Below are positions 1 to 55,819 of a DNA stretch of 55,819 nucleotides, in pieces. The DNA is from Nitratireductor sp. XY-223 (GTDB taxonomy: Bacteria > Pseudomonadota > Alphaproteobacteria > Rhizobiales > Rhizobiaceae). The number at the start of each line of letters is the position of its first letter. The first letter of the stretch is position 1. A program made the position numbers and the translations under genes. Location of the stretch: NCBI RefSeq assembly GCF_004959855.1, contig NZ_SPNT01000014.1, forward strand, positions 1 to 55,819. Direction: 5' to 3'. The notes beneath the pieces are model-generated. The model did no database searches and was not told where the DNA came from. It saw only the letters and a list, made by a program, of their open reading frames with translations.

Positions 1-789
1 ACACGCGGCACCGCCCGCCGGGCGCAATCCGCCAGCAGACCGGACAACAGATCCGCCGCAACACCGCAGACACACCCGCCGCGGACCGCCCGTACGGCCC
101 GCCACACCTCCGCCAGACCCGCGAAAGGGCGAAACGAAACCATAGGCAAACGCCGCAAACGCCCCGGAACAGACACCACACCCAACAGGAAAACAGTCAC
201 TGTGTCATTCAGGCAACAGATCCGACGCGCAACAGCAACGCGGCCCTTCAAGACCCGCAAGTCCCGCCCGGCAAACGAACCCTGCCGGCAGCATGATCCC
301 GACGCCCCTATGAGGCCCCGCACACCGACCCGTGTCAAACCGACCGCGATCCCGACGTCATCCGCAAGGAACAGAGACCTCAAACCCCGCAGGCGAATAT
401 CATCCGCTGGGCATTGAGCGGTGGCGGGAATATGCCTCGAAATTGCAACAATCGTGATGCACGCTGTGCCTGTGACGCGATGTCCGCGGCTCGGCCGAAA
501 AGGACCGCGCGGCGTCGACGGATACCGGGCCGTTCCGGCAACGGGTTTGTGAAGGCAGAAGGAAACGGGGCGATGGCACTGACCGGCACGACGATGGTCT
601 TCAACGGCGCAAGGGACGGCTTCGTATACGTCCCGGCCCGCAAAGGCGCGGCAAAGGCCGCCCTTGCGCAAGGCCGGGGGTGCCGGTCCGACCCGGCACG
701 GGCGCCGCTCGGCAGGCGGCGGCGGGCCACCGGCCTGTTGTTCATTGCCGAACAGTCCCGCGTGTCGGACTGATCCGCGGGACCGCGCG
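1..789. other. Gene-free GC-rich stretch with one repeat block
   Basis: No open frame here looks like a protein: the available frames are short, arginine-rich and overlap on both strands, as expected from GC-rich non-coding DNA. Positions 11-43 are identical to 53291-53323, and 55-73 match the bases that follow there. The stretch from 117 also resembles the flank of the repeat at 10500-10545. This is the outer flank of a repeated intergenic element whose core would lie just left of the window. Confidence 0.6.
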
Positions 790-1713
790 ATGCGCATGCA
801 TTGTGTAAGATATTTTCTGGCCGTTGCCGAGACGCTGAATTTCACGCGGGCCGCGCAACAATGCCGCGTGAGACAGCCGAGCCTGACGCGGGCCATCAGG
901 GAGCTGGAGGAGGAACTGGGCGGCGCCCTGCTTTGCAGGGAGCGCTCGCATACGCACCTGACCGAACTCGGCCGCTCGATGCTGCCGCTCCTGAAGCGGT
1001 GTCACGCCAGCGCCCTCGACGCCAAGGCCCTGGCCGAAAGGCGGTTGCGCGGCGAACAGGCGCCGTTGAGGCTGGCGATTTCGCACACGGTCTCCATGGA
1101 CCTGCTTGCAGGGCACCTCATGGCCTTGAACCGCAAGTTTCCCGCGCTCGAGATCGGCTACCTCAGGGGCACCGCCGCCGAAATCGTCGACCGGCTCGAG
1201 AAGGGTGAGGCGGAACTGGCCATCGCGGGACCGCTCGGCGCGGACCGGCGGCGTATGCACAGGCTTGCGCTGTTCGATGAGGACTTCGTACTGGCCGTCA
1301 GCGAATGCCACCCCTGCGCCGGACAGGCCATCGAACTTTCGCAGCTGCGCGACGTTCCGCTCATGATCCGGCCCTATTGCGAGAACCATCCGGACATCGC
1401 CGACCTGTTCGACAGGGCCGGCATCGATCCCGGCAAGGCTTGCCATGTCAGGCAGGACAAGGATGCGATCGCGTTCATCAGCGCCGGCCTGGGGGCATGC
1501 GTCATTCCCGAAAGCGTCGGCGCCGGCCGCGGGATCCGGACGGTCGCGGTCAGCGGCATGAAGCTGAAACGAAGCGTATGCCTCTACGCGCCCGCGGCAA
1601 CCGAACGCACCCCCGCCGCCGCCGCCCTGACGGGCCTGCTCTGTTCGGCGGACTGGAAGAGCGCCCGGCGCCGCACCTTCCAGCACCGCACCGCCCGCAT
1701 CGCGTCATCGTGA
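790..1713 (+). CDS. LysR-family transcriptional regulator (copy 1)
   Basis: A 307-residue LysR-type regulator. The N-terminal winged helix-turn-helix covers about residues 3-62, with the typical FTRAAQQC...QPSLTRAI recognition region, followed by a periplasmic-binding-protein-like effector domain. The ATG at 790 is chosen because the HTH begins immediately after it; an ATG at 796 is equally possible. The protein is clearly paralogous to the two near-identical regulators at 42.7 and 45.0 kb, sharing the segment LAISHT and the pattern ECHP..IELSQL, but it is more diverged and more GC-rich. Its C-terminus continues past the shared LLCS motif with a WKSARRR tail. It faces the minus-strand glycosyltransferase convergently. 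The effector and target genes cannot be told from sequence. Confidence 0.93.
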   Translation: MRMHCVRYFLAVAETLNFTRAAQQCRVRQPSLTRAIRELEEELGGALLCRERSHTHLTELGRSMLPLLKRCHASALDAKALAERRLRGEQAPLRLAISHTVSMDLLAGHLMALNRKFPALEIGYLRGTAAEIVDRLEKGEAELAIAGPLGADRRRMHRLALFDEDFVLAVSECHPCAGQAIELSQLRDVPLMIRPYCENHPDIADLFDRAGIDPGKACHVRQDKDAIAFISAGLGACVIPESVGAGRGIRTVAVSGMKLKRSVCLYAPAATERTPAAAALTGLLCSADWKSARRRTFQHRTARIASS

Positions 1714-1731
1714 ACGCCAGGCACCAGCAGT

Positions 1732-1774
1732 GGATGCACCTCCTGCAAACTCCCTGCAATTCTGAGACTTCACC
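1732..1774. mobile_element. Solo right-end remnant of the IS256-family element
   Basis: This short stretch closely matches the right end of the complete IS256-family element (13175-13217), including the inner GGATGCACCTCCTGC block and the terminal AGACTT.ACC sequence. No transposase remains here. It lies between the stop codons of two convergent genes, a harmless place for an insertion scar. It shows the element was once present at this site or recombined away. Confidence 0.7.
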
Positions 1775-1782
1775 GGAAAATT

Positions 1783-3513
1783 CTAACCGGCAACGGTCCA
1801 AGCATGGGGTTCATAACTCAGGTCGTTTCCTATACCGACCAGATTGTATTTGAGCATCCAGCAGAGTGAAAAACAGAGCTTTTCTTTGTCCCATAACGGG
1901 TGGCGGTCGGCGACGGCGCCAAGATTAATGGGAACGTCTTCCGCGAGCGCAGTAATAAGTTTCCTTATCTCTTTTAGTGGCAAAAGCGAAAAGGCAATAG
2001 TGAGATGAGAAATGTTTTGCCATAATGTATCCAGCAAATCTTCGGCATTCTCATTGACCCAGATAATTTGAGCGTTGTCCGAAATATGGTGATTTGCAAA
2101 GTCGCCGTAAACGACAAAAGGATTGAGTTGACCCGGATAGGAAACTTTCGCTATGTTGCTCGACCGAAAAGCTTCTTGACGTATGTCTTCCAGGTTTTTC
2201 CACAGATCCTGATATTCTCTGATGATTTTAGCCCAGTCAAAGCGCTGCTCGGCGTCATGGCGCGCCTGCCGGCCCATCTCATCTCGTTTGTCTTTATCGG
2301 CAATCATCTGCTCAATGGCGGCGGCGCATATTCTTATATCAACACCAACCGTTTGGCTGAGTGAAGCAACCGTATCGGAAAAACTGTCAATTTGAAAAAT
2401 TGACCGCCTGACATGTCCTGCTCCGACGGTTTGCGGCGGCATCGTCGTGGGGATCACATAACCTGTCCTGGCGTCGGCGATATTTTCCTTAAGGGCGCTC
2501 CATTCGCTCACGATACAGGGCAAACCTGCGGCCATCGCCTCGACAACCGTCATACCGAAGGTTTCCTGCATATTATCGGAAAGAGAGATAAAGTAATCTG
2601 CCGCATACCAACAGTCACGGGAATCAAACGGGTCATTTCCGTTCAACCAGTGAATTTTTGCTCTGGCGCAGAACTTTCCAGCAAGATCCTCGTATTCCTG
2701 CTTCAGGATGGAATTATTGAACTGCCCGACAATGATAAGGTGGACTGGCGTGTCGCCCAAACGCTGCGCCGCCTCTTCAAAGGCCATGAACATTGGCGTG
2801 GGGTGCGATTTCGACAGAAAATTCAGGCGCCCGAAATAAAGCCCGACAACGGCGTCGTCTGGAATACACAGCCTGCTCCGCAAAGAGCGCCCGCCTTCAA
2901 CTTTTGAGGACGTTTTTTCAAATCGCGGCAAGTCGACGCCGATCGGGATAACGGGCGTCTGAAAATCCGGCTCAATCTTGGCGTTGAAACGATCCTCATA
3001 ATAGTGGGCCCAGTCCTCCATGATACTTTTAACGGTTTTTTTGGCGATCTGCGAAGTGCAGACAATTGCGTCCCATGGCTCTACCGGGTCCGTCACAATG
3101 CTCTGCAAACCGACGACGACTTCGCCCTCAGAGAGGGTGTGCGTGATACCGCAAAGGCTATAGGCGCTCGCCCGCCAGGATCGGCGCATCCAGGCCAACC
3201 GTCCCAGCAAAGGATCCGGCCAAAATACGGTGCCGGCATGATGAAGGCTATAAAGATCGTTTACATTAATATCATAGGTTGTGAAAGGCGCTTCACGGAA
3301 CGAGGCGATTTGACCCCGGAATATGCGATGCGCGTCGACATCCGAGGTGACGCATAAAAAGTCGTTGCATCCCGAATGCCGCGCAAATGCAGCCAGAAAC
3401 TCTCGGCCGGCCGACTGTCGGCCGAGAATATTTTCTGTTTGAACGCCATAGGCTTCAGGAACATAGCATATGGCACAGTTCCTACTGTCATAAGGCTCTG
3501 TCCAGCGTTTCAT
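1783..3513 (-). CDS. GT4-family glycosyltransferase, long form
   Basis: A 576-residue glycosyltransferase of the GT-B fold, GT4 type. The C-terminal donor-binding half is clear: LYFGRLN, a nucleotide-sugar region with HLIIVGQ, then SDNMQETFGMTVVEAMAAGLP, which contains the E-x7-E motif that binds the sugar nucleotide. The N-terminal half should bind the acceptor. About 100 residues after the GT domain are unassigned. The start at 3513 overlaps the stop of the upstream glycosyltransferase as ATGA, so the two are translationally coupled; frames extending upstream of 3513 would run into that gene. Likely role: sequential sugar transfer with its partner onto an exported glycan or a small molecule. 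The acceptor is unknown. Confidence 0.88.
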   Translation of the reverse strand: MKRWTEPYDSRNCAICYVPEAYGVQTENILGRQSAGREFLAAFARHSGCNDFLCVTSDVDAHRIFRGQIASFREAPFTTYDINVNDLYSLHHAGTVFWPDPLLGRLAWMRRSWRASAYSLCGITHTLSEGEVVVGLQSIVTDPVEPWDAIVCTSQIAKKTVKSIMEDWAHYYEDRFNAKIEPDFQTPVIPIGVDLPRFEKTSSKVEGGRSLRSRLCIPDDAVVGLYFGRLNFLSKSHPTPMFMAFEEAAQRLGDTPVHLIIVGQFNNSILKQEYEDLAGKFCARAKIHWLNGNDPFDSRDCWYAADYFISLSDNMQETFGMTVVEAMAAGLPCIVSEWSALKENIADARTGYVIPTTMPPQTVGAGHVRRSIFQIDSFSDTVASLSQTVGVDIRICAAAIEQMIADKDKRDEMGRQARHDAEQRFDWAKIIREYQDLWKNLEDIRQEAFRSSNIAKVSYPGQLNPFVVYGDFANHHISDNAQIIWVNENAEDLLDTLWQNISHLTIAFSLLPLKEIRKLITALAEDVPINLGAVADRHPLWDKEKLCFSLCWMLKYNLVGIGNDLSYEPHAWTVAG

Positions 3514-4631
3514 ATGCGTCCAATCGCTTCGCGCAACTGAGATTTGATTTCGTTCAGACGCCGCACAGCGATTACGGCACCTTGCCGCCAATCCCACTTC
3601 TCGCGTATGGATTCGGACTCGCTTAACGCCTTTTCTTTCAACAGCCGTTTGTTTGCAAACATATACTTCATAATGTCGGCAAGGGCGTTGATGTCCGGTG
3701 ACGCCCATTCCCCATAATCGCCGTCTTCTCGCTCAAAATGCGGCAGATCAAAGGCGTTCAGCCGCTCAATCTCATAGGGTATGTGCAATGCGTTCCGGTC
3801 TGTGACATAGGCCGTTTGACCGCTGTAACGGGTTATGGCCAGGGGCAGCCCGCAGGCCATCGCCTCCAAAGCCGGCAGCCCCCACCCTTCCGCGCGCGAG
3901 GGATATATGAAAGCATCGCAGGATCGATACAGATCCGCCAATAGGCGATGTTCCAGCAATGGCTGCACCGGAATGACGTTTTCCCGATTGCGGAGCGTCA
4001 GATTTTCGATGAATTTGACGCTGCAGAAACCAGGTATATTGCGATTATGGCAGGCGATGATCAATTTTACATTGTCGTCGGGGGTAAAAGCCTGATCAAA
4101 AGCCATGAGGAGTTCGCAAGTCGCCTTTCTGGGTTCGGCCTTTCCTACATGCAGAAATTTATAATCATTGATCGATTCCAGGAAAGGAACGCCATTCCCT
4201 TCCGGCTTGAATACAGCTCCGTTCACACCTTCAGGGATGACAATGATCTTTTCCGGCGCGATGGCGTTCTGGATTAAAATCTGACGCCCCCATTGCGTCG
4301 GCGTCCATATTTCGTCGGCTATCGCCAGAAAATCGGACCAATTGTCGGGAATGACCGTCGACTCCCATATCGCATAGCATATTTTATAGGCGTCACAGGA
4401 TTGAAAGTAGCTGAGAACCGAGGGATGGCATACAAGGAGAGCAATATCATCTTTCGTATAGTCTGCAGAAGAAAGCCGCTCAACAATGCTGTCTGGAGAA
4501 GATCTAAAAAAATCAATGAATTCGATTTCTCCATTATATTTTTCCTGAATGGCGCGGGAAAACTCCCTGCCGTGGATATGATATCCGCTCGCCTTCTTTC
4601 TGAGAGTTCCGAATATGCTGACCTTCGTCAT
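3510..4631 (-). CDS. GT4-family glycosyltransferase
   Basis: A 373-residue GT-B glycosyltransferase. Visible features are an N-terminal region with YHIHGREFSRAI, VIPEGVN at the domain junction, FLHVGKAEPRK opening the C-terminal Rossmann domain, and YPSRAEGWGLPALEAMACGLP carrying the conserved E-x7-E donor motif. The final residues are charged. It is the first gene of a coupled pair whose ATGA overlap with the next glycosyltransferase implies coordinated expression. The oxidase gene lies upstream on the same strand, separated by a strong hairpin, so cotranscription with it is uncertain. The sugar donor and acceptor cannot be assigned. Confidence 0.9.
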   Translation of the reverse strand: MTKVSIFGTLRKKASGYHIHGREFSRAIQEKYNGEIEFIDFFRSSPDSIVERLSSADYTKDDIALLVCHPSVLSYFQSCDAYKICYAIWESTVIPDNWSDFLAIADEIWTPTQWGRQILIQNAIAPEKIIVIPEGVNGAVFKPEGNGVPFLESINDYKFLHVGKAEPRKATCELLMAFDQAFTPDDNVKLIIACHNRNIPGFCSVKFIENLTLRNRENVIPVQPLLEHRLLADLYRSCDAFIYPSRAEGWGLPALEAMACGLPLAITRYSGQTAYVTDRNALHIPYEIERLNAFDLPHFEREDGDYGEWASPDINALADIMKYMFANKRLLKEKALSESESIREKWDWRQGAVIAVRRLNEIKSQLREAIGRI

Positions 4632-4683
4632 TGATTCTTTCGCTGTACTGATTCTTTAGCCCCATACAAAGATTGCATACAAA

Positions 4684-4725
4684 CGGAAAGCCGGCATGCA
4701 TGGAAAGGATGCATGCCGGCTTCCG
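4684..4725 (-). terminator. Strong hairpin between oxidase and glycosyltransferases
   Basis: A perfect 14-bp inverted repeat (4688-4701 with 4709-4722) has a 7-base loop, and the pairing extends further with one bulge. It sits just after the stop of the minus-strand oxidase. The trailing T tract is weak, so it may be an attenuator or RNA-stability hairpin rather than a full intrinsic terminator. Confidence 0.6.
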
Positions 4726-4747
4726 TACAATTTGCCGATCAGATCGT

Positions 4748-6589
4748 TTACAGTGGAAAATAATTATAAAACGGCTGGGCTAGAGCGTTCGACGGGTTTT
4801 TGGCGATTTTCTGTTCCCCGCCCAGAACATTGATCACTGCCGATGCTGCATTCAGCCCTGTCTGCAATGCGCCTTCAGCCCATCCGCCCGTCCAAGAGAC
4901 ACAGTCGCCAGCGATAAAGATCTTGCCTGTATTGGTAACCCCGTACGATGCTCTGGTGAAATCCTTGAACATCGTGTTCACAAAGGGATCCTGCCCCGGG
5001 CGTGCCAGAGTGAAGGCGCCAAACTGATTGTCGGTGCTCTGCCAGTCGATGGACTGAAGGTCTTGGTCAAGATTGCCGGTAAAGGGCTTCAACTGGTCTG
5101 CATAATCAGGAAAAGGACTGTCAGCGGTGATTTCCCGTACGGTTTCCACGAATAGATGGTAACGATCAACCGCCGAGAGGGCCTGTGTCTTCACCGCATC
5201 ATCTTCCCACGTATATGTCAGCAACACCACGCCGCTGCTGCTCGGGTCCGTATTATCGTCATATTCCAGCGTATAAACTTGTGGAACCTTGGTATCGGAA
5301 AGAAGATTTCGGGGATATTTGCATCCTTGTATATTACCGGGGATGCGCCAGAATTTTCTGGTTCGCAGGAAAAGTTTTGTGGATGAGATTACATGGGTAC
5401 GGTTAATCGCCTCGGCGACGGGAGCTGTGACTACAGTGGCGTTTGGCGCCTGACCGACCGGCGGATATTGCGAAAGGCGCAACCCCATTTCCATGGCCCG
5501 CGTATTGGTTGCGACGATAACTGCATCAAAATATTTCTTTTCGCTACCAAACGTCACATAGGGGCGACCCTGACGTTCATCATATTTGACTTCATCAACA
5601 TGCAATCTGTCGTAATATATACCTCCGGCCTGCTCAAATAGGCTAACGAATTCGTCGCACAGCGTTGATATGCCGGCGCGTACGAATTGCTGATCGGTTT
5701 CCAGCGCGTTGGTTAGAAGCCTGAAGATATAGAGGAAACCGATATTGTACAGCGGGCCGAAGCCGCCAGACCCTATTCCCAGCGCGCCAAATCTGGTGAA
5801 ATCCATATCCGTCCATTCTTCTTTGCCGGGGATCGACCATTCGGCGTTTTTTGAGAAAATTTTGCGCAATCCGCTATACCAGCTGTCATTTTCAAATTCA
5901 TTAATGTAGGCTTGCCATTGCGTAATTACCTGGTTACGGAAACTGCTGTTGTTGGCAGAAAGCCTGAGACGTTGCTTAAACCATCCGGGGGATTGTAGAA
6001 CCGTTTCACCGTTGTGATCCGTTATCCCGTTTTGAGTGAGGGCTCTAAAGCCGTTTGATACAATGTTGAAGTCCTTTGTCGGCGGTGTTTCGGGGTCCAT
6101 CCAGACCACTCCTTTGCCTTGAAAGGAAACCCAGGTGGGTTCTTTACCGGGATCGGGAAAAGTCTCATCCGTTTCTATTCCAAATCTTGAGAAGTAATGG
6201 TACAAAACTTCCTCGGTTGGCGGAAAACGCATAGCGCCCATTTCAGCGATATCATTTGTCTTTGCGCCATTTTTCATAAAATGCTTGCTGTAAAGACGTC
6301 CGCCATTATGGTCCTTTGAATCGTTAAATAAGATGACGTTGTATCCGCATCTCCGAAGTTCATACGCGGCGCAGCATCCGGCCGGCCCGGCGCCGACAAT
6401 GCCGACCTCTTTTTTGTCGCCTACAGTTCCGATTGGCGCGTTATCGTCGGCCTTCAGCCAGTCTGAATAGACAAAATTGGGCGTATCGACATACGCCTGC
6501 ACGACATCATTAGCCGCTTCCTTTGTGGTTCGTAGGTTTGGAATAAACGTAACCATGGCTGCCTTTAGCTCCCTTATCTTGCTTGCCAA
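4748..6589 (-). CDS. FAD-dependent amine/L-amino-acid oxidase-like protein
   Basis: A 613-residue flavin amine oxidase. The dinucleotide-binding GxGxxG is VGIVGAGPAGCCAAYELRR, near residues 62-80. The EMGAMRFPP segment is the motif seen around the flavin in L-amino-acid oxidases and tryptophan/phenylalanine monooxygenases. The C-terminal FAD-binding stretch IFIAGDCVSWTGGWAEGALQ is intact. Such enzymes oxidise an amino acid to the imino/keto acid with H2O2, or decarboxylate it oxidatively to the amide; sequence alone does not decide which. There is no signal peptide, so it is probably cytoplasmic. The length fits the tryptophan 2-monooxygenase/phenylalanine oxidase group. Two glycosyltransferases follow on the same strand after a hairpin. 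A copy of the recurrent upstream element lies about 450 bases ahead of the start. Confidence 0.88.
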   Translation of the reverse strand: MASKIRELKAAMVTFIPNLRTTKEAANDVVQAYVDTPNFVYSDWLKADDNAPIGTVGDKKEVGIVGAGPAGCCAAYELRRCGYNVILFNDSKDHNGGRLYSKHFMKNGAKTNDIAEMGAMRFPPTEEVLYHYFSRFGIETDETFPDPGKEPTWVSFQGKGVVWMDPETPPTKDFNIVSNGFRALTQNGITDHNGETVLQSPGWFKQRLRLSANNSSFRNQVITQWQAYINEFENDSWYSGLRKIFSKNAEWSIPGKEEWTDMDFTRFGALGIGSGGFGPLYNIGFLYIFRLLTNALETDQQFVRAGISTLCDEFVSLFEQAGGIYYDRLHVDEVKYDERQGRPYVTFGSEKKYFDAVIVATNTRAMEMGLRLSQYPPVGQAPNATVVTAPVAEAINRTHVISSTKLFLRTRKFWRIPGNIQGCKYPRNLLSDTKVPQVYTLEYDDNTDPSSSGVVLLTYTWEDDAVKTQALSAVDRYHLFVETVREITADSPFPDYADQLKPFTGNLDQDLQSIDWQSTDNQFGAFTLARPGQDPFVNTMFKDFTRASYGVTNTGKIFIAGDCVSWTGGWAEGALQTGLNAASAVINVLGGEQKIAKNPSNALAQPFYNYFPL

Positions 6590-7179
6590 ATAATCGCTTA
6601 AGAACGGATGTTTAAACTTCAGGCGGCATGAGAATTGTCTGTAGAGAGCCTCTCAAACCATTCTGTTCCGCGGCACGGCATCATCGAACGGCGCATCACG
6701 CGTGGCAGGCTCATTGGCGTCCGGGTCCTGAAATCCATCGCACCACTCGAATGAACAGGCCGACAAGCACGGCCAGCGCCACAACGAAAACCAACAATGT
6801 AAAGAGCGCTTCAATTCCAAATGATCCCACTTAACTTTCCTCCTCAGGTGTCTGGTCGCGTCAGGACTTCTGTTCCTCGACACTGCATCCATCTGCCCGG
6901 TCAGGGAGCCGCGCGGCGGAAAGGCCCATCCGGTTCAGGCGTTGCCGGTCCCGGAACCTCGTGACCGGGCCGCGCCAGCGAAAGCCATCGCACGCATCGT
7001 TCATGCACCTCCCGCATTTTGTCGTCACCTTCGGGTATCATACCTCCCCGCGAATGCGGCTATGAAACGAATAGGCAAGCGTGCCGCAACAGACGCGCGG
7101 AAACCGGGCCGCAAGGATGCCAAACGCCCGGAGCCGGTCTGCCCTTTTTTAAAGTCCCATTTTTGGCTCGAGCCGACCG
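6590..7179. other. Intergenic stretch with upstream-element copy D
   Basis: No convincing gene. It holds one diverged copy of the recurrent element (7041-7080) and a short sequence at about 7130-7165 that is nearly identical to the bases downstream of the autotransporter barrel at 46203-46240. The latter marks the 3' end of a deleted autotransporter gene. Confidence 0.5.
7041..7080 (-). repeat. Recurrent upstream element, copy D (diverged)
   Basis: This copy matches the core shared with 7929-7964, 10500-10545 and 53239-53280, with the pattern GAATG.GGCTATG.AA.GAATAG. As in the other copies, the next substantial gene downstream on the minus strand is accessory, here the oxidase. It is the most diverged of the four. 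Confidence 0.55.
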
Positions 7180-7815
7180 TCAGGGGACCGCGCCCTTGTC
7201 GGACACCGTGTTCCCAGTCACCGCGTGTATACCGTGGCGGCGCGCCGCGATCGTCCCGCGCGCATCGACCGTCACGGAACCGCCATCGCCCGAGGACGAG
7301 GCAAGGATCCCGTCGGAACCGGACCCCGTCGTCGTGATCGTGCCGCCCCTTTCGTGCGTCACCGCAACGGCCCCCGCCGTCGTCGAGCCGCCCCCCGCGG
7401 CGACGGCCGTGGACCACACGTGAATGCCATGCGCACCAGTCCCCTTCGTCGCGATGTCTCCCTCCGCCGTCACCGTCACCGCAGCCGACCAGGCATTGCT
7501 GTTGCCGCCGCTGACCCTGAGCTTGGACTCGGCCTTGATGCCGCCGCCATCCGTGGTGTCGATGGAGAACTGCCCACCCGGACCATCGGTTGTGTCGACG
7601 ACAACGGTAACGTCGCCCCGGGGCCTTTCGGCGCCCGTGTTGCCGTCGGAGTTGACGACCGTCCCGCCTTGCGAGATCGTGCACTGGCTGTCCGCGGGCA
7701 CGACCTGCGCGCGCGCATCGCGGCCATGGCCCGCCGCCATCGCCATGCCCATCGAGAAAGGAAGATGCCTGCGTCGCGCATTCCCACTCATCCCGTCTGT
7801 TGCCTTCCCGGTCAT
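7180..7815 (-). pseudogene. Autotransporter passenger fragment lacking its barrel
   Basis: A 211-residue frame with the repetitive, Gly/Ser/Thr-rich beta-helix style of type V secretion passengers, for example GSDGILASSSGDGGSVTVDA and GTGAHGIHVWS. It has a leader-like N-terminus but no C-terminal beta-barrel. Immediately past its end the DNA matches the extreme 3' end of the autotransporter at 46223, so the middle and barrel seem to have been removed by an internal deletion. The locus at 46.2-47.1 kb keeps the opposite half: the segment NTGAER.RGDVTV.VDTTDG is common to both. It cannot be displayed on the surface without a barrel and is probably non-functional. Confidence 0.75.
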
Positions 7816-9103
7816 CTCGTCCGCTCCTTCGCTCGGGTCTCATCCGCTCCGCTGCCGCCCGCGAAAAGCAGCGCCGCGCCAAGATGCCGGCCAGCCCGGA
7901 CAGCGGCGGCGCATTCGCGTCACGGGAAGTGTTGCCCCGAGGAATGTGGCTATGGAATGAATAGAGACTGGGATCGTGCCTTCACGGCAGACTATGCGGC
8001 ATCGTATGGCGGGCCGAACCGGGTGTGGATCAAGCCGCCGGCACGCCTGTATTGCCAGAACGCCTCTATTGAAAGGGATTGCGGTATGCGCGGCCGGCGC
8101 CGGGACGAAACCGGCGCCGTTCAACGCGAGGCTCCCGGCGCCAGCCGGACCAGAACAGAGCCGGCCCGGGAGCTCTCGTGCTCCCGGACCGCGATACGCC
8201 GGACCGTCAGGCCATTGCACAGGGGCGCAACACAGAACGTGTTGACATCGTCATCCGCGGGCGTTCGAGAATGTTGGGGGTTTCCCGCGGACGATGTGCG
8301 TGTCGCCTGCGATTCGCATACCGTGGTTCGTTAATGACACATGCAGCGCATTCGCCGGGCTATCGTTTTGATTCTTGCGCGGCATCCGCCTGCGCACCGG
8401 CCGTGTCCTTCGCCATGACGGCGGCCCTGCGGATACCGCATCAGGCTCAAGGCGCGGCCGGAACATACGCAAAGCACGCCCGCGAGAGCCATGTCCAAAC
8501 CGCGGAGTCCAAAGCGCGGAAGCACGCGGTTTCAGCAGCAACCGCCCTCACATCCGCAGGTCACGTGCAGCGGACCGAAGGGCCTGCCGCAATGACCGTG
8601 CTCCGTCGCCATGGCAGCCGCAAGATGGCAGCCGCAAGGCGCGTACCGGGTCCGGGTGACATCCCGGCCGGTCCGGCTGATGCCGCCATCGATTTCACGG
8701 TCATCCTCCCGGAAGCGCCTTGCGGCCTGAAAGGCTGTCTCGACGCCTGTTCCGCACGTCCGCCAGGAACCTCCGAACCCGGATCCGGTGTCAGCCTGTT
8801 CGCCTATCCGGGCCTGCTGCCCCGGCACGGCCGGCGGCGTCGGGAATACGCCTCGAAATCGCGACGCCAGATCATTGGGCTGAGCCGAACTTTCAGATCC
8901 CGGGCGAAGCCCGGGGAACCGCCGCCGGAAGAAGGTCGCCAACAATTGACCCCCGGCTTTTTGTGCTCTTCATATGCCGCGCGCCACAATTCGCGCCTTC
9001 ACCGCTTCCGACCGGACCTTTGCTCCCGCCACAACCCGCAAAATGAAGCGCATGGGCCGGCGGCACAGGCGCCCGCAAACCTCCCGAAGGTCCAGCCGGC
9101 CGT
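7816..9103. other. Gene-poor GC-rich region
   Basis: About 1.3 kb without a credible gene: open frames on both strands are long only because of high GC content and are rich in Arg, Pro and Ala. It contains repeat copy A (7879-7964). A short block near 8180-8206 recurs near 24683-24710 (GCTCC.GG.CCGCGATACGCC). It may be the remains of degraded genes. Confidence 0.5.
7879..7964 (-). repeat. Recurrent upstream element, copy A
   Basis: The core at 7929-7964 ends in TGTGGCTATGGAATGAATAG. An outer part from 7879 (CCAAGATGCCGGCC, then CGGACAGCGGCGGCG and TTCGCGTCACGGGAAGTGT) is also present in copy C at 53139-53240. It lies about 65 bases upstream of the minus-strand autotransporter fragment, where a promoter or 5' leader would be expected. 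Confidence 0.7.
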
Positions 9104-10342
9104 TCAGGCGAGGAATTCGAAATCGGCATCGGTAAGGGTTGACACGGACACGCCTTGCAAGGTGACGGTGCCGCCGTTGTTACCGTCGCCATAGCTGATG
9201 ACGGTGTCGGCACCGTCCTGCTTGATGGTCAGCCCCGCAAACCCGCCGGAAACTCCTCTGAACTCGATCGTGTCGCCCTCCTCGAAGTCGGTGATGGTGT
9301 CGTTCCCGTCCCCTGCGTTGAACACGAAGCGGTCGGCATCGCTGCCGCCTGTCAGCGTGTCGTCGCCCTTGCCGCCATTCAGCGTGTCGGCGCTATCGTC
9401 TTCCTGCCCCACGATCGACAATATAGAGTAGCCCCAAAGGACATCGTCGCCGTCGCCGCCGTTCAGCGTGTCGGCACCGTAGCCGCCCATCAAAACGTCA
9501 TTGCCGTTGCCGCCATTCAGCGTGTCGGCACTGCCGCTGAACCAATTGTCACCGTAAAGTTCGTCGTCTCCGTCACCACCGTAAATGGTATCGGTGCCCA
9601 ATCCGCCATAAAGTTTGTCATTGCCGCCCTCGCCATAAAGCGTGTCGTCGCCCTTGCCGCCTTTAAGGCTGTCGTCGCCGTCGCCGCCGTAAAGGTGGTC
9701 CTTGCCGTCATCCCCGTAGAGGCTGTCGTCGCCTGATGTGCCGCGCTGCGTTTTGAAGTCCGGCGCCTGCTGCTGTGCGCCCGTACCGGTCGTCTGAGTC
9801 TGCGCCTCGCCGGGCGCCTGCCGCTGGGTGCCGGGCAGGGGCGTATCGCCGTCGTTGCCGCCGTCCCTGTCGCCGGCGCCCTGGACGCCCCGGTCGCCAT
9901 TGCCGGGCGCCTGCTGCGTCTCGGGCAGCGCGAAGTCGTCCGCGCCGAGCGTTGACGCCGTCACGCCCATCAGCCGGATGCTGTCGCCGAGGGTGCCGTA
10001 GCGGATGACGGTATCGTCGCCGTCCTGCTCGATGTCCAGCCCGGCGAACCCGCCGGAAACCCCGTCGATGCTGATCGTGTCGCCGTCCTCGAAATCGGCA
10101 ATGGTGTCGTTGCCGTCTCCCGCCGCGAACGCGAAGGTGTCGGTGCCCCTGCCGCCCGTCAGCCTGTCATTGCCGGTACCGCCATTCAGCCTGTCGTTGC
10201 CCTTGCCGCCCCGCAGCGTGTCGGCGCCGCCGCCGCCCCAGAGCCTGTCGTTGCCGTTTTCGCCGGAAAGCTTGTCAGCGCCTTCAGTTCCTACGAGCGT
10301 GTCCGCAGCATTACCGCCATAAACTGTTTCGTCGCGTGCCAT
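9104..10342 (-). CDS. RTX-type calcium-binding repeat protein
   Basis: A 412-residue acidic protein made of GGxGxDxLx nonapeptide repeats, the calcium-binding beta-roll of RTX proteins exported by type I secretion. The layout is duplicated: each half holds a block of repeats followed by a conserved domain (F.AGDGNDTI.DFE.GDTI...GVSGGFAGL.I.QDG.DTVI.YG), joined by a Gln/Pro/Gly-rich linker. There is no N-terminal signal, and the C-terminus (TDADFEFLA) fits a type I secretion end. The ATG at 10342 is preceded by GGGAGAGGA. No ABC exporter or membrane-fusion gene is in the window. No enzymatic domain is visible, so it may be an adhesin, an S-layer-like protein or an isolated RTX module. Confidence 0.9.
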   Translation of the reverse strand: MARDETVYGGNAADTLVGTEGADKLSGENGNDRLWGGGGADTLRGGKGNDRLNGGTGNDRLTGGRGTDTFAFAAGDGNDTIADFEDGDTISIDGVSGGFAGLDIEQDGDDTVIRYGTLGDSIRLMGVTASTLGADDFALPETQQAPGNGDRGVQGAGDRDGGNDGDTPLPGTQRQAPGEAQTQTTGTGAQQQAPDFKTQRGTSGDDSLYGDDGKDHLYGGDGDDSLKGGKGDDTLYGEGGNDKLYGGLGTDTIYGGDGDDELYGDNWFSGSADTLNGGNGNDVLMGGYGADTLNGGDGDDVLWGYSILSIVGQEDDSADTLNGGKGDDTLTGGSDADRFVFNAGDGNDTITDFEEGDTIEFRGVSGGFAGLTIKQDGADTVISYGDGNNGGTVTLQGVSVSTLTDADFEFLA

Positions 10343-10448
10343 GTTTCCTCTCCCGTGATCGCGTGTCGTGTACCGGAAACCGCGGCCGCAACCGGGGTTG
10401 CCGCCCGCGCCCAGTGCCCCAGTGCCGCACCGTGTGAACCGGCGGTGT

Positions 10449-10496
10449 CCGGATACCTTGCGTGCCGGATACCTTGCGTGCCGGATACCTTGCGTG
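10449..10496. repeat. Three tandem copies of a 16-bp repeat
   Basis: Three perfect head-to-tail copies of CCGGATACCTTGCGTG lie at 10449-10464, 10465-10480 and 10481-10496, between upstream-element copy B and the RTX start codon. They would be in the 5' leader or promoter-proximal region of that gene. Copy number at such repeats can vary between isolates. Confidence 0.9.
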
Positions 10497-10499
10497 AAA

Positions 10500-10545
10500 G
10501 TGTACCCCCCGGGGTGGATGTGGCTATGGAATGAATAGGCAAACG
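10500..10545 (-). repeat. Recurrent upstream element, copy B
   Basis: The core is GTGTACCCCCCGGGG followed by TGTGGCTATGGAATGAATAG, nearly the same as copies A and C. It lies about 160 bases upstream of the minus-strand RTX gene. The flank towards higher coordinates resembles positions 117-150. Confidence 0.7.
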
Positions 10546-10754
10546 CGCCGGACCGGACCCGCGAAAGGGCGGAACGAAAGCGGACTGGACACACACACAG
10601 GCTGTGCCGATGATTTCCGCCACAGGGCACCCAACGGGGCAGGACTCTGCGACAAGCGAAGCTGCTTGCAAACCCGATGGGGCACGGTTCGGAAAAGCGG
10701 ATAAACCATGCCTATGGAAACAATCACTCCGATGGTTGTCCGTAAATCATAGTT

Positions 10755-11525
10755 ATGAATCCCCATGAGCTTGTTCAAAAGGTGCGTGCAATGGGTAACT
10801 CTGAAGCAGCCAGTGCCAGCGGGAGTGCTCCGGCGAATGGTTTTCAGTTGCAAAATGCACAGGCGGTATCGGAAACCGCGATCGAATTGGAGATCGCATT
10901 GAGGGAGTTGCAAAATGAAATTAAGGCCCGCGGGTTTCTTGTATGTCGCGTAAACCTTCTGGGTGTTTCTTCGAGTTGTGGCCCTAATTTCATTTGCGGC
11001 AATCTCGATAGTACTATGGTGAAAGATGTATCACCACTGGATAATGCTGCCACATTGCACATGAGACGCTCATTCCTGCCATTTAATTGGTCAAGTAGAA
11101 GTGGCGAAACTTGTGCCCGCGGGTTATTTCTGAACCCTTTGAAAACCGGTTCGTACGAAGTGTCAGGACTGGGGTTTCCTGCCGTGCTTGGACGGATTGC
11201 GACCGGTTACTGTTTATTCTTCGGGCAGGAACTGCACATTTCCAATCACAGTATTTTTGAAGTTCATCAAAGGACCTGTGAAATTGTAAGGAAACTTTTT
11301 TTGCTGGACAGAGCGCAGAGCGCACGGCAAAGCAATCTCTCAAGCCGGGAGCGATCGTACCTACAACTCGTGGCAAATGGATTCAAGAGTGAGGCGATTG
11401 CCAATGAGATGGGTGTGTCCGTAAACACAGTGAATTCTTATTTAATTGATATTTCAAAGAAGCTTAACGCCAACTCCAGGATGCACTCAGTATCCATTGC
11501 AATTCGGTTTGGTCTGATCGTATAG
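10755..11525 (+). CDS. LuxR-family transcriptional regulator
   Basis: A 256-residue regulator with a C-terminal LuxR-type helix-turn-helix at about residues 195-253: SSRERSYLQLVANGFKSEAI followed by NEMGVSVNTVNSYL. The N-terminal half resembles the autoinducer-binding domain in length and position, but I cannot identify the conserved ligand residues, so the signal is unknown. No luxI-type synthase is nearby, so it would be an orphan regulator. The start is uncertain: the ATG at 10755 has no clear ribosome site, and an ATG at 10791 is possible. The next gene starts 13 bases after the stop and was probably cotranscribed before it was interrupted. Confidence 0.85.
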   Translation: MNPHELVQKVRAMGNSEAASASGSAPANGFQLQNAQAVSETAIELEIALRELQNEIKARGFLVCRVNLLGVSSSCGPNFICGNLDSTMVKDVSPLDNAATLHMRRSFLPFNWSSRSGETCARGLFLNPLKTGSYEVSGLGFPAVLGRIATGYCLFFGQELHISNHSIFEVHQRTCEIVRKLFLLDRAQSARQSNLSSRERSYLQLVANGFKSEAIANEMGVSVNTVNSYLIDISKKLNANSRMHSVSIAIRFGLIV

Positions 11526-11792
11526 CACCGAGGTGGAAATGCGAACAAAAAACCAAATCCTTGATGCACTTAAGAGCCTCGCGATCCGATCGGGCACCAC
11601 ACCAGGACAGGGGACTTTTGAGCGCGAGACAGGCATCCAGCGTCATGAGTGGCATGGGAAACACGGTTGGCGAAAATGGGGCGATGTTGTTGCTGAAGCG
11701 GGTCTTGAAGCAAACTCCCCGCCGACGAGGTTTTCCGAGGACCAGCTTTGTGAAATGCTCTATTTGCTAGCTGAGGAGTTGGGGCGGTTTCC

Positions 11793-11801
11793 GTCTATGG
11801 C
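11793..11801. repeat. 9-bp target-site duplication, left copy
   Basis: The sequence GTCTATGGC abuts the left end of the IS256 element and is repeated at 13218-13226 next to the right end. The length fits the 8-9 bp duplications made by IS256-family transposition. An exact match implies a fairly recent insertion. Confidence 0.9.
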
Positions 11802-13217
11802 GGTCAAGTCCGAGAAGTGCTGGATATTTTTTCGGAGTGCTTTTCCTTTGAGGTGGGTTTGCCGAGGCCGATCTGAGCCTCGTACTCCTTGTCGAGCTCG
11901 GCCCTGACGGCGGCCATCTGGCGGCGCTCGAATTCGGTTATCCGGATTGCCTTCCAGCGCTCGGCAGCGCGTGTCATGGCGGCGAACATCAGTTTGAGCA
12001 CCGGTTTTTCGCCCCAGGCGTTGGGGATGATCTTCAAGCGCCGGCGCTCTTCGACGAACAGCCTTTCCAGCAGGTTTGTCGTGCGGACCGCCCGGCGATG
12101 GGTGACCGGTATTCTCAGATGTGCAATGCAGGCCTCGAAATCATCCATGAAGCAGGCAACGGCGCTGGGCAGCTTCCTGTCGTAATCGGCCACCAGTCCG
12201 GCAGCCAGGTCACGGGCAATGGCACGGCTGGGAGCATGATAGGCGGCTGTGGCCCGGGCCTTGAAATCGGGCCACAGATCCTCCGGAACCTTGGCCGCCA
12301 AGTTGCGCATGCGGTGCGCCAGACAGCGTTGACGCGCCGAGCGCACGAAGCAGGTCTCTATCGCCTTGACAATGCCTGGCGCGCCGTCCGAGACCACCAG
12401 CAGCGGATCGCCAAGGCTGCGGCCGCGCATATCCTGGAAGAATGCACTGACGGTCTCGTGGTCTTCCTTCGAGCCGGCCATCAGATGCAGCAGAACCTTG
12501 CGGCCTTCGCCGGTAAAGCCCCAGGCCGCAAGCTCCGGCTCGCGTTTCTGACCCGGCCGGATGCGCTCGGCAACGCCGTCGACGAACAGATAGGCGACGT
12601 CATATTCGCACAGATCGCGGCCGGCGAACTCCTGGTAATCCGCCCACAAGCGCTCGCCGATCTCCGACACCGCCGTTCTGGACAACAGCAGCCGTCCCTC
12701 TTCGTCCCTGAAGGCAGCCTCGATGTCGCGCACCGAAAGGCCGCGCGCCAGCATCTCGACCGCCAGGTCCTCCAACGCTTCCGAATGACCCTTCAGATGC
12801 GCACGCAACTCCGAACGGAACGGCGCGGCCGTGCCGGCAACCTGCGGCGCCGAAAAGTCGATCGCCCCTTCCGCCGTCTTCAGCCGGCCGCGCCGAACGC
12901 CATTGCGATAACCGTCGCCCAGACCGGCGCCGTGCTCATAGTATTCCCGGCCCAGAGCATCGCGAACCTCGGCCTCAAGGCCTTCTTCAATGATCAGCCG
13001 CGTCGCAAGCTTCACAAGCTCGCTCCTGGCGTTGTCAACGCGCAAGCGTTCGTCGATAAGGTCATTCAGAGCTTCACGTGTGCACTCGGATGCTGGTAGT
13101 CTCCTGGTCATGGAGGTGCCTCCCGTTGTGGGCCGGCACACAGGCCGAACCCGGTTGAGATGATTCACCTCAAAGGATGCACCTCCTGCAAATTCCCAGC
13201 AACTCTAAGACTTAACC
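11802..13217 (-). mobile_element. Complete IS256-family insertion sequence
   Basis: A 1416-bp element with imperfect terminal inverted repeats: the left end begins GGTCAAGTCCGAGAAGTGCTGG, and the right end read inward is GGTTAAGTCTTAGAGTTGCTGG-like, differing at a few positions. It is flanked by the duplication GTCTATGGC. It carries one transposase gene on the minus strand whose stop codon lies inside the left terminal repeat. A C-terminal fragment of a closely related copy lies at 44067-44359 and a solo right end at 1732-1774. Confidence 0.92.
11804..13111 (-). CDS. IS256-family (mutator-type) transposase
   Basis: A 435-residue DDE transposase. The catalytic carboxylates are likely in AYLFVDGVAE, LLVVSDGAPG and ERLFVEERRR, which fits the D-D-E spacing of this family; the RCLAHRMRNL segment between the second D and the E is the conserved C-x2-H helix. 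The ATG at 13111 is chosen because GGGAGGCACCTCC precedes it; the frame continues upstream without a better start. It appears complete and probably active, since its ends and target duplication are intact. Confidence 0.93.
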   Translation of the reverse strand: MTRRLPASECTREALNDLIDERLRVDNARSELVKLATRLIIEEGLEAEVRDALGREYYEHGAGLGDGYRNGVRRGRLKTAEGAIDFSAPQVAGTAAPFRSELRAHLKGHSEALEDLAVEMLARGLSVRDIEAAFRDEEGRLLLSRTAVSEIGERLWADYQEFAGRDLCEYDVAYLFVDGVAERIRPGQKREPELAAWGFTGEGRKVLLHLMAGSKEDHETVSAFFQDMRGRSLGDPLLVVSDGAPGIVKAIETCFVRSARQRCLAHRMRNLAAKVPEDLWPDFKARATAAYHAPSRAIARDLAAGLVADYDRKLPSAVACFMDDFEACIAHLRIPVTHRRAVRTTNLLERLFVEERRRLKIIPNAWGEKPVLKLMFAAMTRAAERWKAIRITEFERRQMAAVRAELDKEYEAQIGLGKPTSKEKHSEKISSTSRT

Positions 13218-13226
13218 GTCTATGGC
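13218..13226. repeat. 9-bp target-site duplication, right copy
   Basis: This is the second GTCTATGGC, directly after the right terminal repeat of the IS256 element. The reading frame of the nuclease gene resumes here. Confidence 0.9.
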
Positions 13227-13734
13227 TGACATGAGCATCGAAGGCGACAAATATCCCAATTTCCCTGCACGCCAGACGATCACAAAGCGACTCGGGACCG
13301 AACATGAGCGCGCAACGGCAGTGCTTCATTGGGCGGAACGACGTTGCTTTGAGGGCAGGACAGTTGAAATATTTCGTGGAAGATCCAAGACACGTGAAAG
13401 AAGACAACTTACGCCCTCCATGACCGGATGGGTCTATCTCATGAAGCAAGGCCGCTACCACAAGCTGGGAAAGACGAACGACCCGGTCCGTCGCAGTAAA
13501 GAACTAGGAATACAAGCGGCCGAAGAAACGACGCAAGTTCACGTAATCAAGACCGACGACCATGATGGTATCGAAACATACTGGAAAAACCGTTGGAAGA
13601 AGCTACGTCATCGCGGCGAGTTCTACAAACTACCGCACCGTGAAGTTGTTTCTTTTCGGCGAATGAAGCACTTTTAGGCCATTTTTGCAGGTGGACATCT
13701 GCCCCCGCAGATGCTGGCGATATGGCGGGTCATT

Positions 13735-15576
13735 TCAATTCAACAATCTGATAGTCAAAATCGTGATATCGTCAGCCTGCGGCGCACCTGCCGCAAACTC
13801 GGCTATACCGTCAAACAGGCCGTCTGCAAGCTGTTTGCTCGACACATCGTTGGAGGAACAGGCTTCTGAAAACATCTTTATCACTCTTGCGGTTCCAAGC
13901 ATGTCTCCGTTCTCCTTGTGCGCCTCGTCAAACCCGTCACTATACAAAAGCAACCGGTCTCCGGCCTTTAAGTCGAATCGGTGCGTGGTCCAGGTAAATT
14001 CGCGGGCGACGCCAAGAACGGGTTCAGGGTCGGTCACCGCCTGCTCGACCTGCCCATCGAACCGGAAAATCACAGGAGGGCAATGCCCGGCATTGACAAA
14101 GTAAACCGCCCCGCTTTCCGGAGCGACTATCATCAAGATGCAGGTTAAGAACATATCTTCCGGATTACGCTCGCACAAAGCCTGATTCGTCAGACGGACA
14201 ACTTCTTCCGGCTCTTGGGTCTGATGGCAATTTGCTCGTAATATGGCGCTGGCCTGGGCCGCGAACAGGGCGGGCGCAAGACCCTTACCGGAAACGTCGG
14301 CGACCAACACCGCAATCCGCGCATCGTCAAGTCTGAATATGTCAAGAAAATCGCCCGCAACATCCAGAGCCGGACGCATGTATCCAAATGCATCCAATCT
14401 TGGGTGCAAATCGAACCTACCAGGAAGTAGGGATTGCTGAATACGCCTCGCATTTTCGAGTTGTTCTCGCACTGCGATCAATGCGTTGTTTGCATCAATG
14501 GCAGCCCCGACGCTCTCCACGGTACTCAGCAATGTGCTGATTTCACGATGCGGACGCCTTTCGACTCGCGATGAATTCTCGGATGCGGTCTTTTGGTTTT
14601 CGCTTTTTCCGGAAACCGGCAAAGATTGCGTTCCGGCATGTCGGTACCGCAATCCCGTATTGCCACCTGACATCGCTTCGAGAAGTTGCACTATCGCCCC
14701 CAACGGCCGGAACCCGAGCCTGAGCGCGCGTGCAAGGAGGCCAAGCGAAATCAGGATTACTACAAAAACCGTAAAATACGCCAGTGTTGAAAAAAGTTCC
14801 TCTCTGGCGAGAGCAGCGGTATTCTCCTTAAGAAAAACCAGTTCGCCGGCAAATACATCATCAAACCGCAATGGAACGAACAAAGCCTCGAAACGCTTTC
14901 CAAACGTCTCTGAAAACCTAACTGTCCGCACACCAGGCTCAATGGAACGCGCAACCGGGAAATGCCCAGATAAAGGCATTAGGACATTGTCGGAACCCCG
15001 GAACGCCAGGCCGGCAAGGTCAGAAAAGAGTTCTGTGGTGACGTTGGCAATCGGCAAAAGAACCCAAACATGTCCCACAACCCGTTGACCGCGCCTGATC
15101 AAGGCGTGATGAAGCAGCGCGGGCGCACCGTCGGAACCAACCAAAAGACGCGTTCCCGCATTGGCAAATTCGGGAACTGAAAACAGTGACCCATCAATCG
15201 TAACGGACCTGTCGATGGAGGTTGCCAGAACCTCGCCGGAAACTGCGGTCACCGTCAGGGCGACCGGTAGGTTTTCCCGAGCGATATCCAGCACTGTTTC
15301 CAAGTTTTCGGCCCCGTTGAACAATGCGGCATCAACCTGCGCATTGGAAACAACACGTTTTGCCAAGTTAGCCAGTTGCTCGTGTTTCAAGTTTAAACTG
15401 GTTTCAATGAGGGCCACGTGAATTTTGTGCACTTCCAACCGCTGCCGGTGAGCCTTTGTTGCACTGCGGATTTCCGCATAAGCGATCAAGACGATCGATA
15501 CGCATATTAGTGCTGTTCCCGCTGTCAGGGTGATGCTGTACCGCAGGCTTGGCTGCTTGCGTATCCGTAGGATCAT
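13735..15576 (-). CDS. Membrane-bound SpoIIE/PP2C-type serine phosphatase
   Basis: A 613-residue sensor phosphatase. It has an N-terminal membrane helix (about residues 14-32), an extracytoplasmic sensor region, a second helix (about 255-280), a HAMP-like linker, a coiled-coil stretch ending in RRIQQSLLP, and a C-terminal PP2C domain of the SpoIIE/RsbU type. The metal-binding motifs are recognisable: DVAGDFLDIF, VADVSGKGLAPALFAA, NAGHCPP, LLLYSDGFDEA and QADDITILTIR. Such proteins dephosphorylate an anti-sigma-factor antagonist in partner-switching. The start ATG overlaps the stop of the GNAT gene by four bases, so translation is coupled. No antagonist (STAS) gene is seen nearby; a HATPase partner candidate lies at 37.9-39.0 kb. 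Confidence 0.92.
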   Translation of the reverse strand: MILRIRKQPSLRYSITLTAGTALICVSIVLIAYAEIRSATKAHRQRLEVHKIHVALIETSLNLKHEQLANLAKRVVSNAQVDAALFNGAENLETVLDIARENLPVALTVTAVSGEVLATSIDRSVTIDGSLFSVPEFANAGTRLLVGSDGAPALLHHALIRRGQRVVGHVWVLLPIANVTTELFSDLAGLAFRGSDNVLMPLSGHFPVARSIEPGVRTVRFSETFGKRFEALFVPLRFDDVFAGELVFLKENTAALAREELFSTLAYFTVFVVILISLGLLARALRLGFRPLGAIVQLLEAMSGGNTGLRYRHAGTQSLPVSGKSENQKTASENSSRVERRPHREISTLLSTVESVGAAIDANNALIAVREQLENARRIQQSLLPGRFDLHPRLDAFGYMRPALDVAGDFLDIFRLDDARIAVLVADVSGKGLAPALFAAQASAILRANCHQTQEPEEVVRLTNQALCERNPEDMFLTCILMIVAPESGAVYFVNAGHCPPVIFRFDGQVEQAVTDPEPVLGVAREFTWTTHRFDLKAGDRLLLYSDGFDEAHKENGDMLGTARVIKMFSEACSSNDVSSKQLADGLFDGIAEFAAGAPQADDITILTIRLLN

Positions 15577-16286
15577 TTTTTTTTGGCGTACACGATAACA
15601 ATCGGCCGGCTTCTAATCACCTGAATTCCGACAAATCCCTCGTTCAGAATGGACTTGTGGTCAGATAGGCCTTCGGAAGGTGTCAGCACCAATTTTCGTC
15701 GGCAGTTCCGCGCTCCTTTCTCTCCGCCATGAATGTCATGGCGGACCAGAAACCGAGGATAATTGTCCAGCATAGTTTTCAGACCGGAAACTTGAAAGCC
15801 GCTATCGATAAGATTGATAAGAGAAGGAATGTTTGATGGCGACACCGTGGACTGCACTTCAGAAAATCCGGAATTCTTGAATATCTCAACACGAATATCA
15901 ATTAGCGATTTCTGCCATCCTTGACCACGCAGAGCAGGATCAAGCGCAGTGCCAAACAATAATCCGGCCCGACTGGTAGAGGTCACTGGAAGAAATGCTT
16001 CGTTGCATTTGCCTGCGGGAACAGCAACGGAATACCCAAGAGCACGCCCTTCTTTCTCCAAAACAATGGCTACGCCGTCGGCAACCATCCTGGTAAAGAA
16101 CGCTTCTGGCATTGGCATGAAAAGACCTTTACTGCCCAAATACCGGATCGAACTTGTATTAAGTTCCATAAGGGACGCAATATCTACAATTCCTGCCCGA
16201 CGCACGAGAACGCCGTTCCTGCGCTTCTGACGGTTAACAACCCTAATCGCCGATTGCGTAAAGTCCTGATCGCCCAGAGTGACCAT
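15573..16286 (-). CDS. GNAT-family N-acetyltransferase-like protein
   Basis: A protein of about 237 residues with a GNAT fold signature in the middle: FGTALDPALRGQGWQKSLID corresponds to the acetyl-CoA-binding motif A (R/Q-x-x-G-x-G/A region), preceded by strands such as ALGYSVAVP. A C-terminal extension is unassigned. The substrate is unknown. The ATG at 16286 is preferred over the upstream TTG at 16298. Its last codons are a run of nine A residues directly before the stop, and the ATG of the phosphatase gene overlaps that stop. Within this gene cluster it may modify a signalling partner, but that is inference. Confidence 0.75.
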   Translation of the reverse strand: MVTLGDQDFTQSAIRVVNRQKRRNGVLVRRAGIVDIASLMELNTSSIRYLGSKGLFMPMPEAFFTRMVADGVAIVLEKEGRALGYSVAVPAGKCNEAFLPVTSTSRAGLLFGTALDPALRGQGWQKSLIDIRVEIFKNSGFSEVQSTVSPSNIPSLINLIDSGFQVSGLKTMLDNYPRFLVRHDIHGGEKGARNCRRKLVLTPSEGLSDHKSILNEGFVGIQVIRSRPIVIVYAKKK

Positions 16287-16506
16287 TACAATGCACAAGG
16301 GTCTTTTGCATCAGAATCCAAGCAGCGTGCCCCGCGTTGCCTATGAAGTCGAAATATCCCGTCAAACCCACCGGTTATGCGTCTACAATACTTGATGTCA
16401 CCGCCAAATACGCAGGCGACAAAGCACATTGGCGCTGTTGACATATATTCAGCAAATCGAGACATTATGATCATTCCATCAGTGTTCCTGCCCCTATCCG
16501 TAGCAC

Positions 16507-17532
16507 TCAGGGCTCTATGAGCTCGGCATATTCCAGAATTGACAGAGCAGGAAAAATACCCAAGCCACGGGCAACATCAGCCCGGATAACATAGGAAAAC
16601 TCGGGAAGGACCTCGACCGGTATATCAGAAGGATCCTCGCCACCGAAAAGTATACTTTCGGCTTTAATTGCGGTTAATCTCCCCACCTTCCTGTACGGCG
16701 CCACCAAACCATAGAGAGCGTCGGCGCCCTTGAGCATGCGCTCGGCGGATGCGAAGGATGGCAGTCGGTGCGCATTTGCCAGCTTGGTCACATGCGGTGC
16801 GTACTGGCCGATGAAACTGTCCGGCCCAAGATAAAGAACCTGGGAGCCGGTTGCAGCAGCCGCGGCAACAAGATCTGGCAAAGCTTCGGCATCTGGATAA
16901 CCTTCAGAGTCCAACGAGACAGGAAACCGGAAAACACGGATGTTCAATCGAACTCCGATCTCGGATATTTCCTCCACCGCCGACACGGAATTCACCTCCG
17001 TGGGCGTGAATATAATTGCGATCCTGTCGACGGGCATGTATTTCCGCATTGCTTCGATCTGCGATTCGATCGGGACAATATGACTTACGCCGGTTACGTT
17101 GCGCCCTGACGCCCCGAACATCTTAACAATGCGTGACTTTACGGGCCGTGATACCATCGTAAAGACAACCGGCCGATCGGTGATCTGCGGCGGATAGTCG
17201 TTCACCCCTTCCATCAGTCCGGGATCACGCCCGGCGACCCCAAGCGTCGCGGTTGTTCCCCAACAATAAACCAAATCGGGACCGGTCTCCCGGATTTCAT
17301 CCAAAACATGCGGAATACGTTCGGACCGCCGATCTAACGAGCGGGGCAATATTTCAACCGGTAAGTCCAACTGGTCGAAATATTCCCGGAAACCCGATTC
17401 GACCTCGGTTTCCCCGCGCCACAATACCATAAATACGGTCTTCGCCGGTTTCGGACCCGCACGAGCATGAAAGCCGTTGACCGCAAAAAGAGCCGCCAAA
17501 AGCTCACGCCTGGATATTTGCATCAATGTCAT
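16507..17532 (-). CDS. ABC_sub_bind-family substrate-binding protein
   Basis: A protein of about 341 residues matching the ABC_sub_bind family of periplasmic receptors, in which an N-terminal Rossmann-like lobe (VFMVLWRGETEVESGF) is followed by GPDLVYCWGTTATLGV and a second lobe (QVLYLGPDSF, LPSFASAERML). The N-terminus SRRELLAALFAVNGFHARA looks like a short export signal with two arginines. No ABC permease or ATPase is adjacent. Instead it precedes the GNAT and PP2C genes on the same strand, so it more likely supplies ligand information to the sensor phosphatase than feeds a transporter. The start at 17532 is uncertain; GTG 17550 and ATG 17523 are alternatives. Confidence 0.8.
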   Translation of the reverse strand: MTLMQISRRELLAALFAVNGFHARAGPKPAKTVFMVLWRGETEVESGFREYFDQLDLPVEILPRSLDRRSERIPHVLDEIRETGPDLVYCWGTTATLGVAGRDPGLMEGVNDYPPQITDRPVVFTMVSRPVKSRIVKMFGASGRNVTGVSHIVPIESQIEAMRKYMPVDRIAIIFTPTEVNSVSAVEEISEIGVRLNIRVFRFPVSLDSEGYPDAEALPDLVAAAAATGSQVLYLGPDSFIGQYAPHVTKLANAHRLPSFASAERMLKGADALYGLVAPYRKVGRLTAIKAESILFGGEDPSDIPVEVLPEFSYVIRADVARGLGIFPALSILEYAELIEP

Positions 17533-17550
17533 GGTGTTCGTGCGCCACAC

Positions 17551-17972
17551 TCATCGTTTTCCCCAAAGGTACCAGTTCTTTGCGGATGTTCAGCGTATAG
17601 ATTTCATTCCCAGACTTCTTCACGTTGCGCAGATGACGGCGTGGCGCACTGCCATTTCTGCATTGCCCGCCACCATATCTCAAACTGAGCAGCGTGGCTG
17701 TTTGAAACGGGGCCCAAAAGGGTTGGCTTCGCGGTGAACGAATTCATGCCGTTTTGCTGATGATGGCGATGTTCGGACCGAGGCCGCCGGGATCAAAAAC
17801 AGGTCGCCGAACCCGGATTGATCGCGCGCTTCCAAAGAAGCCGAATTCCTGCGCGCACCGCCGGGCCACGCCGGCGCCACATCGACATCGAAACATAACT
17901 ATAGATTTCATAATCATATTTGCGCTGGATTGCTGCAAAATGCAGGCGGCCCGAGCTTGAGGGCACTGGTTT
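17551..17972. other. Divergent intergenic region before cmr2
   Basis: About 420 bases between the receptor gene (minus) and the Cmr2-like gene (plus). No gene is convincing. It should carry promoters for both directions. No repeat-spacer structure is present. Confidence 0.5.
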
Positions 17973-20498
17973 TTGCCGAAGCCATCAAAAAACGAGGCGA
18001 ACAAATTGACAACGGTTCCTTTGGTCGACTGGGAGCAATTGATAATCGCCTATCTGTGCGGTCCCATAGACAGTTTGCCACACAAAAAGGGCGATGAGGA
18101 ATTTGCCGTGCGTCAGATATCAGCGGCTCTGGGAAGAACTGTCAGCAAAGGCGAAATCGAAGCGGTGAATTCGACTTTGGATCGGCTGTTTTCTGCTAGC
18201 GGATGGTTGCCATTGCCGTCGGCTGATGAAGGCCCCAAATGCGACCGTCCTACCGGTTTGTTCCAACCTGAACACACCCTCAGTGGACATGAGCTTGAAG
18301 TAAAAAGCAAATTCATATGCGAGGTAATTTCACGAACAGTTGAGGGTCTGGAAACTTCGAAGCAGCGGTTTTTCGCGCTTTGGCGCATTTTGCCAAGCGC
18401 GCTTGTCGGTGAGTCTGGCGATCGGGTCTCGCATCTTCCTGCCGATGCACGAATGCCAGATCATTCGAATGTCGAAGGCGCTGACAGCGCCAGCGGGTTA
18501 TTGGCAGGCACCTGCCAGGGCATGTATGGCTATGCATATTTGTCCGTCGCACTAAAAATGCAGCAACCGTTTACGGAAACAGCCAGTTCGGTGCAAGATC
18601 TGTGGGCGGGTAACGCCATAATGTCGTGGCTGGCATTCAAGGCCATGGAGCCTGTAATCGATCGTTTTGGTCCTGCCTCAATATTGTTTCCCTCACTGCG
18701 CGAAAATCCATATATGGATATTTGGTTGCATAAGCGCATGAACCTTAAAGCGATTCCGACGGTTAACGATCAATTGGTCCGCATGCCATCGCTGCCAAAC
18801 CGGTTTCTTGCCTTGGTTCCGTGCAGGCCGGACAGATTGATTGCATCTGAACTGGCTGCATTATCTGATCACGCGGCACGTGAAGCTTGGACCCTCTTGG
18901 CTGCAAACGTACGGCATCAGATCGGTCGAGATTTATCCGGATTATACAAGGACTGGGACCGTTCGTGGCGAAACCAGATCGAAAATGTACTGGATGTTAC
19001 GTCAACGGTAATACTCGAACGCGAACTTGACGACGATGTGATTGCAAGGCATGTCGGCAGCCGGTGTTTCGGGGATGCCTGGCTGGCTGCCGCCGAAGTC
19101 CGGTCACTTGCAACCTCTAATCCCCCTGATCACCGCTCATACAACGCGCAAGCTTCGGCAGGACGCTGGCGGGCACACATGGAGATTTTGGAACGTGTTG
19201 TAGATGCAAATTGCGCAGTACGACACATACCCCGGACCGTGGGCGGCAATTCAAATGGCTCATCACCCAAATGCAGCCAGTGCGGTTCGTTTGAGCAGAT
19301 GGGGCCAGCCGAAGCCAGCGCGTCGAACGCGTTCTGGTCGGCGGCTTCGAGTAAGCTGAGCGTGAACGGAACACGGCTGCTGGATGGCGAGCATCTTTGT
19401 GCGATAGCGCTGACAAGGCGATTTGCAGGCCCCGCGTTTCTCGCTTCAGAATTTGGGGTAGAGGCCCGAGACTTGCGAATGCCCGATACGGCCACCATTG
19501 CAGCCGCGGACTGGCTGCAAAAATCCGGTATGGATCCCTCTGAACTTGAAAGAGAATATGGACATTGGAAATCCTCACGGCTTCACCGGTCTCAGCGACA
19601 CAAAGTTGTTCCGCCACCCGGTCTCAGAAACAAAGTCGAAGCAGCCATTCGCGAATATGGCCAACCGCCAACCCACTTCGCGGTTCTGAAAATGAACGGA
19701 GATGATACCGGTGATTGGTTATGTGGAAGGAAGGCCCCCGGGCCTGATGATGTTGTGCATCCCGCGATCGAAAATCATGGCGGGCAAGATTACTCCAACG
19801 GGCTATTGCGCGCATCCCGCCCTGCAGGACCGTGTCAATTCAACGCAGTGACCGCGATCCTGGGACAATTTACCGCGCTTTCCGCGCCACAAATCATTCA
19901 ACACTATAATGGAGCCGTAATCTTCAGTCGCGGCGATGAAATTTTGGCTTTGCTGCCCGCGTTGCGTGCGGTCAACTGCGTGAACGAATTGCATGAAAGT
20001 TTCAAAACGGGCGGTAGGAGATATGGCGGGAAGGAAAAAGGGGCAACCATTTCGGCCGGAATTTCCTACGTGCATTACAAGGATGACCTTCGAAGAGCAA
20101 TCTATACGGCGTGTGAAGCGCAGAAATGGGCTAAGGACATGGGCAAAGACCTTGTTTGTGTTTCTTTCAACCAATCGTCTGGACCGCCGGCATCCGCTCC
20201 ATTGCCCTGGTCGCATTTGGACTGGTTTGCAAATCTGACTTCCTACTTCACCGAGGGCACTGATCTTGGCCGGTCTAAGCAACCAGTCGCCAAACGGTCA
20301 ACTGTGTCTGATCCATCGAATGACAGAACTCATCGGCCCGTTGGCGGCGCCGACGCAGGAAAATCCGCTGGTTGCAAAGGTCAGTGGCTGGAAGATTATC
20401 TGGTTGAAATCACCCGGCGCCGGGTCACGCACAAACAGGCGCGTAAAAACTACATCGCGCTGTGCCGGGGAGCGAAATTTATCGCAAGAGGTCATTAA
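17973..20498 (+). CDS. cmr2: Cmr2/Cas10-like type III-B CRISPR effector subunit
   Basis: An 841-residue protein recognised as Cmr2 (Cas10) by its order of motifs. The VQDLWAGNAIMSWL segment (about 207-220) is the family signature. A zinc-binding region has C434, C437 and C476. The palm regions are FAVLKMNGDDTGDWLCG (569 on) and AVIFSRGDEILALLP (648 on), followed by ATISAGISYVHYKDDLRRAI. Key residues differ from active members: the N-terminal HD nuclease site reads YLCGPIDS where LHDPPDK-like is usual, and the GGDD cyclase motif is RGDE. It is therefore probably dead for DNA cleavage and impaired or dead for cyclic oligoadenylate synthesis. The start is a TTG with GAGGG upstream. The stop overlaps the cmr3 start (TAATG). 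Cmr1, Cmr4, Cmr5, Cmr6 and Cas6 are absent here. Confidence 0.85.
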   Translation: MPKPSKNEANKLTTVPLVDWEQLIIAYLCGPIDSLPHKKGDEEFAVRQISAALGRTVSKGEIEAVNSTLDRLFSASGWLPLPSADEGPKCDRPTGLFQPEHTLSGHELEVKSKFICEVISRTVEGLETSKQRFFALWRILPSALVGESGDRVSHLPADARMPDHSNVEGADSASGLLAGTCQGMYGYAYLSVALKMQQPFTETASSVQDLWAGNAIMSWLAFKAMEPVIDRFGPASILFPSLRENPYMDIWLHKRMNLKAIPTVNDQLVRMPSLPNRFLALVPCRPDRLIASELAALSDHAAREAWTLLAANVRHQIGRDLSGLYKDWDRSWRNQIENVLDVTSTVILERELDDDVIARHVGSRCFGDAWLAAAEVRSLATSNPPDHRSYNAQASAGRWRAHMEILERVVDANCAVRHIPRTVGGNSNGSSPKCSQCGSFEQMGPAEASASNAFWSAASSKLSVNGTRLLDGEHLCAIALTRRFAGPAFLASEFGVEARDLRMPDTATIAAADWLQKSGMDPSELEREYGHWKSSRLHRSQRHKVVPPPGLRNKVEAAIREYGQPPTHFAVLKMNGDDTGDWLCGRKAPGPDDVVHPAIENHGGQDYSNGLLRASRPAGPCQFNAVTAILGQFTALSAPQIIQHYNGAVIFSRGDEILALLPALRAVNCVNELHESFKTGGRRYGGKEKGATISAGISYVHYKDDLRRAIYTACEAQKWAKDMGKDLVCVSFNQSSGPPASAPLPWSHLDWFANLTSYFTEGTDLGRSKQPVAKRSTVSDPSNDRTHRPVGGADAGKSAGCKGQWLEDYLVEITRRRVTHKQARKNYIALCRGAKFIARGH

Positions 20499-21580
20499 TG
20501 AACAACTCTGAAAGCGGGTGTTCTCGGGAAAAATCAAGCTTGCTTCTTCGTATCATGCAAGCCGACGCCGCCGATGGCCAAACAAATGAACACCTGATTG
20601 CACGCGCGCTTTCGACACCCCAATTGTTTTCTGTCGCAATCCAATTTGCAATATGTCGCCAGGTTGGCATCGACATAAACAATGTGACTGAACAGATCCG
20701 CTCTGGAACGAGCCTGAGAGAGGCCATTGCCTGCGAGGGGCCGATTGGCGAAGGCATCTCATCAATCGGTTTGCGAGGACCATGGTTGGGGCACAATGGT
20801 CAAATTCTGTATGCCGTACCCGCGACGCTGAGGCAACCGCAAAACCGTGAAAGCGAATTGTTTCGGCTCGACCCGCTCGCCGAAGCTCTGCCGGGTTGGA
20901 ATGCACCCCTGCCTGGAATGAAACCCCTCTCGTGCAAAGATCGCTATCGCCGGAATAAAGTCCAGGACTTCGTAACGGAAAGCGGCATGAAGCGTTATCT
21001 TGAGGGTGGCGTTCCAAGGCAAGAAGAAATCCTGAGATTACACGGGAAGGAATTCATGAAGAACCCCTGGCCGGCCGCACGTAAGGTTGGGGCTTCAATT
21101 GGTTTGACCGAAGCGGCCGTGGTACATCGAAGTGAGCTTTATCTTTACGTCGAAATTACCGGACAAAAGCTCATCATCGACACAGTTTCTGCAGTAAATA
21201 CAACAATCACATTCAATATAGAAGGTCGGCATGCGGTCCTTGAGACTGTCAAGATGTGCGAACCCATATTTTCAGGCAATACCTTTGAAGCGGCGGACCG
21301 TCGTATGCTTGTCCTTACAACGCCGGCGCTTTTGAACGGCTGGCGCCCAAACGGATTGAAGCTGATTGCGGCTGCAATATCGGACTGTGATGTGGTGCCG
21401 GGCGCTGAACCAAATCAGGTATTCCATGCGCCCGGCTTATTCGCGGTGCCGGCCGGCTCTGTATTTTTTTTGCGGGCGGGAAGGAATACCACCAATCGGC
21501 AAGTACAATCCTTGGGTTTGGAAAGGGACGCCGTGAACGGTTGGGGCTCGGTTCTCGAGGGGACTTGGAATTATGCATGA
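20498..21580 (+). CDS. cmr3: Cmr3-like type III-B CRISPR subunit
   Basis: A 360-residue protein with the layout of Cmr3, the Cas5-like RAMP protein that binds the 5' handle of the crRNA and contacts Cmr2. Recognisable pieces are the N-terminal GPWLGHNGQILYAVPATL, a central KVGASIGLTEAAVV...SELYLYVEI (the position of the conserved glycine-rich GI-x(n)-LY segment), and a C-terminal LFAVPAGSVFFLRAG followed by GWGSVLEGTW. Translation is coupled to cmr2 through a one-base TAATG overlap. Its 3' end overlaps the start of a lipoprotein gene. With no other Cmr subunits in the window it cannot form a full complex unless they are encoded elsewhere. Confidence 0.8.
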   Translation: MNNSESGCSREKSSLLLRIMQADAADGQTNEHLIARALSTPQLFSVAIQFAICRQVGIDINNVTEQIRSGTSLREAIACEGPIGEGISSIGLRGPWLGHNGQILYAVPATLRQPQNRESELFRLDPLAEALPGWNAPLPGMKPLSCKDRYRRNKVQDFVTESGMKRYLEGGVPRQEEILRLHGKEFMKNPWPAARKVGASIGLTEAAVVHRSELYLYVEITGQKLIIDTVSAVNTTITFNIEGRHAVLETVKMCEPIFSGNTFEAADRRMLVLTTPALLNGWRPNGLKLIAAAISDCDVVPGAEPNQVFHAPGLFAVPAGSVFFLRAGRNTTNRQVQSLGLERDAVNGWGSVLEGTWNYA

Positions 21581-21914
21581 ATCTGTTGTGCTGAGATTTG
21601 CTGCTGTGCTGGTTTTACTCGCTGTCCTGGTTGGTTGCGCAAAGGCACCTGAGTCCATCGCACCGGCATATGTGTCCGCGGTCAATTATTCGGGCTGGAC
21701 ATGAAACCAGCTTAGCCAGGAAGCGTTGCACCTGGAAGGTGCTCTTGCCACGGCTTCGCAACAGCAGGAGAAAGCCCGGGTGAATGATGTCGTCGGCGTC
21801 ATACTGATTGGCTTGCCGGTATCATCCTTAAGCGGCGACAATATCGCCCCGCAGATTGCCCGATTAAAGGGTGAGAAGGAAGCAATCAGACAAGCGCAAA
21901 TCAAACGCTGTTGA
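21573..21914 (+). pseudogene. Lipoprotein gene with an in-frame TGA
   Basis: It begins at the ATG at 21573, inside the cmr3 stop region, with a lipoprotein signal (VLLAVLVGC, lipobox ending at C22). It reads to YSGWT, meets TGA at 21702-21704, then continues in the same frame with NQLSQEALHLEGALA, VGVILIGLPVSSLSG and ends IKRC. The post-stop part has clear protein character. Relatives of this small lipoprotein family usually carry cysteine right after the WT, so a TGC-to-TGA change is the simple explanation. Reading through as selenocysteine or tryptophan is possible in principle, but no supporting element was found. Confidence 0.7.
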
Positions 21915-22319
21915 ATAACTTGGGCAAGGAACTGTTTCGGCTGTCCTCCGTGCTTTGTTCCCATTCCGAACGGGATGATTACCGCACAATCATGTCTTTT
22001 GATGCTGCAACCTGGCCCACAGGGATGGTAGGCACCGACAAGAGCGACGACACTTTCATCATGTCCGATGGAAAAACTGGGAAAACGTTGGCAAGTTCAT
22101 CAACCAGGCGGTGTCAAATGTCCTTCGCATGTATGGACCTCCCTCTCATTGCAAGCCTTTTCGATCACGTTGGCATGCGGGCATGTATCCGGCCTGTGAC
22201 CTGGCCATAATGGGGTAGCGCCAAACACATTGGAGGCTTCATGGAGCCGGTGCGAAAACACGGCGTGATTTCCGGTCAGGGTTGCCCTGGCGGTCCATCA
22301 TTGAGCTTGCGATTTCCGG
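21915..22319. other. Intergenic, no gene recognised
   Basis: About 400 bases between the lipoprotein and the IS110-type remnant. The only frames are short and lack coding character. It probably contains the breakpoint of an old insertion. Confidence 0.4.
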
Positions 22320-22503
22320 GGTGGATTGAGCGGTTCGATGGGGCGGAGAGTAGAACTCCTCTTGTTGTTGGCGCAGGACGGCCCAGATAATTCGTGCCAG
22401 TTTTATCGGCGACGGCGACACAGACATTATTGATGTGCGCGGTCTTCATCTTGATTGTCGCGCCGCAGGCGTCCCCAAAACCCACCATTCTTCTGTACCG
22501 CAC
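22320..22503 (-). mobile_element. Remnant of an IS110/IS1111-type transposase C-terminus
   Basis: Two adjacent minus-strand frames together resemble the end of an IS110-family transposase: KTAHINNVCVAVADK in one and IKLARIIWAVLRQQQEEFY in the other, separated by a frameshift. The (V/A)A-x-A-(D/N)K-x-ARIIWA-x-LR pattern is typical. Nothing of the N-terminal catalytic part remains. Confidence 0.5.
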
Positions 22504-22580
22504 AGCCCCGTTCCAGATCAGTATCTGATCTTTGGTCAGGCTTGATTTTCGGCGATGTGAAGGCGCTGATCCGAAGGCGT

Positions 22581-23132
22581 ATGGAAATGTGGCAAATTAT
22601 GCAGCCTCTGACGTGCGATCATCAAAGCGCACGATCAAACAATCAGAGATATGCATTGAAATTCTTCAGATCAATTGCAAATTATTTATCTATACTTTTT
22701 CTTGTTTGGCTGATATTCGCTAATTTTGACATTTCGTTTGATCGCAATGTGATCCGACTGTATGCAACTTCTGAACCATCTGATATTGGAAACAAAGACA
22801 TAATTGGATTTTCTCGGCAGGTCCCTCTTGGTGTTTTGGAGGTACGTTTAAGGCACGGTTCTGTACAAATTACAAAAGATTTTGTTGTAAGTACTTACAA
22901 AAACTGCCTGATTGTCGACTTGAAAAATTGGACCTGCATGGAATCGAATGGTACCTGTGGTTTTGGTCTCTATGAAGGCGTTTACTATACTTGGGCGTGC
23001 CAACATATATCGCCTTTTGAAAAATACACTTTTGTCACCCGCTTGAGATATATCGTTCTTGGCTGCAGTTGGGATTGGGAAGGCGGGCCGCAGCAAATGT
23101 TTACTTGTGCTTTGCGTCCATTTGTCAATTAG
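22581..23132 (+). CDS. Hypothetical single-pass membrane protein
   Basis: A protein of about 183 residues of unknown function in an AT-richer stretch than its surroundings, suggesting separate origin. After a polar N-terminus there is one strong membrane helix (YLSILFLVWLIFANF), then an exported or lumenal domain with several cysteines (YKNCLIVDL, WTCMESNGTCGFG, YTWACQH, LGCSWDW, MFTCAL) that could form disulphides. The frame is open upstream to 22455, but the added residues look non-coding, so the ATG at 22581 is preferred. It has no obvious operon partner and sits between transposon remnants. Confidence 0.6.
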   Translation: MEMWQIMQPLTCDHQSARSNNQRYALKFFRSIANYLSILFLVWLIFANFDISFDRNVIRLYATSEPSDIGNKDIIGFSRQVPLGVLEVRLRHGSVQITKDFVVSTYKNCLIVDLKNWTCMESNGTCGFGLYEGVYYTWACQHISPFEKYTFVTRLRYIVLGCSWDWEGGPQQMFTCALRPFVN

Positions 23133-23192
23133 CACTTACAAGAGATTTTAAGGTGACGCTTTCTGACCAGCGCAACTCGCTGGTGGTCTGCC

Positions 23193-23401
23193 TCAGATGT
23201 GATGAGCAGACGACTGCCGGACATACAGGATGGCTTTGCGCTCCAGATGGTGTGGCCTGATCTTCTCATGCATCATGGATCCGTGCCCTCCCGCTGTACG
23301 ACGGGCTCGCCGTCGATGTGGTTCAGGATCAGGCTGATCATCAGCCTCGTCACGGATTGACGCATCTCGGCGGGCAGCGCCTGCCATTGCGGCGTCTGCA
23401 T
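23193..23401 (-). mobile_element. 5' remnant of a two-gene serine-recombinase module
   Basis: A 42-codon frame (23401 to 23273, TPQWQALPAEMRQSVTRLM...) ends in a TGA that overlaps the ATG of a second frame at 23276, reading MHEKIRPHHLERKAILYVRQ. The latter is the start of the large resolvase/invertase family (the VYVRQSS motif with its catalytic serine), which ends after only 27 residues. The small-ORF-then-recombinase layout is usual for such modules. Only this 5' piece survives. Confidence 0.6.
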
Positions 23402-23693
23402 CTCATCGCTGGTCCCGTGGGCGTTCCGTCGTTGAGCTGTACAACTGGCGCCGGCCACACACCGCATTGCGAGGCAAATCACAGAGGTGGAAGCGGCCTC
23501 CGATCCGACGAGAGAACGCATTCGAGAGCAAAATTACGCGCTTGATTGAAATGATGTCTACGAACCCCGCAGAATCGATTTGAAACCCGGTGTTTGCGAT
23601 AGAAGAAGCACACAAGCGCGTCCTTGCAAAGTCGAGCTACCACCAAGTGCATTTGCCGAATATAGTCATCATCGCGCCGCATATCCGATACCT

Positions 23694-23855
23694 CTATGCC
23701 TCCTCCAGCTGGTCAATTTTCGCGATTAGCGTCTCCTTCGCCAATACAAGTGCCGCCTTGACATCCTCGACATTCTCTTCTGCCTCGGCCAACTCAAGAG
23801 CCTCGACCGCTTTATTTACGGTACGAATGACCGATTGGAGGTCGAATTTTGTCAA
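23694..23855 (-). CDS. Small hypothetical protein, TTG start
   Basis: A frame of about 53 residues read from a TTG at 23855: FDLQSVIRTVNKAVEALELA followed by an acidic, probably helical C-terminal half. It follows the HTH gene by 18 bases on the same strand. It has clean coding character but no ATG and no recognised family, so it is tentative. Confidence 0.4.
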   Translation of the reverse strand: MTKFDLQSVIRTVNKAVEALELAEAEENVEDVKAALVLAKETLIAKIDQLEEA

Positions 23856-23873
23856 GTATGGCCCCGATGGTGG

Positions 23874-24041
23874 TTATTCAGCTTCGTCTTTGGGCCTGGC
23901 AGACGGGTATGGTAATTGCCCGCCAGCGATTTCCGCTATCCTGCCAGCATTGACGCCAAAATACGCGGCGATGTCATGTTGTCGGTCTCCGCGCTGCAGC
24001 ATCCCCAAAATGAGTTCGGTTTGACGGTAGCTCAATGCCAT
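23874..24041 (-). CDS. Small helix-turn-helix protein
   Basis: A 55-residue protein from the ATG at 24041. The sequence LILGMLQRGDRQHDIAAYFG followed by VNAGRIAEIAGG is a canonical helix-turn-helix, of the kind found in sigma-70 region 4-like and phage terminase-type DNA-binding proteins. It ends with a charged tail. It could be a small regulator of a mobile element. It is too short for most gene callers. Confidence 0.6.
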   Translation of the reverse strand: MALSYRQTELILGMLQRGDRQHDIAAYFGVNAGRIAEIAGGQLPYPSARPKDEAE

Positions 24042-24207
24042 GGTTATTGTCCAACGGAGCCGGAACGTTTCCTGAAATCAAGATCACTGCGAACCTGCCG
24101 GGCTATCGTTTGCACGTGCTCGTACATCTCGAATGAAGTCATCGAGATTCCAAAGCCGAGCCCGCTGGTCATTCGAGTTTGCGTCTTCGCTCTTGCGAAT
24201 GAGACAG

Positions 24208-24531
24208 TCATTGGACACAAGCAAACAGGTGTTCATTTACGCAGTCGGTTGGGCTACATGACGTGAAGCCTATATTGGCGTAAGTCTGGCATATGGTGCC
24301 ATTGCATTTCTGCTGCGTGCTTAAATAGAGCGGTTCGCGATTGTGAATGGCACATCCCTCTCTGGCTTTGGCGCGCACTGTTTCTGTACCTTCATCCTTG
24401 TCCGCCTGGATAACAACTTTGTCCGTTTGAAGGTCGGAAATCACAAGAGGTTTTGGAGCGGTGCACCCAACCGGCAAAACGCACACAGCGACCAATGCAA
24501 TCAATTTTCCTTTCGTGTAACGTGATTTCAT
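24208..24531 (-). CDS. Small lipoprotein, hypothetical
   Basis: A 107-residue protein with a lipoprotein signal: KSRYTKGKLIALVAVCVLPV then GC at the lipobox. The mature part has several cysteines (EGCAIHN, QQKCNGTICQ, SCSPTDC, LFACVQ) that may pair. No family is recognised. The ATG at 24531 gives the best signal peptide; an ATG three codons upstream is possible. Long upstream extension in this frame overlaps a repeated GC-rich block and is not coding. Confidence 0.65.
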   Translation of the reverse strand: MKSRYTKGKLIALVAVCVLPVGCTAPKPLVISDLQTDKVVIQADKDEGTETVRAKAREGCAIHNREPLYLSTQQKCNGTICQTYANIGFTSCSPTDCVNEHLFACVQ

Positions 24532-25138
24532 GTGCGGCATAATGGTTTGCCAGGCAAACATCTCATCTGTGTCCCGTGTAGTGGGCGCCGCTGAAACATG
24601 GCTTACAACCACTGCCGCATTCTCCCTTATGGTGCCGACGCGTAAACCGGAGCGCTTAAATACAGAAAGGCCCAGAAGCACAACGGCTCCTGGGCCGCGA
24701 TACGCCACCCCGCTAGGCTGTCGCACAGAAAGCTTGGCAAAGGGCGGTGAGCCAAGCCTACCGCCCGGCGTATGAGAATTTAGGCGCCGGAACGGAATGC
24801 GTGCCTTTGCTTTGCGTACCGCAGCTTGACAAATACACGGTCCGTGCACTCAAGGGGGTATTGTTTCCATCCTGCCGCGGAGAATTTTACCGTCGAGCGG
24901 GCAGCCCAGTTTCACCGGCTGGCCTTCCAGGTATCGGGCACCTGGCAACAAACGGAGGATCACGTTGTCTCGGACCCTTTCACTCGCGGATGCAAAGATG
25001 TTGCTTTTCGGCCACAATGGCCGTTTTTCATCACACAGTGGCAGAACAGCGTCCACTTCCCTGACAACGTAGAATTGACCCCACAACCCGGCGCTGATTT
25101 ATGTTGTGGGAGGCGAATTGGTTGGTAAGGTTTTTGAT
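24532..25138. other. Intergenic with a repeated block and a doubtful ORF
   Basis: Positions 24683-24710 share a block with 8180-8206 (GCTCC.GG.CCGCGATACGCC). A minus-strand frame at 24850-25086 has reasonable codon use (DEKRPLWPKSNIFASASERV...) but no ATG, RBS or family, so it is not called as a gene. The promoter of the downstream porin-like gene should lie at the right end. Confidence 0.4.
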
Positions 25139-26068
25139 ATGAAAACAATGATATTTGCTCGCAGCGCTGGGTTGATCCCCGCGCTTGTTTTCAGCAGCAA
25201 TGTTTTGGCCGCCGATTTGATTGATAGTGAAACGATCACCACTGAAGAATTTGTTGAACGCAGCAGACCGGCTTTTTTCGGCGAGGCTGAGATTTATGGA
25301 AGCCATTTCCACCTTTCCGGAAGTGCAGTTGAGGCTGCGGAGGATGTAGATTATCAGTCCATCGGGGGAGGCATAAAGCTCGGCATCAACTTCGCAGGCA
25401 ACTGGATGATACAAGGCGATTTGGCAGGCGAGGCAACAAATGTCGGCAGCGCAGATGATTCCTATAAAGACAGCATCACCACCACCGGACATGTGGCTTA
25501 CCGCAATGATATGGGACTGATCGGTGCATTTGGCGGGTATCTGGCCACCGATCAGGACAATGATGCCACGGATAGCTCGAACCGTTATTTTGTTGGCGGC
25601 GAAGCTCAGTATTTTGTCGGCGACACGGCAACAATCTACCTGCAGGGTGGTTATCTCGATGGCACCGGAGGCGATGACGATCTCGGCGAGGACTCAATCA
25701 CCGACGCCTGGTTCGCACGCATTGCGGCACGCTATTTCTTCACGCCGAAAACAAGGCTGGACGGTTCTTTTGCCTATGCGGACGGGATCATGGACAACGA
25801 TATCGACTCCGTCGATTTGTATACGCTTGGTGTAGGGCTGGATCATCAGTTCATGGATAACGGTTTGTCGGGTTTCGTGCGCTATGAGTATTCGCACTAC
25901 AACCAGCCAACCGAGGCAGACACAATCAACGAACATGTCATTTTTGCCGGTTTGAAATTCAGTTTCGGTGCAAACTCCTCGCTTCTTGAAGCCGACCGCA
26001 GCGGCGCATCTCTCGATACGCCACCGCTTGCAAGGTGGGTGGCGCAAACCGGCGGGCCTCTGGAATAG
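25139..26068 (+). CDS. Outer-membrane porin-like beta-barrel protein
   Basis: A 309-residue exported protein. The signal peptide is MIFARSAGLIPALVFSSNVLAA. The mature part alternates short amphipathic strands with acidic loops (GGGIKLGINFAGNWMIQGDL, YFVGGEAQYFVGD, TATIYLQGGYL, LYTLGVGLDHQF, GFVRYEYSHY, HVIFAGLKFSFG), the pattern of an outer-membrane barrel. It continues beyond the last typical strand for about 40 residues, so it may carry a periplasmic tail or have an altered end. The ATG at 25139 is preferred over upstream in-frame codons because it begins the signal peptide. The family is uncertain. Confidence 0.75.
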   Translation: MKTMIFARSAGLIPALVFSSNVLAADLIDSETITTEEFVERSRPAFFGEAEIYGSHFHLSGSAVEAAEDVDYQSIGGGIKLGINFAGNWMIQGDLAGEATNVGSADDSYKDSITTTGHVAYRNDMGLIGAFGGYLATDQDNDATDSSNRYFVGGEAQYFVGDTATIYLQGGYLDGTGGDDDLGEDSITDAWFARIAARYFFTPKTRLDGSFAYADGIMDNDIDSVDLYTLGVGLDHQFMDNGLSGFVRYEYSHYNQPTEADTINEHVIFAGLKFSFGANSSLLEADRSGASLDTPPLARWVAQTGGPLE

Positions 26069-26149
26069 ACTTGCTCTCGACCTAAGAGGCGATTCGGGAA
26101 TTGACGGTTGAGCGAAAAGGGAAGGTGTGATTCACCGAGGACCCTGGAC

Positions 26150-26480
26150 CCCTTTCGCTCGGCTCGATCATGTCAGAACGTCCCTGGGACCGCATTCACG
26201 ATGCACTGCACATCGACTGCCGCGACTTGGAAGGCCGCGAGCCGCAACCAAGCGCGGCTATCATCGACAGCCAGTCGGTCAAGACCGGAACGAACGCCAG
26301 GGGCGATGTCGGCTATGATGCGGGCAAGAAAGTGAAAGGGCGCAAGCGCCATATGCTGGTCGATACGGAGGGATTATTGCTATGCTGCGACGTGCATTCG
26401 GCGGGCATACGGGACCGTGACGGTGCCCGCCGCTTGTTCGACAGACTGACGATACGCCTTCCCTTCCTCCAGGTCATCTT
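26150..26480 (+). mobile_element. Internal fragment of an IS5-family transposase
   Basis: The frame [20 protein letters not shown], then [20 protein letters not shown] (with the first catalytic aspartate), [15 protein letters not shown] and [18 protein letters not shown] is IS5-family DDE transposase. Neither the true start nor the rest of the catalytic domain is present. The right boundary near 26480 cuts into the duplicated small-gene region on the minus strand. Confidence 0.8.
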
Positions 26481-26809
26481 CGGTCGGCGGCACGGGCGGC
26501 ACATCGAGCGGAGCGCGCAGGCTTATGCCGGACGGCGTTTCGTAGACCGGCGGCTCGGCGATGCGTATGCGCCCGGTCTTCAGCGAACGTCCCAGCTTCC
26601 GCCCGTCCCCTTGCGGTCCCAGGACCCTGTCCAGCGTCTCGGTCACACAGTCCGCCATCGCCGGGCCACACCCGGGGCGGCGGAAGGTCTTTGCCGAATA
26701 ACTGTTTCAGGATGTCGGCTTTCGCCTCCGCGACAACCACAGTCGCGTCGATCATTAACGCGGCGGCCAGCACAGCATGTCTGATTTTCTTGACCAGAGA
26801 GGGGTACAT
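26474..26809 (-). pseudogene. Broken second copy of the small membrane protein
   Basis: It starts identically to the 138-residue protein at 27015-27431 ([17 protein letters not shown]), then diverges after residue 19 and shifts frame near 26700. A second frame carries the paralogous [14 protein letters not shown]...SKTGRI-like segment ([16 protein letters not shown]). Its 3' end is replaced by the IS5-type fragment. It is a decayed tandem duplicate. Confidence 0.65.
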
Positions 26810-27077
26810 TGTCAAAGCCAGTTTCCTCCTGCGATGCGGACGACGTATGCGACGCCTGGACCTGACGCTGTCGCGCCTTTGCCAGTTCCAGTTCCCGGCG
26901 CCGCCCGATCGTTGTGCCGGGCGGCGTGACAGGGCGGCGGAATGACCTCCCGCGCCTGCATCCTGTCGCATCTTCCCGGGTTCGCGCTCACGTTACGGGC
27001 GGATACCGCGAGCATCACGTGCGGTCCTTCCGGTCACCCAGCCGCCACAAGAGGCGGAGGATTACAAAGACAAAGGC
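26753..27077. repeat. 325-bp direct repeat, copy A
   Basis: It appears identical by eye to 27375-27699, offset 622 bases. It covers the 5' end of one small gene, the whole 68-codon frame and the 3' membrane-helix part of the next gene upstream. It is the visible remnant of a tandem duplication. Confidence 0.9.
26812..27015 (-). CDS. Small ORF, copy A (67 codons)
   Basis: The same sequence as the frame at 27434-27637 because it lies in the direct repeat. It begins where the 138-residue protein ends (TGATG overlap) and ends three bases before the next small gene. It is rich in Ala, Arg and Pro with a short hydrophobic tail. Other frames in this GC-rich stretch are also open, so it is tentative. 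Confidence 0.35.
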   Translation of the reverse strand: MLAVSARNVSANPGRCDRMQAREVIPPPCHAARHNDRAAPGTGTGKGATASGPGVAYVVRIAGGNWL

Positions 27078-27431
27078 AAAGAAGATCGTAACAAAAGTTA
27101 ATCCAAATATCTGTAATATTAGGCGTTCGCGGGCGATCTCTGCTTTTATCAAGTCTGTGGAGCGGTCAACACGGTCTGTCACTTGAAGTTCACCTGTTGC
27201 TCGATGAGTTCGTCGATCTGTTTGTCGGACAATCTGCGGCTCGGCGACCGGGATGCGGCCGGTCTTCGACGTGCCACCGTCCGGCAATTCTCTCTCCGCC
27301 GTGTCAAGCCCGCGAGTCCTGGCCATTCCCTCGGTTATCCAGTCCGCCATCACCGCGCCTCCAGTCGCGTCGGCCATTAACGCGGCGGCCAGCACAGCAT
27401 GTCTGATTTTCTTGACCAGAGAGGGGTACAT
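27015..27431 (-). CDS. Small membrane protein with C-terminal helix
   Basis: A 138-residue protein. An N-terminal hydrophobic segment ([19 protein letters not shown]) may be a signal or anchor. The middle is polar (SKTGRIPVAEPQIV) with a predicted helical stretch (STDLIKAEIARERLI), and a C-terminal membrane helix (FGLTFVTIFFAFVFVILRLL) is followed by a basic end. RBS GGAGG lies close to the ATG at 27431. The C-terminal helix is shared with the 42-residue protein at 27637, an effect of the tandem duplication. No family is recognised. It belongs to the minus-strand unit divergent from the membrane helicase gene. Confidence 0.6.
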   Translation of the reverse strand: MYPSLVKKIRHAVLAAALMADATGGAVMADWITEGMARTRGLDTAERELPDGGTSKTGRIPVAEPQIVRQTDRRTHRATGELQVTDRVDRSTDLIKAEIARERLILQIFGLTFVTIFFAFVFVILRLLWRLGDRKDRT

Positions 27432-27699
27432 TGTCAAAGCCAGTTTCCTCCTGCGATGCGGACGACGTATGCGACGCCTGGACCTGACGCTGTCGCGCCT
27501 TTGCCAGTTCCAGTTCCCGGCGCCGCCCGATCGTTGTGCCGGGCGGCGTGACAGGGCGGCGGAATGACCTCCCGCGCCTGCATCCTGTCGCATCTTCCCG
27601 GGTTCGCGCTCACGTTACGGGCGGATACCGCGAGCATCACGTGCGGTCCTTCCGGTCACCCAGCCGCCACAAGAGGCGGAGGATTACAAAGACAAAGGC
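27375..27699. repeat. 325-bp direct repeat, copy B
   Basis: Partner of 26753-27077, apparently without mismatches. The spacing between equivalent points is 622 bases; the DNA between the two copies is gene-specific sequence that is not repeated. Confidence 0.9.
27434..27637 (-). CDS. Small ORF, copy B (67 codons)
   Basis: The start overlaps the stop of the upstream 42-residue membrane protein by one base (TGATG) and the stop lies three bases before the next start, so the spacing is operon-like. The composition (SANPGRCDRMQAREVIPPPC) gives no clue to function. A competing frame in the same region is also open; the operon spacing is the main evidence. Confidence 0.4.
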   Translation of the reverse strand: MLAVSARNVSANPGRCDRMQAREVIPPPCHAARHNDRAAPGTGTGKGATASGPGVAYVVRIAGGNWL

Positions 27700-27765
27700 G
27701 AAAAAAGTGAAGAAGACGATCATCACCACTAACCAATGTACTAACGAAAAACTACCCATCATCAT
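27637..27765 (-). CDS. 42-residue single-helix membrane protein
   Basis: Starts at a run of three ATG codons with GAGGGAAAG just upstream. It is almost entirely one membrane helix (LVHWLVVMIVFFTFFAFVFV) followed by RLLWRLGDRKDRT, a basic cytoplasmic tail. The tail and half the helix are identical to the C-terminus of the 138-residue protein. It could be a small accessory or toxin-like membrane peptide; the role is unknown. Confidence 0.6.
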   Translation of the reverse strand: MMMGSFSLVHWLVVMIVFFTFFAFVFVILRLLWRLGDRKDRT

Positions 27766-27807
27766 CTTTCCCTCAGTGGCTGATCCGCCTCCGGCACTTT
27801 GGCGCGT

Positions 27808-28154
27808 TCATAATGCTATTGCGGCGGCCAGCATTTCGCCTGCCACATACGCGGCCTCCGGGGGATAAAGGTTTTGATAGCTGGTCGTATTCCTTGACGG
27901 CCATATCTGCATCTGATGACCTTGCAGCAACGGCGCGGCCGCATGAGCTGTAAGGTCGCGTAGCAAATCGATTTCGGGAGGCTATGAATTCCAACCGGTT
28001 CGCTGACGATGGAATAGAATGCGGGCCACGCCCGGGAGGGGCCTGTCGTATGCGCGGGTTCGCCCGGCAGCCCGTATGAACCGACGACGTCGGCCCGGCT
28101 TGCGGAACCCGCCCGGTTCTGCGTCTCGAGCACGGCTGCGGCTCTCCGGTCCAC
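27808..28154 (-). pseudogene. Frameshifted hypothetical gene in the minus-strand unit
   Basis: The first frame from GTG 28154 reads SRADVVGSYGLPGEP...FYSIVSEPVGIHSLP. The protein-like sequence then continues in another frame as EIDLLRDLTAHAAAPLLQG, YPPEAAYVAGEMLAAAIAL and a stop at 27808, so a one-base shift near 27985 splits about 115 residues. It starts 15 bases after the stop of the 391-residue protein. No family is recognised. Confidence 0.5.
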
Positions 28155-28168
28155 CTGCGCGCCGCTGG

Positions 28169-29344
28169 TCAGTCTTGCGGCACTTCCATGACCGGCGGGT
28201 CCTGTCGGTTGACATCCGGCGCGACGTCATCGCTGACGTTAAGCATCGCGGCGGCTATGGCGGCAAACAGGACCAAGGCTGTCACAACCTCGATGACGAT
28301 CCATGGAATGTATCTGCCGGCGGATGTTTCGTCCGGGGCCCGCAAGGCGCGCACCCGCAAGACATCCGCCTCGTTCCGCACGGCCTCCACCTCGCACTGC
28401 AGAGCTCCAACGGGCTCCGGCACCTTCGGGCGTGCCGCCCGCAAGCCATTGTGCGGGTCGTGCCTGGCGGGTTCCGGTTGCCGTCGGGCGGCCATGCGGG
28501 CTTTACGGAAAGCCCTGAGCGCGTCCCGCACCACACTTGCCGAGAGCGGTATGGCGCACGTCATCGCCGCGCCGCAGACCAGCATCGTTGCATGGTGCGC
28601 ACCGTGCCGGAAGGCCATTGCCTGCAAGGACGGCACGATGTCATCGTCGCCGGTGCTTTCGTCGGCATGCAATAGCAGTGTACCCCCGTTGGCTGTACGC
28701 CAGGATGTGGGTCGGTCATCCGGCAAGGGACCAAGAACGCGCCGCCACGAAAGCACGCCGGTCTCCGGGCTGCGAAGCGCGAATACCGCATTCATCAGTT
28801 CATTCAATTCGGGCAAAAGCGCGGACCAGTCGGCGAATTGCGGGCGTGGTTTGTGCGGGTCGGGTTCAAGCGCGATGCCGGCGCCCATGAAGCCCGCCCG
28901 GTTATGGGCGTCCCGGCACGGTGCCAGCATTCCGACCAGATTGACATGCCCGGCGCCATTCCCATTGTCGAGACGGCGGAAGAACAGAGCGATTTCGTCT
29001 TGCCTCATTCGGTCCAGGAGCCCGCTTCGCCTTCGACCGGCATCGAACTCGAACGCGGCCACCGGCGTATTCGCAAGCACACCGTTTCCCTGCATCACGA
29101 GGTCGCGTGCGGTGCCAAAGACCGCGCGCCCCATGATGCGAGACCCGCCGGTCATGCCCGCCCCCGAATCATGTCGGCCTTCCGCAAGCCGCCATCCACA
29201 ATCCGCGCAACGGCTGCCACCCCTTGCGATGAGCTTCGAAACGCGCTGCGGGCGCACGCGTTGAATCGGCGGTTCTCCAACAACAATCCGGTCGTGTGCC
29301 GTTCCGGAATATTTGCCATGGAAGGTAAGGTCGTCGCGCCTCAT
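28169..29344 (-). CDS. Hypothetical protein with C-terminal membrane anchor
   Basis: A 391-residue protein that I do not recognise. The N-terminal region begins RRDDLTFHGKYSGTAHDRI. A central part holds HVNLVGMLAPCRDAHNRAGF and GTLLLHADESTGDDDIVPSL, and a Glu/Arg-rich segment leads to a membrane helix near the C-terminus (YIPWIVIEVVTALVLFAAIA). Topology would place the bulk in the cytoplasm with a tail anchor. It is the first gene of the minus-strand unit and is divergent from the membrane helicase gene about 0.5 kb away, so the two may share a regulatory region and act at the same membrane site. The ATG at 29344 has an AAGG upstream; an ATG at 29386 is the alternative. Confidence 0.6.
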   Translation of the reverse strand: MRRDDLTFHGKYSGTAHDRIVVGEPPIQRVRPQRVSKLIARGGSRCADCGWRLAEGRHDSGAGMTGGSRIMGRAVFGTARDLVMQGNGVLANTPVAAFEFDAGRRRSGLLDRMRQDEIALFFRRLDNGNGAGHVNLVGMLAPCRDAHNRAGFMGAGIALEPDPHKPRPQFADWSALLPELNELMNAVFALRSPETGVLSWRRVLGPLPDDRPTSWRTANGGTLLLHADESTGDDDIVPSLQAMAFRHGAHHATMLVCGAAMTCAIPLSASVVRDALRAFRKARMAARRQPEPARHDPHNGLRAARPKVPEPVGALQCEVEAVRNEADVLRVRALRAPDETSAGRYIPWIVIEVVTALVLFAAIAAAMLNVSDDVAPDVNRQDPPVMEVPQD

Positions 29345-29386
29345 GCTGCTGCCTTCGCCAATCGGTGTCGCAGGGAAACGAAGCAT

Positions 29387-29859
29387 GGTTGCACATCACG
29401 GCCAGACGAAGGCGCTCGGGGGAAATTTCGTTTCCATGCATTTCAAGACCACTTCGGCTATCTGCCCCAACCCCAATGTTTTCTGTCCGTGCCCGCCTGC
29501 GACATTATCTGGTCCGCAGTCAGGCTGACGTCTCACCGACCTCAACCGGCCCTGAGCGCGCCGCGAAGGCTCGATTCCGGAACACGGCAATCGATCCCGG
29601 GCGGTAGGCATATTCGGTTTCCGGTGTTGGTTCGCGTATCGTTATCATAGCGAACGCGCATAAAGGCTGCCGCGATATCACTTCCAATGGCTTCTTCATG
29701 CGCGGCTGGCGCTTGTGACCGTGGCGGCGGAGGTCCTATGCGCCACCAGAGTCGGGTGAGACGCCAAGACCGCTGCGAAAGGGCCTTGTTGTTTATCGCG
29801 GTTCGCATGCAAACCATAGCAGCGAATGGTTGCCTGGAGGCCTATTACTTCAGGGCAAG
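29387..29859. other. Divergent promoter region of the helicase locus
   Basis: About 470 bases between the minus-strand 391-residue gene and the plus-strand helicase gene. Short frames occur on both strands but none looks coding. Promoters for both units should lie here; I could not identify operators with confidence. Confidence 0.45.
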
Positions 29860-32800
29860 ATGGTTGGGTATTTTCGCAGTATCGGGATTTTGGTGCGGAT
29901 TATCCTGATATTGGCCGGTCTTTATGCGGTCGCGCCGGAGAAATCTCAGGCGCAGTCTGCGCAGGTTCGACAGATCCAGATCCAGCTCAACGCTTATGGA
30001 TATGACGCAGGACCGGTGGACGGGTTGGAGGGGCCGAGGACGCGCGCGGCAATAGCTGCATTCCAGGAAGCGAACGGAATTCCGGTGACGGGTCAGCCGG
30101 ACTCGACAACGACAAGACTCCTGCTGGACAACAGGCTCGAGGCACCGACGCCGCGGAAACCCGAAAAACAAAGATACGAAGCCAACCCGGACCGGCAGCC
30201 CTTGCTGCAGAAGTCGCCGCGTCTCAACACGCCGCAAAGCAGCGATGAAGGCATCGGAGAAGTCGCGGCGCCGCGTATGCCCGGACCGCAAGGCAGGGTG
30301 CGGGAAGGCCGGGAAACGGGCAAAACGCCGGTCAATACAACAACGCTCATGATCGGTTTGGCATTGCTCGGATCCATGCTTGCGGATGCGCTTGTGCTTT
30401 CGAATTTCATCCGCCGCCGGGATGCGGAGGTTGCGGAGCGTTGCAGGCCGGTCTCTCCGCGCGGCTTCGCCCTCGCCGGCAAGGCGCATGCGCGGTCGGT
30501 CGAACAGTTGCTCGCCCTGGCACCGGTGATCGATCGTCTCAAGCAGCCAGACCGTTATCCGGCAGCCTGTTTGTTCAATCCGTTTGTCGAAACGGCCGTT
30601 GAAGCCGCCAACGTGCTTCCGATCCATGCCGGATCACTGCCGGAAAGTCAGCGGGAACTTCTGCGCGAGGTCGTTGCGTTTGCCGCCGATCCAGGGCGGG
30701 CGCGGCGGGCGGCGGTCGAGGTGTTCGTGAAAGGCGAAATCGGAGAGATGCGTGCATTCTTCGACACTATCGAGCGGAACCCGCTGACGCCCGAACAACG
30801 GCGCGCGGTCGTCACCGACGAGGACGCCACGCTCGTCCTTGCAGGCGCGGGTTCCGGAAAGACCGGCGTCATCGTTTCCAAGGCGGCCTATCTGATCGAA
30901 AGGGGGATTCGCAAGCCGGAGGAAATTCTCCTGCTTGCCTTTGGCAAGGACGCCGCCGCCGAAATGACGGACCGCATCAGGCGGCACTCCGGCGCCGCCG
31001 TCGACGCGCTGACCTTTCACGCGCTTGGCAACAGGATCATACGCGAGGTCGAAGGCCGTGCACCCCCGCTGGCGGCCCATGCGAGCGATGACAAGGGGCT
31101 GCGCGCGTTGTTGCGCGACATACTGGTCAACGATGTCGCGAAGAAAGCGGCTATGGGCGGCCTGCTTCTGGACTGGTTTGGCGGACTCTTGCTGCCCTAC
31201 GCAAGCGCGTGGGATTTCAGGACACTTGCGGAATATTATCAGTGGGTAAGGGCGCATGAATTGCGCTCGCTCGCGGGCTACCGGGTAAAGAGCTTTGAGG
31301 AGTTGCTGATATCCAACTGGCTCTACCGGAACGGCATCGAGCACGAGTACGAACCGGAATACCCTTTACCGGCCGATGCCCGCGGCACCTACAGGCCGGA
31401 TTTCCGGCTCACGCAGAGCGGTGTCTACATCGAACACTTCGGGGTTCGAAATAGTTGCGCGCCGGACGGGTCCATCCGCCTGGAGACCGCCCCCCAAGTC
31501 GACCGGGAACGGTACCTTGAGGAAATGGAATGGAAGCGGAAGGTGCACCGTGACAACGGAACAATCCTCGTCCAGACCTACAGCTTCGAAAATGTGGAGG
31601 GCCGGCTGCTTGAAGCACTCCGGCAAAAGCTCGCCCTTTATGTCGAGCCGAAGCCTGTCCCGGAAGATCAGCTCTTCGAAAGACTGTCGGAACTGGGCCA
31701 GATCGATGCCTTTACGCAAACGCTCGCAACGTTCCTGCGCCACTTCAAGGGTTCAGGCGCGTCGCTCGACCAGTGCCGTTCCAGGTGCGCACCAGGGCAA
31801 GCCGGGGCCCGCAATCGCGCGTTCCTGAAAATATTCGAGAAGGTGTTGTCCGCCTATGAGGAGCGCCTGGGCGACCAGATCGACTTCGAAGACATGATCA
31901 CTCGTGCGGCCGGCCATGTCGAGGCGGGCCGCTATCAAAGCCCCTTTCGGCATCTTGTCGTCGACGAGTTCCAGGACATTTCGGAAGGACGGGCGCGGCT
32001 TCTGCGCGCCCTGAAGGCACAGCATGCGGATGCGCGGCTGTTTGCGGTCGGCGATGACTGGCAGTCGATCTTCCGCTTCGCCGGCTCGGACATCCGCCTC
32101 ATGCATGACTTCGGCAAGGAATTCGGCGGGTCCATGGGCTCCGAACGCGGTGTCCACAGCATGATTGACCTGGGGCGGACCTTTCGCAGCGTGGACAGGA
32201 TTGCACTGCCCGCGAGGCGCTTTGTCCTTCGCAATCCGTCACAGATCAAAAAGCAGGTTGTCGCGGCGGCCGGCACCGACACGCCCGCCATCAGACTGGC
32301 CTTGCATGAGTACGGACAGGACGCCGCCGCGCTGAGGGCCAGCCTTGCGGAACTCTCCGCCGCCGCATGCGGTCAGGCAAGCGTCCTTCTCCTTGGCCGC
32401 TACAACGCGCGGAGACCGCCGAACATCGAGACCACGGAGGCGGAATTCCCGAATCTGTCCGTCACATTCAAGACCGTGCATCGTTCCAAGGGGCTCGAGG
32501 CGGACCACGTCATCATCCTCAAGGCGGAAGCCGGAACCATGGGGTTTCCCTCGGAAATCGTCGATGACCCGCTGCTCGACCTGGTCCTTCCCGAACCCGA
32601 GAACTTCGACCACGCCGAGGAACGCCGCCTGTTCTACGTGGCGCTTACAAGGGCGCGCAAATCGGTCACGATTCTGGCGGATCGAACAAAGCCTTCCGTA
32701 TTCGTTCGCGAACTGGCCGATGATCCGCAGTACGGGACCATCGAAACCGGCGACCCCGGCGTCGCCGACATGCAGTGCGGCGCATGCGGCGGCCGTATAT

Positions 32801-33072
32801 TGAAGAAGAACGGCAGGAACGGCCGGCCGTATTTTCATTGCGAGCACCGACCGCTTTGCGATCAATGGCTGCCAAGCTGCGGTGCCTGCGGCAATGACCT
32901 GCCGGCGGCCGGCGACAGCAGCCTTGAGACCAAGATCTGTTCCTGCGGAGCCGCGTATTCTACCTGTCCGGAATGCGGCGACGGCTGGCTTGTGCACCGC
33001 GATGGCCCATATGCCGAATTTTTCGGGTGTGTACGGTATCCTAAATGCAGCGGCAAAAAGATCAGCACATGA
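29860..33072 (+). CDS. Membrane-anchored SF1 helicase with peptidoglycan-binding domain
   Basis: A 1070-residue protein of unusual architecture. Residues 8-26 form a signal-anchor, 36-88 a PG_binding_1 domain (IQIQLNAYGYDAGPVDGLEG, then TRAAIAAFQEANGIPVTG), 163-184 a second membrane helix, and the rest is a UvrD/HelD-like SF1A helicase. Helicase motifs are complete: Walker A AGAGSGKT at 328-335, VVDEFQDI near 701-707, GDDWQSIFRFAG, TVHRSKGLE at 872-880 and FYVALTRAR at 925-933. Between motifs lies a nuclease-like insert (KSFEELL near 477, YRPDF at 511-515, YIEHFG at 523-528) resembling PD-(D/E)xK folds found inside some helicases. The end has zinc ribbons starting C973/C976. Predicted topology puts the wall-binding domain in the periplasm and the helicase in the cytoplasm. 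ATG 29860 is preferred to TTG 29830. Confidence 0.85.
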   Translation: MVGYFRSIGILVRIILILAGLYAVAPEKSQAQSAQVRQIQIQLNAYGYDAGPVDGLEGPRTRAAIAAFQEANGIPVTGQPDSTTTRLLLDNRLEAPTPRKPEKQRYEANPDRQPLLQKSPRLNTPQSSDEGIGEVAAPRMPGPQGRVREGRETGKTPVNTTTLMIGLALLGSMLADALVLSNFIRRRDAEVAERCRPVSPRGFALAGKAHARSVEQLLALAPVIDRLKQPDRYPAACLFNPFVETAVEAANVLPIHAGSLPESQRELLREVVAFAADPGRARRAAVEVFVKGEIGEMRAFFDTIERNPLTPEQRRAVVTDEDATLVLAGAGSGKTGVIVSKAAYLIERGIRKPEEILLLAFGKDAAAEMTDRIRRHSGAAVDALTFHALGNRIIREVEGRAPPLAAHASDDKGLRALLRDILVNDVAKKAAMGGLLLDWFGGLLLPYASAWDFRTLAEYYQWVRAHELRSLAGYRVKSFEELLISNWLYRNGIEHEYEPEYPLPADARGTYRPDFRLTQSGVYIEHFGVRNSCAPDGSIRLETAPQVDRERYLEEMEWKRKVHRDNGTILVQTYSFENVEGRLLEALRQKLALYVEPKPVPEDQLFERLSELGQIDAFTQTLATFLRHFKGSGASLDQCRSRCAPGQAGARNRAFLKIFEKVLSAYEERLGDQIDFEDMITRAAGHVEAGRYQSPFRHLVVDEFQDISEGRARLLRALKAQHADARLFAVGDDWQSIFRFAGSDIRLMHDFGKEFGGSMGSERGVHSMIDLGRTFRSVDRIALPARRFVLRNPSQIKKQVVAAAGTDTPAIRLALHEYGQDAAALRASLAELSAAACGQASVLLLGRYNARRPPNIETTEAEFPNLSVTFKTVHRSKGLEADHVIILKAEAGTMGFPSEIVDDPLLDLVLPEPENFDHAEERRLFYVALTRARKSVTILADRTKPSVFVRELADDPQYGTIETGDPGVADMQCGACGGRILKKNGRNGRPYFHCEHRPLCDQWLPSCGACGNDLPAAGDSSLETKICSCGAAYSTCPECGDGWLVHRDGPYAEFFGCVRYPKCSGKKIST

Positions 33073-33360
33073 CCCTGTTTCCGGGGTGCGTCGTGGCAGG
33101 GCGCCTTGCGGGTGCGAACCGGCCCGGCACTTGCCGTTTCGATGGCGGCCCGTGCGCATCATGGGAGGCAATGGACGGGTCCGAAGCACCGGGATGGACG
33201 GATTTCACCGGGCGGCCATCGGGGCCCAGCACAATGGAACGTTGCGAAAGTGGCCCCGCAGGACTCGCTGGAGGGCATGAAACAATAGACGACAGACATG
33301 ATGTCGGAATCTACTCTGCAGTTTGGCAGTCAAGGAATGTAACAGGAGTGGAATGCCGTG

Positions 33361-33741
33361 ATGCGGTTTGAGAGGTCCTTCCTTAACGAGCTGCGCGATC
33401 GTGTGCCGATTTCGGACATCATCGGCAAGCGCGTCTCATGGGACAAGCGCAAGACCAACATTTCGCGCGGCGACTGGTGGGCCTGCTGCCCGTTCCACGG
33501 CGAAAAGACGCCGAGCTTTCACTGCGAGGACCGCAAGGGCCGCTACCACTGTTTCGGCTGCGGCGTGTCGGGCGACCATTTCCGCTTTCTGACCGAGCTC
33601 GACGAGCTCTCCTTTCCGGAGGCGGTGCGCTACGTCGCGGACGTAGCGGAGGAACTCGACGGGCTCTCCTTTCCGGAGGCGGTGCGCTACGTCGCGGACG
33701 TAGCGGAGATCGCCCCGCCGGGCCCGGGATCCCAAGGTTGA
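33361..33741 (+). pseudogene. Truncated DnaG primase zinc-finger with internal duplication
   Basis: 126 residues equal to the N-terminal zinc-binding domain of DnaG: VPISDIIGKRVSWDKRKTN, then CCPFHGEKTPSFHCEDRKGR and YHCFGCGVSGDHFRFL, giving the CHC2-type C-x2-H...C-x2-C ligands. A 57-bp segment coding LSFPEAVRYVADVAE is duplicated in tandem, after which the frame ends; the RNA polymerase and helicase-binding domains are missing. It is about one fifth of a normal primase. It may be a duplicated fragment of the chromosomal gene or a stand-alone DNA-binding zinc finger. It lies about 290 bases after the helicase on the same strand. Confidence 0.75.
33606..33708. repeat. 57-bp in-frame tandem duplication
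   Basis: Two copies of a 46-base identical block (33606-33651 and 33663-33708) lie 57 bases apart, exactly 19 codons, inside the DnaG-like fragment. The bases between differ slightly, so the duplication has begun to diverge. Confidence 0.9.
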
Positions 33742-33755
33742 GCAGCGTGAGGAAG

Positions 33756-34128
33756 ATGCGTGAAGGATGGAATGTTCTCAATTTTCTGTGCGCCGCGGCG
33801 GCCCTTTTTGCCAGCGTGATGCTGGCTGCTCCGGCCGGCGCGGAAACATGGAAATGCGATGGCGGCTTCGGTCATTCGGGAACCGTAACGGTCACCGCCG
33901 ATCACGAAGCCGGATCGGGCACGATCGCGGTGAACGGACGATTGGAAATTGAAACTCGGTTCCATGTAAGGGGGCTTAACCTGTATTGGCATTGGACCGA
34001 TGGGAATAATGAGCGTTTTGGTTTCAGTATCTCCCCGGAACGATGTTGGCGGTTACTATGAGTTTGCAAATACCACGGACAAGGTTCCGCCAAAATTGCG
34101 TTATAGAAGTTGCGAGCGGCTCGAATGA
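33756..34128 (+). pseudogene. Small secreted protein, frameshifted
   Basis: It begins with a signal peptide (NVLNFLCAAAALFASVMLAA, then PAGA), followed by ETWKCDGGFGHSGTVTVTAD. The frame stops at 34061, but the protein-like sequence continues in another frame as DVGGYYEFANTTDKVPPKLR and ends at 34126-34128, so a one-base indel near 34040 splits it. One cysteine lies in each half and they could have paired. The family is unknown. Confidence 0.6.
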
Positions 34129-34478
34129 CGGCTTTCCGGTCCCGGCGGAAATTTGTTCGGCGCGGAAGAAAGACCTCCTGGCACGAACCGGAGCGGCTGC
34201 AAGGGCAGGCATCGCGCGATGCCGAACACCCGAACCGCAAGTATTTCGTCTATGTTCTTAAAACCGACTCCGGACATTACGTTGGCCACACTTACTCGGT
34301 CAAAAACCGTGTCGCTCAACACAGGCGCGGCGACGTTGAAAGCACACGGGGAACAAACCCCAAATTGGCATGGAACTCCAGGGCGTATGCAACCCGTAGC
34401 GAAGCAGCCGACTTTGAGGCCCGCAGCCTTGCGGATCTGAGCTCATTTTCTGGGCCGTGCTCGGGTTGCTGGCCGTAG
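34125..34478 (+). CDS. GIY-YIG domain nuclease, small
   Basis: A protein of about 117 residues with a GIY-YIG nuclease domain: FVYVLKTDSGHYVGHT supplies the two defining strands, followed by RVAQHRRG with the catalytic-type arginine and a late SEAADFEARSLADL with the metal-binding glutamate. The last ten residues (FSGPCSGCWP) do not fit and may follow a frameshift. The ATG at 34125 overlaps the stop of the preceding broken gene. The N-terminal 45 residues are basic and unassigned. It may be a small homing-type or repair-type nuclease. Confidence 0.7.
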   Translation: MTAFRSRRKFVRRGRKTSWHEPERLQGQASRDAEHPNRKYFVYVLKTDSGHYVGHTYSVKNRVAQHRRGDVESTRGTNPKLAWNSRAYATRSEAADFEARSLADLSSFSGPCSGCWP

Positions 34479-34517
34479 CTCTTCTGATGGCCGGCTGATG
34501 GCATGAAGGCGGTCATT

Positions 34518-35120
34518 TCATTTGAGCGGCCGCGCGGCGTTGAGAAGCTCAACCTTGTATTCGTCCTTAACGTCCGCCTCTGAGACTTCTTCGGTGAGTT
34601 GTCGTTTTGCTTCGTGTATTGCAACGATGAATGCGTCAATGGCACTTTCTAAGCTAGAATTTATACGGGAAGACATGTCGGATTTTTCACCCGTTAACAA
34701 TATTGCGTTGCCGTGTAATTCTTTCACTTCATAAACGGACCAATACTTTCCCGCATAATGTCGTTTTGAAAAGGTATGTTTAGAAACGTCGATAGCAGTG
34801 ACAACGGCGCATCCGTAAGTGGTGATCGCATGGCCAAAAACGTCTGCATATATATAAATTCCGTCGGATAAGATCATTCGGGCCTCATCAAATTCATGCA
34901 TCTCGTAACTACTATCTATTTCGTCGAAACCGGCTTCTATCAGTTCACGCTTGATTTTTGTTTCAGCGGCTGGCGCCGTCAGCCAGCAACCATCTGTGAC
35001 CCTATCTTTGACAATTAAAACGATGGGGGTGTTTTCATTGATTGTTGCCAAATCGAAATCGGCATGAATGGTTTCTTCCCCATGCGCGGCGCCTGCCGCG
35101 AGTCCCCCGGCGACAATCAT
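34518..35120 (-). CDS. Secreted protein of unknown function
   Basis: A 200-residue protein starting with a short export signal (MIVAGGLAAGAAHGEE). The mature part reads ENTPIVLIVKDRVTDGCWLT, EARMILSDGIYIYADVFGHA and CAVVTAIDVSKHTFSK, an alternating strand pattern. The C-terminal half is helical and charged (SLESAIDAFIVAIHEAKRQL). Two cysteines could pair. The frame is open for over 100 codons upstream, but those look non-coding; the ATG at 35120 has GAGGG before it. Function is not recognised. Confidence 0.6.
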   Translation of the reverse strand: MIVAGGLAAGAAHGEETIHADFDLATINENTPIVLIVKDRVTDGCWLTAPAAETKIKRELIEAGFDEIDSSYEMHEFDEARMILSDGIYIYADVFGHAITTYGCAVVTAIDVSKHTFSKRHYAGKYWSVYEVKELHGNAILLTGEKSDMSSRINSSLESAIDAFIVAIHEAKRQLTEEVSEADVKDEYKVELLNAARPLK

Positions 35121-35746
35121 CGCCCTCAATGCGGTGCGCGACCTGCCGGCCAATGGCTTCGATGATTTTGTTGCAGCCCCGAAATCGCATGGGTCCCCGT
35201 TGCCATCATGAGCGCGATTGTCATCGCCGCCGCCAATCGTTCGCCTCATCCGGTTTTCCTGTACAAAGGCCTCGTCAAGAAACCGGCCCGCGACTGGAGG
35301 GAAGCGGGCCGGAACATTGCGCCCGGCGCAATCGGCAAAATTTACCCCGGACAGCACCGCCCGTAGTTGTGGGATGGGAAGCGGCGCCACATGATGATAC
35401 GACAGGGATTGCGTCCCGGCGGGCATGGTTTCCATTCCGGTTGAGGTGTTGAGCAATACACCAGTGGCAAAGGTGTTCGCGAAACCGCCTGAAAAAAGTG
35501 TTTCCGGTGCTGGCTGGGGCGGTCATTGCGATAGAGCGCGGGCGGGTGCGAAGCCTCCTCCACCGACCCTGCATGCCCGTGACTGCCGGATGAACGCCGC
35601 AGAGCGAATGCACGCATCCTTATATGTCTACCCCGACGGCATCGTCATGAAGCGGAGCTGGGCCGGTGGGGTTCGCAACGTCTTGGCATGACCGCGGACG
35701 GCTACCGGGACATTTTGGGTATCTGCGAGGGGCACATGCACGCAAA
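35121..35746. other. Intergenic, no gene recognised
   Basis: More than 600 bases between the secreted protein and the sensor-MFS gene with only short overlapping frames of poor coding character on both strands. Possibly a degraded gene. Confidence 0.4.
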
Positions 35747-37840
35747 TCAAGTCTCGACAAGCAAGGCATCAATCGCTTCATTTTCATTCCGGTTACCAAA
35801 GGCCAAGAACCAACTCAACCCAATTGCGGCCAATGCGATGGCACCAAGGCCCATCCACATCAATGCCGCAGCAGGCGGGTATATTATGAGCAGCATGCCT
35901 GCAACAAGCGGGCCGGCCAGGGAGCCTAGCCGCTCAACGAAACGGTACAAACCCAGCACGGGTCCCATTCCGAATTGGGCAACCTGTGGATCCGCCACCC
36001 GGAGAATGAAGCTGACCTGGGTCGGGATGGAAAGGGTTTGACCGAATCCGAACAGAATTGTGCCAAAGAGCAGAACCGTCAATCCTTCGGACCCAAAGAC
36101 ATTCCACACATTTGGAAGAACGAATCCCAAACCAGCCGCCATGCCGCCTGTCGCGACCCAAATGCCAAAGCCCCGCCACCGATCGGCCAGCGGCGCCAGT
36201 ACAGGCAACAAAAGCAGAATTGCAATTCCGTATGCCATAAGCACGCGGGCGCTTTCTATGGCTGCACCGCCAGTTGAAAAGACTGTCAGCGGAATGAGGA
36301 GAAACAGGCCTCCTGTCAGCAAAGCCTTGGCCGGAATTGCAAAACAGACGAGCACCACGACAAAACGCGTATTCGAAAGAACTTCCAGAAACATGTTCCA
36401 ATGCGAACGCCACCCGTCCATCAACTGATTTCGCGCACCATCGACGGCAAGCCCATCCTTTTCGTTGGGCACCGAATTCGGATCCGTTATATCGGGCGGG
36501 AAACGCGGTAATAACAGCACACATAATAATGCGGCGAGTGCGATCACAAACGTTGCGGCTTGGACAACCCGCTCCTCACCGAACCGGTCAGTGACCAACC
36601 CACCGACCGCCGGGCCGCAGATTTCTGCAGCAACAATCACCGCAAGGAATATCGAGAATCCGGCAGTCCGCTGTCCGGAATCCGTATGCTGTGCGATATA
36701 TACCTGCGCTGCCGCATAGACGAGTCCATATCCAAAACCAGTCATCACCCTAAACAAGAAGACCGACGCGAAATCCCCGGCGATGATGTGACCATACATG
36801 CCGCAGCCGGCAATGATCGCTCCGCACAAAAATATCCATCTTGGCCCGCGGCGCCGTTCCGAATAGATGGAACCGATTAGAACAGAAAGCAATGACGCCA
36901 CCATGAAGCCCGACATGAGTATACCGATTAGAAGGTGCTGGTCGCCATCCGGCAACCCGAAATTCTCACCCAGAAACCGTGGAAGTATAGGGCGCATAAG
37001 CGCTTCCGAAAGAAAGAACAAAAACAGCGGCAGTCGAATATAGCTGACCGCCGGCATGTGCAATGCGCGCGGCCCTCCCGGTCCGGGAAGACGTCGGTCA
37101 GTGGCCGATTTCAAAGAAGCCGAGGCGTGAGTCATTATGCCGTTGATTTGCCGGATTATACCACGTCTGCTGCCTTGCAATATAAACCGCAGGTCCCGGT
37201 CTCGCAGGCGGGCGGTCAAGAAGTCGATCGCCCATATCGGGCGGATAATATAAGCTGCGAAAATCAGGATCAATATTTCGACGATCAACAGAATAAGCGC
37301 AATCGTCACAACAGCAGTATCGATCCACAAGTCCCTCTTTAAAGCCCCCAATTTTTCGACATTGATCCCGGCGTGCAAAAAACCTTCAAGTCGATTCCCA
37401 TTGCAAAGGGGAAACTTGGTTACCAATAAGTCTTTGGCGCTTTGGTCGATCTTTGTAGAGCCTCCAGTGACACACCAATCCGGGGCCGGACTGGGTGAAA
37501 GAAGCGCACCGCGCACCGCAGCATTATCTCCTGCAGACATGTGCAGTATGGTGCCGTTCTGATCTGTCAAGGCGAGTAAGCTGAATCCCGGTACAAACGA
37601 CCTGACTCGATCAAGCACCGGCTCGACCTCCCGAAGCGCATCTATGCCTCCGAAGGCAGAAACGGCCCGACCAATTTGTCTGTGCAAGCTAACGGCTGCG
37701 TTTCTGGTTTGCGCCTCAAACTCAGAAATGAGCTTAGGCTCGACTATTCTCACAGAAAGGAAACTGAACAACAACACCGGCACTGCAAGCGTTACCAGTA
37801 ACAAAATCAATGATATTGGACGAGCGGAATACATCTTCAT
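35747..37840 (-). CDS. Sensor-HAMP-like module fused to an MFS transporter
   Basis: A protein of about 697 residues. The N-terminus is a sensor: membrane helix (SLILLLVTLAVPVLLFSFL), an extracytoplasmic domain of about 140 residues (FSLLALTDQNGTILHMSAGD), a second helix (VVTIALILLIVEILILIFAA) and a HAMP-like linker. A 12-helix major facilitator transporter then follows, with the family motif (GSIYSERRRGPR between helices 2 and 3) and YGLVYAAAQVYIAQ. Such fusions suggest transport gated by an external signal. The preceding gene (HATPase/sensor) ends about 50 bases upstream on the same strand. The substrate is unknown. TTG 37861 is an alternative start. Confidence 0.85.
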   Translation of the reverse strand: MKMYSARPISLILLLVTLAVPVLLFSFLSVRIVEPKLISEFEAQTRNAAVSLHRQIGRAVSAFGGIDALREVEPVLDRVRSFVPGFSLLALTDQNGTILHMSAGDNAAVRGALLSPSPAPDWCVTGGSTKIDQSAKDLLVTKFPLCNGNRLEGFLHAGINVEKLGALKRDLWIDTAVVTIALILLIVEILILIFAAYIIRPIWAIDFLTARLRDRDLRFILQGSRRGIIRQINGIMTHASASLKSATDRRLPGPGGPRALHMPAVSYIRLPLFLFFLSEALMRPILPRFLGENFGLPDGDQHLLIGILMSGFMVASLLSVLIGSIYSERRRGPRWIFLCGAIIAGCGMYGHIIAGDFASVFLFRVMTGFGYGLVYAAAQVYIAQHTDSGQRTAGFSIFLAVIVAAEICGPAVGGLVTDRFGEERVVQAATFVIALAALLCVLLLPRFPPDITDPNSVPNEKDGLAVDGARNQLMDGWRSHWNMFLEVLSNTRFVVVLVCFAIPAKALLTGGLFLLIPLTVFSTGGAAIESARVLMAYGIAILLLLPVLAPLADRWRGFGIWVATGGMAAGLGFVLPNVWNVFGSEGLTVLLFGTILFGFGQTLSIPTQVSFILRVADPQVAQFGMGPVLGLYRFVERLGSLAGPLVAGMLLIIYPPAAALMWMGLGAIALAAIGLSWFLAFGNRNENEAIDALLVET

Positions 37841-37891
37841 GTGTCTGGGCGCACGGAGCAATCCAACTGCCGAACCGACCTGTCGATTGGC

Positions 37892-38995
37892 TTACAGGGA
37901 AGCCAATTTACGACCGGTTTCCGCCGCCCGCATCCTAAAATGAAATTGCCCCTCGATCCGACCAAAAAACGGTACTGCCACACCTACCCACAGCAGGACA
38001 CAGATCAGCGGGTACAGCATCTCTTTGTGCAATTCCAGTCTCCCAGGCAACGCCGCCATGGCCTCCGCGGCACTGTGGGATAACGACAATGTGCCGACCG
38101 CCGCCCCGTCATGCATAATGGACGCATGCACGACAAATCGGTCCGGGTCACCAAAGTCGCGCACAAGTTCATTTTGCAGAGGCGGTTTTTCTTGCAGACG
38201 GCCAGAATCAGCGGTTGAAAACAATATCGAACCCTCGCTATCGCGAACAGCAAGGTCTATCGGATCTTCGAATTGAGTTGCCGACCGGTCGATCAGCTGT
38301 TGTGTTGTACGGATAGATTCAAGGGGCAGCCCGCTCACTAAGCTACTTTCAATCGCGAGCTTCAGTTTACGTATCTCCGGATCATACCGGGCCGCTGAAA
38401 CCTCAACCAAGACATCTTTAAATTTCCGATAATTCAACTCGGCAGCAGCGATAAGGCCAACCGTCATAACAACCGACAAAATAGTGACAATCCTGAACGT
38501 TATCCCTCTGGGTCGCCACCGAAACGCGGTAGCGTTTGCCTTATCACCTCCATCCATCCGCTGTGGTATCGGACCCCGACCGAAAACCACCGTTAGAATG
38601 TTGCGACCATCAACACGTTTGTATTCAGCCCCATCCATCATCTTCCTTACCAGCATAAGGCCGAGGCCGCCTATAGGCCGGTCATTTAGCGGTGCATCGA
38701 CATCGGGCTCTGGAACATCGCCAATCGGATTGAATGGCGGCCCATCAGCCTCCATGATCAATGCCGCACCTTCGGGCTGCGGCAAAAGGCGGAATAAAAG
38801 ACCATTACTACCCCCTCGGGCACCTCCATAACTTACTTCGTTCAGGAACAGCTCTTCGGCAACAATCAGTATGTGGTTTTCGTGCATTCTGACCGACTCA
38901 TGTGTTTTGCAGAAAGCTTCGACCCACGCAATAATCTCTGCTAGATTTTCTCTTTCGGGTTCAACCCGAAGATCATGCCATCCCACCATTGTCAT
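37892..38995 (-). CDS. RsbW-like HATPase fused to a membrane sensor
   Basis: A protein of about 367 residues. The N-terminal half is an anti-sigma-type HATPase (RsbW/SpoIIAB class): NHILIVAEELFLNEVSYGG (N box), DGPPFNP (G1) and RPIGGLGLMLVRKMMD (G2). The C-terminal half has a membrane helix (VTILSVVMTVGLIAAAEL), an extracytoplasmic sensing domain (AVRDSEGSILFSTADSG) and a second helix. Usually such kinases are soluble; here the sensor may control kinase or anti-sigma activity. It fits with the sensor-MFS gene just downstream and could pair with the PP2C phosphatase at 13.7 kb as kinase and phosphatase of one partner switch. ATG 38995 or 38989. Confidence 0.85.
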   Translation of the reverse strand: MTMVGWHDLRVEPERENLAEIIAWVEAFCKTHESVRMHENHILIVAEELFLNEVSYGGARGGSNGLLFRLLPQPEGAALIMEADGPPFNPIGDVPEPDVDAPLNDRPIGGLGLMLVRKMMDGAEYKRVDGRNILTVVFGRGPIPQRMDGGDKANATAFRWRPRGITFRIVTILSVVMTVGLIAAAELNYRKFKDVLVEVSAARYDPEIRKLKLAIESSLVSGLPLESIRTTQQLIDRSATQFEDPIDLAVRDSEGSILFSTADSGRLQEKPPLQNELVRDFGDPDRFVVHASIMHDGAAVGTLSLSHSAAEAMAALPGRLELHKEMLYPLICVLLWVGVAVPFFGRIEGQFHFRMRAAETGRKLASL

Positions 38996-39180
38996 CCTTG
39001 CCAATCCATGTTCTCGATTATGTGCATTCGAACACAATTAGTACTTCAACATCCCCGTTTATCCGTATTGGTATAAGTATTTGCATCTAATCTCGCTGAA
39101 TATCGCAAAGCCGACATCAAAGACGGCTCCCGCAAATTTTTCTTCGAACTTCAGCGGGATCAACGCGCCGCCAATAGGCT

Positions 39181-40521
39181 TTATATTTCTTCGTTCTCCG
39201 GTATAGCGACAAACTCCGGATATGCCTCAATTCCGAGTTCCACCACATCCTGACCAAGATCTTCGGCCAGTTCAGAAATCCGCAGCCCGGCCAGCCTGTC
39301 CAGCAGCAACCATAATGCTGCAGAAGCAGAAAATACGAAAATCCCGATCACCAGCACGCCAGTGATCTGTATCCACAATTGTCCGCCTGAGGTCAGGCAT
39401 ACCGCCAAAGTTCCCCAAACGCCCGCGAAAAGATGAGCGGGTATTGCGCCTACGACGTCGTCAATCCCAAGTCTTTCGATAAATTTTGACCCCGACACGG
39501 CAATCACGCCCCCGACAGCCCCGATCAGTACGGACCACTGAATATCGACAAAATCAGGCCCGGCGGTGATTGACACCAAGCCCGCAATTGCACCGTTCAA
39601 AATCGCCATAATGTCCATTCGACCGAGAATGGGTTTTGAAACACAAAGTGCCGCCACCACGCCGGCCGCCGCCGCTATGTTGGTGTTCGCAAAGATATTG
39701 CTGATTGTGACAGCGTCGAGCGCTGAATCGAGCGAAAGTTGCGAACCTCCATTGAATCCGAACCAGCCAAACCAAAGAATGAATATGCCCAGAGCCACAA
39801 TCGGGACATTTGACGGCGGCATCGGCTTTATCGTGCCTTCCTTGCGAAACCTGCCCCGTCTTGCACCAACTAAAATCGCACCAGATAGCGCCGCCCACCC
39901 CCCTGTCGAGTGAACGATTGTCGAACCGGCGAAATCGATGAACCCCAGATTATCAAGCCAGCCCCCTCCCCAAGCCCATGATCCGACCACGGGATAAATT
40001 ACAGCGGTCAGGAGCAGTACAAAGGCAAAAAAAGGCCACAACTTTATGCGCTCCGCCAGGGTTCCCGAAACGATCGAGGCGGCGGTCGCCACAAAAACCA
40101 TCTGGAAAAACCAGTCCGACATACTCGAATAGCTGCTGCCCGCAACAACATCAGCACTCGCGCCTTTCACAAGTGCCCGTTCCGCATCGCTAGGCCCGTA
40201 CGTCAAGGCAAGCGAACCGAACCAGCCTCCCGGCTCAACGCCCACATACATGATGTTGTAACCAATAATGTAGTAAGCCAGACCAGCTATAGAATACAAA
40301 CCAATATTCTTGAGGCAAATTGTGGAGGCGTTTTTTGTCCGCACACAGCCGGATTCCAGCATGGTGAAACCCGCGCACATCCACATTACCAAAGCACCCC
40401 AAATCAAAAACCCGAATGTGTTGAGGACAAAGGCCGACTCGCCCTCCAATCCAGCATGGGCAGGACAAATCAACCCAAACAGAAATGAGAATGAGAAATT
40501 TATTAAAACCGCGAAGTTCAT
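39181..40521 (-). CDS. amt: Ammonium transporter, Amt family
   Basis: A 446-residue Amt/MEP/Rh channel. A signal-like first segment (FSFSFLFGLICPAHA) is followed by eleven helices with family landmarks: MWMCAGFTMLESG, IGYNIMYVG, FVATAASIVSGTLAERI, DFAGSTIVHSTGGWAAL (pore histidine), LFGWFGFN-like ILWFGWFGFNGGS, and a C-terminal IGIDDVVGAIPAHLFAGVWG-like stretch with the second pore histidine. It imports ammonium. No glnB/glnK gene is adjacent. It heads a minus-strand set with the HATPase/sensor and sensor-MFS genes after a 185-base gap, which may contain another promoter. Confidence 0.92.
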   Translation of the reverse strand: MNFAVLINFSFSFLFGLICPAHAGLEGESAFVLNTFGFLIWGALVMWMCAGFTMLESGCVRTKNASTICLKNIGLYSIAGLAYYIIGYNIMYVGVEPGGWFGSLALTYGPSDAERALVKGASADVVAGSSYSSMSDWFFQMVFVATAASIVSGTLAERIKLWPFFAFVLLLTAVIYPVVGSWAWGGGWLDNLGFIDFAGSTIVHSTGGWAALSGAILVGARRGRFRKEGTIKPMPPSNVPIVALGIFILWFGWFGFNGGSQLSLDSALDAVTISNIFANTNIAAAAGVVAALCVSKPILGRMDIMAILNGAIAGLVSITAGPDFVDIQWSVLIGAVGGVIAVSGSKFIERLGIDDVVGAIPAHLFAGVWGTLAVCLTSGGQLWIQITGVLVIGIFVFSASAALWLLLDRLAGLRISELAEDLGQDVVELGIEAYPEFVAIPENEEI

Positions 40522-40639
40522 AATCCTAGAATGCTATGGTTTTAGTTACATGATACCTATTGTATCAATAGATCGACGGGTTTGTTTCCGATGCGGGAGA
40601 CGATCCGGCACGCTCCAAGCGGTGGCGTGAAACCCCAAA

Positions 40640-41140
40640 TTGTCGGTCCCAAGTGCGCGAGATCCGCGGCCACCTGGAGGAACTACGGCCTCGATGTTTC
40701 GCCGGACCTGATCTCGGCGGTCACCGGCGCCGTTCTGGAGGAGGTGACGCAGTGGCAAAACCCGGCCGCCCGATGTTTGCTATCCGCTGGTCTTCATCGA
40801 CGCGGTCCGGGTCAAGATCCGCGACGAAGGCTTCGTTCGCAACAAGGCGGTCCACATCGCGCTGGCCATACGGCCCGACGGCACCAGTGAGATCCTCGGC
40901 ATCCAGATCGAGCGGACGGAAAGCGCCAGGTTCTGGCTGCGTGTCATGAACGAGTTCAATAACCGCGGTGTTGGCGCCACTCTCTCGGTGGCCTTTTCCA
41001 ATCTTCGGCCGCCTGGTTCAACACCAGATATAGCAGCTTCATGGCCGCGCCGTCACTGGATAAGTGTCCTCTTGTTCGCACAGCGCGCCGTATTTTTGAA
41101 TTCAGGGCCTCGATGGCGTTGGTCGTTGTAGATGATCCAG
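40640..41140. mobile_element. IS256-type transposase with its C-terminus inverted
   Basis: On the plus strand (about 40645-40972), three shifted frames spell the middle of a mutator-type transposase: YGLDVSPDLISAVTGAVLEE, then VFIDAVRVKIRDEGFVRNKA, IERTESARFWLRVMNEFNNR. From about 40956 to 41140 the opposite strand codes the C-terminus of the same family (TTNAIEALNSKIRRAVRTRG, LYLVLNQAAEDWKRPPREW). The halves are in opposite orientations with the central part missing, so an inversion-deletion or two different insertions formed this. It is unrelated at sequence level to the IS256 element at 11.8 kb. Confidence 0.75.
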
Positions 41141-41353
41141 CGCACGCTCTAACGATATGTTGGAACGCGCCTGGCGCATTCACACGAAAAAACTGTAATT
41201 CAGGAACGATTGTCAAGCAGCGCGCTCGTGACACATCCTTCCGTGCTGCCCTGCAAGTACGCACATCCTGGCTATTAAAACACGCTCTTGCTCCAGTAAG
41301 AAATATACTTTTATTAGGCATCACCGAATTTAGGGTGAGGTCATATATTTACT

Positions 41354-41785
41354 ATGTTTGAGGTAATATTGAGGAGACAAATCGGATGTATTATTGATGG
41401 CTTAAGAATTCGTCCGTACGCAACAATGGAGACACCAGAAGGAAAAATTCAACTCTCCAGAAAGAAATTTTGCAATACTATAGACCGCTTCGAACTGATT
41501 GCGTCCCAAGCTCATGATTTGGCTCAGCGAAGCGAGTCGAGAATAATATTATATCGCCATACCGGTTATTTGGATCTGTCTTTTTTGGATGAGTTGGAAA
41601 ACGGAGTGGTGCGAATAACGAGAACTACAAAGGTTTTTGAGATTTTTATGAGGCGAATACACTTGTCATCACACTCTGGCAGACAACAAATAAGAATGAC
41701 GGACAGCAATATTGCTAATGCTAAAATATCTCTTGAGCGGAATTTCGAAACTCTATTAAAATTTCGCAATGCTTTGCAAGCATGA
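41354..41785 (+). CDS. Hypothetical protein
   Basis: A 143-residue protein in an AT-rich stretch, unlike the GC-rich flanks, which suggests recent acquisition. It appears mostly helical (NTIDRFELIASQAHDLAQRS) and basic. No signal, membrane segment or known motif is visible. The start is uncertain because no good ribosome site precedes ATG 41354. Confidence 0.45.
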   Translation: MFEVILRRQIGCIIDGLRIRPYATMETPEGKIQLSRKKFCNTIDRFELIASQAHDLAQRSESRIILYRHTGYLDLSFLDELENGVVRITRTTKVFEIFMRRIHLSSHSGRQQIRMTDSNIANAKISLERNFETLLKFRNALQA

Positions 41786-41967
41786 TGGCGACGGTGAATT
41801 GCGGCGTTTGCGATACATCGAGGCAGCCAGTCAGATGATTCGGCTAGGGTTTAGGAGATGATCAGAATTCCGAATTGGAAAGTCCATCTCATCAGAAGCT
41901 TACACTTGCCCGCTTGAATAAGCTCAAGCTGCATTTGTTAGAAAATGAATGACTATAAACTATTTTA

Positions 41968-42633
41968 TTACTTGTTTTTTAAGTATTCAATTATTTTTTC
42001 TGCAGACATTCTGTCGCGGAAATCAGAACTTATATGGCAGGCGTCAACGATTCCGTGTCTACTAACTATGTAAGTAGCGGGAGCTGTCACAATGAAACTT
42101 TCAACATCATTAGCCGTGTTTTCGTGGCGAGTGACGGGATAACTCAATCGACAAAATGGTTTTGCCAGACGAACCGCCAATCCCAACAACAAAGCATATC
42201 CGTTGTATACATCTGTCAAGATCGGAAACGTTAAATTTAGACGATCCGCCAATTGCCTCGCTGCCCAGCGGTTCATTGAAGAAATAGCCACCACGCTGGC
42301 TCCACCTGCCTTTATTTCCATGTGGTATTCGCACAGATTAGCCAACTCGATTTCGCAGAATGTGCACCAATGTCCATTGTTGAATGTTATTATCAATGGA
42401 CCCTCAGAAGTTAAATCCTCCATCTCAACAAGCGACCCATTTTCATCAGGAAGAAGAAAAGGCGGCATAACTTGATTTTGACCAATTGCATATTTATTAA
42501 GATTTGCTGCTTTTAATTGATCTAATAAACTACGATACGCTTCTGCTTCTTTCGGCATTTTGTTGCAAATTCTCTCATAATTCCTAGCAAGTTTTTCCTC
42601 GAGAGAGGAATGGTTTGTAATGTTATTTTCCAT
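41968..42633 (-). CDS. Peroxiredoxin-like AhpC/TSA-family protein
   Basis: A 221-residue thioredoxin-fold protein of the AhpC/TSA type. QVMPPFLLPDENG opens the fold and FNNGHWCTFCEIELANL holds the active-site cysteine in a CxxC arrangement typical of the peroxiredoxin-like group related to bacterioferritin comigratory proteins. A C-terminal TYIVSRHGIV strand is followed by SAEKIIEYLK. It likely reduces peroxides or acts as a disulphide reductase. The ATG at 42633 is chosen for its AAGGTGGAG site seven bases upstream. It follows a LysR gene on the same strand, so peroxide-responsive control is conceivable. Base composition is AT-rich compared with the rest of the window. Confidence 0.85.
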   Translation of the reverse strand: MENNITNHSSLEEKLARNYERICNKMPKEAEAYRSLLDQLKAANLNKYAIGQNQVMPPFLLPDENGSLVEMEDLTSEGPLIITFNNGHWCTFCEIELANLCEYHMEIKAGGASVVAISSMNRWAARQLADRLNLTFPILTDVYNGYALLLGLAVRLAKPFCRLSYPVTRHENTANDVESFIVTAPATYIVSRHGIVDACHISSDFRDRMSAEKIIEYLKNK

Positions 42634-42709
42634 TTTAACTCCACCTTTGATAAGCAAATATTTAGCGTACAGGGCATTTGTTGGGTGAAAAAATGTCACT
42701 TTTGTCAAT

Positions 42710-43579
42710 CTAATTTTCCGAACACAGCAGCCCTGTAAGCGCTGCGGCTGCGACGGTTCGCTTTCGTCCGGCGACCGAATAGAGGCATACGTTTCTTTTC
42801 AACCCGGCATCCTTGATTGCAATCATGCGAAATCCGTAGCCGGTGCCAACACTCCTGGGGATGAGACTCGCACCCAGACCGACCTTGATGAGCGGAAGCA
42901 AATCACCATCTTGCCTTATCAATTGAACCTGCTGAAGAGTAATGCCCATTGCGTCGAATAAATCAACAAAATCTGAATAACTTTCACAATAGGGCCTGAT
43001 CATGATTGGAATATCGCAAAGCTGCGATAGTTCGATGGATTCCTGGGTGGCGTATGGGTGGCATTCGCTAACAGCCAAAACGAACTCCTCATCGAACAGG
43101 GACCAGCTGTCCAGGCGATCCCAGTCCTCACCCAAAGGTCCTGCTATGGCCAGTTCAGCCTCACCGTGTTTCAGAAATTCGATGATGTCCACAGCAGTCC
43201 CTCTGAAGTACTCGATTTCCACCTTCGGCAGCACCCGGTTCAACTCCTTTAGATGGTCCGCAAGCAAATCCATGGCGATCGTATGAGAGATCGCCAGCCT
43301 CAGAGCCGTGTACTCGCCACGGCGGTGTTTGACGGCCAAAGCTTCTGCGTCAAGTGCACTTGCATAACACTGTTTCAAAAGTGGCAGCATCGAGCGGCCG
43401 AGCTCAGTCAGGTGCGTGTGCGTGCGCTCACGATAAAAAAGCTCACCGCCCAATTCCTCTTCAAGCTTCTTGATCGCTCGTGTCAAGGAAGGCTGCCGCA
43501 CCCGGCATCGCTCCGCGGCACGCGTGAAATTCAAAGTATCGGCAACGGCAAGAAAATACCGCACACAATGCATCTCCAT
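42710..43579 (-). CDS. LysR-family regulator (copy 2, duplicated)
   Basis: A 289-residue LysR regulator with the usual N-terminal HTH (FTRAAERCRVRQPSLTRAI) and effector domain. From the start to residue 288 it is identical to the protein at 44959-45879. The shared DNA block (42714-43597) stops at the last codons, so this copy ends abruptly at LLCSEN, whereas copy 3 and copy 1 continue with a W-x tail. That suggests this is the derived copy, pasted in front of the peroxiredoxin gene. The HTH and effector domain are complete, so it may work. Confidence 0.9.
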   Translation of the reverse strand: MEMHCVRYFLAVADTLNFTRAAERCRVRQPSLTRAIKKLEEELGGELFYRERTHTHLTELGRSMLPLLKQCYASALDAEALAVKHRRGEYTALRLAISHTIAMDLLADHLKELNRVLPKVEIEYFRGTAVDIIEFLKHGEAELAIAGPLGEDWDRLDSWSLFDEEFVLAVSECHPYATQESIELSQLCDIPIMIRPYCESYSDFVDLFDAMGITLQQVQLIRQDGDLLPLIKVGLGASLIPRSVGTGYGFRMIAIKDAGLKRNVCLYSVAGRKRTVAAAALTGLLCSEN

Positions 43580-43597
43580 CAGTCGAAAACCTCTGAG
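42714..43597. repeat. 884-bp duplication containing LysR, copy 1
   Basis: Apparently identical to 44981-45864 (offset 2267). The flanks differ completely. No terminal inverted repeats or target duplication are seen at the edges, so it is not a simple transposon. Confidence 0.9.
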
Positions 43598-44066
43598 AAA
43601 ATTTTGTCCGAGCGCGAATCTGCGCCGCGTTCGTTTTTGGTCGAACTTGCTATTTTCCCAAGTAAAATCAAATAAATAAAAATTTACTTTTTGACAATTT
43701 AAAATGAACCCGCCTACAAATTCCAGCGGCTAGATGAAAATTTGCGATGCTTAGATAGATTCAGATCAATACGCCAAGTGTTTATATTTTAACCAAATTT
43801 TCATTCATTGAAAAAGTAATTTTTCAATTTAAAACATAACGCGCGTGTAAAAAAAATACACATACTGTTGATGACCAAACTCGGATGCCCTGCTGAAATA
43901 GCTGACCCGGAGGCCATCACACTAGGCGGCTTGCAGTTCCGCCAGCGTGTTGTTTCCCTTTCGATCAGGAATGACACAGAGCTTGTTTTCCCGTTGCGTC
44001 TGGTGTGTCTTGCGGGTCCTTTGCGGCGTTGGCCTATGGTTTCGGCTCGCCTTTGCGGGTCTCGCC
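43598..44066. other. AT-rich intergenic region
   Basis: Nearly 500 bases, much of it AT-rich (around 43670-43860), unlike the surrounding DNA. It contains no convincing gene and looks like the outer part of an acquired segment, with the promoter of the LysR/peroxiredoxin unit. Confidence 0.5.
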
Positions 44067-44851
<785 letters not shown>

Positions 44852-44958
44852 AACGCACACCTCCTCATGGGGAAGTGAATCAGACAAACGCAAACTGGGG
44901 AATCCCTCAAACGCAATTCGTGTCATGCTGCGGTCAGTCGGGAAGGGTGGCGATTTTC

Positions 44959-45879
44959 CTAATTTGCCATCTCTTCCCAGTTTTCCGAACACAGCAGCCC
45001 TGTAAGCGCTGCGGCTGCGACGGTTCGCTTTCGTCCGGCGACCGAATAGAGGCATACGTTTCTTTTCAACCCGGCATCCTTGATTGCAATCATGCGAAAT
45101 CCGTAGCCGGTGCCAACACTCCTGGGGATGAGACTCGCACCCAGACCGACCTTGATGAGCGGAAGCAAATCACCATCTTGCCTTATCAATTGAACCTGCT
45201 GAAGAGTAATGCCCATTGCGTCGAATAAATCAACAAAATCTGAATAACTTTCACAATAGGGCCTGATCATGATTGGAATATCGCAAAGCTGCGATAGTTC
45301 GATGGATTCCTGGGTGGCGTATGGGTGGCATTCGCTAACAGCCAAAACGAACTCCTCATCGAACAGGGACCAGCTGTCCAGGCGATCCCAGTCCTCACCC
45401 AAAGGTCCTGCTATGGCCAGTTCAGCCTCACCGTGTTTCAGAAATTCGATGATGTCCACAGCAGTCCCTCTGAAGTACTCGATTTCCACCTTCGGCAGCA
45501 CCCGGTTCAACTCCTTTAGATGGTCCGCAAGCAAATCCATGGCGATCGTATGAGAGATCGCCAGCCTCAGAGCCGTGTACTCGCCACGGCGGTGTTTGAC
45601 GGCCAAAGCTTCTGCGTCAAGTGCACTTGCATAACACTGTTTCAAAAGTGGCAGCATCGAGCGGCCGAGCTCAGTCAGGTGCGTGTGCGTGCGCTCACGA
45701 TAAAAAAGCTCACCGCCCAATTCCTCTTCAAGCTTCTTGATCGCTCGTGTCAAGGAAGGCTGCCGCACCCGGCATCGCTCCGCGGCACGCGTGAAATTCA
45801 AAGTATCGGCAACGGCAAGAAAATACCGCACACAATGCATCTCCATCAGTCGAAAACCTCTGAGCATCGCCAATTCCAA
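44959..45879 (-). CDS. LysR-family regulator (copy 3, likely original)
   Basis: A protein of up to 306 residues: the same regulator as at 42710, with a C-terminus (WEEMAN) that continues naturally beyond the duplicated block and parallels the WKSAR tail of copy 1. This makes it the likely source of the duplication. The start may be ATG 45846 (MEMHC), equal to copy 2, or 45879. Both copies should bind the same operator if expressed. No obvious target gene is adjacent; transposon fragments lie downstream. Confidence 0.9.
   Translation of the reverse strand: MELAMLRGFRLMEMHCVRYFLAVADTLNFTRAAERCRVRQPSLTRAIKKLEEELGGELFYRERTHTHLTELGRSMLPLLKQCYASALDAEALAVKHRRGEYTALRLAISHTIAMDLLADHLKELNRVLPKVEIEYFRGTAVDIIEFLKHGEAELAIAGPLGEDWDRLDSWSLFDEEFVLAVSECHPYATQESIELSQLCDIPIMIRPYCESYSDFVDLFDAMGITLQQVQLIRQDGDLLPLIKVGLGASLIPRSVGTGYGFRMIAIKDAGLKRNVCLYSVAGRKRTVAAAALTGLLCSENWEEMAN
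44981..45864. repeat. 884-bp duplication containing LysR, copy 2
   Basis: Partner of 42714-43597. The two copies are direct repeats enclosing the IS256/IS21/IS630 debris, so recombination between them could delete about 2.3 kb. Confidence 0.9.
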
Positions 45880-46222
45880 ATTAGGCGACTAGACGTCTGT
45901 GAATGCAACGGTTTCATAGCTTAAGCAACTCATATTGGGCTATCGTTTTAATAGAGAATGCGGCTATCCAGGTGGCGTTGATCAGCCCCTTGCGATCGGT
46001 TCAGTTTGATCGGTGTATGAGCGCCAAGTTCTCAGAAGCGACCAAATAAGGAACCGCACTTTGGGACTTTGATGACGAACCGGTACCGCCAGGCCCATTG
46101 CAATCGGATCTGCTCCTGCTCGATCTCTTCAGGATGGCGGAATCGTCGGGTGCTTCGGTACGAAGAACGCGCCGACAGGCATCGCGGGAAAGGGTTCGCG
46201 CCGGAGCCGGTCTGCCCTTTTT
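45880..46222. other. Intergenic, no gene recognised
   Basis: About 340 bases upstream of the LysR copy and downstream of the autotransporter barrel. Positions 46203-46240 match 7131-7165 and mark the common 3' region of the two autotransporter loci. Confidence 0.5.
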
Positions 46223-47081
46223 TCAAAGTCCCATTTTGACGCCCGCGGTTGCCTGCCATTTATCGAGGCTTCCATTGAAGGCACCGCGATAGTCGCCTTC
46301 GGCCCAAAGGCCCATGGTGCGCAAGGGGTTTTGCCACTGCACGCCGCCACCGAGCACATAGAAGCTGTCCGAAAGGCCCGGCGAAAGCGCCGTTCCGGCA
46401 ACCGTCGCGATAGGGCTTTCCAGGAACTCGTGCGCCAGGCCGGCCTGTGCGTAGAGCCGCGTGCCCGCCGCCGCGTCCCAGCCGAGGCGCGCGCCCAGGC
46501 GGCCCTCGAGACTGTCCGCGTTGCTGGAGGCCGTGTCCAGCCCGGCGCTGTCGCGGTAGCCGGCGATATCGATGCTCTGCCAGGTCAGTTGCGCCTGCGG
46601 CGTGAGCGTGAAGCGGTCGGAAAGAACGAACCCCTTGCCGACCTCCCCGGACACCGCCCAGCCGTTGGCATGGGTGCTGCCGAAGGCGCCGTCGGCACCC
46701 GTCACGTCCAGATCATAGCGCGGATAGGACGCAACCGCGTCCACACATAAAGGCCGCCATCGCGCCCGCATAGGTCAGCGAAACGCCGCCGCCATAGCCG
46801 GTCGTATCGTTCGTGCCGGCGCCAAGGCCCGTCGTCGCGTTGGTCGCATCGGTGTCGATGCGGCCGTAATGTGCGAAGACCGAGCGGGTCAGGCTGCCCG
46901 GACCGACCTGCGGGAACACCATGCCGACGCCGCTGCTGACCGTGAACGCGGACACGGCCTCGATGCCGTCGATGGAGAACGGCCCGCCCCCGGGCCGTCG
47001 GTCGTGTCGACGAAAACGGTGACGTCGCCCCGGGTCCTTTCGGCGCCAGTGTTGATGCCTGCGTCGCGCATTCCCGGTCAT
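46223..47081 (-). pseudogene. Autotransporter beta-barrel remnant with frameshifts
   Basis: The last 180 codons are a clear autotransporter barrel (VSGEVGKGFVLSDRFTLTPQ, LEGRLGARLGWDAAAGTRLY, FYVLGGGVQWQNPL, AEGDYRGAFNG, ending VKMGL). The preceding strand sequence (SGVGMVFPQVGPGSLTRSVF, YGGGVSLTYAGA) is in a different frame, with the shift near 46740 (one base lost and two gained). A short passenger start (INTGAERTRGDVTV) is in a third. Nearly all of the passenger is missing. It complements the passenger-only locus at 7180-7815. Confidence 0.8.
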
Positions 47082-47211
47082 CTCCTTCGCTCGGGTCTCG
47101 TTCGCTCCGCCGCCGCCATCGCGCCGGTGCCGTCATGCTGCCGGTACGCCGGTCTGTCTTGGCACGGCATGACTCAAAGCAGAAAACTCGGCGAAAATCG
47201 CTTTCCTCATC

Positions 47212-47331
47212 GAAACCGATGCTCGGCTTCTCGGGCGCCTTGTCGTTGTCGTGGTCGCAGGGCTTGATGGTGGTGGCCTTTACGTTGAGGGCGAGGGTTT
47301 TGATCGTGCCGGCATAGATGCCGTTGTCGTA
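47212..47331 (-). pseudogene. DUF736-like fragment
   Basis: A minus-strand stretch reading YDNGIYAGTIKTLALNVKAT then IKPCDHDNDKAPE resembles the start of DUF736 proteins, which are common on conjugative plasmids and integrative elements. The strand turns are recognisable but the rest is not conserved. It would be a trace of a former conjugative element. Confidence 0.4.
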
Positions 47332-47514
47332 TCTCCTGAGAGTAGTCCGAAGCCGCGAGATGAGAGGCCGCATGGGGCTTCGCCGCAGTGTCGGCACAGA
47401 ACGACACGGATAGTCAAAACCCGTCGGCATGACCGGCGTCACAGGCGGCGGGCAATCCTCCGCCACCATGATCACGTTCGGCTTTGGCATCGTCGCGTGG
47501 ATTGCCCCGTCGGC

Positions 47515-50500
47515 TCATGGCCCCGGAGACCCAGCTTCTGACGGTATTTGTTCATCCGGCTCGAACACGAGTTCCGGCACAACCGCTTCCCAGGTGTCGC
47601 ATTTCATCGAGTCGCGATACTTCAAATCCGATATCTCACGGCTCCAGCGGACAACGGCAAAAACTTCGGCCGAGCGGCAGCGTTGCCCTTGAGGCGGCTT
47701 GAAGCCATTTGCCAACCGCCCGACCATCCTGCCGGCCCGGTCCAGCAACTGCCAGCGCCCGCTATCCGATATGCGCACCTTCAACGGATCGCCTGGCGAC
47801 AACGCGGCAATGGCGCCATGCACGGAATCTCGCGCTTTGCAACGGCCGGCAAAACCCAGATCCACGTCCTGAAGACTGGCCCGGACATGACGATATCCGA
47901 GCGAGACTGAGTTGGGCGGAAGCTCCACCGGCTTGCGGTACACCACCGAAGAATTGCCGATTAACGCGTCCTGCAGCCCGTAAGGCCGCTGGAAGCGCGC
48001 CAGCGTCAGGGTCCGCCGGGCGCGCGTCATGGCCACATAGTATAGCCGGCGCGGTGCGTCTGCATCCTCGTCCTGTCCGAAACGGTCCCAGCCGCCGTCC
48101 AGCACGGCCACATGATCAAACTCCAGCCCCTTGGCCCGATGTGCGGTCAACAGCAGGAGGCCGTGCTGGCGGCGGCGTATGTCCCGGCCCCATTTCCGCC
48201 AGCCATTCGATAAAATGATCGATGGGAATTTCCCCGCCACCCCTCTCCAGGGCGTGTTCCTCGATGGCCTGCCGCAGCAGGTCATGCCAGGGATCGGACG
48301 GGCAGGTCTCAATCCAACCACGCAGCACCGCATCGTCAACAAGGCGCGGCTCCAATCCGCGCAACCAATCGACGAATGCCCGGGTCTCACGCAAACGCCA
48401 AAAGCCCGGTATCTCCTCGTTTCCCATTTGCACTGGAATTTCATTCATCTCGCAGAACGCGCGCACCGGAACCAGATATTTCCACTCGCGCGCGATCACT
48501 GCGCAACGTGACCAGTCCCAGTCCGGGTCAAGCGCGGCGATACGCTGCAACTCCGTCATCACGGATTGCGCCTGCGCAACCGGATCGCCCCCAGTGGGTA
48601 GGATTTGCACTCGTCCGCACGAAACCGGGTCCAGCTTTTCCCATGCGCCGCCCGGTGGGTTCCCGGTCCGTGCCCAGTTGACGCGGATAGGATGCTCTGC
48701 CTTCATCCGCTCGCGGGCCGGTGCAATCATCGCATTGGCTGCCGCAATGATGTGGCCCGTGGATCGGTAGTTTGCCGTCAAATAGACGGGACTGGGCCCG
48801 TAATCCGCCTTGAAGCGGCGGATGAAATCCACCGAAGCGCCGGTGAAGGCATACACGTTCTGATCATCGTCGCCGACCGCGAAAAGCGTCAGCTTGCTGG
48901 CGTCGCCCTCCAGCGTTCGCCCCGCCAGGGCCGATATCAAGGCGTATTGTTCAGGACCGATATCCTGGTATTCATCCACCAGGATCCAGCGGAACCCGGC
49001 CAGCAGGCGCTCGCGGCGCTCGTCTGCATCCTCCGGCGGCAGCCCCTCTCCATGCAGCAAATCAGCGGCACGGCGGAGCACTTCCCGGAACATCTCGTCA
49101 TCAGGACGTTCGGCCAGGCCGGTAAAGCTGGCTCCGGCCAGGCGCATCGCCAATGCATGGCAGGTAAGTACGGTCACACCGCGGGCATCATCGCCAATCA
49201 ACTCCGTAAGCCGGCGACGGATATCGATCGCCGCATGGCGGTTGTAGGTCAGGGCCAGGATGCCGCGGGCGCTTTCACGCCTGGCACGTATCAGATAGGC
49301 GATGCGATGAACCAGCACGCGCGTCTTGCCGGAGCCGGGACCTGCGAGCACCAATACGTTCTTCTGCTCCCGGCTGTCGGCCACGATCCGCTGCTGAACC
49401 GGATTTTTCAGGCTTTCGACGATAACCCGCCAGGACTCGAGTGTCGTCTCGCGGCCGATCTCCCTGTCCCGGTCGGGAAGCCAGCGCGCAAGAAATTCCT
49501 GCTCCTTCAAGGTGAAATAGTCCATGGCAAGTCGCAATGCCTCGCGCATGGCCTCGAGGCCACACTCGGCGAACGCCATCATTACATGAACCTGCAGCAC
49601 CTGTCCTTTGTAATGCAAGGCAAGGGGCGCGAAGTCCGCGCTGGAGAACCCGCGCCGTTCCAGCTGTGCCAGGCGGATAGCCATGGCTGGCCGGAACACG
49701 GTCAGACCCTTGTTCAGGCGGATCACTTCCTGCTCGTGCAGCCACAAAAGCGCGCGATCGAGCAGCTTATCCGGGTTTCGAACCCTGCTCTTCAGAACCA
49801 TATCGGCCTCGATCGCCTGCAATAGCTTGCCAAGCGTGGTTTCGGCCAATAAATCCGTACCTCGGCTGCCGGACGGCAGGCACGCAAGGAGATGCTCCAG
49901 CAGGCGCTCAGCCGCCTCACGCCGGATCGTGGCGGTCTCCTCCAGCGCCTCCCATTCGCGTTGCAGCGTCACCTGCACCGTCTCCGCATCGCGCTTTCGA
50001 ACCGTCAGGCAAGCGGCGGAACCATCCTCGCCCCGACCGTCATAGGAAATGCCGCGAATGATGCGCCACAGCCGTTCCGGCAGAGGATCGCTCAGCCCCC
50101 GATCCCGAAGGGCCTGTGCAGCAATGCGCAGATGCAGTAAGACGTCTTTCCCCTGCCCAGATCCGGTGCTGCCTCGCAGATGCGCGATCAGGGCGGTCTC
50201 CAAAGCTGCCGCTTCCCTGAGGCGCTTGAGGGAGGCCCGTTCCACGCCGGCATGGACTAATGCGGCCAGAACCGTGTCGTTGTTGGCAATTCCCAGCCGC
50301 TCAAGATCGTACAATGCCGCCCGCACGCGCTTGGGGCTTAACCCTGAAATCTCCATCAGTTCGTCGGTGCTGACGCCTTCGTCCGCATCGGCTTCGATCA
50401 GCGCTTCGGCGATACGAAGCAGCTGACTACGATAAGAATCGGCGATCCGTGCTTTGGCAAGTCGCATTTCGGCCTGTGCAATCGAGCTTACCCGGAGCGA

Positions 50501-52741
50501 GGACGGAAATATCTGAACGACATTTTCCTTCCGGGTCAAAAGCTGCGCCTCCTCCAGCCAGGCAACAGCAGTGCGCACGCGCGTATCGTCAGTGGCGGAA
50601 TCCCGCTCAAAGGCCTTGTCTTCGTCCTCGCCGAGGATTTCGCCTGCCGTAGCGATCACCTCGCCACCCAGGCGCTTCTTCCGATCCATTTTCCGCAACG
50701 CTCGCAGGATGCCCTGTATCTCCACCCGGCTCAGCCGCGAACGAGCCGACATACCGAACTGTCGCTCCACGTCATCCGCCGCATAAAGCAGCACGCAACG
50801 TGCCGGTTCACGATCCCTTCCCGCGCGGCCGGCCTCTTGCAGATAATTCTCCAGCGAGCCCGGGATATTGGCGTGGACGACCAGCCGCACATCCGGCTTG
50901 TCGATTCCCATTCCGAAAGCGTTGGTTGCGGCGATCGCCCGCAGTTCGCAGACGATGAACCGCCGTTGCACGTCCTTCTTGGTCTCCGGCGGCAGGCCTG
51001 CATGGTAATGGGCAACGGCCCAATCCTTCAATTGCAGAAACTCGGCGACCTCTTCGCTTTGCCGGCGTGTCGCGCAATAGACGATGGCCCGCCTGCCACG
51101 TCCGTCGGCAGATATGACGTCAATATCTGATGAATATGCGCGAACTTCTCGCCGATCGAGGTCGGGATGACCTCGAATGACAGATTAGTCCGCTCTGCAC
51201 CACCGGGGAAGACGGTCAGCGCGATGCCGAGCCTGTCCTGGAAATGCAGCACGATATCCTCCCTCACGTCCGGCTTCGCGGTCGCGGTCAGGCACAGCAC
51301 CGGGGGTATTGGTCCGTTGCCCGCCTTCTCGCGGATGAAGCGGCCCATATAGCGGTAGTCGGGACGGAAATCATGTCCCCAGCGTGACAGGCAATGCGCC
51401 TCGTCCAACACCCAGCTGCCGATCTCCCGCTGGTCGAGCGCCCGGCGGAGGGAACGGGCGCGGAGCTGCTCAGGCGAGATGAGGAGGATACCCGCATCCC
51501 CCAGCCGGACCCGGTTCAGCGCATCCGCGCGCTCGGGCATCGACAACAGCCCGTTGATGGTCACGCAGGAGCCGATCCCGCGGGCTTCCATCCCCGCTAC
51601 CTGATCGGCCATCAGCGCCACCAGTGGCGAAATCACCACCGTGAGCGCGCCGGTCTTGTCATAGCGCGACAGTGCCGGAATCTGATAGCAGAGCGACTTG
51701 CCGGTCCCCGTGGGCAGGATTCCCAGGACGTGTTTTCCCGCCATCGCCGCCTCGACGATGGCCCGTTGCAGCGGATATCCCTCCTCGTCGGCCGGCTCCG
51801 GCCGAAAGTCTAAGAAACCGAACCAGCGCTTCAGTTCTTTACGCGCATCGTGCCGCTCCCCGCACCAGATGCAGGCAGGATCGTTACAGGCGGTATCTCT
51901 GAGTTGCTGCACCAGGCGCCCGGCTTCCGGGAATTTGTGGCGGACCCAGGGCGGCATGACCGAGTTGCCGCCCGCCACGGACAGCCAGGCCAGCGCATAG
52001 GCCAGCGCCCAGCCCATTTCGCCCGCTTCTGCCCCAATTGCGTGCGCCTGGGTCATACAGGCGTCACCGTCCAGCCGTCGGCCGATCTCGGTCCGGGCTT
52101 CGGCGTCCGAAGGACGGCGTGCGTTGCGGAGTTCCATAAAGAAACCATCAAGCGCGCGATCGGCGCCATCGGGTTGCGCGACGCACAACCAGTGCAAGAT
52201 CAAAAGCAAATCCGGCGGAGCCCTTAGCAGCGCGCGCCGCTGATCGACAAAGACGCCCAGGGCCAGGCCTGCGTCGCGTTCCGGGTCGTTGATCTGCGCG
52301 CGCTTGAGGCCACCGTCCTGATAATGCTTGACGAGATGGTGATAGGGATTGCGGGGAAAGGCGAGCGGGCTGAGACGCAGGGTGTCCACAACTGGCAACT
52401 TCAATAGACGAAGATCCGGCTTCGCTGCAGCAAGATGCGGAAGGTCGAAGTCAATCAGATTGTGGCCGAGAATGAAAGTTGCACCGTCGGCGAAATCGTC
52501 AAGCTTCGCCAGCGCTGTCCTAAGGCTACCACCTTGGTAATTCAAGCTTCCGGCCGGTATCCCCGCGCACCGCATCGAAGGCATGGATACGGCAGTCTTT
52601 CTTGCTGACTTCGAGGTCGATCGACAGGCAGTTGGGCCGGAAAACTTCGGCCTGCTCCGATAATGCAGCGCCGGTCTGGGCGGGCCAGTACAGCCCGGCC
52701 CCCGATCCTGACGACGACGAATGAACAGGACTCCCCGCCAT
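47515..52741 (-). pseudogene. 3'-5' exonuclease-RecQ-UvrD fusion helicase, three frameshifts
   Basis: A single gene of about 1740 codons split over four frames. From ATG 52741: a DEDDh exonuclease (CLSIDLEVSKKD; GHNLIDFDLPHL), then a RecQ helicase (ILPTGTGKSLCYQ; VLDEAHCLSRWGHDFRPDY; later RAIVYCATRRQ and NYLQEAGRAGRD), a winged-helix/linker region, and a UvrD-type helicase (LAGPGSGKTRVLVH; WILVDEYQDIGPEQ; TAHRAKGLEFDHV; RRLYYVAMTRARR). Shifts lie near 52545, near 51110 and at the C4 run 48188-48191, where one extra base breaks the frame. The domain set fits DNA processing or defence. If the shifts are real the protein is dead; if they are sequencing errors it is a remarkable intact enzyme. 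The start is directly adjacent to the stop of an upstream small gene. Confidence 0.85.
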
Positions 52742-53127
52742 CTATCGAACGCCGTATATGTCGATACTTTCAAGCCAAATTTCGATTAGTTCCGTTTCTT
52801 CCTTGATCAGGTGCTGTTGGTATAGGCCAAAGGCGATTGCGCATGTTATCTCCAGAGAACTGAACGATTGGCTTCTGTCTTCAACGGCTATGACGGCATT
52901 CCACTTTTCAACGCCAATCAGAGTCCTGCTGACCGGGCACCGAAAGGTTTCACCTTTGGCAGTTCACAGGGGCTATTGAATGAATGCAGCACCCTCGAAT
53001 ATGGATTGGTGGGGATCTTGCCCCTAATCGGTGGCAACTGCGGCAACCTTCCGGCCTTTACACCCGTCGGGGCGTATGATTTGCTGATCGCCGGGCAGGC
53101 GGCGGCGCGTTCCATGACGTTGTTCAT
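52742..53127 (-). pseudogene. Small gene coupled to the exonuclease-RecQ-UvrD gene
   Basis: The ATG at 53127 has TTGGGGA upstream and reads NNVMERAAACPAISKSYAPT, then TGVKAGRLPQLPP. Around 52920-52965 the coding signal moves to another frame: VEKWNAVIAVEDRSQSFSSL and EETELIEIWLESIDIYGVR, ending in TAG at 52744-52742, immediately before the next ATG. Such tight coupling suggests a functional partner. About 127 residues if the frameshift is repaired. The family is unknown. Confidence 0.55.
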
Positions 53128-53138
53128 GTCGTTTTCCC

Positions 53139-53283
53139 CAAGATGCCGGCCCGGACAGCGGCGGCGACGCCGGCTAGCCCCTCCGGCGGGCCGGGCCCCG
53201 GATGCCGGCGACGGCGGCGCCGTTCGCGTCACGGGAAGTGTACCCCCCCCCCGGAATGTGGCTATGGAATGAATAGGCAAAAG
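53139..53283 (-). repeat. Recurrent upstream element, copy C (longest)
   Basis: It contains the outer block also present at 7879-7930 and the core at 53239-53280 (TGTGGCTATGGAATGAATAG with a run of nine or ten C upstream). It ends 12 bases before the start of the small gene at 53127, so it holds that operon's promoter or leader. Confidence 0.7.
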
Positions 53284-53468
53284 CGCGAGGCCGCCCGCCG
53301 GGCGCAATCCGCCAGCAGACCGGCCGCAACACCGCAGACACCCACGCCAGACCCGGGCCGGACCCACTTACCGGCTTTGACAGCAGCAACACCCAAGGAT
53401 TGTATCATGAGCGTTTCAGGTTCATCGGGCGCGAAGACATGCGCGCCCTTGTTATGGATGACACCAGG
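53284..53468. other. Intergenic with repeat flank
   Basis: Positions 53291-53342 match 11-73 at the left edge of the window. Nothing else is recognised before the DoxX gene. Confidence 0.5.
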
Positions 53469-54047
53469 CTAGGCCGGTGGCTGACCCGCGGCCCGCCCTT
53501 GCCACCAGCGCGACAGGAAGGAGTCAAGAGAGACCATTCCCGGTCCCCTGATCGCCACATAGACCAATGGCAAACACCAGAACAGGCGCTGGTCAAGGAT
53601 ATCGCCGGGGCGGCCGTTGAAGAGCGTGCCGAGATCGACGCCATGTTCCGTCCCATCGACATGGGTCTGGACGATGATGAAGACGATCATGCCGACCGCG
53701 CCGACGCGGGCAAAAAGCCCCAGAATGAACAGCACCGGCAGAATGATCTCGCCATAAGTGCCGGCATAGACCAAGATATGCACAGGAAGCGGCAGGGCAC
53801 TGACATGATAGCCGGCGGCCTCGAAAGCCTTGCCGGCGATCTGGATATAGGCGCCGTCCCTGACCTCGAACACGCCGAGCGGTCCGTCCCCGATCTTGGT
53901 CTTGGCCGAATTGAGGTAATAGACATAAAGCGTTGCCGCGAAAACGAGCCGCGAGAACAGCCCGAGGAACCAGCCGTCGGTCAGTCTTTCGATCATCCCG
54001 AAAACGCCGTCGTGCAAACGGTGGATCAATTCAACCAGCGAAGTCAT
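53469..54047 (-). CDS. DoxX-family membrane protein (bufferin locus)
   Basis: A 192-residue protein with four membrane helices typical of DoxX (FSRLVFAATLYVYYLNSA; VHILVYAGTYGEIILPVLFI; GAVGMIVFIIVQTHV; FWCLPLVYVAIRGPG). It ends a minus-strand set whose other members are DUF2282, DUF692-like and DUF2063-like, the usual content of copper-induced bufferin RiPP loci, where DoxX is the accompanying membrane protein. The ATG at 54047 has AAGGGG upstream. The frame is open upstream through the remains of the DUF2063 gene. Confidence 0.85.
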   Translation of the reverse strand: MTSLVELIHRLHDGVFGMIERLTDGWFLGLFSRLVFAATLYVYYLNSAKTKIGDGPLGVFEVRDGAYIQIAGKAFEAAGYHVSALPLPVHILVYAGTYGEIILPVLFILGLFARVGAVGMIVFIIVQTHVDGTEHGVDLGTLFNGRPGDILDQRLFWCLPLVYVAIRGPGMVSLDSFLSRWWQGRAAGQPPA

Positions 54048-54049
54048 TT

Positions 54050-54838
54050 TACTGCCCCTTGTTGTATGGTAAGGCCGGGCCAGGACGGTGAACACGCCAA
54101 CCTCCAGCATGGCTGCGATCGCTGCAGCCAGGTCAATTTCACCAGATTGCACGACGGCTGCGCCAAGCGTCGCGCCATCGATGAGCGTTTAGAGGAAAAC
54201 GGCGCCGCCCGGCGGCAATTGTCTACCTCATATCCGCGCCGCGTGATCAACCCGTCCTCCGGGATCGATGCCGGAAAGATGATAGCCCGCCCGGTTAGCC
54301 GAGAAAATCGCAACGGCGGCGAAGGCGGAGCACGTGGCAAATGCCGCGGGATGCGCGACAAAGCGGCGCTCAGCAAGGTCATCCCGTGCGATCACACTCA
54401 AGCGCCGCCGGGTCGGGCACCGGCGCATCGGCTACATGATAGGCGACTAAAGCGTCGGGTGATTAATGTGATACATAGCCAGCGTCTTTGGGTAATCCCA
54501 GCATTCGTCGGGCTGGAAGAGGCCACAGATGTCGCCAACGGCACGCCACAGCGCGGTGCGCGCCCTTTGTCTCTCAGAAAGTTGCGGCGGATTTCGGTGA
54601 GCGCCTGGTGAGGTGCGCCGCCGTCGCCCATGATGTTTTCGGCATGAACTCCAGGCAAACGGTCCAGTAGTCGCTCTGCAGGACGGTGTCGACATGGACC
54701 GTCCTTATTCCGGCGCAGGCGGCCATCGGCGGCAGCGACCGGACGCGGCTTCGGATGTGATGATGGCCTCCCGCTTCGACGGGCAGTCCAACCGCACGGC
54801 GGTGCCGCGCGGCTGGCATTGAAAAGGAAAGGTTCCGA
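54050..54838 (-). pseudogene. Decayed DUF692 and DUF2063 genes (bufB/bufC-like)
   Basis: Between the intact DUF2282 and DoxX genes only fragments remain. VDTVLQSDYWTVCLE plus, in another frame, HAENIMGDGGAPHQALTEIR match the start of DUF692 enzymes, the iron-dependent peptide-modifying family with a conserved HAEN motif. GLITRRGYEV, then RQLPPGGAVFL, a TAA, and TLIDGATLGAAVVQSGEIDL match the C-terminus of DUF2063 partners. Most of both genes is deleted, with frameshifts and an in-frame stop near 54190. The modification machinery is therefore lost here. Confidence 0.65.
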
Positions 54839-54839
54839 C

Positions 54840-55142
54840 TTATGTCGGCAGGTCGCGGTCAAGCGGCTCAAGGGAACCCATGCGGCCGCCCGGAAGTTCC
54901 ATGGTCGTGCAGGTGCCGTCTGCAACCAGCGTCCAGGCGTTGCCCTGGTAGTCAACCGTGGACGTGCCGGCGCAGGTGGTGCCGGGGCCGGCAGCGCAGT
55001 CGTTCTGGCCGGCAAGCGAAACGCCGTAGCACTTTTCCTTGGCGGATGCCGTGCCGGTGGCGGCAACAAGCGCTGCACCAGTCAGGGTCATGACGACTGC
55101 TCCGGCAACAGCGGTTGCACTGACAATTGTTTTTTTGGACAT
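54840..55142 (-). CDS. bufA1: DUF2282 bufferin precursor-type small protein
   Basis: A 100-residue protein with a signal peptide ([20 protein letters not shown]...ASA) and a mature core of DUF2282 type containing four cysteines: [19 protein letters not shown] and DGTCTT. DUF2282 proteins are precursors of bufferins, peptides exported to the periplasm and modified by DUF692/DUF2063 enzymes for copper handling. A good GAGGAG site precedes the ATG. The enzymes next to it are decayed, so the peptide may be unmodified or modified by enzymes elsewhere. Symbol assigned by family and context only. Confidence 0.85.
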
Positions 55143-55550
55143 GGTAATCTCCTCGGGGTTTAAAACTCAGGTGGGAAATTCGTCTTCCAGGATCGCGTCA
55201 GTGTGAACGCCGCAGGGTCCGGATCACTGTTCCCCGGCTTGGCAAAGCGCTTTCGACAGGGACGGACGACGGACGCGCACGCCCCTGTGCGCTCATTCGC
55301 CCAGCAGCGCTTCGCGAGTTTCGCAACGCCGACATCCAAGGCCCTTTATGCAGGGCGCGTCTTGCGTTGCCGTGCGTGCGCGTGCGGCCGCCGGCCGTTT
55401 CCTGTGGTGATTGCTTCATCATGATACTGACTTTCCTTGTCGTCTGGGTCGTCTGGGTCGTCTGGGTTGAAGAATGCCGGGCGGCGGCGTCGCCGCCCGG
55501 AAGTGCCTGGCGATTGCGGGCCCGGTGCTCGACAGGGCGCCGCGCCGCCT
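55143..55550. other. Intergenic with short tandem repeat
   Basis: About 400 bases between the DUF2282 gene and the porin end. It holds three tandem copies of the 9-base unit CGTCTGGGT at about 55441-55467 and the hairpin at 55477-55500. No gene is seen. Confidence 0.5.
55477..55500 (-). terminator. Hairpin after the porin gene
   Basis: A perfect 10-bp stem (CCGGGCGGCG with its complement) and a 4-base loop lie 50 bases downstream of the minus-strand porin stop. There is no strong T run, so this is a terminator-like or stabilising structure. Confidence 0.45.
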
Positions 55551-55819
55551 TTAGAAATTGCGCTGCAGACGCAACAGGCCCGTCGTCGCGTCGCCGCCGG
55601 CATAGCCCGCGGTTGGGCCCACGGCGGCATTGCTCTTGCCGAACCTGGTGTGGCGAACCTCGCCGCGCACCTCGACATTGGCGACCGGGTTCCACACGAG
55701 CACGCCCTCGACCGCCCAGGAGCTGATGCCCGAGCCCGCATCGCCGAGCTTCATGTTGCCCGCAACCGGCATCGCGTAGTAGCCGGACGAGTACTGGCCG
55801 CCGACCGAGCCCTTGAAGC
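55551..55819 (-). CDS. Porin, C-terminal end (partial)
   Basis: The last 88 or so residues of an outer-membrane porin of the Hyphomicrobiales type: FKGSVGGQYSSGYYAMPVAG, WAVEGVLVWNPVANVEVRGE, and the terminal LLRLQRNF ending in phenylalanine as required for barrel assembly. The start is beyond the right edge of the window. The WNPVAN-EVR pattern is characteristic of rhizobial/brucella-like general porins and is the best taxonomic clue in the window. Confidence 0.85.
   Translation of the reverse strand, partial: FKGSVGGQYSSGYYAMPVAGNMKLGDAGSGISSWAVEGVLVWNPVANVEVRGEVRHTRFGKSNAAVGPTAGYAGGDATTGLLRLQRNF

What the first reader, a model, noticed from the sequence alone, without database searches (positions are those of the whole stretch)
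29860..33072. Helicase predicted to straddle the membrane with a periplasmic peptidoglycan-binding domain
Seen: signal-anchor, PG_binding_1 domain, second membrane helix, full SF1 helicase motif set, a nuclease-like insert and zinc ribbons, all in one uninterrupted frame of 1070 residues. Known: PG_binding_1 domains act outside the cytoplasm and UvrD-type helicases inside. Inference: the protein is fixed at the envelope and could act on DNA as it enters or leaves the cell (phage, conjugation or uptake), a logic similar to defence systems that couple wall-anchored parts to helicases.
Basis: partly seen in the sequence, partly recalled or inferred. Interest (0 to 1): 0.85.

Follow-up and report, generated by a model that had tools for sequence, protein, structure and literature searches.

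The report
Wall-tethered helicase with nuclease-like domain
A bacterial gene joins a predicted cell-wall-binding domain outside the membrane to a DNA-unwinding motor inside it, and a similar wall tether turns up on a distant relative of the motor and on proteins of a known anti-phage system, which hints at a way of catching foreign DNA at the cell border.

Summary
One open frame (29860-33072, +, 1070 aa) encodes a signal sequence, PG_binding_1, a linker, a membrane helix, then a complete helicase-IV-like UvrD motor with an inserted endonuclease-like domain and zinc ribbons. The only two strongly hydrophobic stretches flank the wall domain. In 69 homologue rows the PG_binding_1-TM part was not found; homologues at 51-62% identity start with an ordinary ~120-residue domain, which is replaced here. 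Two facts make it more than a random fusion: (1) a distant homologue (46% identity) carries LysM + TM, next to cas2 and a type I methylase; (2) the same SP-PG_binding_1-linker-TM layout sits on 4 of 14 SngA-type proteins (Shango anti-phage system) read. Against: PG_binding_1 is generic, the exact domain order was seen once, and internal starts in the membrane helix cannot be excluded by sequence. The helicase family is patchy and often plasmid-borne; the neighbourhood link to defence genes is suggestive only. Best reading: an envelope-tethered helicase(-nuclease) acting on DNA at the inner membrane, probably defensive. Architecture is well supported by sequence; topology, nuclease activity (canonical catalytic lysine missing) and defence are inference. 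New variant of a known kind.

The parts
29860..33072 (+). whole gene, 1070 codons plus stop; predicted inner-membrane helicase
   Evidence: open frame, Pfam
29860..29952 (+). signal peptide or signal anchor, residues 1-31
   Evidence: KD 19-mer 2.32 at residues 7-25; cleavage-site judgement recalled
29956..30123 (+). PG_binding_1 domain, residues 33-88
   Evidence: Pfam PF01471 E 1.1e-17
30124..30342 (+). linker, residues 89-161, modelled as disordered
   Evidence: AF2 pLDDT 24-32 per 10-residue block for most of it (no alignment depth there)
30343..30408 (+). membrane helix, residues 162-183, followed by IRRR
   Evidence: KD 19-mer 2.04 at 162-180
30478..30783 (+). residues 207-308, helical part shared with homologues; the fusion point lies just before
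   Evidence: alignment A1
30784..32724 (+). UvrD/helicase-IV motor, residues 309-955
   Evidence: Pfam, NCBIfam, conserved motifs, Foldseek UvrD/Rep hits
31222..31653 (+). endonuclease-like insert, residues 455-598 (E481, D514, E525 conserved; F527 at the Lys position)
   Evidence: AF2 model, T7 endonuclease I profile match, Foldseek
32776..33057 (+). C-terminal zinc ribbons, residues 973-1066
   Evidence: PF01396, Cys pairs in alignment A1

Best explanation
The gene makes one inner-membrane protein. A signal sequence exports the first ~160 residues, so that the PG_binding_1 domain can hold or sense the peptidoglycan; one helix crosses the membrane; the cytoplasmic part is an ATP-driven helicase-IV-type motor carrying a T7-endonuclease-I/restriction-like domain and zinc ribbons. 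This keeps a DNA-processing motor at the inner face of the envelope. Most likely use: a one-gene anti-invader (phage or plasmid) device in which wall disturbance or entering DNA brings the motor onto incoming DNA, by a logic like that of Shango (membrane SngA with ATPase and helicase) and Zorya (wall-binding ZorB). Shown by sequence: the architecture, intact motor motifs, absence of the tether in the homologues read, a LysM-TM analogue, the same layout on SngA. Inferred: topology, DNA target, trigger, nuclease activity, defence.
For: Domain content; two hydrophobic stretches only; motor as conserved as in its relatives. N-terminal domain replaced: homologues align from about residue 205-215 and have another N-terminus. 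LysM (E 4.9e-14) + TM (KD 2.06) on homologue L069 in a different supported clade, whose neighbours include Cas2 (E 1e-43) and a type I methylase (E 1e-238). SP-PG_binding_1-linker-TM on four SngA proteins, each matched by Pfam TerB_N and PADLOC SngA. Patchy spread: 11 of 397, 9 of 385, 16 of 398 genomes, own counted. In 8 of 10 plasmid neighbourhoods opened (of 20 listed) I judged defence- or toxin-antitoxin-type genes present. Zorya: wall-binding domain of ZorB required for defence (PMC11890865, passages).
Against: The exact domain order was found once. PG_binding_1 is common: 84 of 101 related genomes match residues 1-215 at E 1e-6, mostly over that domain, and 4 of the 7 plasmid hits to it are lytic transglycosylases, not defence proteins. 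The gene lies among broken genes and a transposase fragment. Neighbour enrichment against controls is weak: about 5 of 73 against 2 of 73. The insert lacks the canonical catalytic Lys. The ribosome-binding site is weak and internal starts at 173/179 are no weaker. No function was tested.
Confidence: 0.5

Rival explanations
1. An accidental in-frame replacement in a decaying region put an exported wall-binding domain in front of a helicase-IV gene. The protein is tethered, or the tether is merely tolerated, and it does ordinary repair or nothing special.
For: Exact order found once; broken neighbours and repeats nearby; helicase IV is a repair-type helicase family (established knowledge, recalled).
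Against: Motor conservation like that of relatives although the branch from the nearest soluble homologue is 0.36 changes per site; a LysM-TM homologue and SngA proteins show comparable tethers.
Confidence: 0.25
2. It works in DNA uptake or conjugation: a tethered helicase that handles single strands entering or leaving through the envelope.
For: Homologues are common on plasmids, some of them conjugative; the LysM homologue lies beside a relaxase-like gene (named by eye).
Against: No transfer or competence gene was recognised among the window ORFs scanned (not all ORFs were scanned); most relatives lack the tether.
Confidence: 0.13
3. The tether is not made: translation starts inside the membrane helix (ATG 173 or GTG 179), or the junction is an assembly error or a dying gene.
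For: Weak site at the first ATG (AGG, spacing 5), equal 3-base matches at 173 and 179; the window is one whole contig of a 59-contig draft and no second assembly was seen.
Against: Residues 1-88 form an export signal plus a 64-bit wall domain in the same frame with coding-like composition; no long repeat found at the junction; motor intact.
Confidence: 0.12

Closest known systems
DNA helicase IV (NCBIfam NF008276, E. coli HelD type)
   Same: Best NCBIfam match of the motor, 417 bits
   Different: Below the 543-bit cut-off; wall domain and membrane helix instead of the N-terminal domain; nuclease-like insert and zinc ribbons
SngA of Shango
   Same: Four alphaproteobacterial SngA proteins have signal, PG_binding_1, linker and TM in front of the cytoplasmic part; Shango also pairs with a helicase
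   Different: SngA is TerB_N/TerB_C, not a helicase; the window protein has no TerB domain and the genome has no SngA match
ZorAB of Zorya
   Same: Wall-binding domain coupled through the membrane to DNA-acting effectors (PMC11890865, passages)
   Different: Separate proteins, MotAB-like motor, OmpA-type wall domain
GajB of Gabija
   Same: UvrD-like helicase; best PADLOC match of the motor, E 6.7e-41
   Different: No membrane or wall domain in the match; no GajA partner among the 10 window ORFs scanned
T7 endonuclease I / I-Bth0305I nuclease domains
   Same: Insert matches the T7 endonuclease I profile (E 3e-4); top fold hit I-Bth0305I (prob 0.99, E 0.03)
   Different: Phe at the Lys position; sits inside a helicase; no Foldseek hit passes E 0.001
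LysM-TM helicase L069 (G813)
   Same: Same motor family (46% identity) with a different wall-binding domain and a membrane helix
   Different: Keeps the usual N-terminal domain; no signal peptide seen; LysM instead of PG_binding_1

Membership tests
UvrD/REP SF1 helicases (PF00580) | Match over the curated cut-off and intact Walker A, DEFQD and later motifs | tested here: met
   144 bits against 23; motifs conserved
DNA helicase IV equivalog (NF008276) | Score at or above the curated cut-off | tested here: not met
   417.2 against 543 bits
DNA helicase IV equivalog (NF008276) | The family's usual N-terminal domain | tested here: not met
   replaced by signal-PGB-linker-TM
PG_binding_1 proteins (PF01471) | Match over the curated cut-off | tested here: met
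   64.4 against 23 bits
PG_binding_1 proteins (PF01471) | Binding to peptidoglycan | not testable with these tools
   needs a pull-down
PD-(D/E)XK-type nucleases, T7 endonuclease I-like | Core fold plus catalytic D, E and K | tested here: inconclusive
   fold predicted; E481, D514, E525 conserved, Lys position is F527; K559 is invariant and might stand in
Shango | SngA with TerB domains, SngB, SngC | tested here: not met
   no TerB domain; no SngA match in the own genome at E 1e-15
Gabija | GajA partner beside GajB | tested here: not met
   no GajA among 10 window ORFs scanned with PADLOC, not all ORFs
Zorya | ZorA and ZorB | tested here: not met
   none among 10 window ORFs scanned with PADLOC, not all ORFs
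Anti-phage defence gene | Protection against phage or plasmid | not testable with these tools
   needs plaque and transfer assays

The most novel reading that the evidence does not exclude
A movable wall-tether layout (PG_binding_1 or LysM outside, flexible linker, one membrane helix) has been attached several times to cytoplasmic DNA-handling defence machines, namely helicase-IV-type helicase-nucleases and SngA of Shango, giving single-chain sensors that fire a DNA motor exactly where phage or plasmid DNA crosses the wall.
Probability: 0.3. Interest if true: 0.85.

Novelty: new variant of a known kind. Interest (0 to 1): 0.6.

Why it matters
How cytoplasmic anti-phage helicases and nucleases find incoming DNA is largely open. 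A single protein that bolts a wall-binding domain to a helicase with a nuclease-like domain, with a LysM counterpart and a similar tether on a proven defence family, gives a compact and testable model: cut off the wall domain, keep the motor, and see whether protection is lost.

Tried and rejected
Downstream start: GTG 290 and ATG 297 would remove conserved residues; starts at 173 and 179 could not be excluded. N-terminal part as a separate gene: crude regular expressions over 72 homologue loci found no PG-binding motif and one LysM motif, fused; a diverged domain could be missed. Shango, Gabija and Zorya membership: rejected (see table). Relatives of the whole fusion: none found. Genome contigs, one scan, 4 relatives, all matched from residue 206 or later; viral contigs with P0001 none, with alignment A1 26 relatives, of which the N-termini that could be read show no wall domain; plasmids 411 records and phages 72, none covering 80% of the query in one place. 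N-terminal 215 residues in 101 related genomes: matches in 84, the listed ones ending in the wall domain or linker, list cut. LysM-helicase residues 1-330 in plasmids: 3 records, LysM part only. LysM-helicase in viral contigs: 10 relatives, matches from residue 212 or later; their N-termini were not read. Order-, class- and phylum-wide searches scored only the top 2 candidates per genome, so rates may be too low.

Neighbour control: 12 homologue regions fetched, 12 control regions asked for, 4 absent. I compared 7 of the 12 homologue regions (all their 73 called ORFs, helicase left out) with 73 of the 110 ORFs called in 8 control regions. PADLOC printed 25 of 61 matching families for the first set and all (1) for the second. 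The difference is too small to rest on. Tree: 48 of 73 candidate rows used; 6 left out by name as partial or cut (L010, L011, L113, L114, L118, L125), 19 lost because my motif cut missed them, among them L124. Short N-terminal helices in L024, L112, L117 (KD 1.47-1.60) are borderline and carry no weight. The full-length model gives no reliable fold for residues 1-199. Literature: searches for a wall-binding domain with a helicase or a membrane-anchored UvrD helicase listed no paper describing one; listings only.

Full report
OBSERVATION. The frame 29860-33072 (+) is open for 1070 codons. Pfam finds PG_binding_1 at residues 33-88 (E 1.1e-17), UvrD motor domains from 309 to 939 and Top1-type zinc ribbons at the end. 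Hydropathy gives two 19-mer peaks above 1.6, at residues 7-25 and 162-180. The first heads a signal-like stretch ending SQA|QS; the second is followed by IRRR. Whether or not the signal is cleaved, the wall domain is predicted outside and the motor inside. No dedicated topology predictor was available.

THE MOTOR. The best NCBIfam model is DNA helicase IV, 417 bits, under the 543-bit cut-off. Homologues share the part from about residue 207 on. P0001 departs from 5 of the 181 columns that are invariant in the other 13 sequences, against 0-9 over all 14 leave-one-out rows, so the helicase does not look decayed. The insert (455-598), modelled alone from 19 sequences, folds with mean pLDDT 91.4. 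Its profile finds T7 endonuclease I at E 3e-4; by fold the top hit is the catalytic domain of I-Bth0305I (prob 0.99, E 0.03), no hit passes E 0.001, and T7 endonuclease I is not among the 50 rows shown. E481, D514 and E525 are conserved but the Lys position is Phe. It may cut with another residue (K559 is invariant) or only bind DNA.

THE N-TERMINUS IS A REPLACEMENT. Homologues at 51-62% identity that I read begin with an ordinary domain of about 120 residues. In P0001 that domain is gone; signal, wall domain, linker and membrane helix stand in its place. In a tree of 48 motors P0001 pairs with the Sneathiella homologue, which has the ordinary N-terminus (100/98). The same-genus genome G005 has a homologue in another clade and the six other genus members searched have none at E 1e-30, which points to horizontal transfer.

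RECURRENCE. Among 69 homologue rows of useful length (near-duplicates included) one has a wall-binding domain: L069 (G813), with LysM (E 4.9e-14), a short linker and a membrane helix (KD 2.06) in front of the usual N-terminal domain, and no signal peptide in the frame. It lies in a different supported clade; the homologue of a same-genus genome (L104) shows no LysM. Near it are Cas2 (E 1e-43), a type I methylase (E 1e-238) and, named by eye, relaxase-like and VapC-like genes (PADLOC gave nothing for the last). L124, from a viral contig, starts with a very hydrophobic helix (KD 3.29) without a wall domain.

A PARALLEL IN A KNOWN DEFENCE SYSTEM. tblastn of residues 1-215 against plasmids hit 7 records: four are lytic transglycosylases or the like, as expected of a common wall domain; three are TerB_N proteins (two Mesorhizobium, one of them broken, and one Azospirillum). 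A further search with the Mesorhizobium protein led to others. Of 14 SngA-type proteins whose N-termini I read (L057, L105, L136-L147), 4 have PG_binding_1 plus a membrane helix (L057 Mesorhizobium AR02, L105 and L143 Azospirillum, L142 Methylobacterium nodulans, the last with a shortened domain, E 6e-8), 5 have N-terminal helices without it (L137, L138, L144, L146, L147) and 5 show neither (L136, L139, L140, L141, L145; L141 read only from its second open piece, L140 a distant relative, L136 possibly incomplete). The 4 match the PADLOC SngA model at E 8e-77, 7e-94, 2e-85 and 2e-71. Shango restricts phages in Pseudomonas (PMC10250203, passages); in Zorya the wall-binding domain of ZorB is required for defence (PMC11890865, passages). 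My searches for Shango with TerB, wall-binding or membrane terms (listings) showed no paper giving SngA a wall domain.

CONTEXT. The helicase family is sporadic: 11 of 397 genomes of the order, 9 of 385 of the class, 16 of 398 of the phylum, own genome counted, at E limits 1e-90, 1e-80, 1e-60. It matches 411 plasmid records at E 1e-5, distant UvrD-type helicases included, and 26 IMG/VR loci, several close to a contig end. Of 10 plasmid neighbourhoods opened out of 20 rows listed, 8 hold genes I judged, from their annotated names, to be defence- or toxin-antitoxin-type (H2, H4, H5, H9, H13, H15, H19, H20); H1 and H14 do not. These have no control. With a control, PADLOC hits at E 1e-10 fall on about 5 of 73 neighbours of 7 homologue loci (BrxD-type 2, PDC-S36, a reverse transcriptase, MkoA; from the 25 of 61 families printed) against 2 of 73 genes of 8 other regions, 7 of them from the same genomes (mad2; a generic methylase model, as one search shows). 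Suggestive only. Around the window gene lie a DnaG ribbon fragment, a GIY-YIG piece and a transposase fragment, and 8-12 kb upstream Cas10/Cmr2 and Cmr3.

MECHANISM. I commit to an envelope-tethered helicase(-nuclease) that works on DNA at the inner membrane, most likely against incoming phage or plasmid DNA (0.5 for the whole statement; the encoded architecture alone about 0.9). Accidental fusion 0.25, DNA transfer 0.13, tether not made or artefact 0.12.

NOVELTY. The parts are known; I found no description of PG_binding_1-TM-helicase IV or of its LysM counterpart in the searches (listings). New variant of a known kind.

Noticed in passing
window 17973-21580 (+): Cas10/Cmr2 (PADLOC E 4e-56) and Cmr3 (E 4e-23) of a type III-B-like CRISPR system; no repeat array was found in 13000-26200.
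   Followed up: partly
window 48116-52773 (-): A RecQ/DEAD plus UvrD helicase split over two ORFs that overlap by four bases; the genome has a longer open frame of 1709 aa with a UvrD match on contig C19.
   Followed up: no
window 33358-33741 (+): DnaG zinc-ribbon fragment with an internal repeat of about 17 residues, just downstream of the helicase gene.
   Followed up: no
window 26474-26971 and 27015-27593 (-): Two neighbouring ORFs share the same first ~75 residues: a duplicated block beside a transposase fragment at 26170-26784.
   Followed up: no
L145 96-4555 (Polymorphobacter megasporae plasmid): A Shango-like operon (TerB_N protein, ATPase, helicase) lies head to head with ZorA (PADLOC E 1e-222) and an OmpA-family gene: two defence systems side by side, one of them with a wall-sensing type of protein.
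   Followed up: partly
L143 1151-4567 (Azospirillum sp. B510 plasmid): The SngA gene is annotated from 2393 only; the open frame runs from 1151 and includes signal, PG_binding_1 and membrane helix.
   Followed up: partly
L132 6218-7606, L134 6216-7607, L135 6125-7510: A hypothetical protein of about 462 aa ends about 25 bases before the helicase homologue in three rhizobial plasmids: a possible partner gene.
   Followed up: no
L069 65-3936 (G813): LysM-TM-helicase gene lies downstream of a type II-like cas2.
   Followed up: partly
L124 4413-7829 (viral contig): A helicase relative of 1139 aa starts with a very hydrophobic helix (KD 3.29), a membrane anchor without a wall domain.
   Followed up: no
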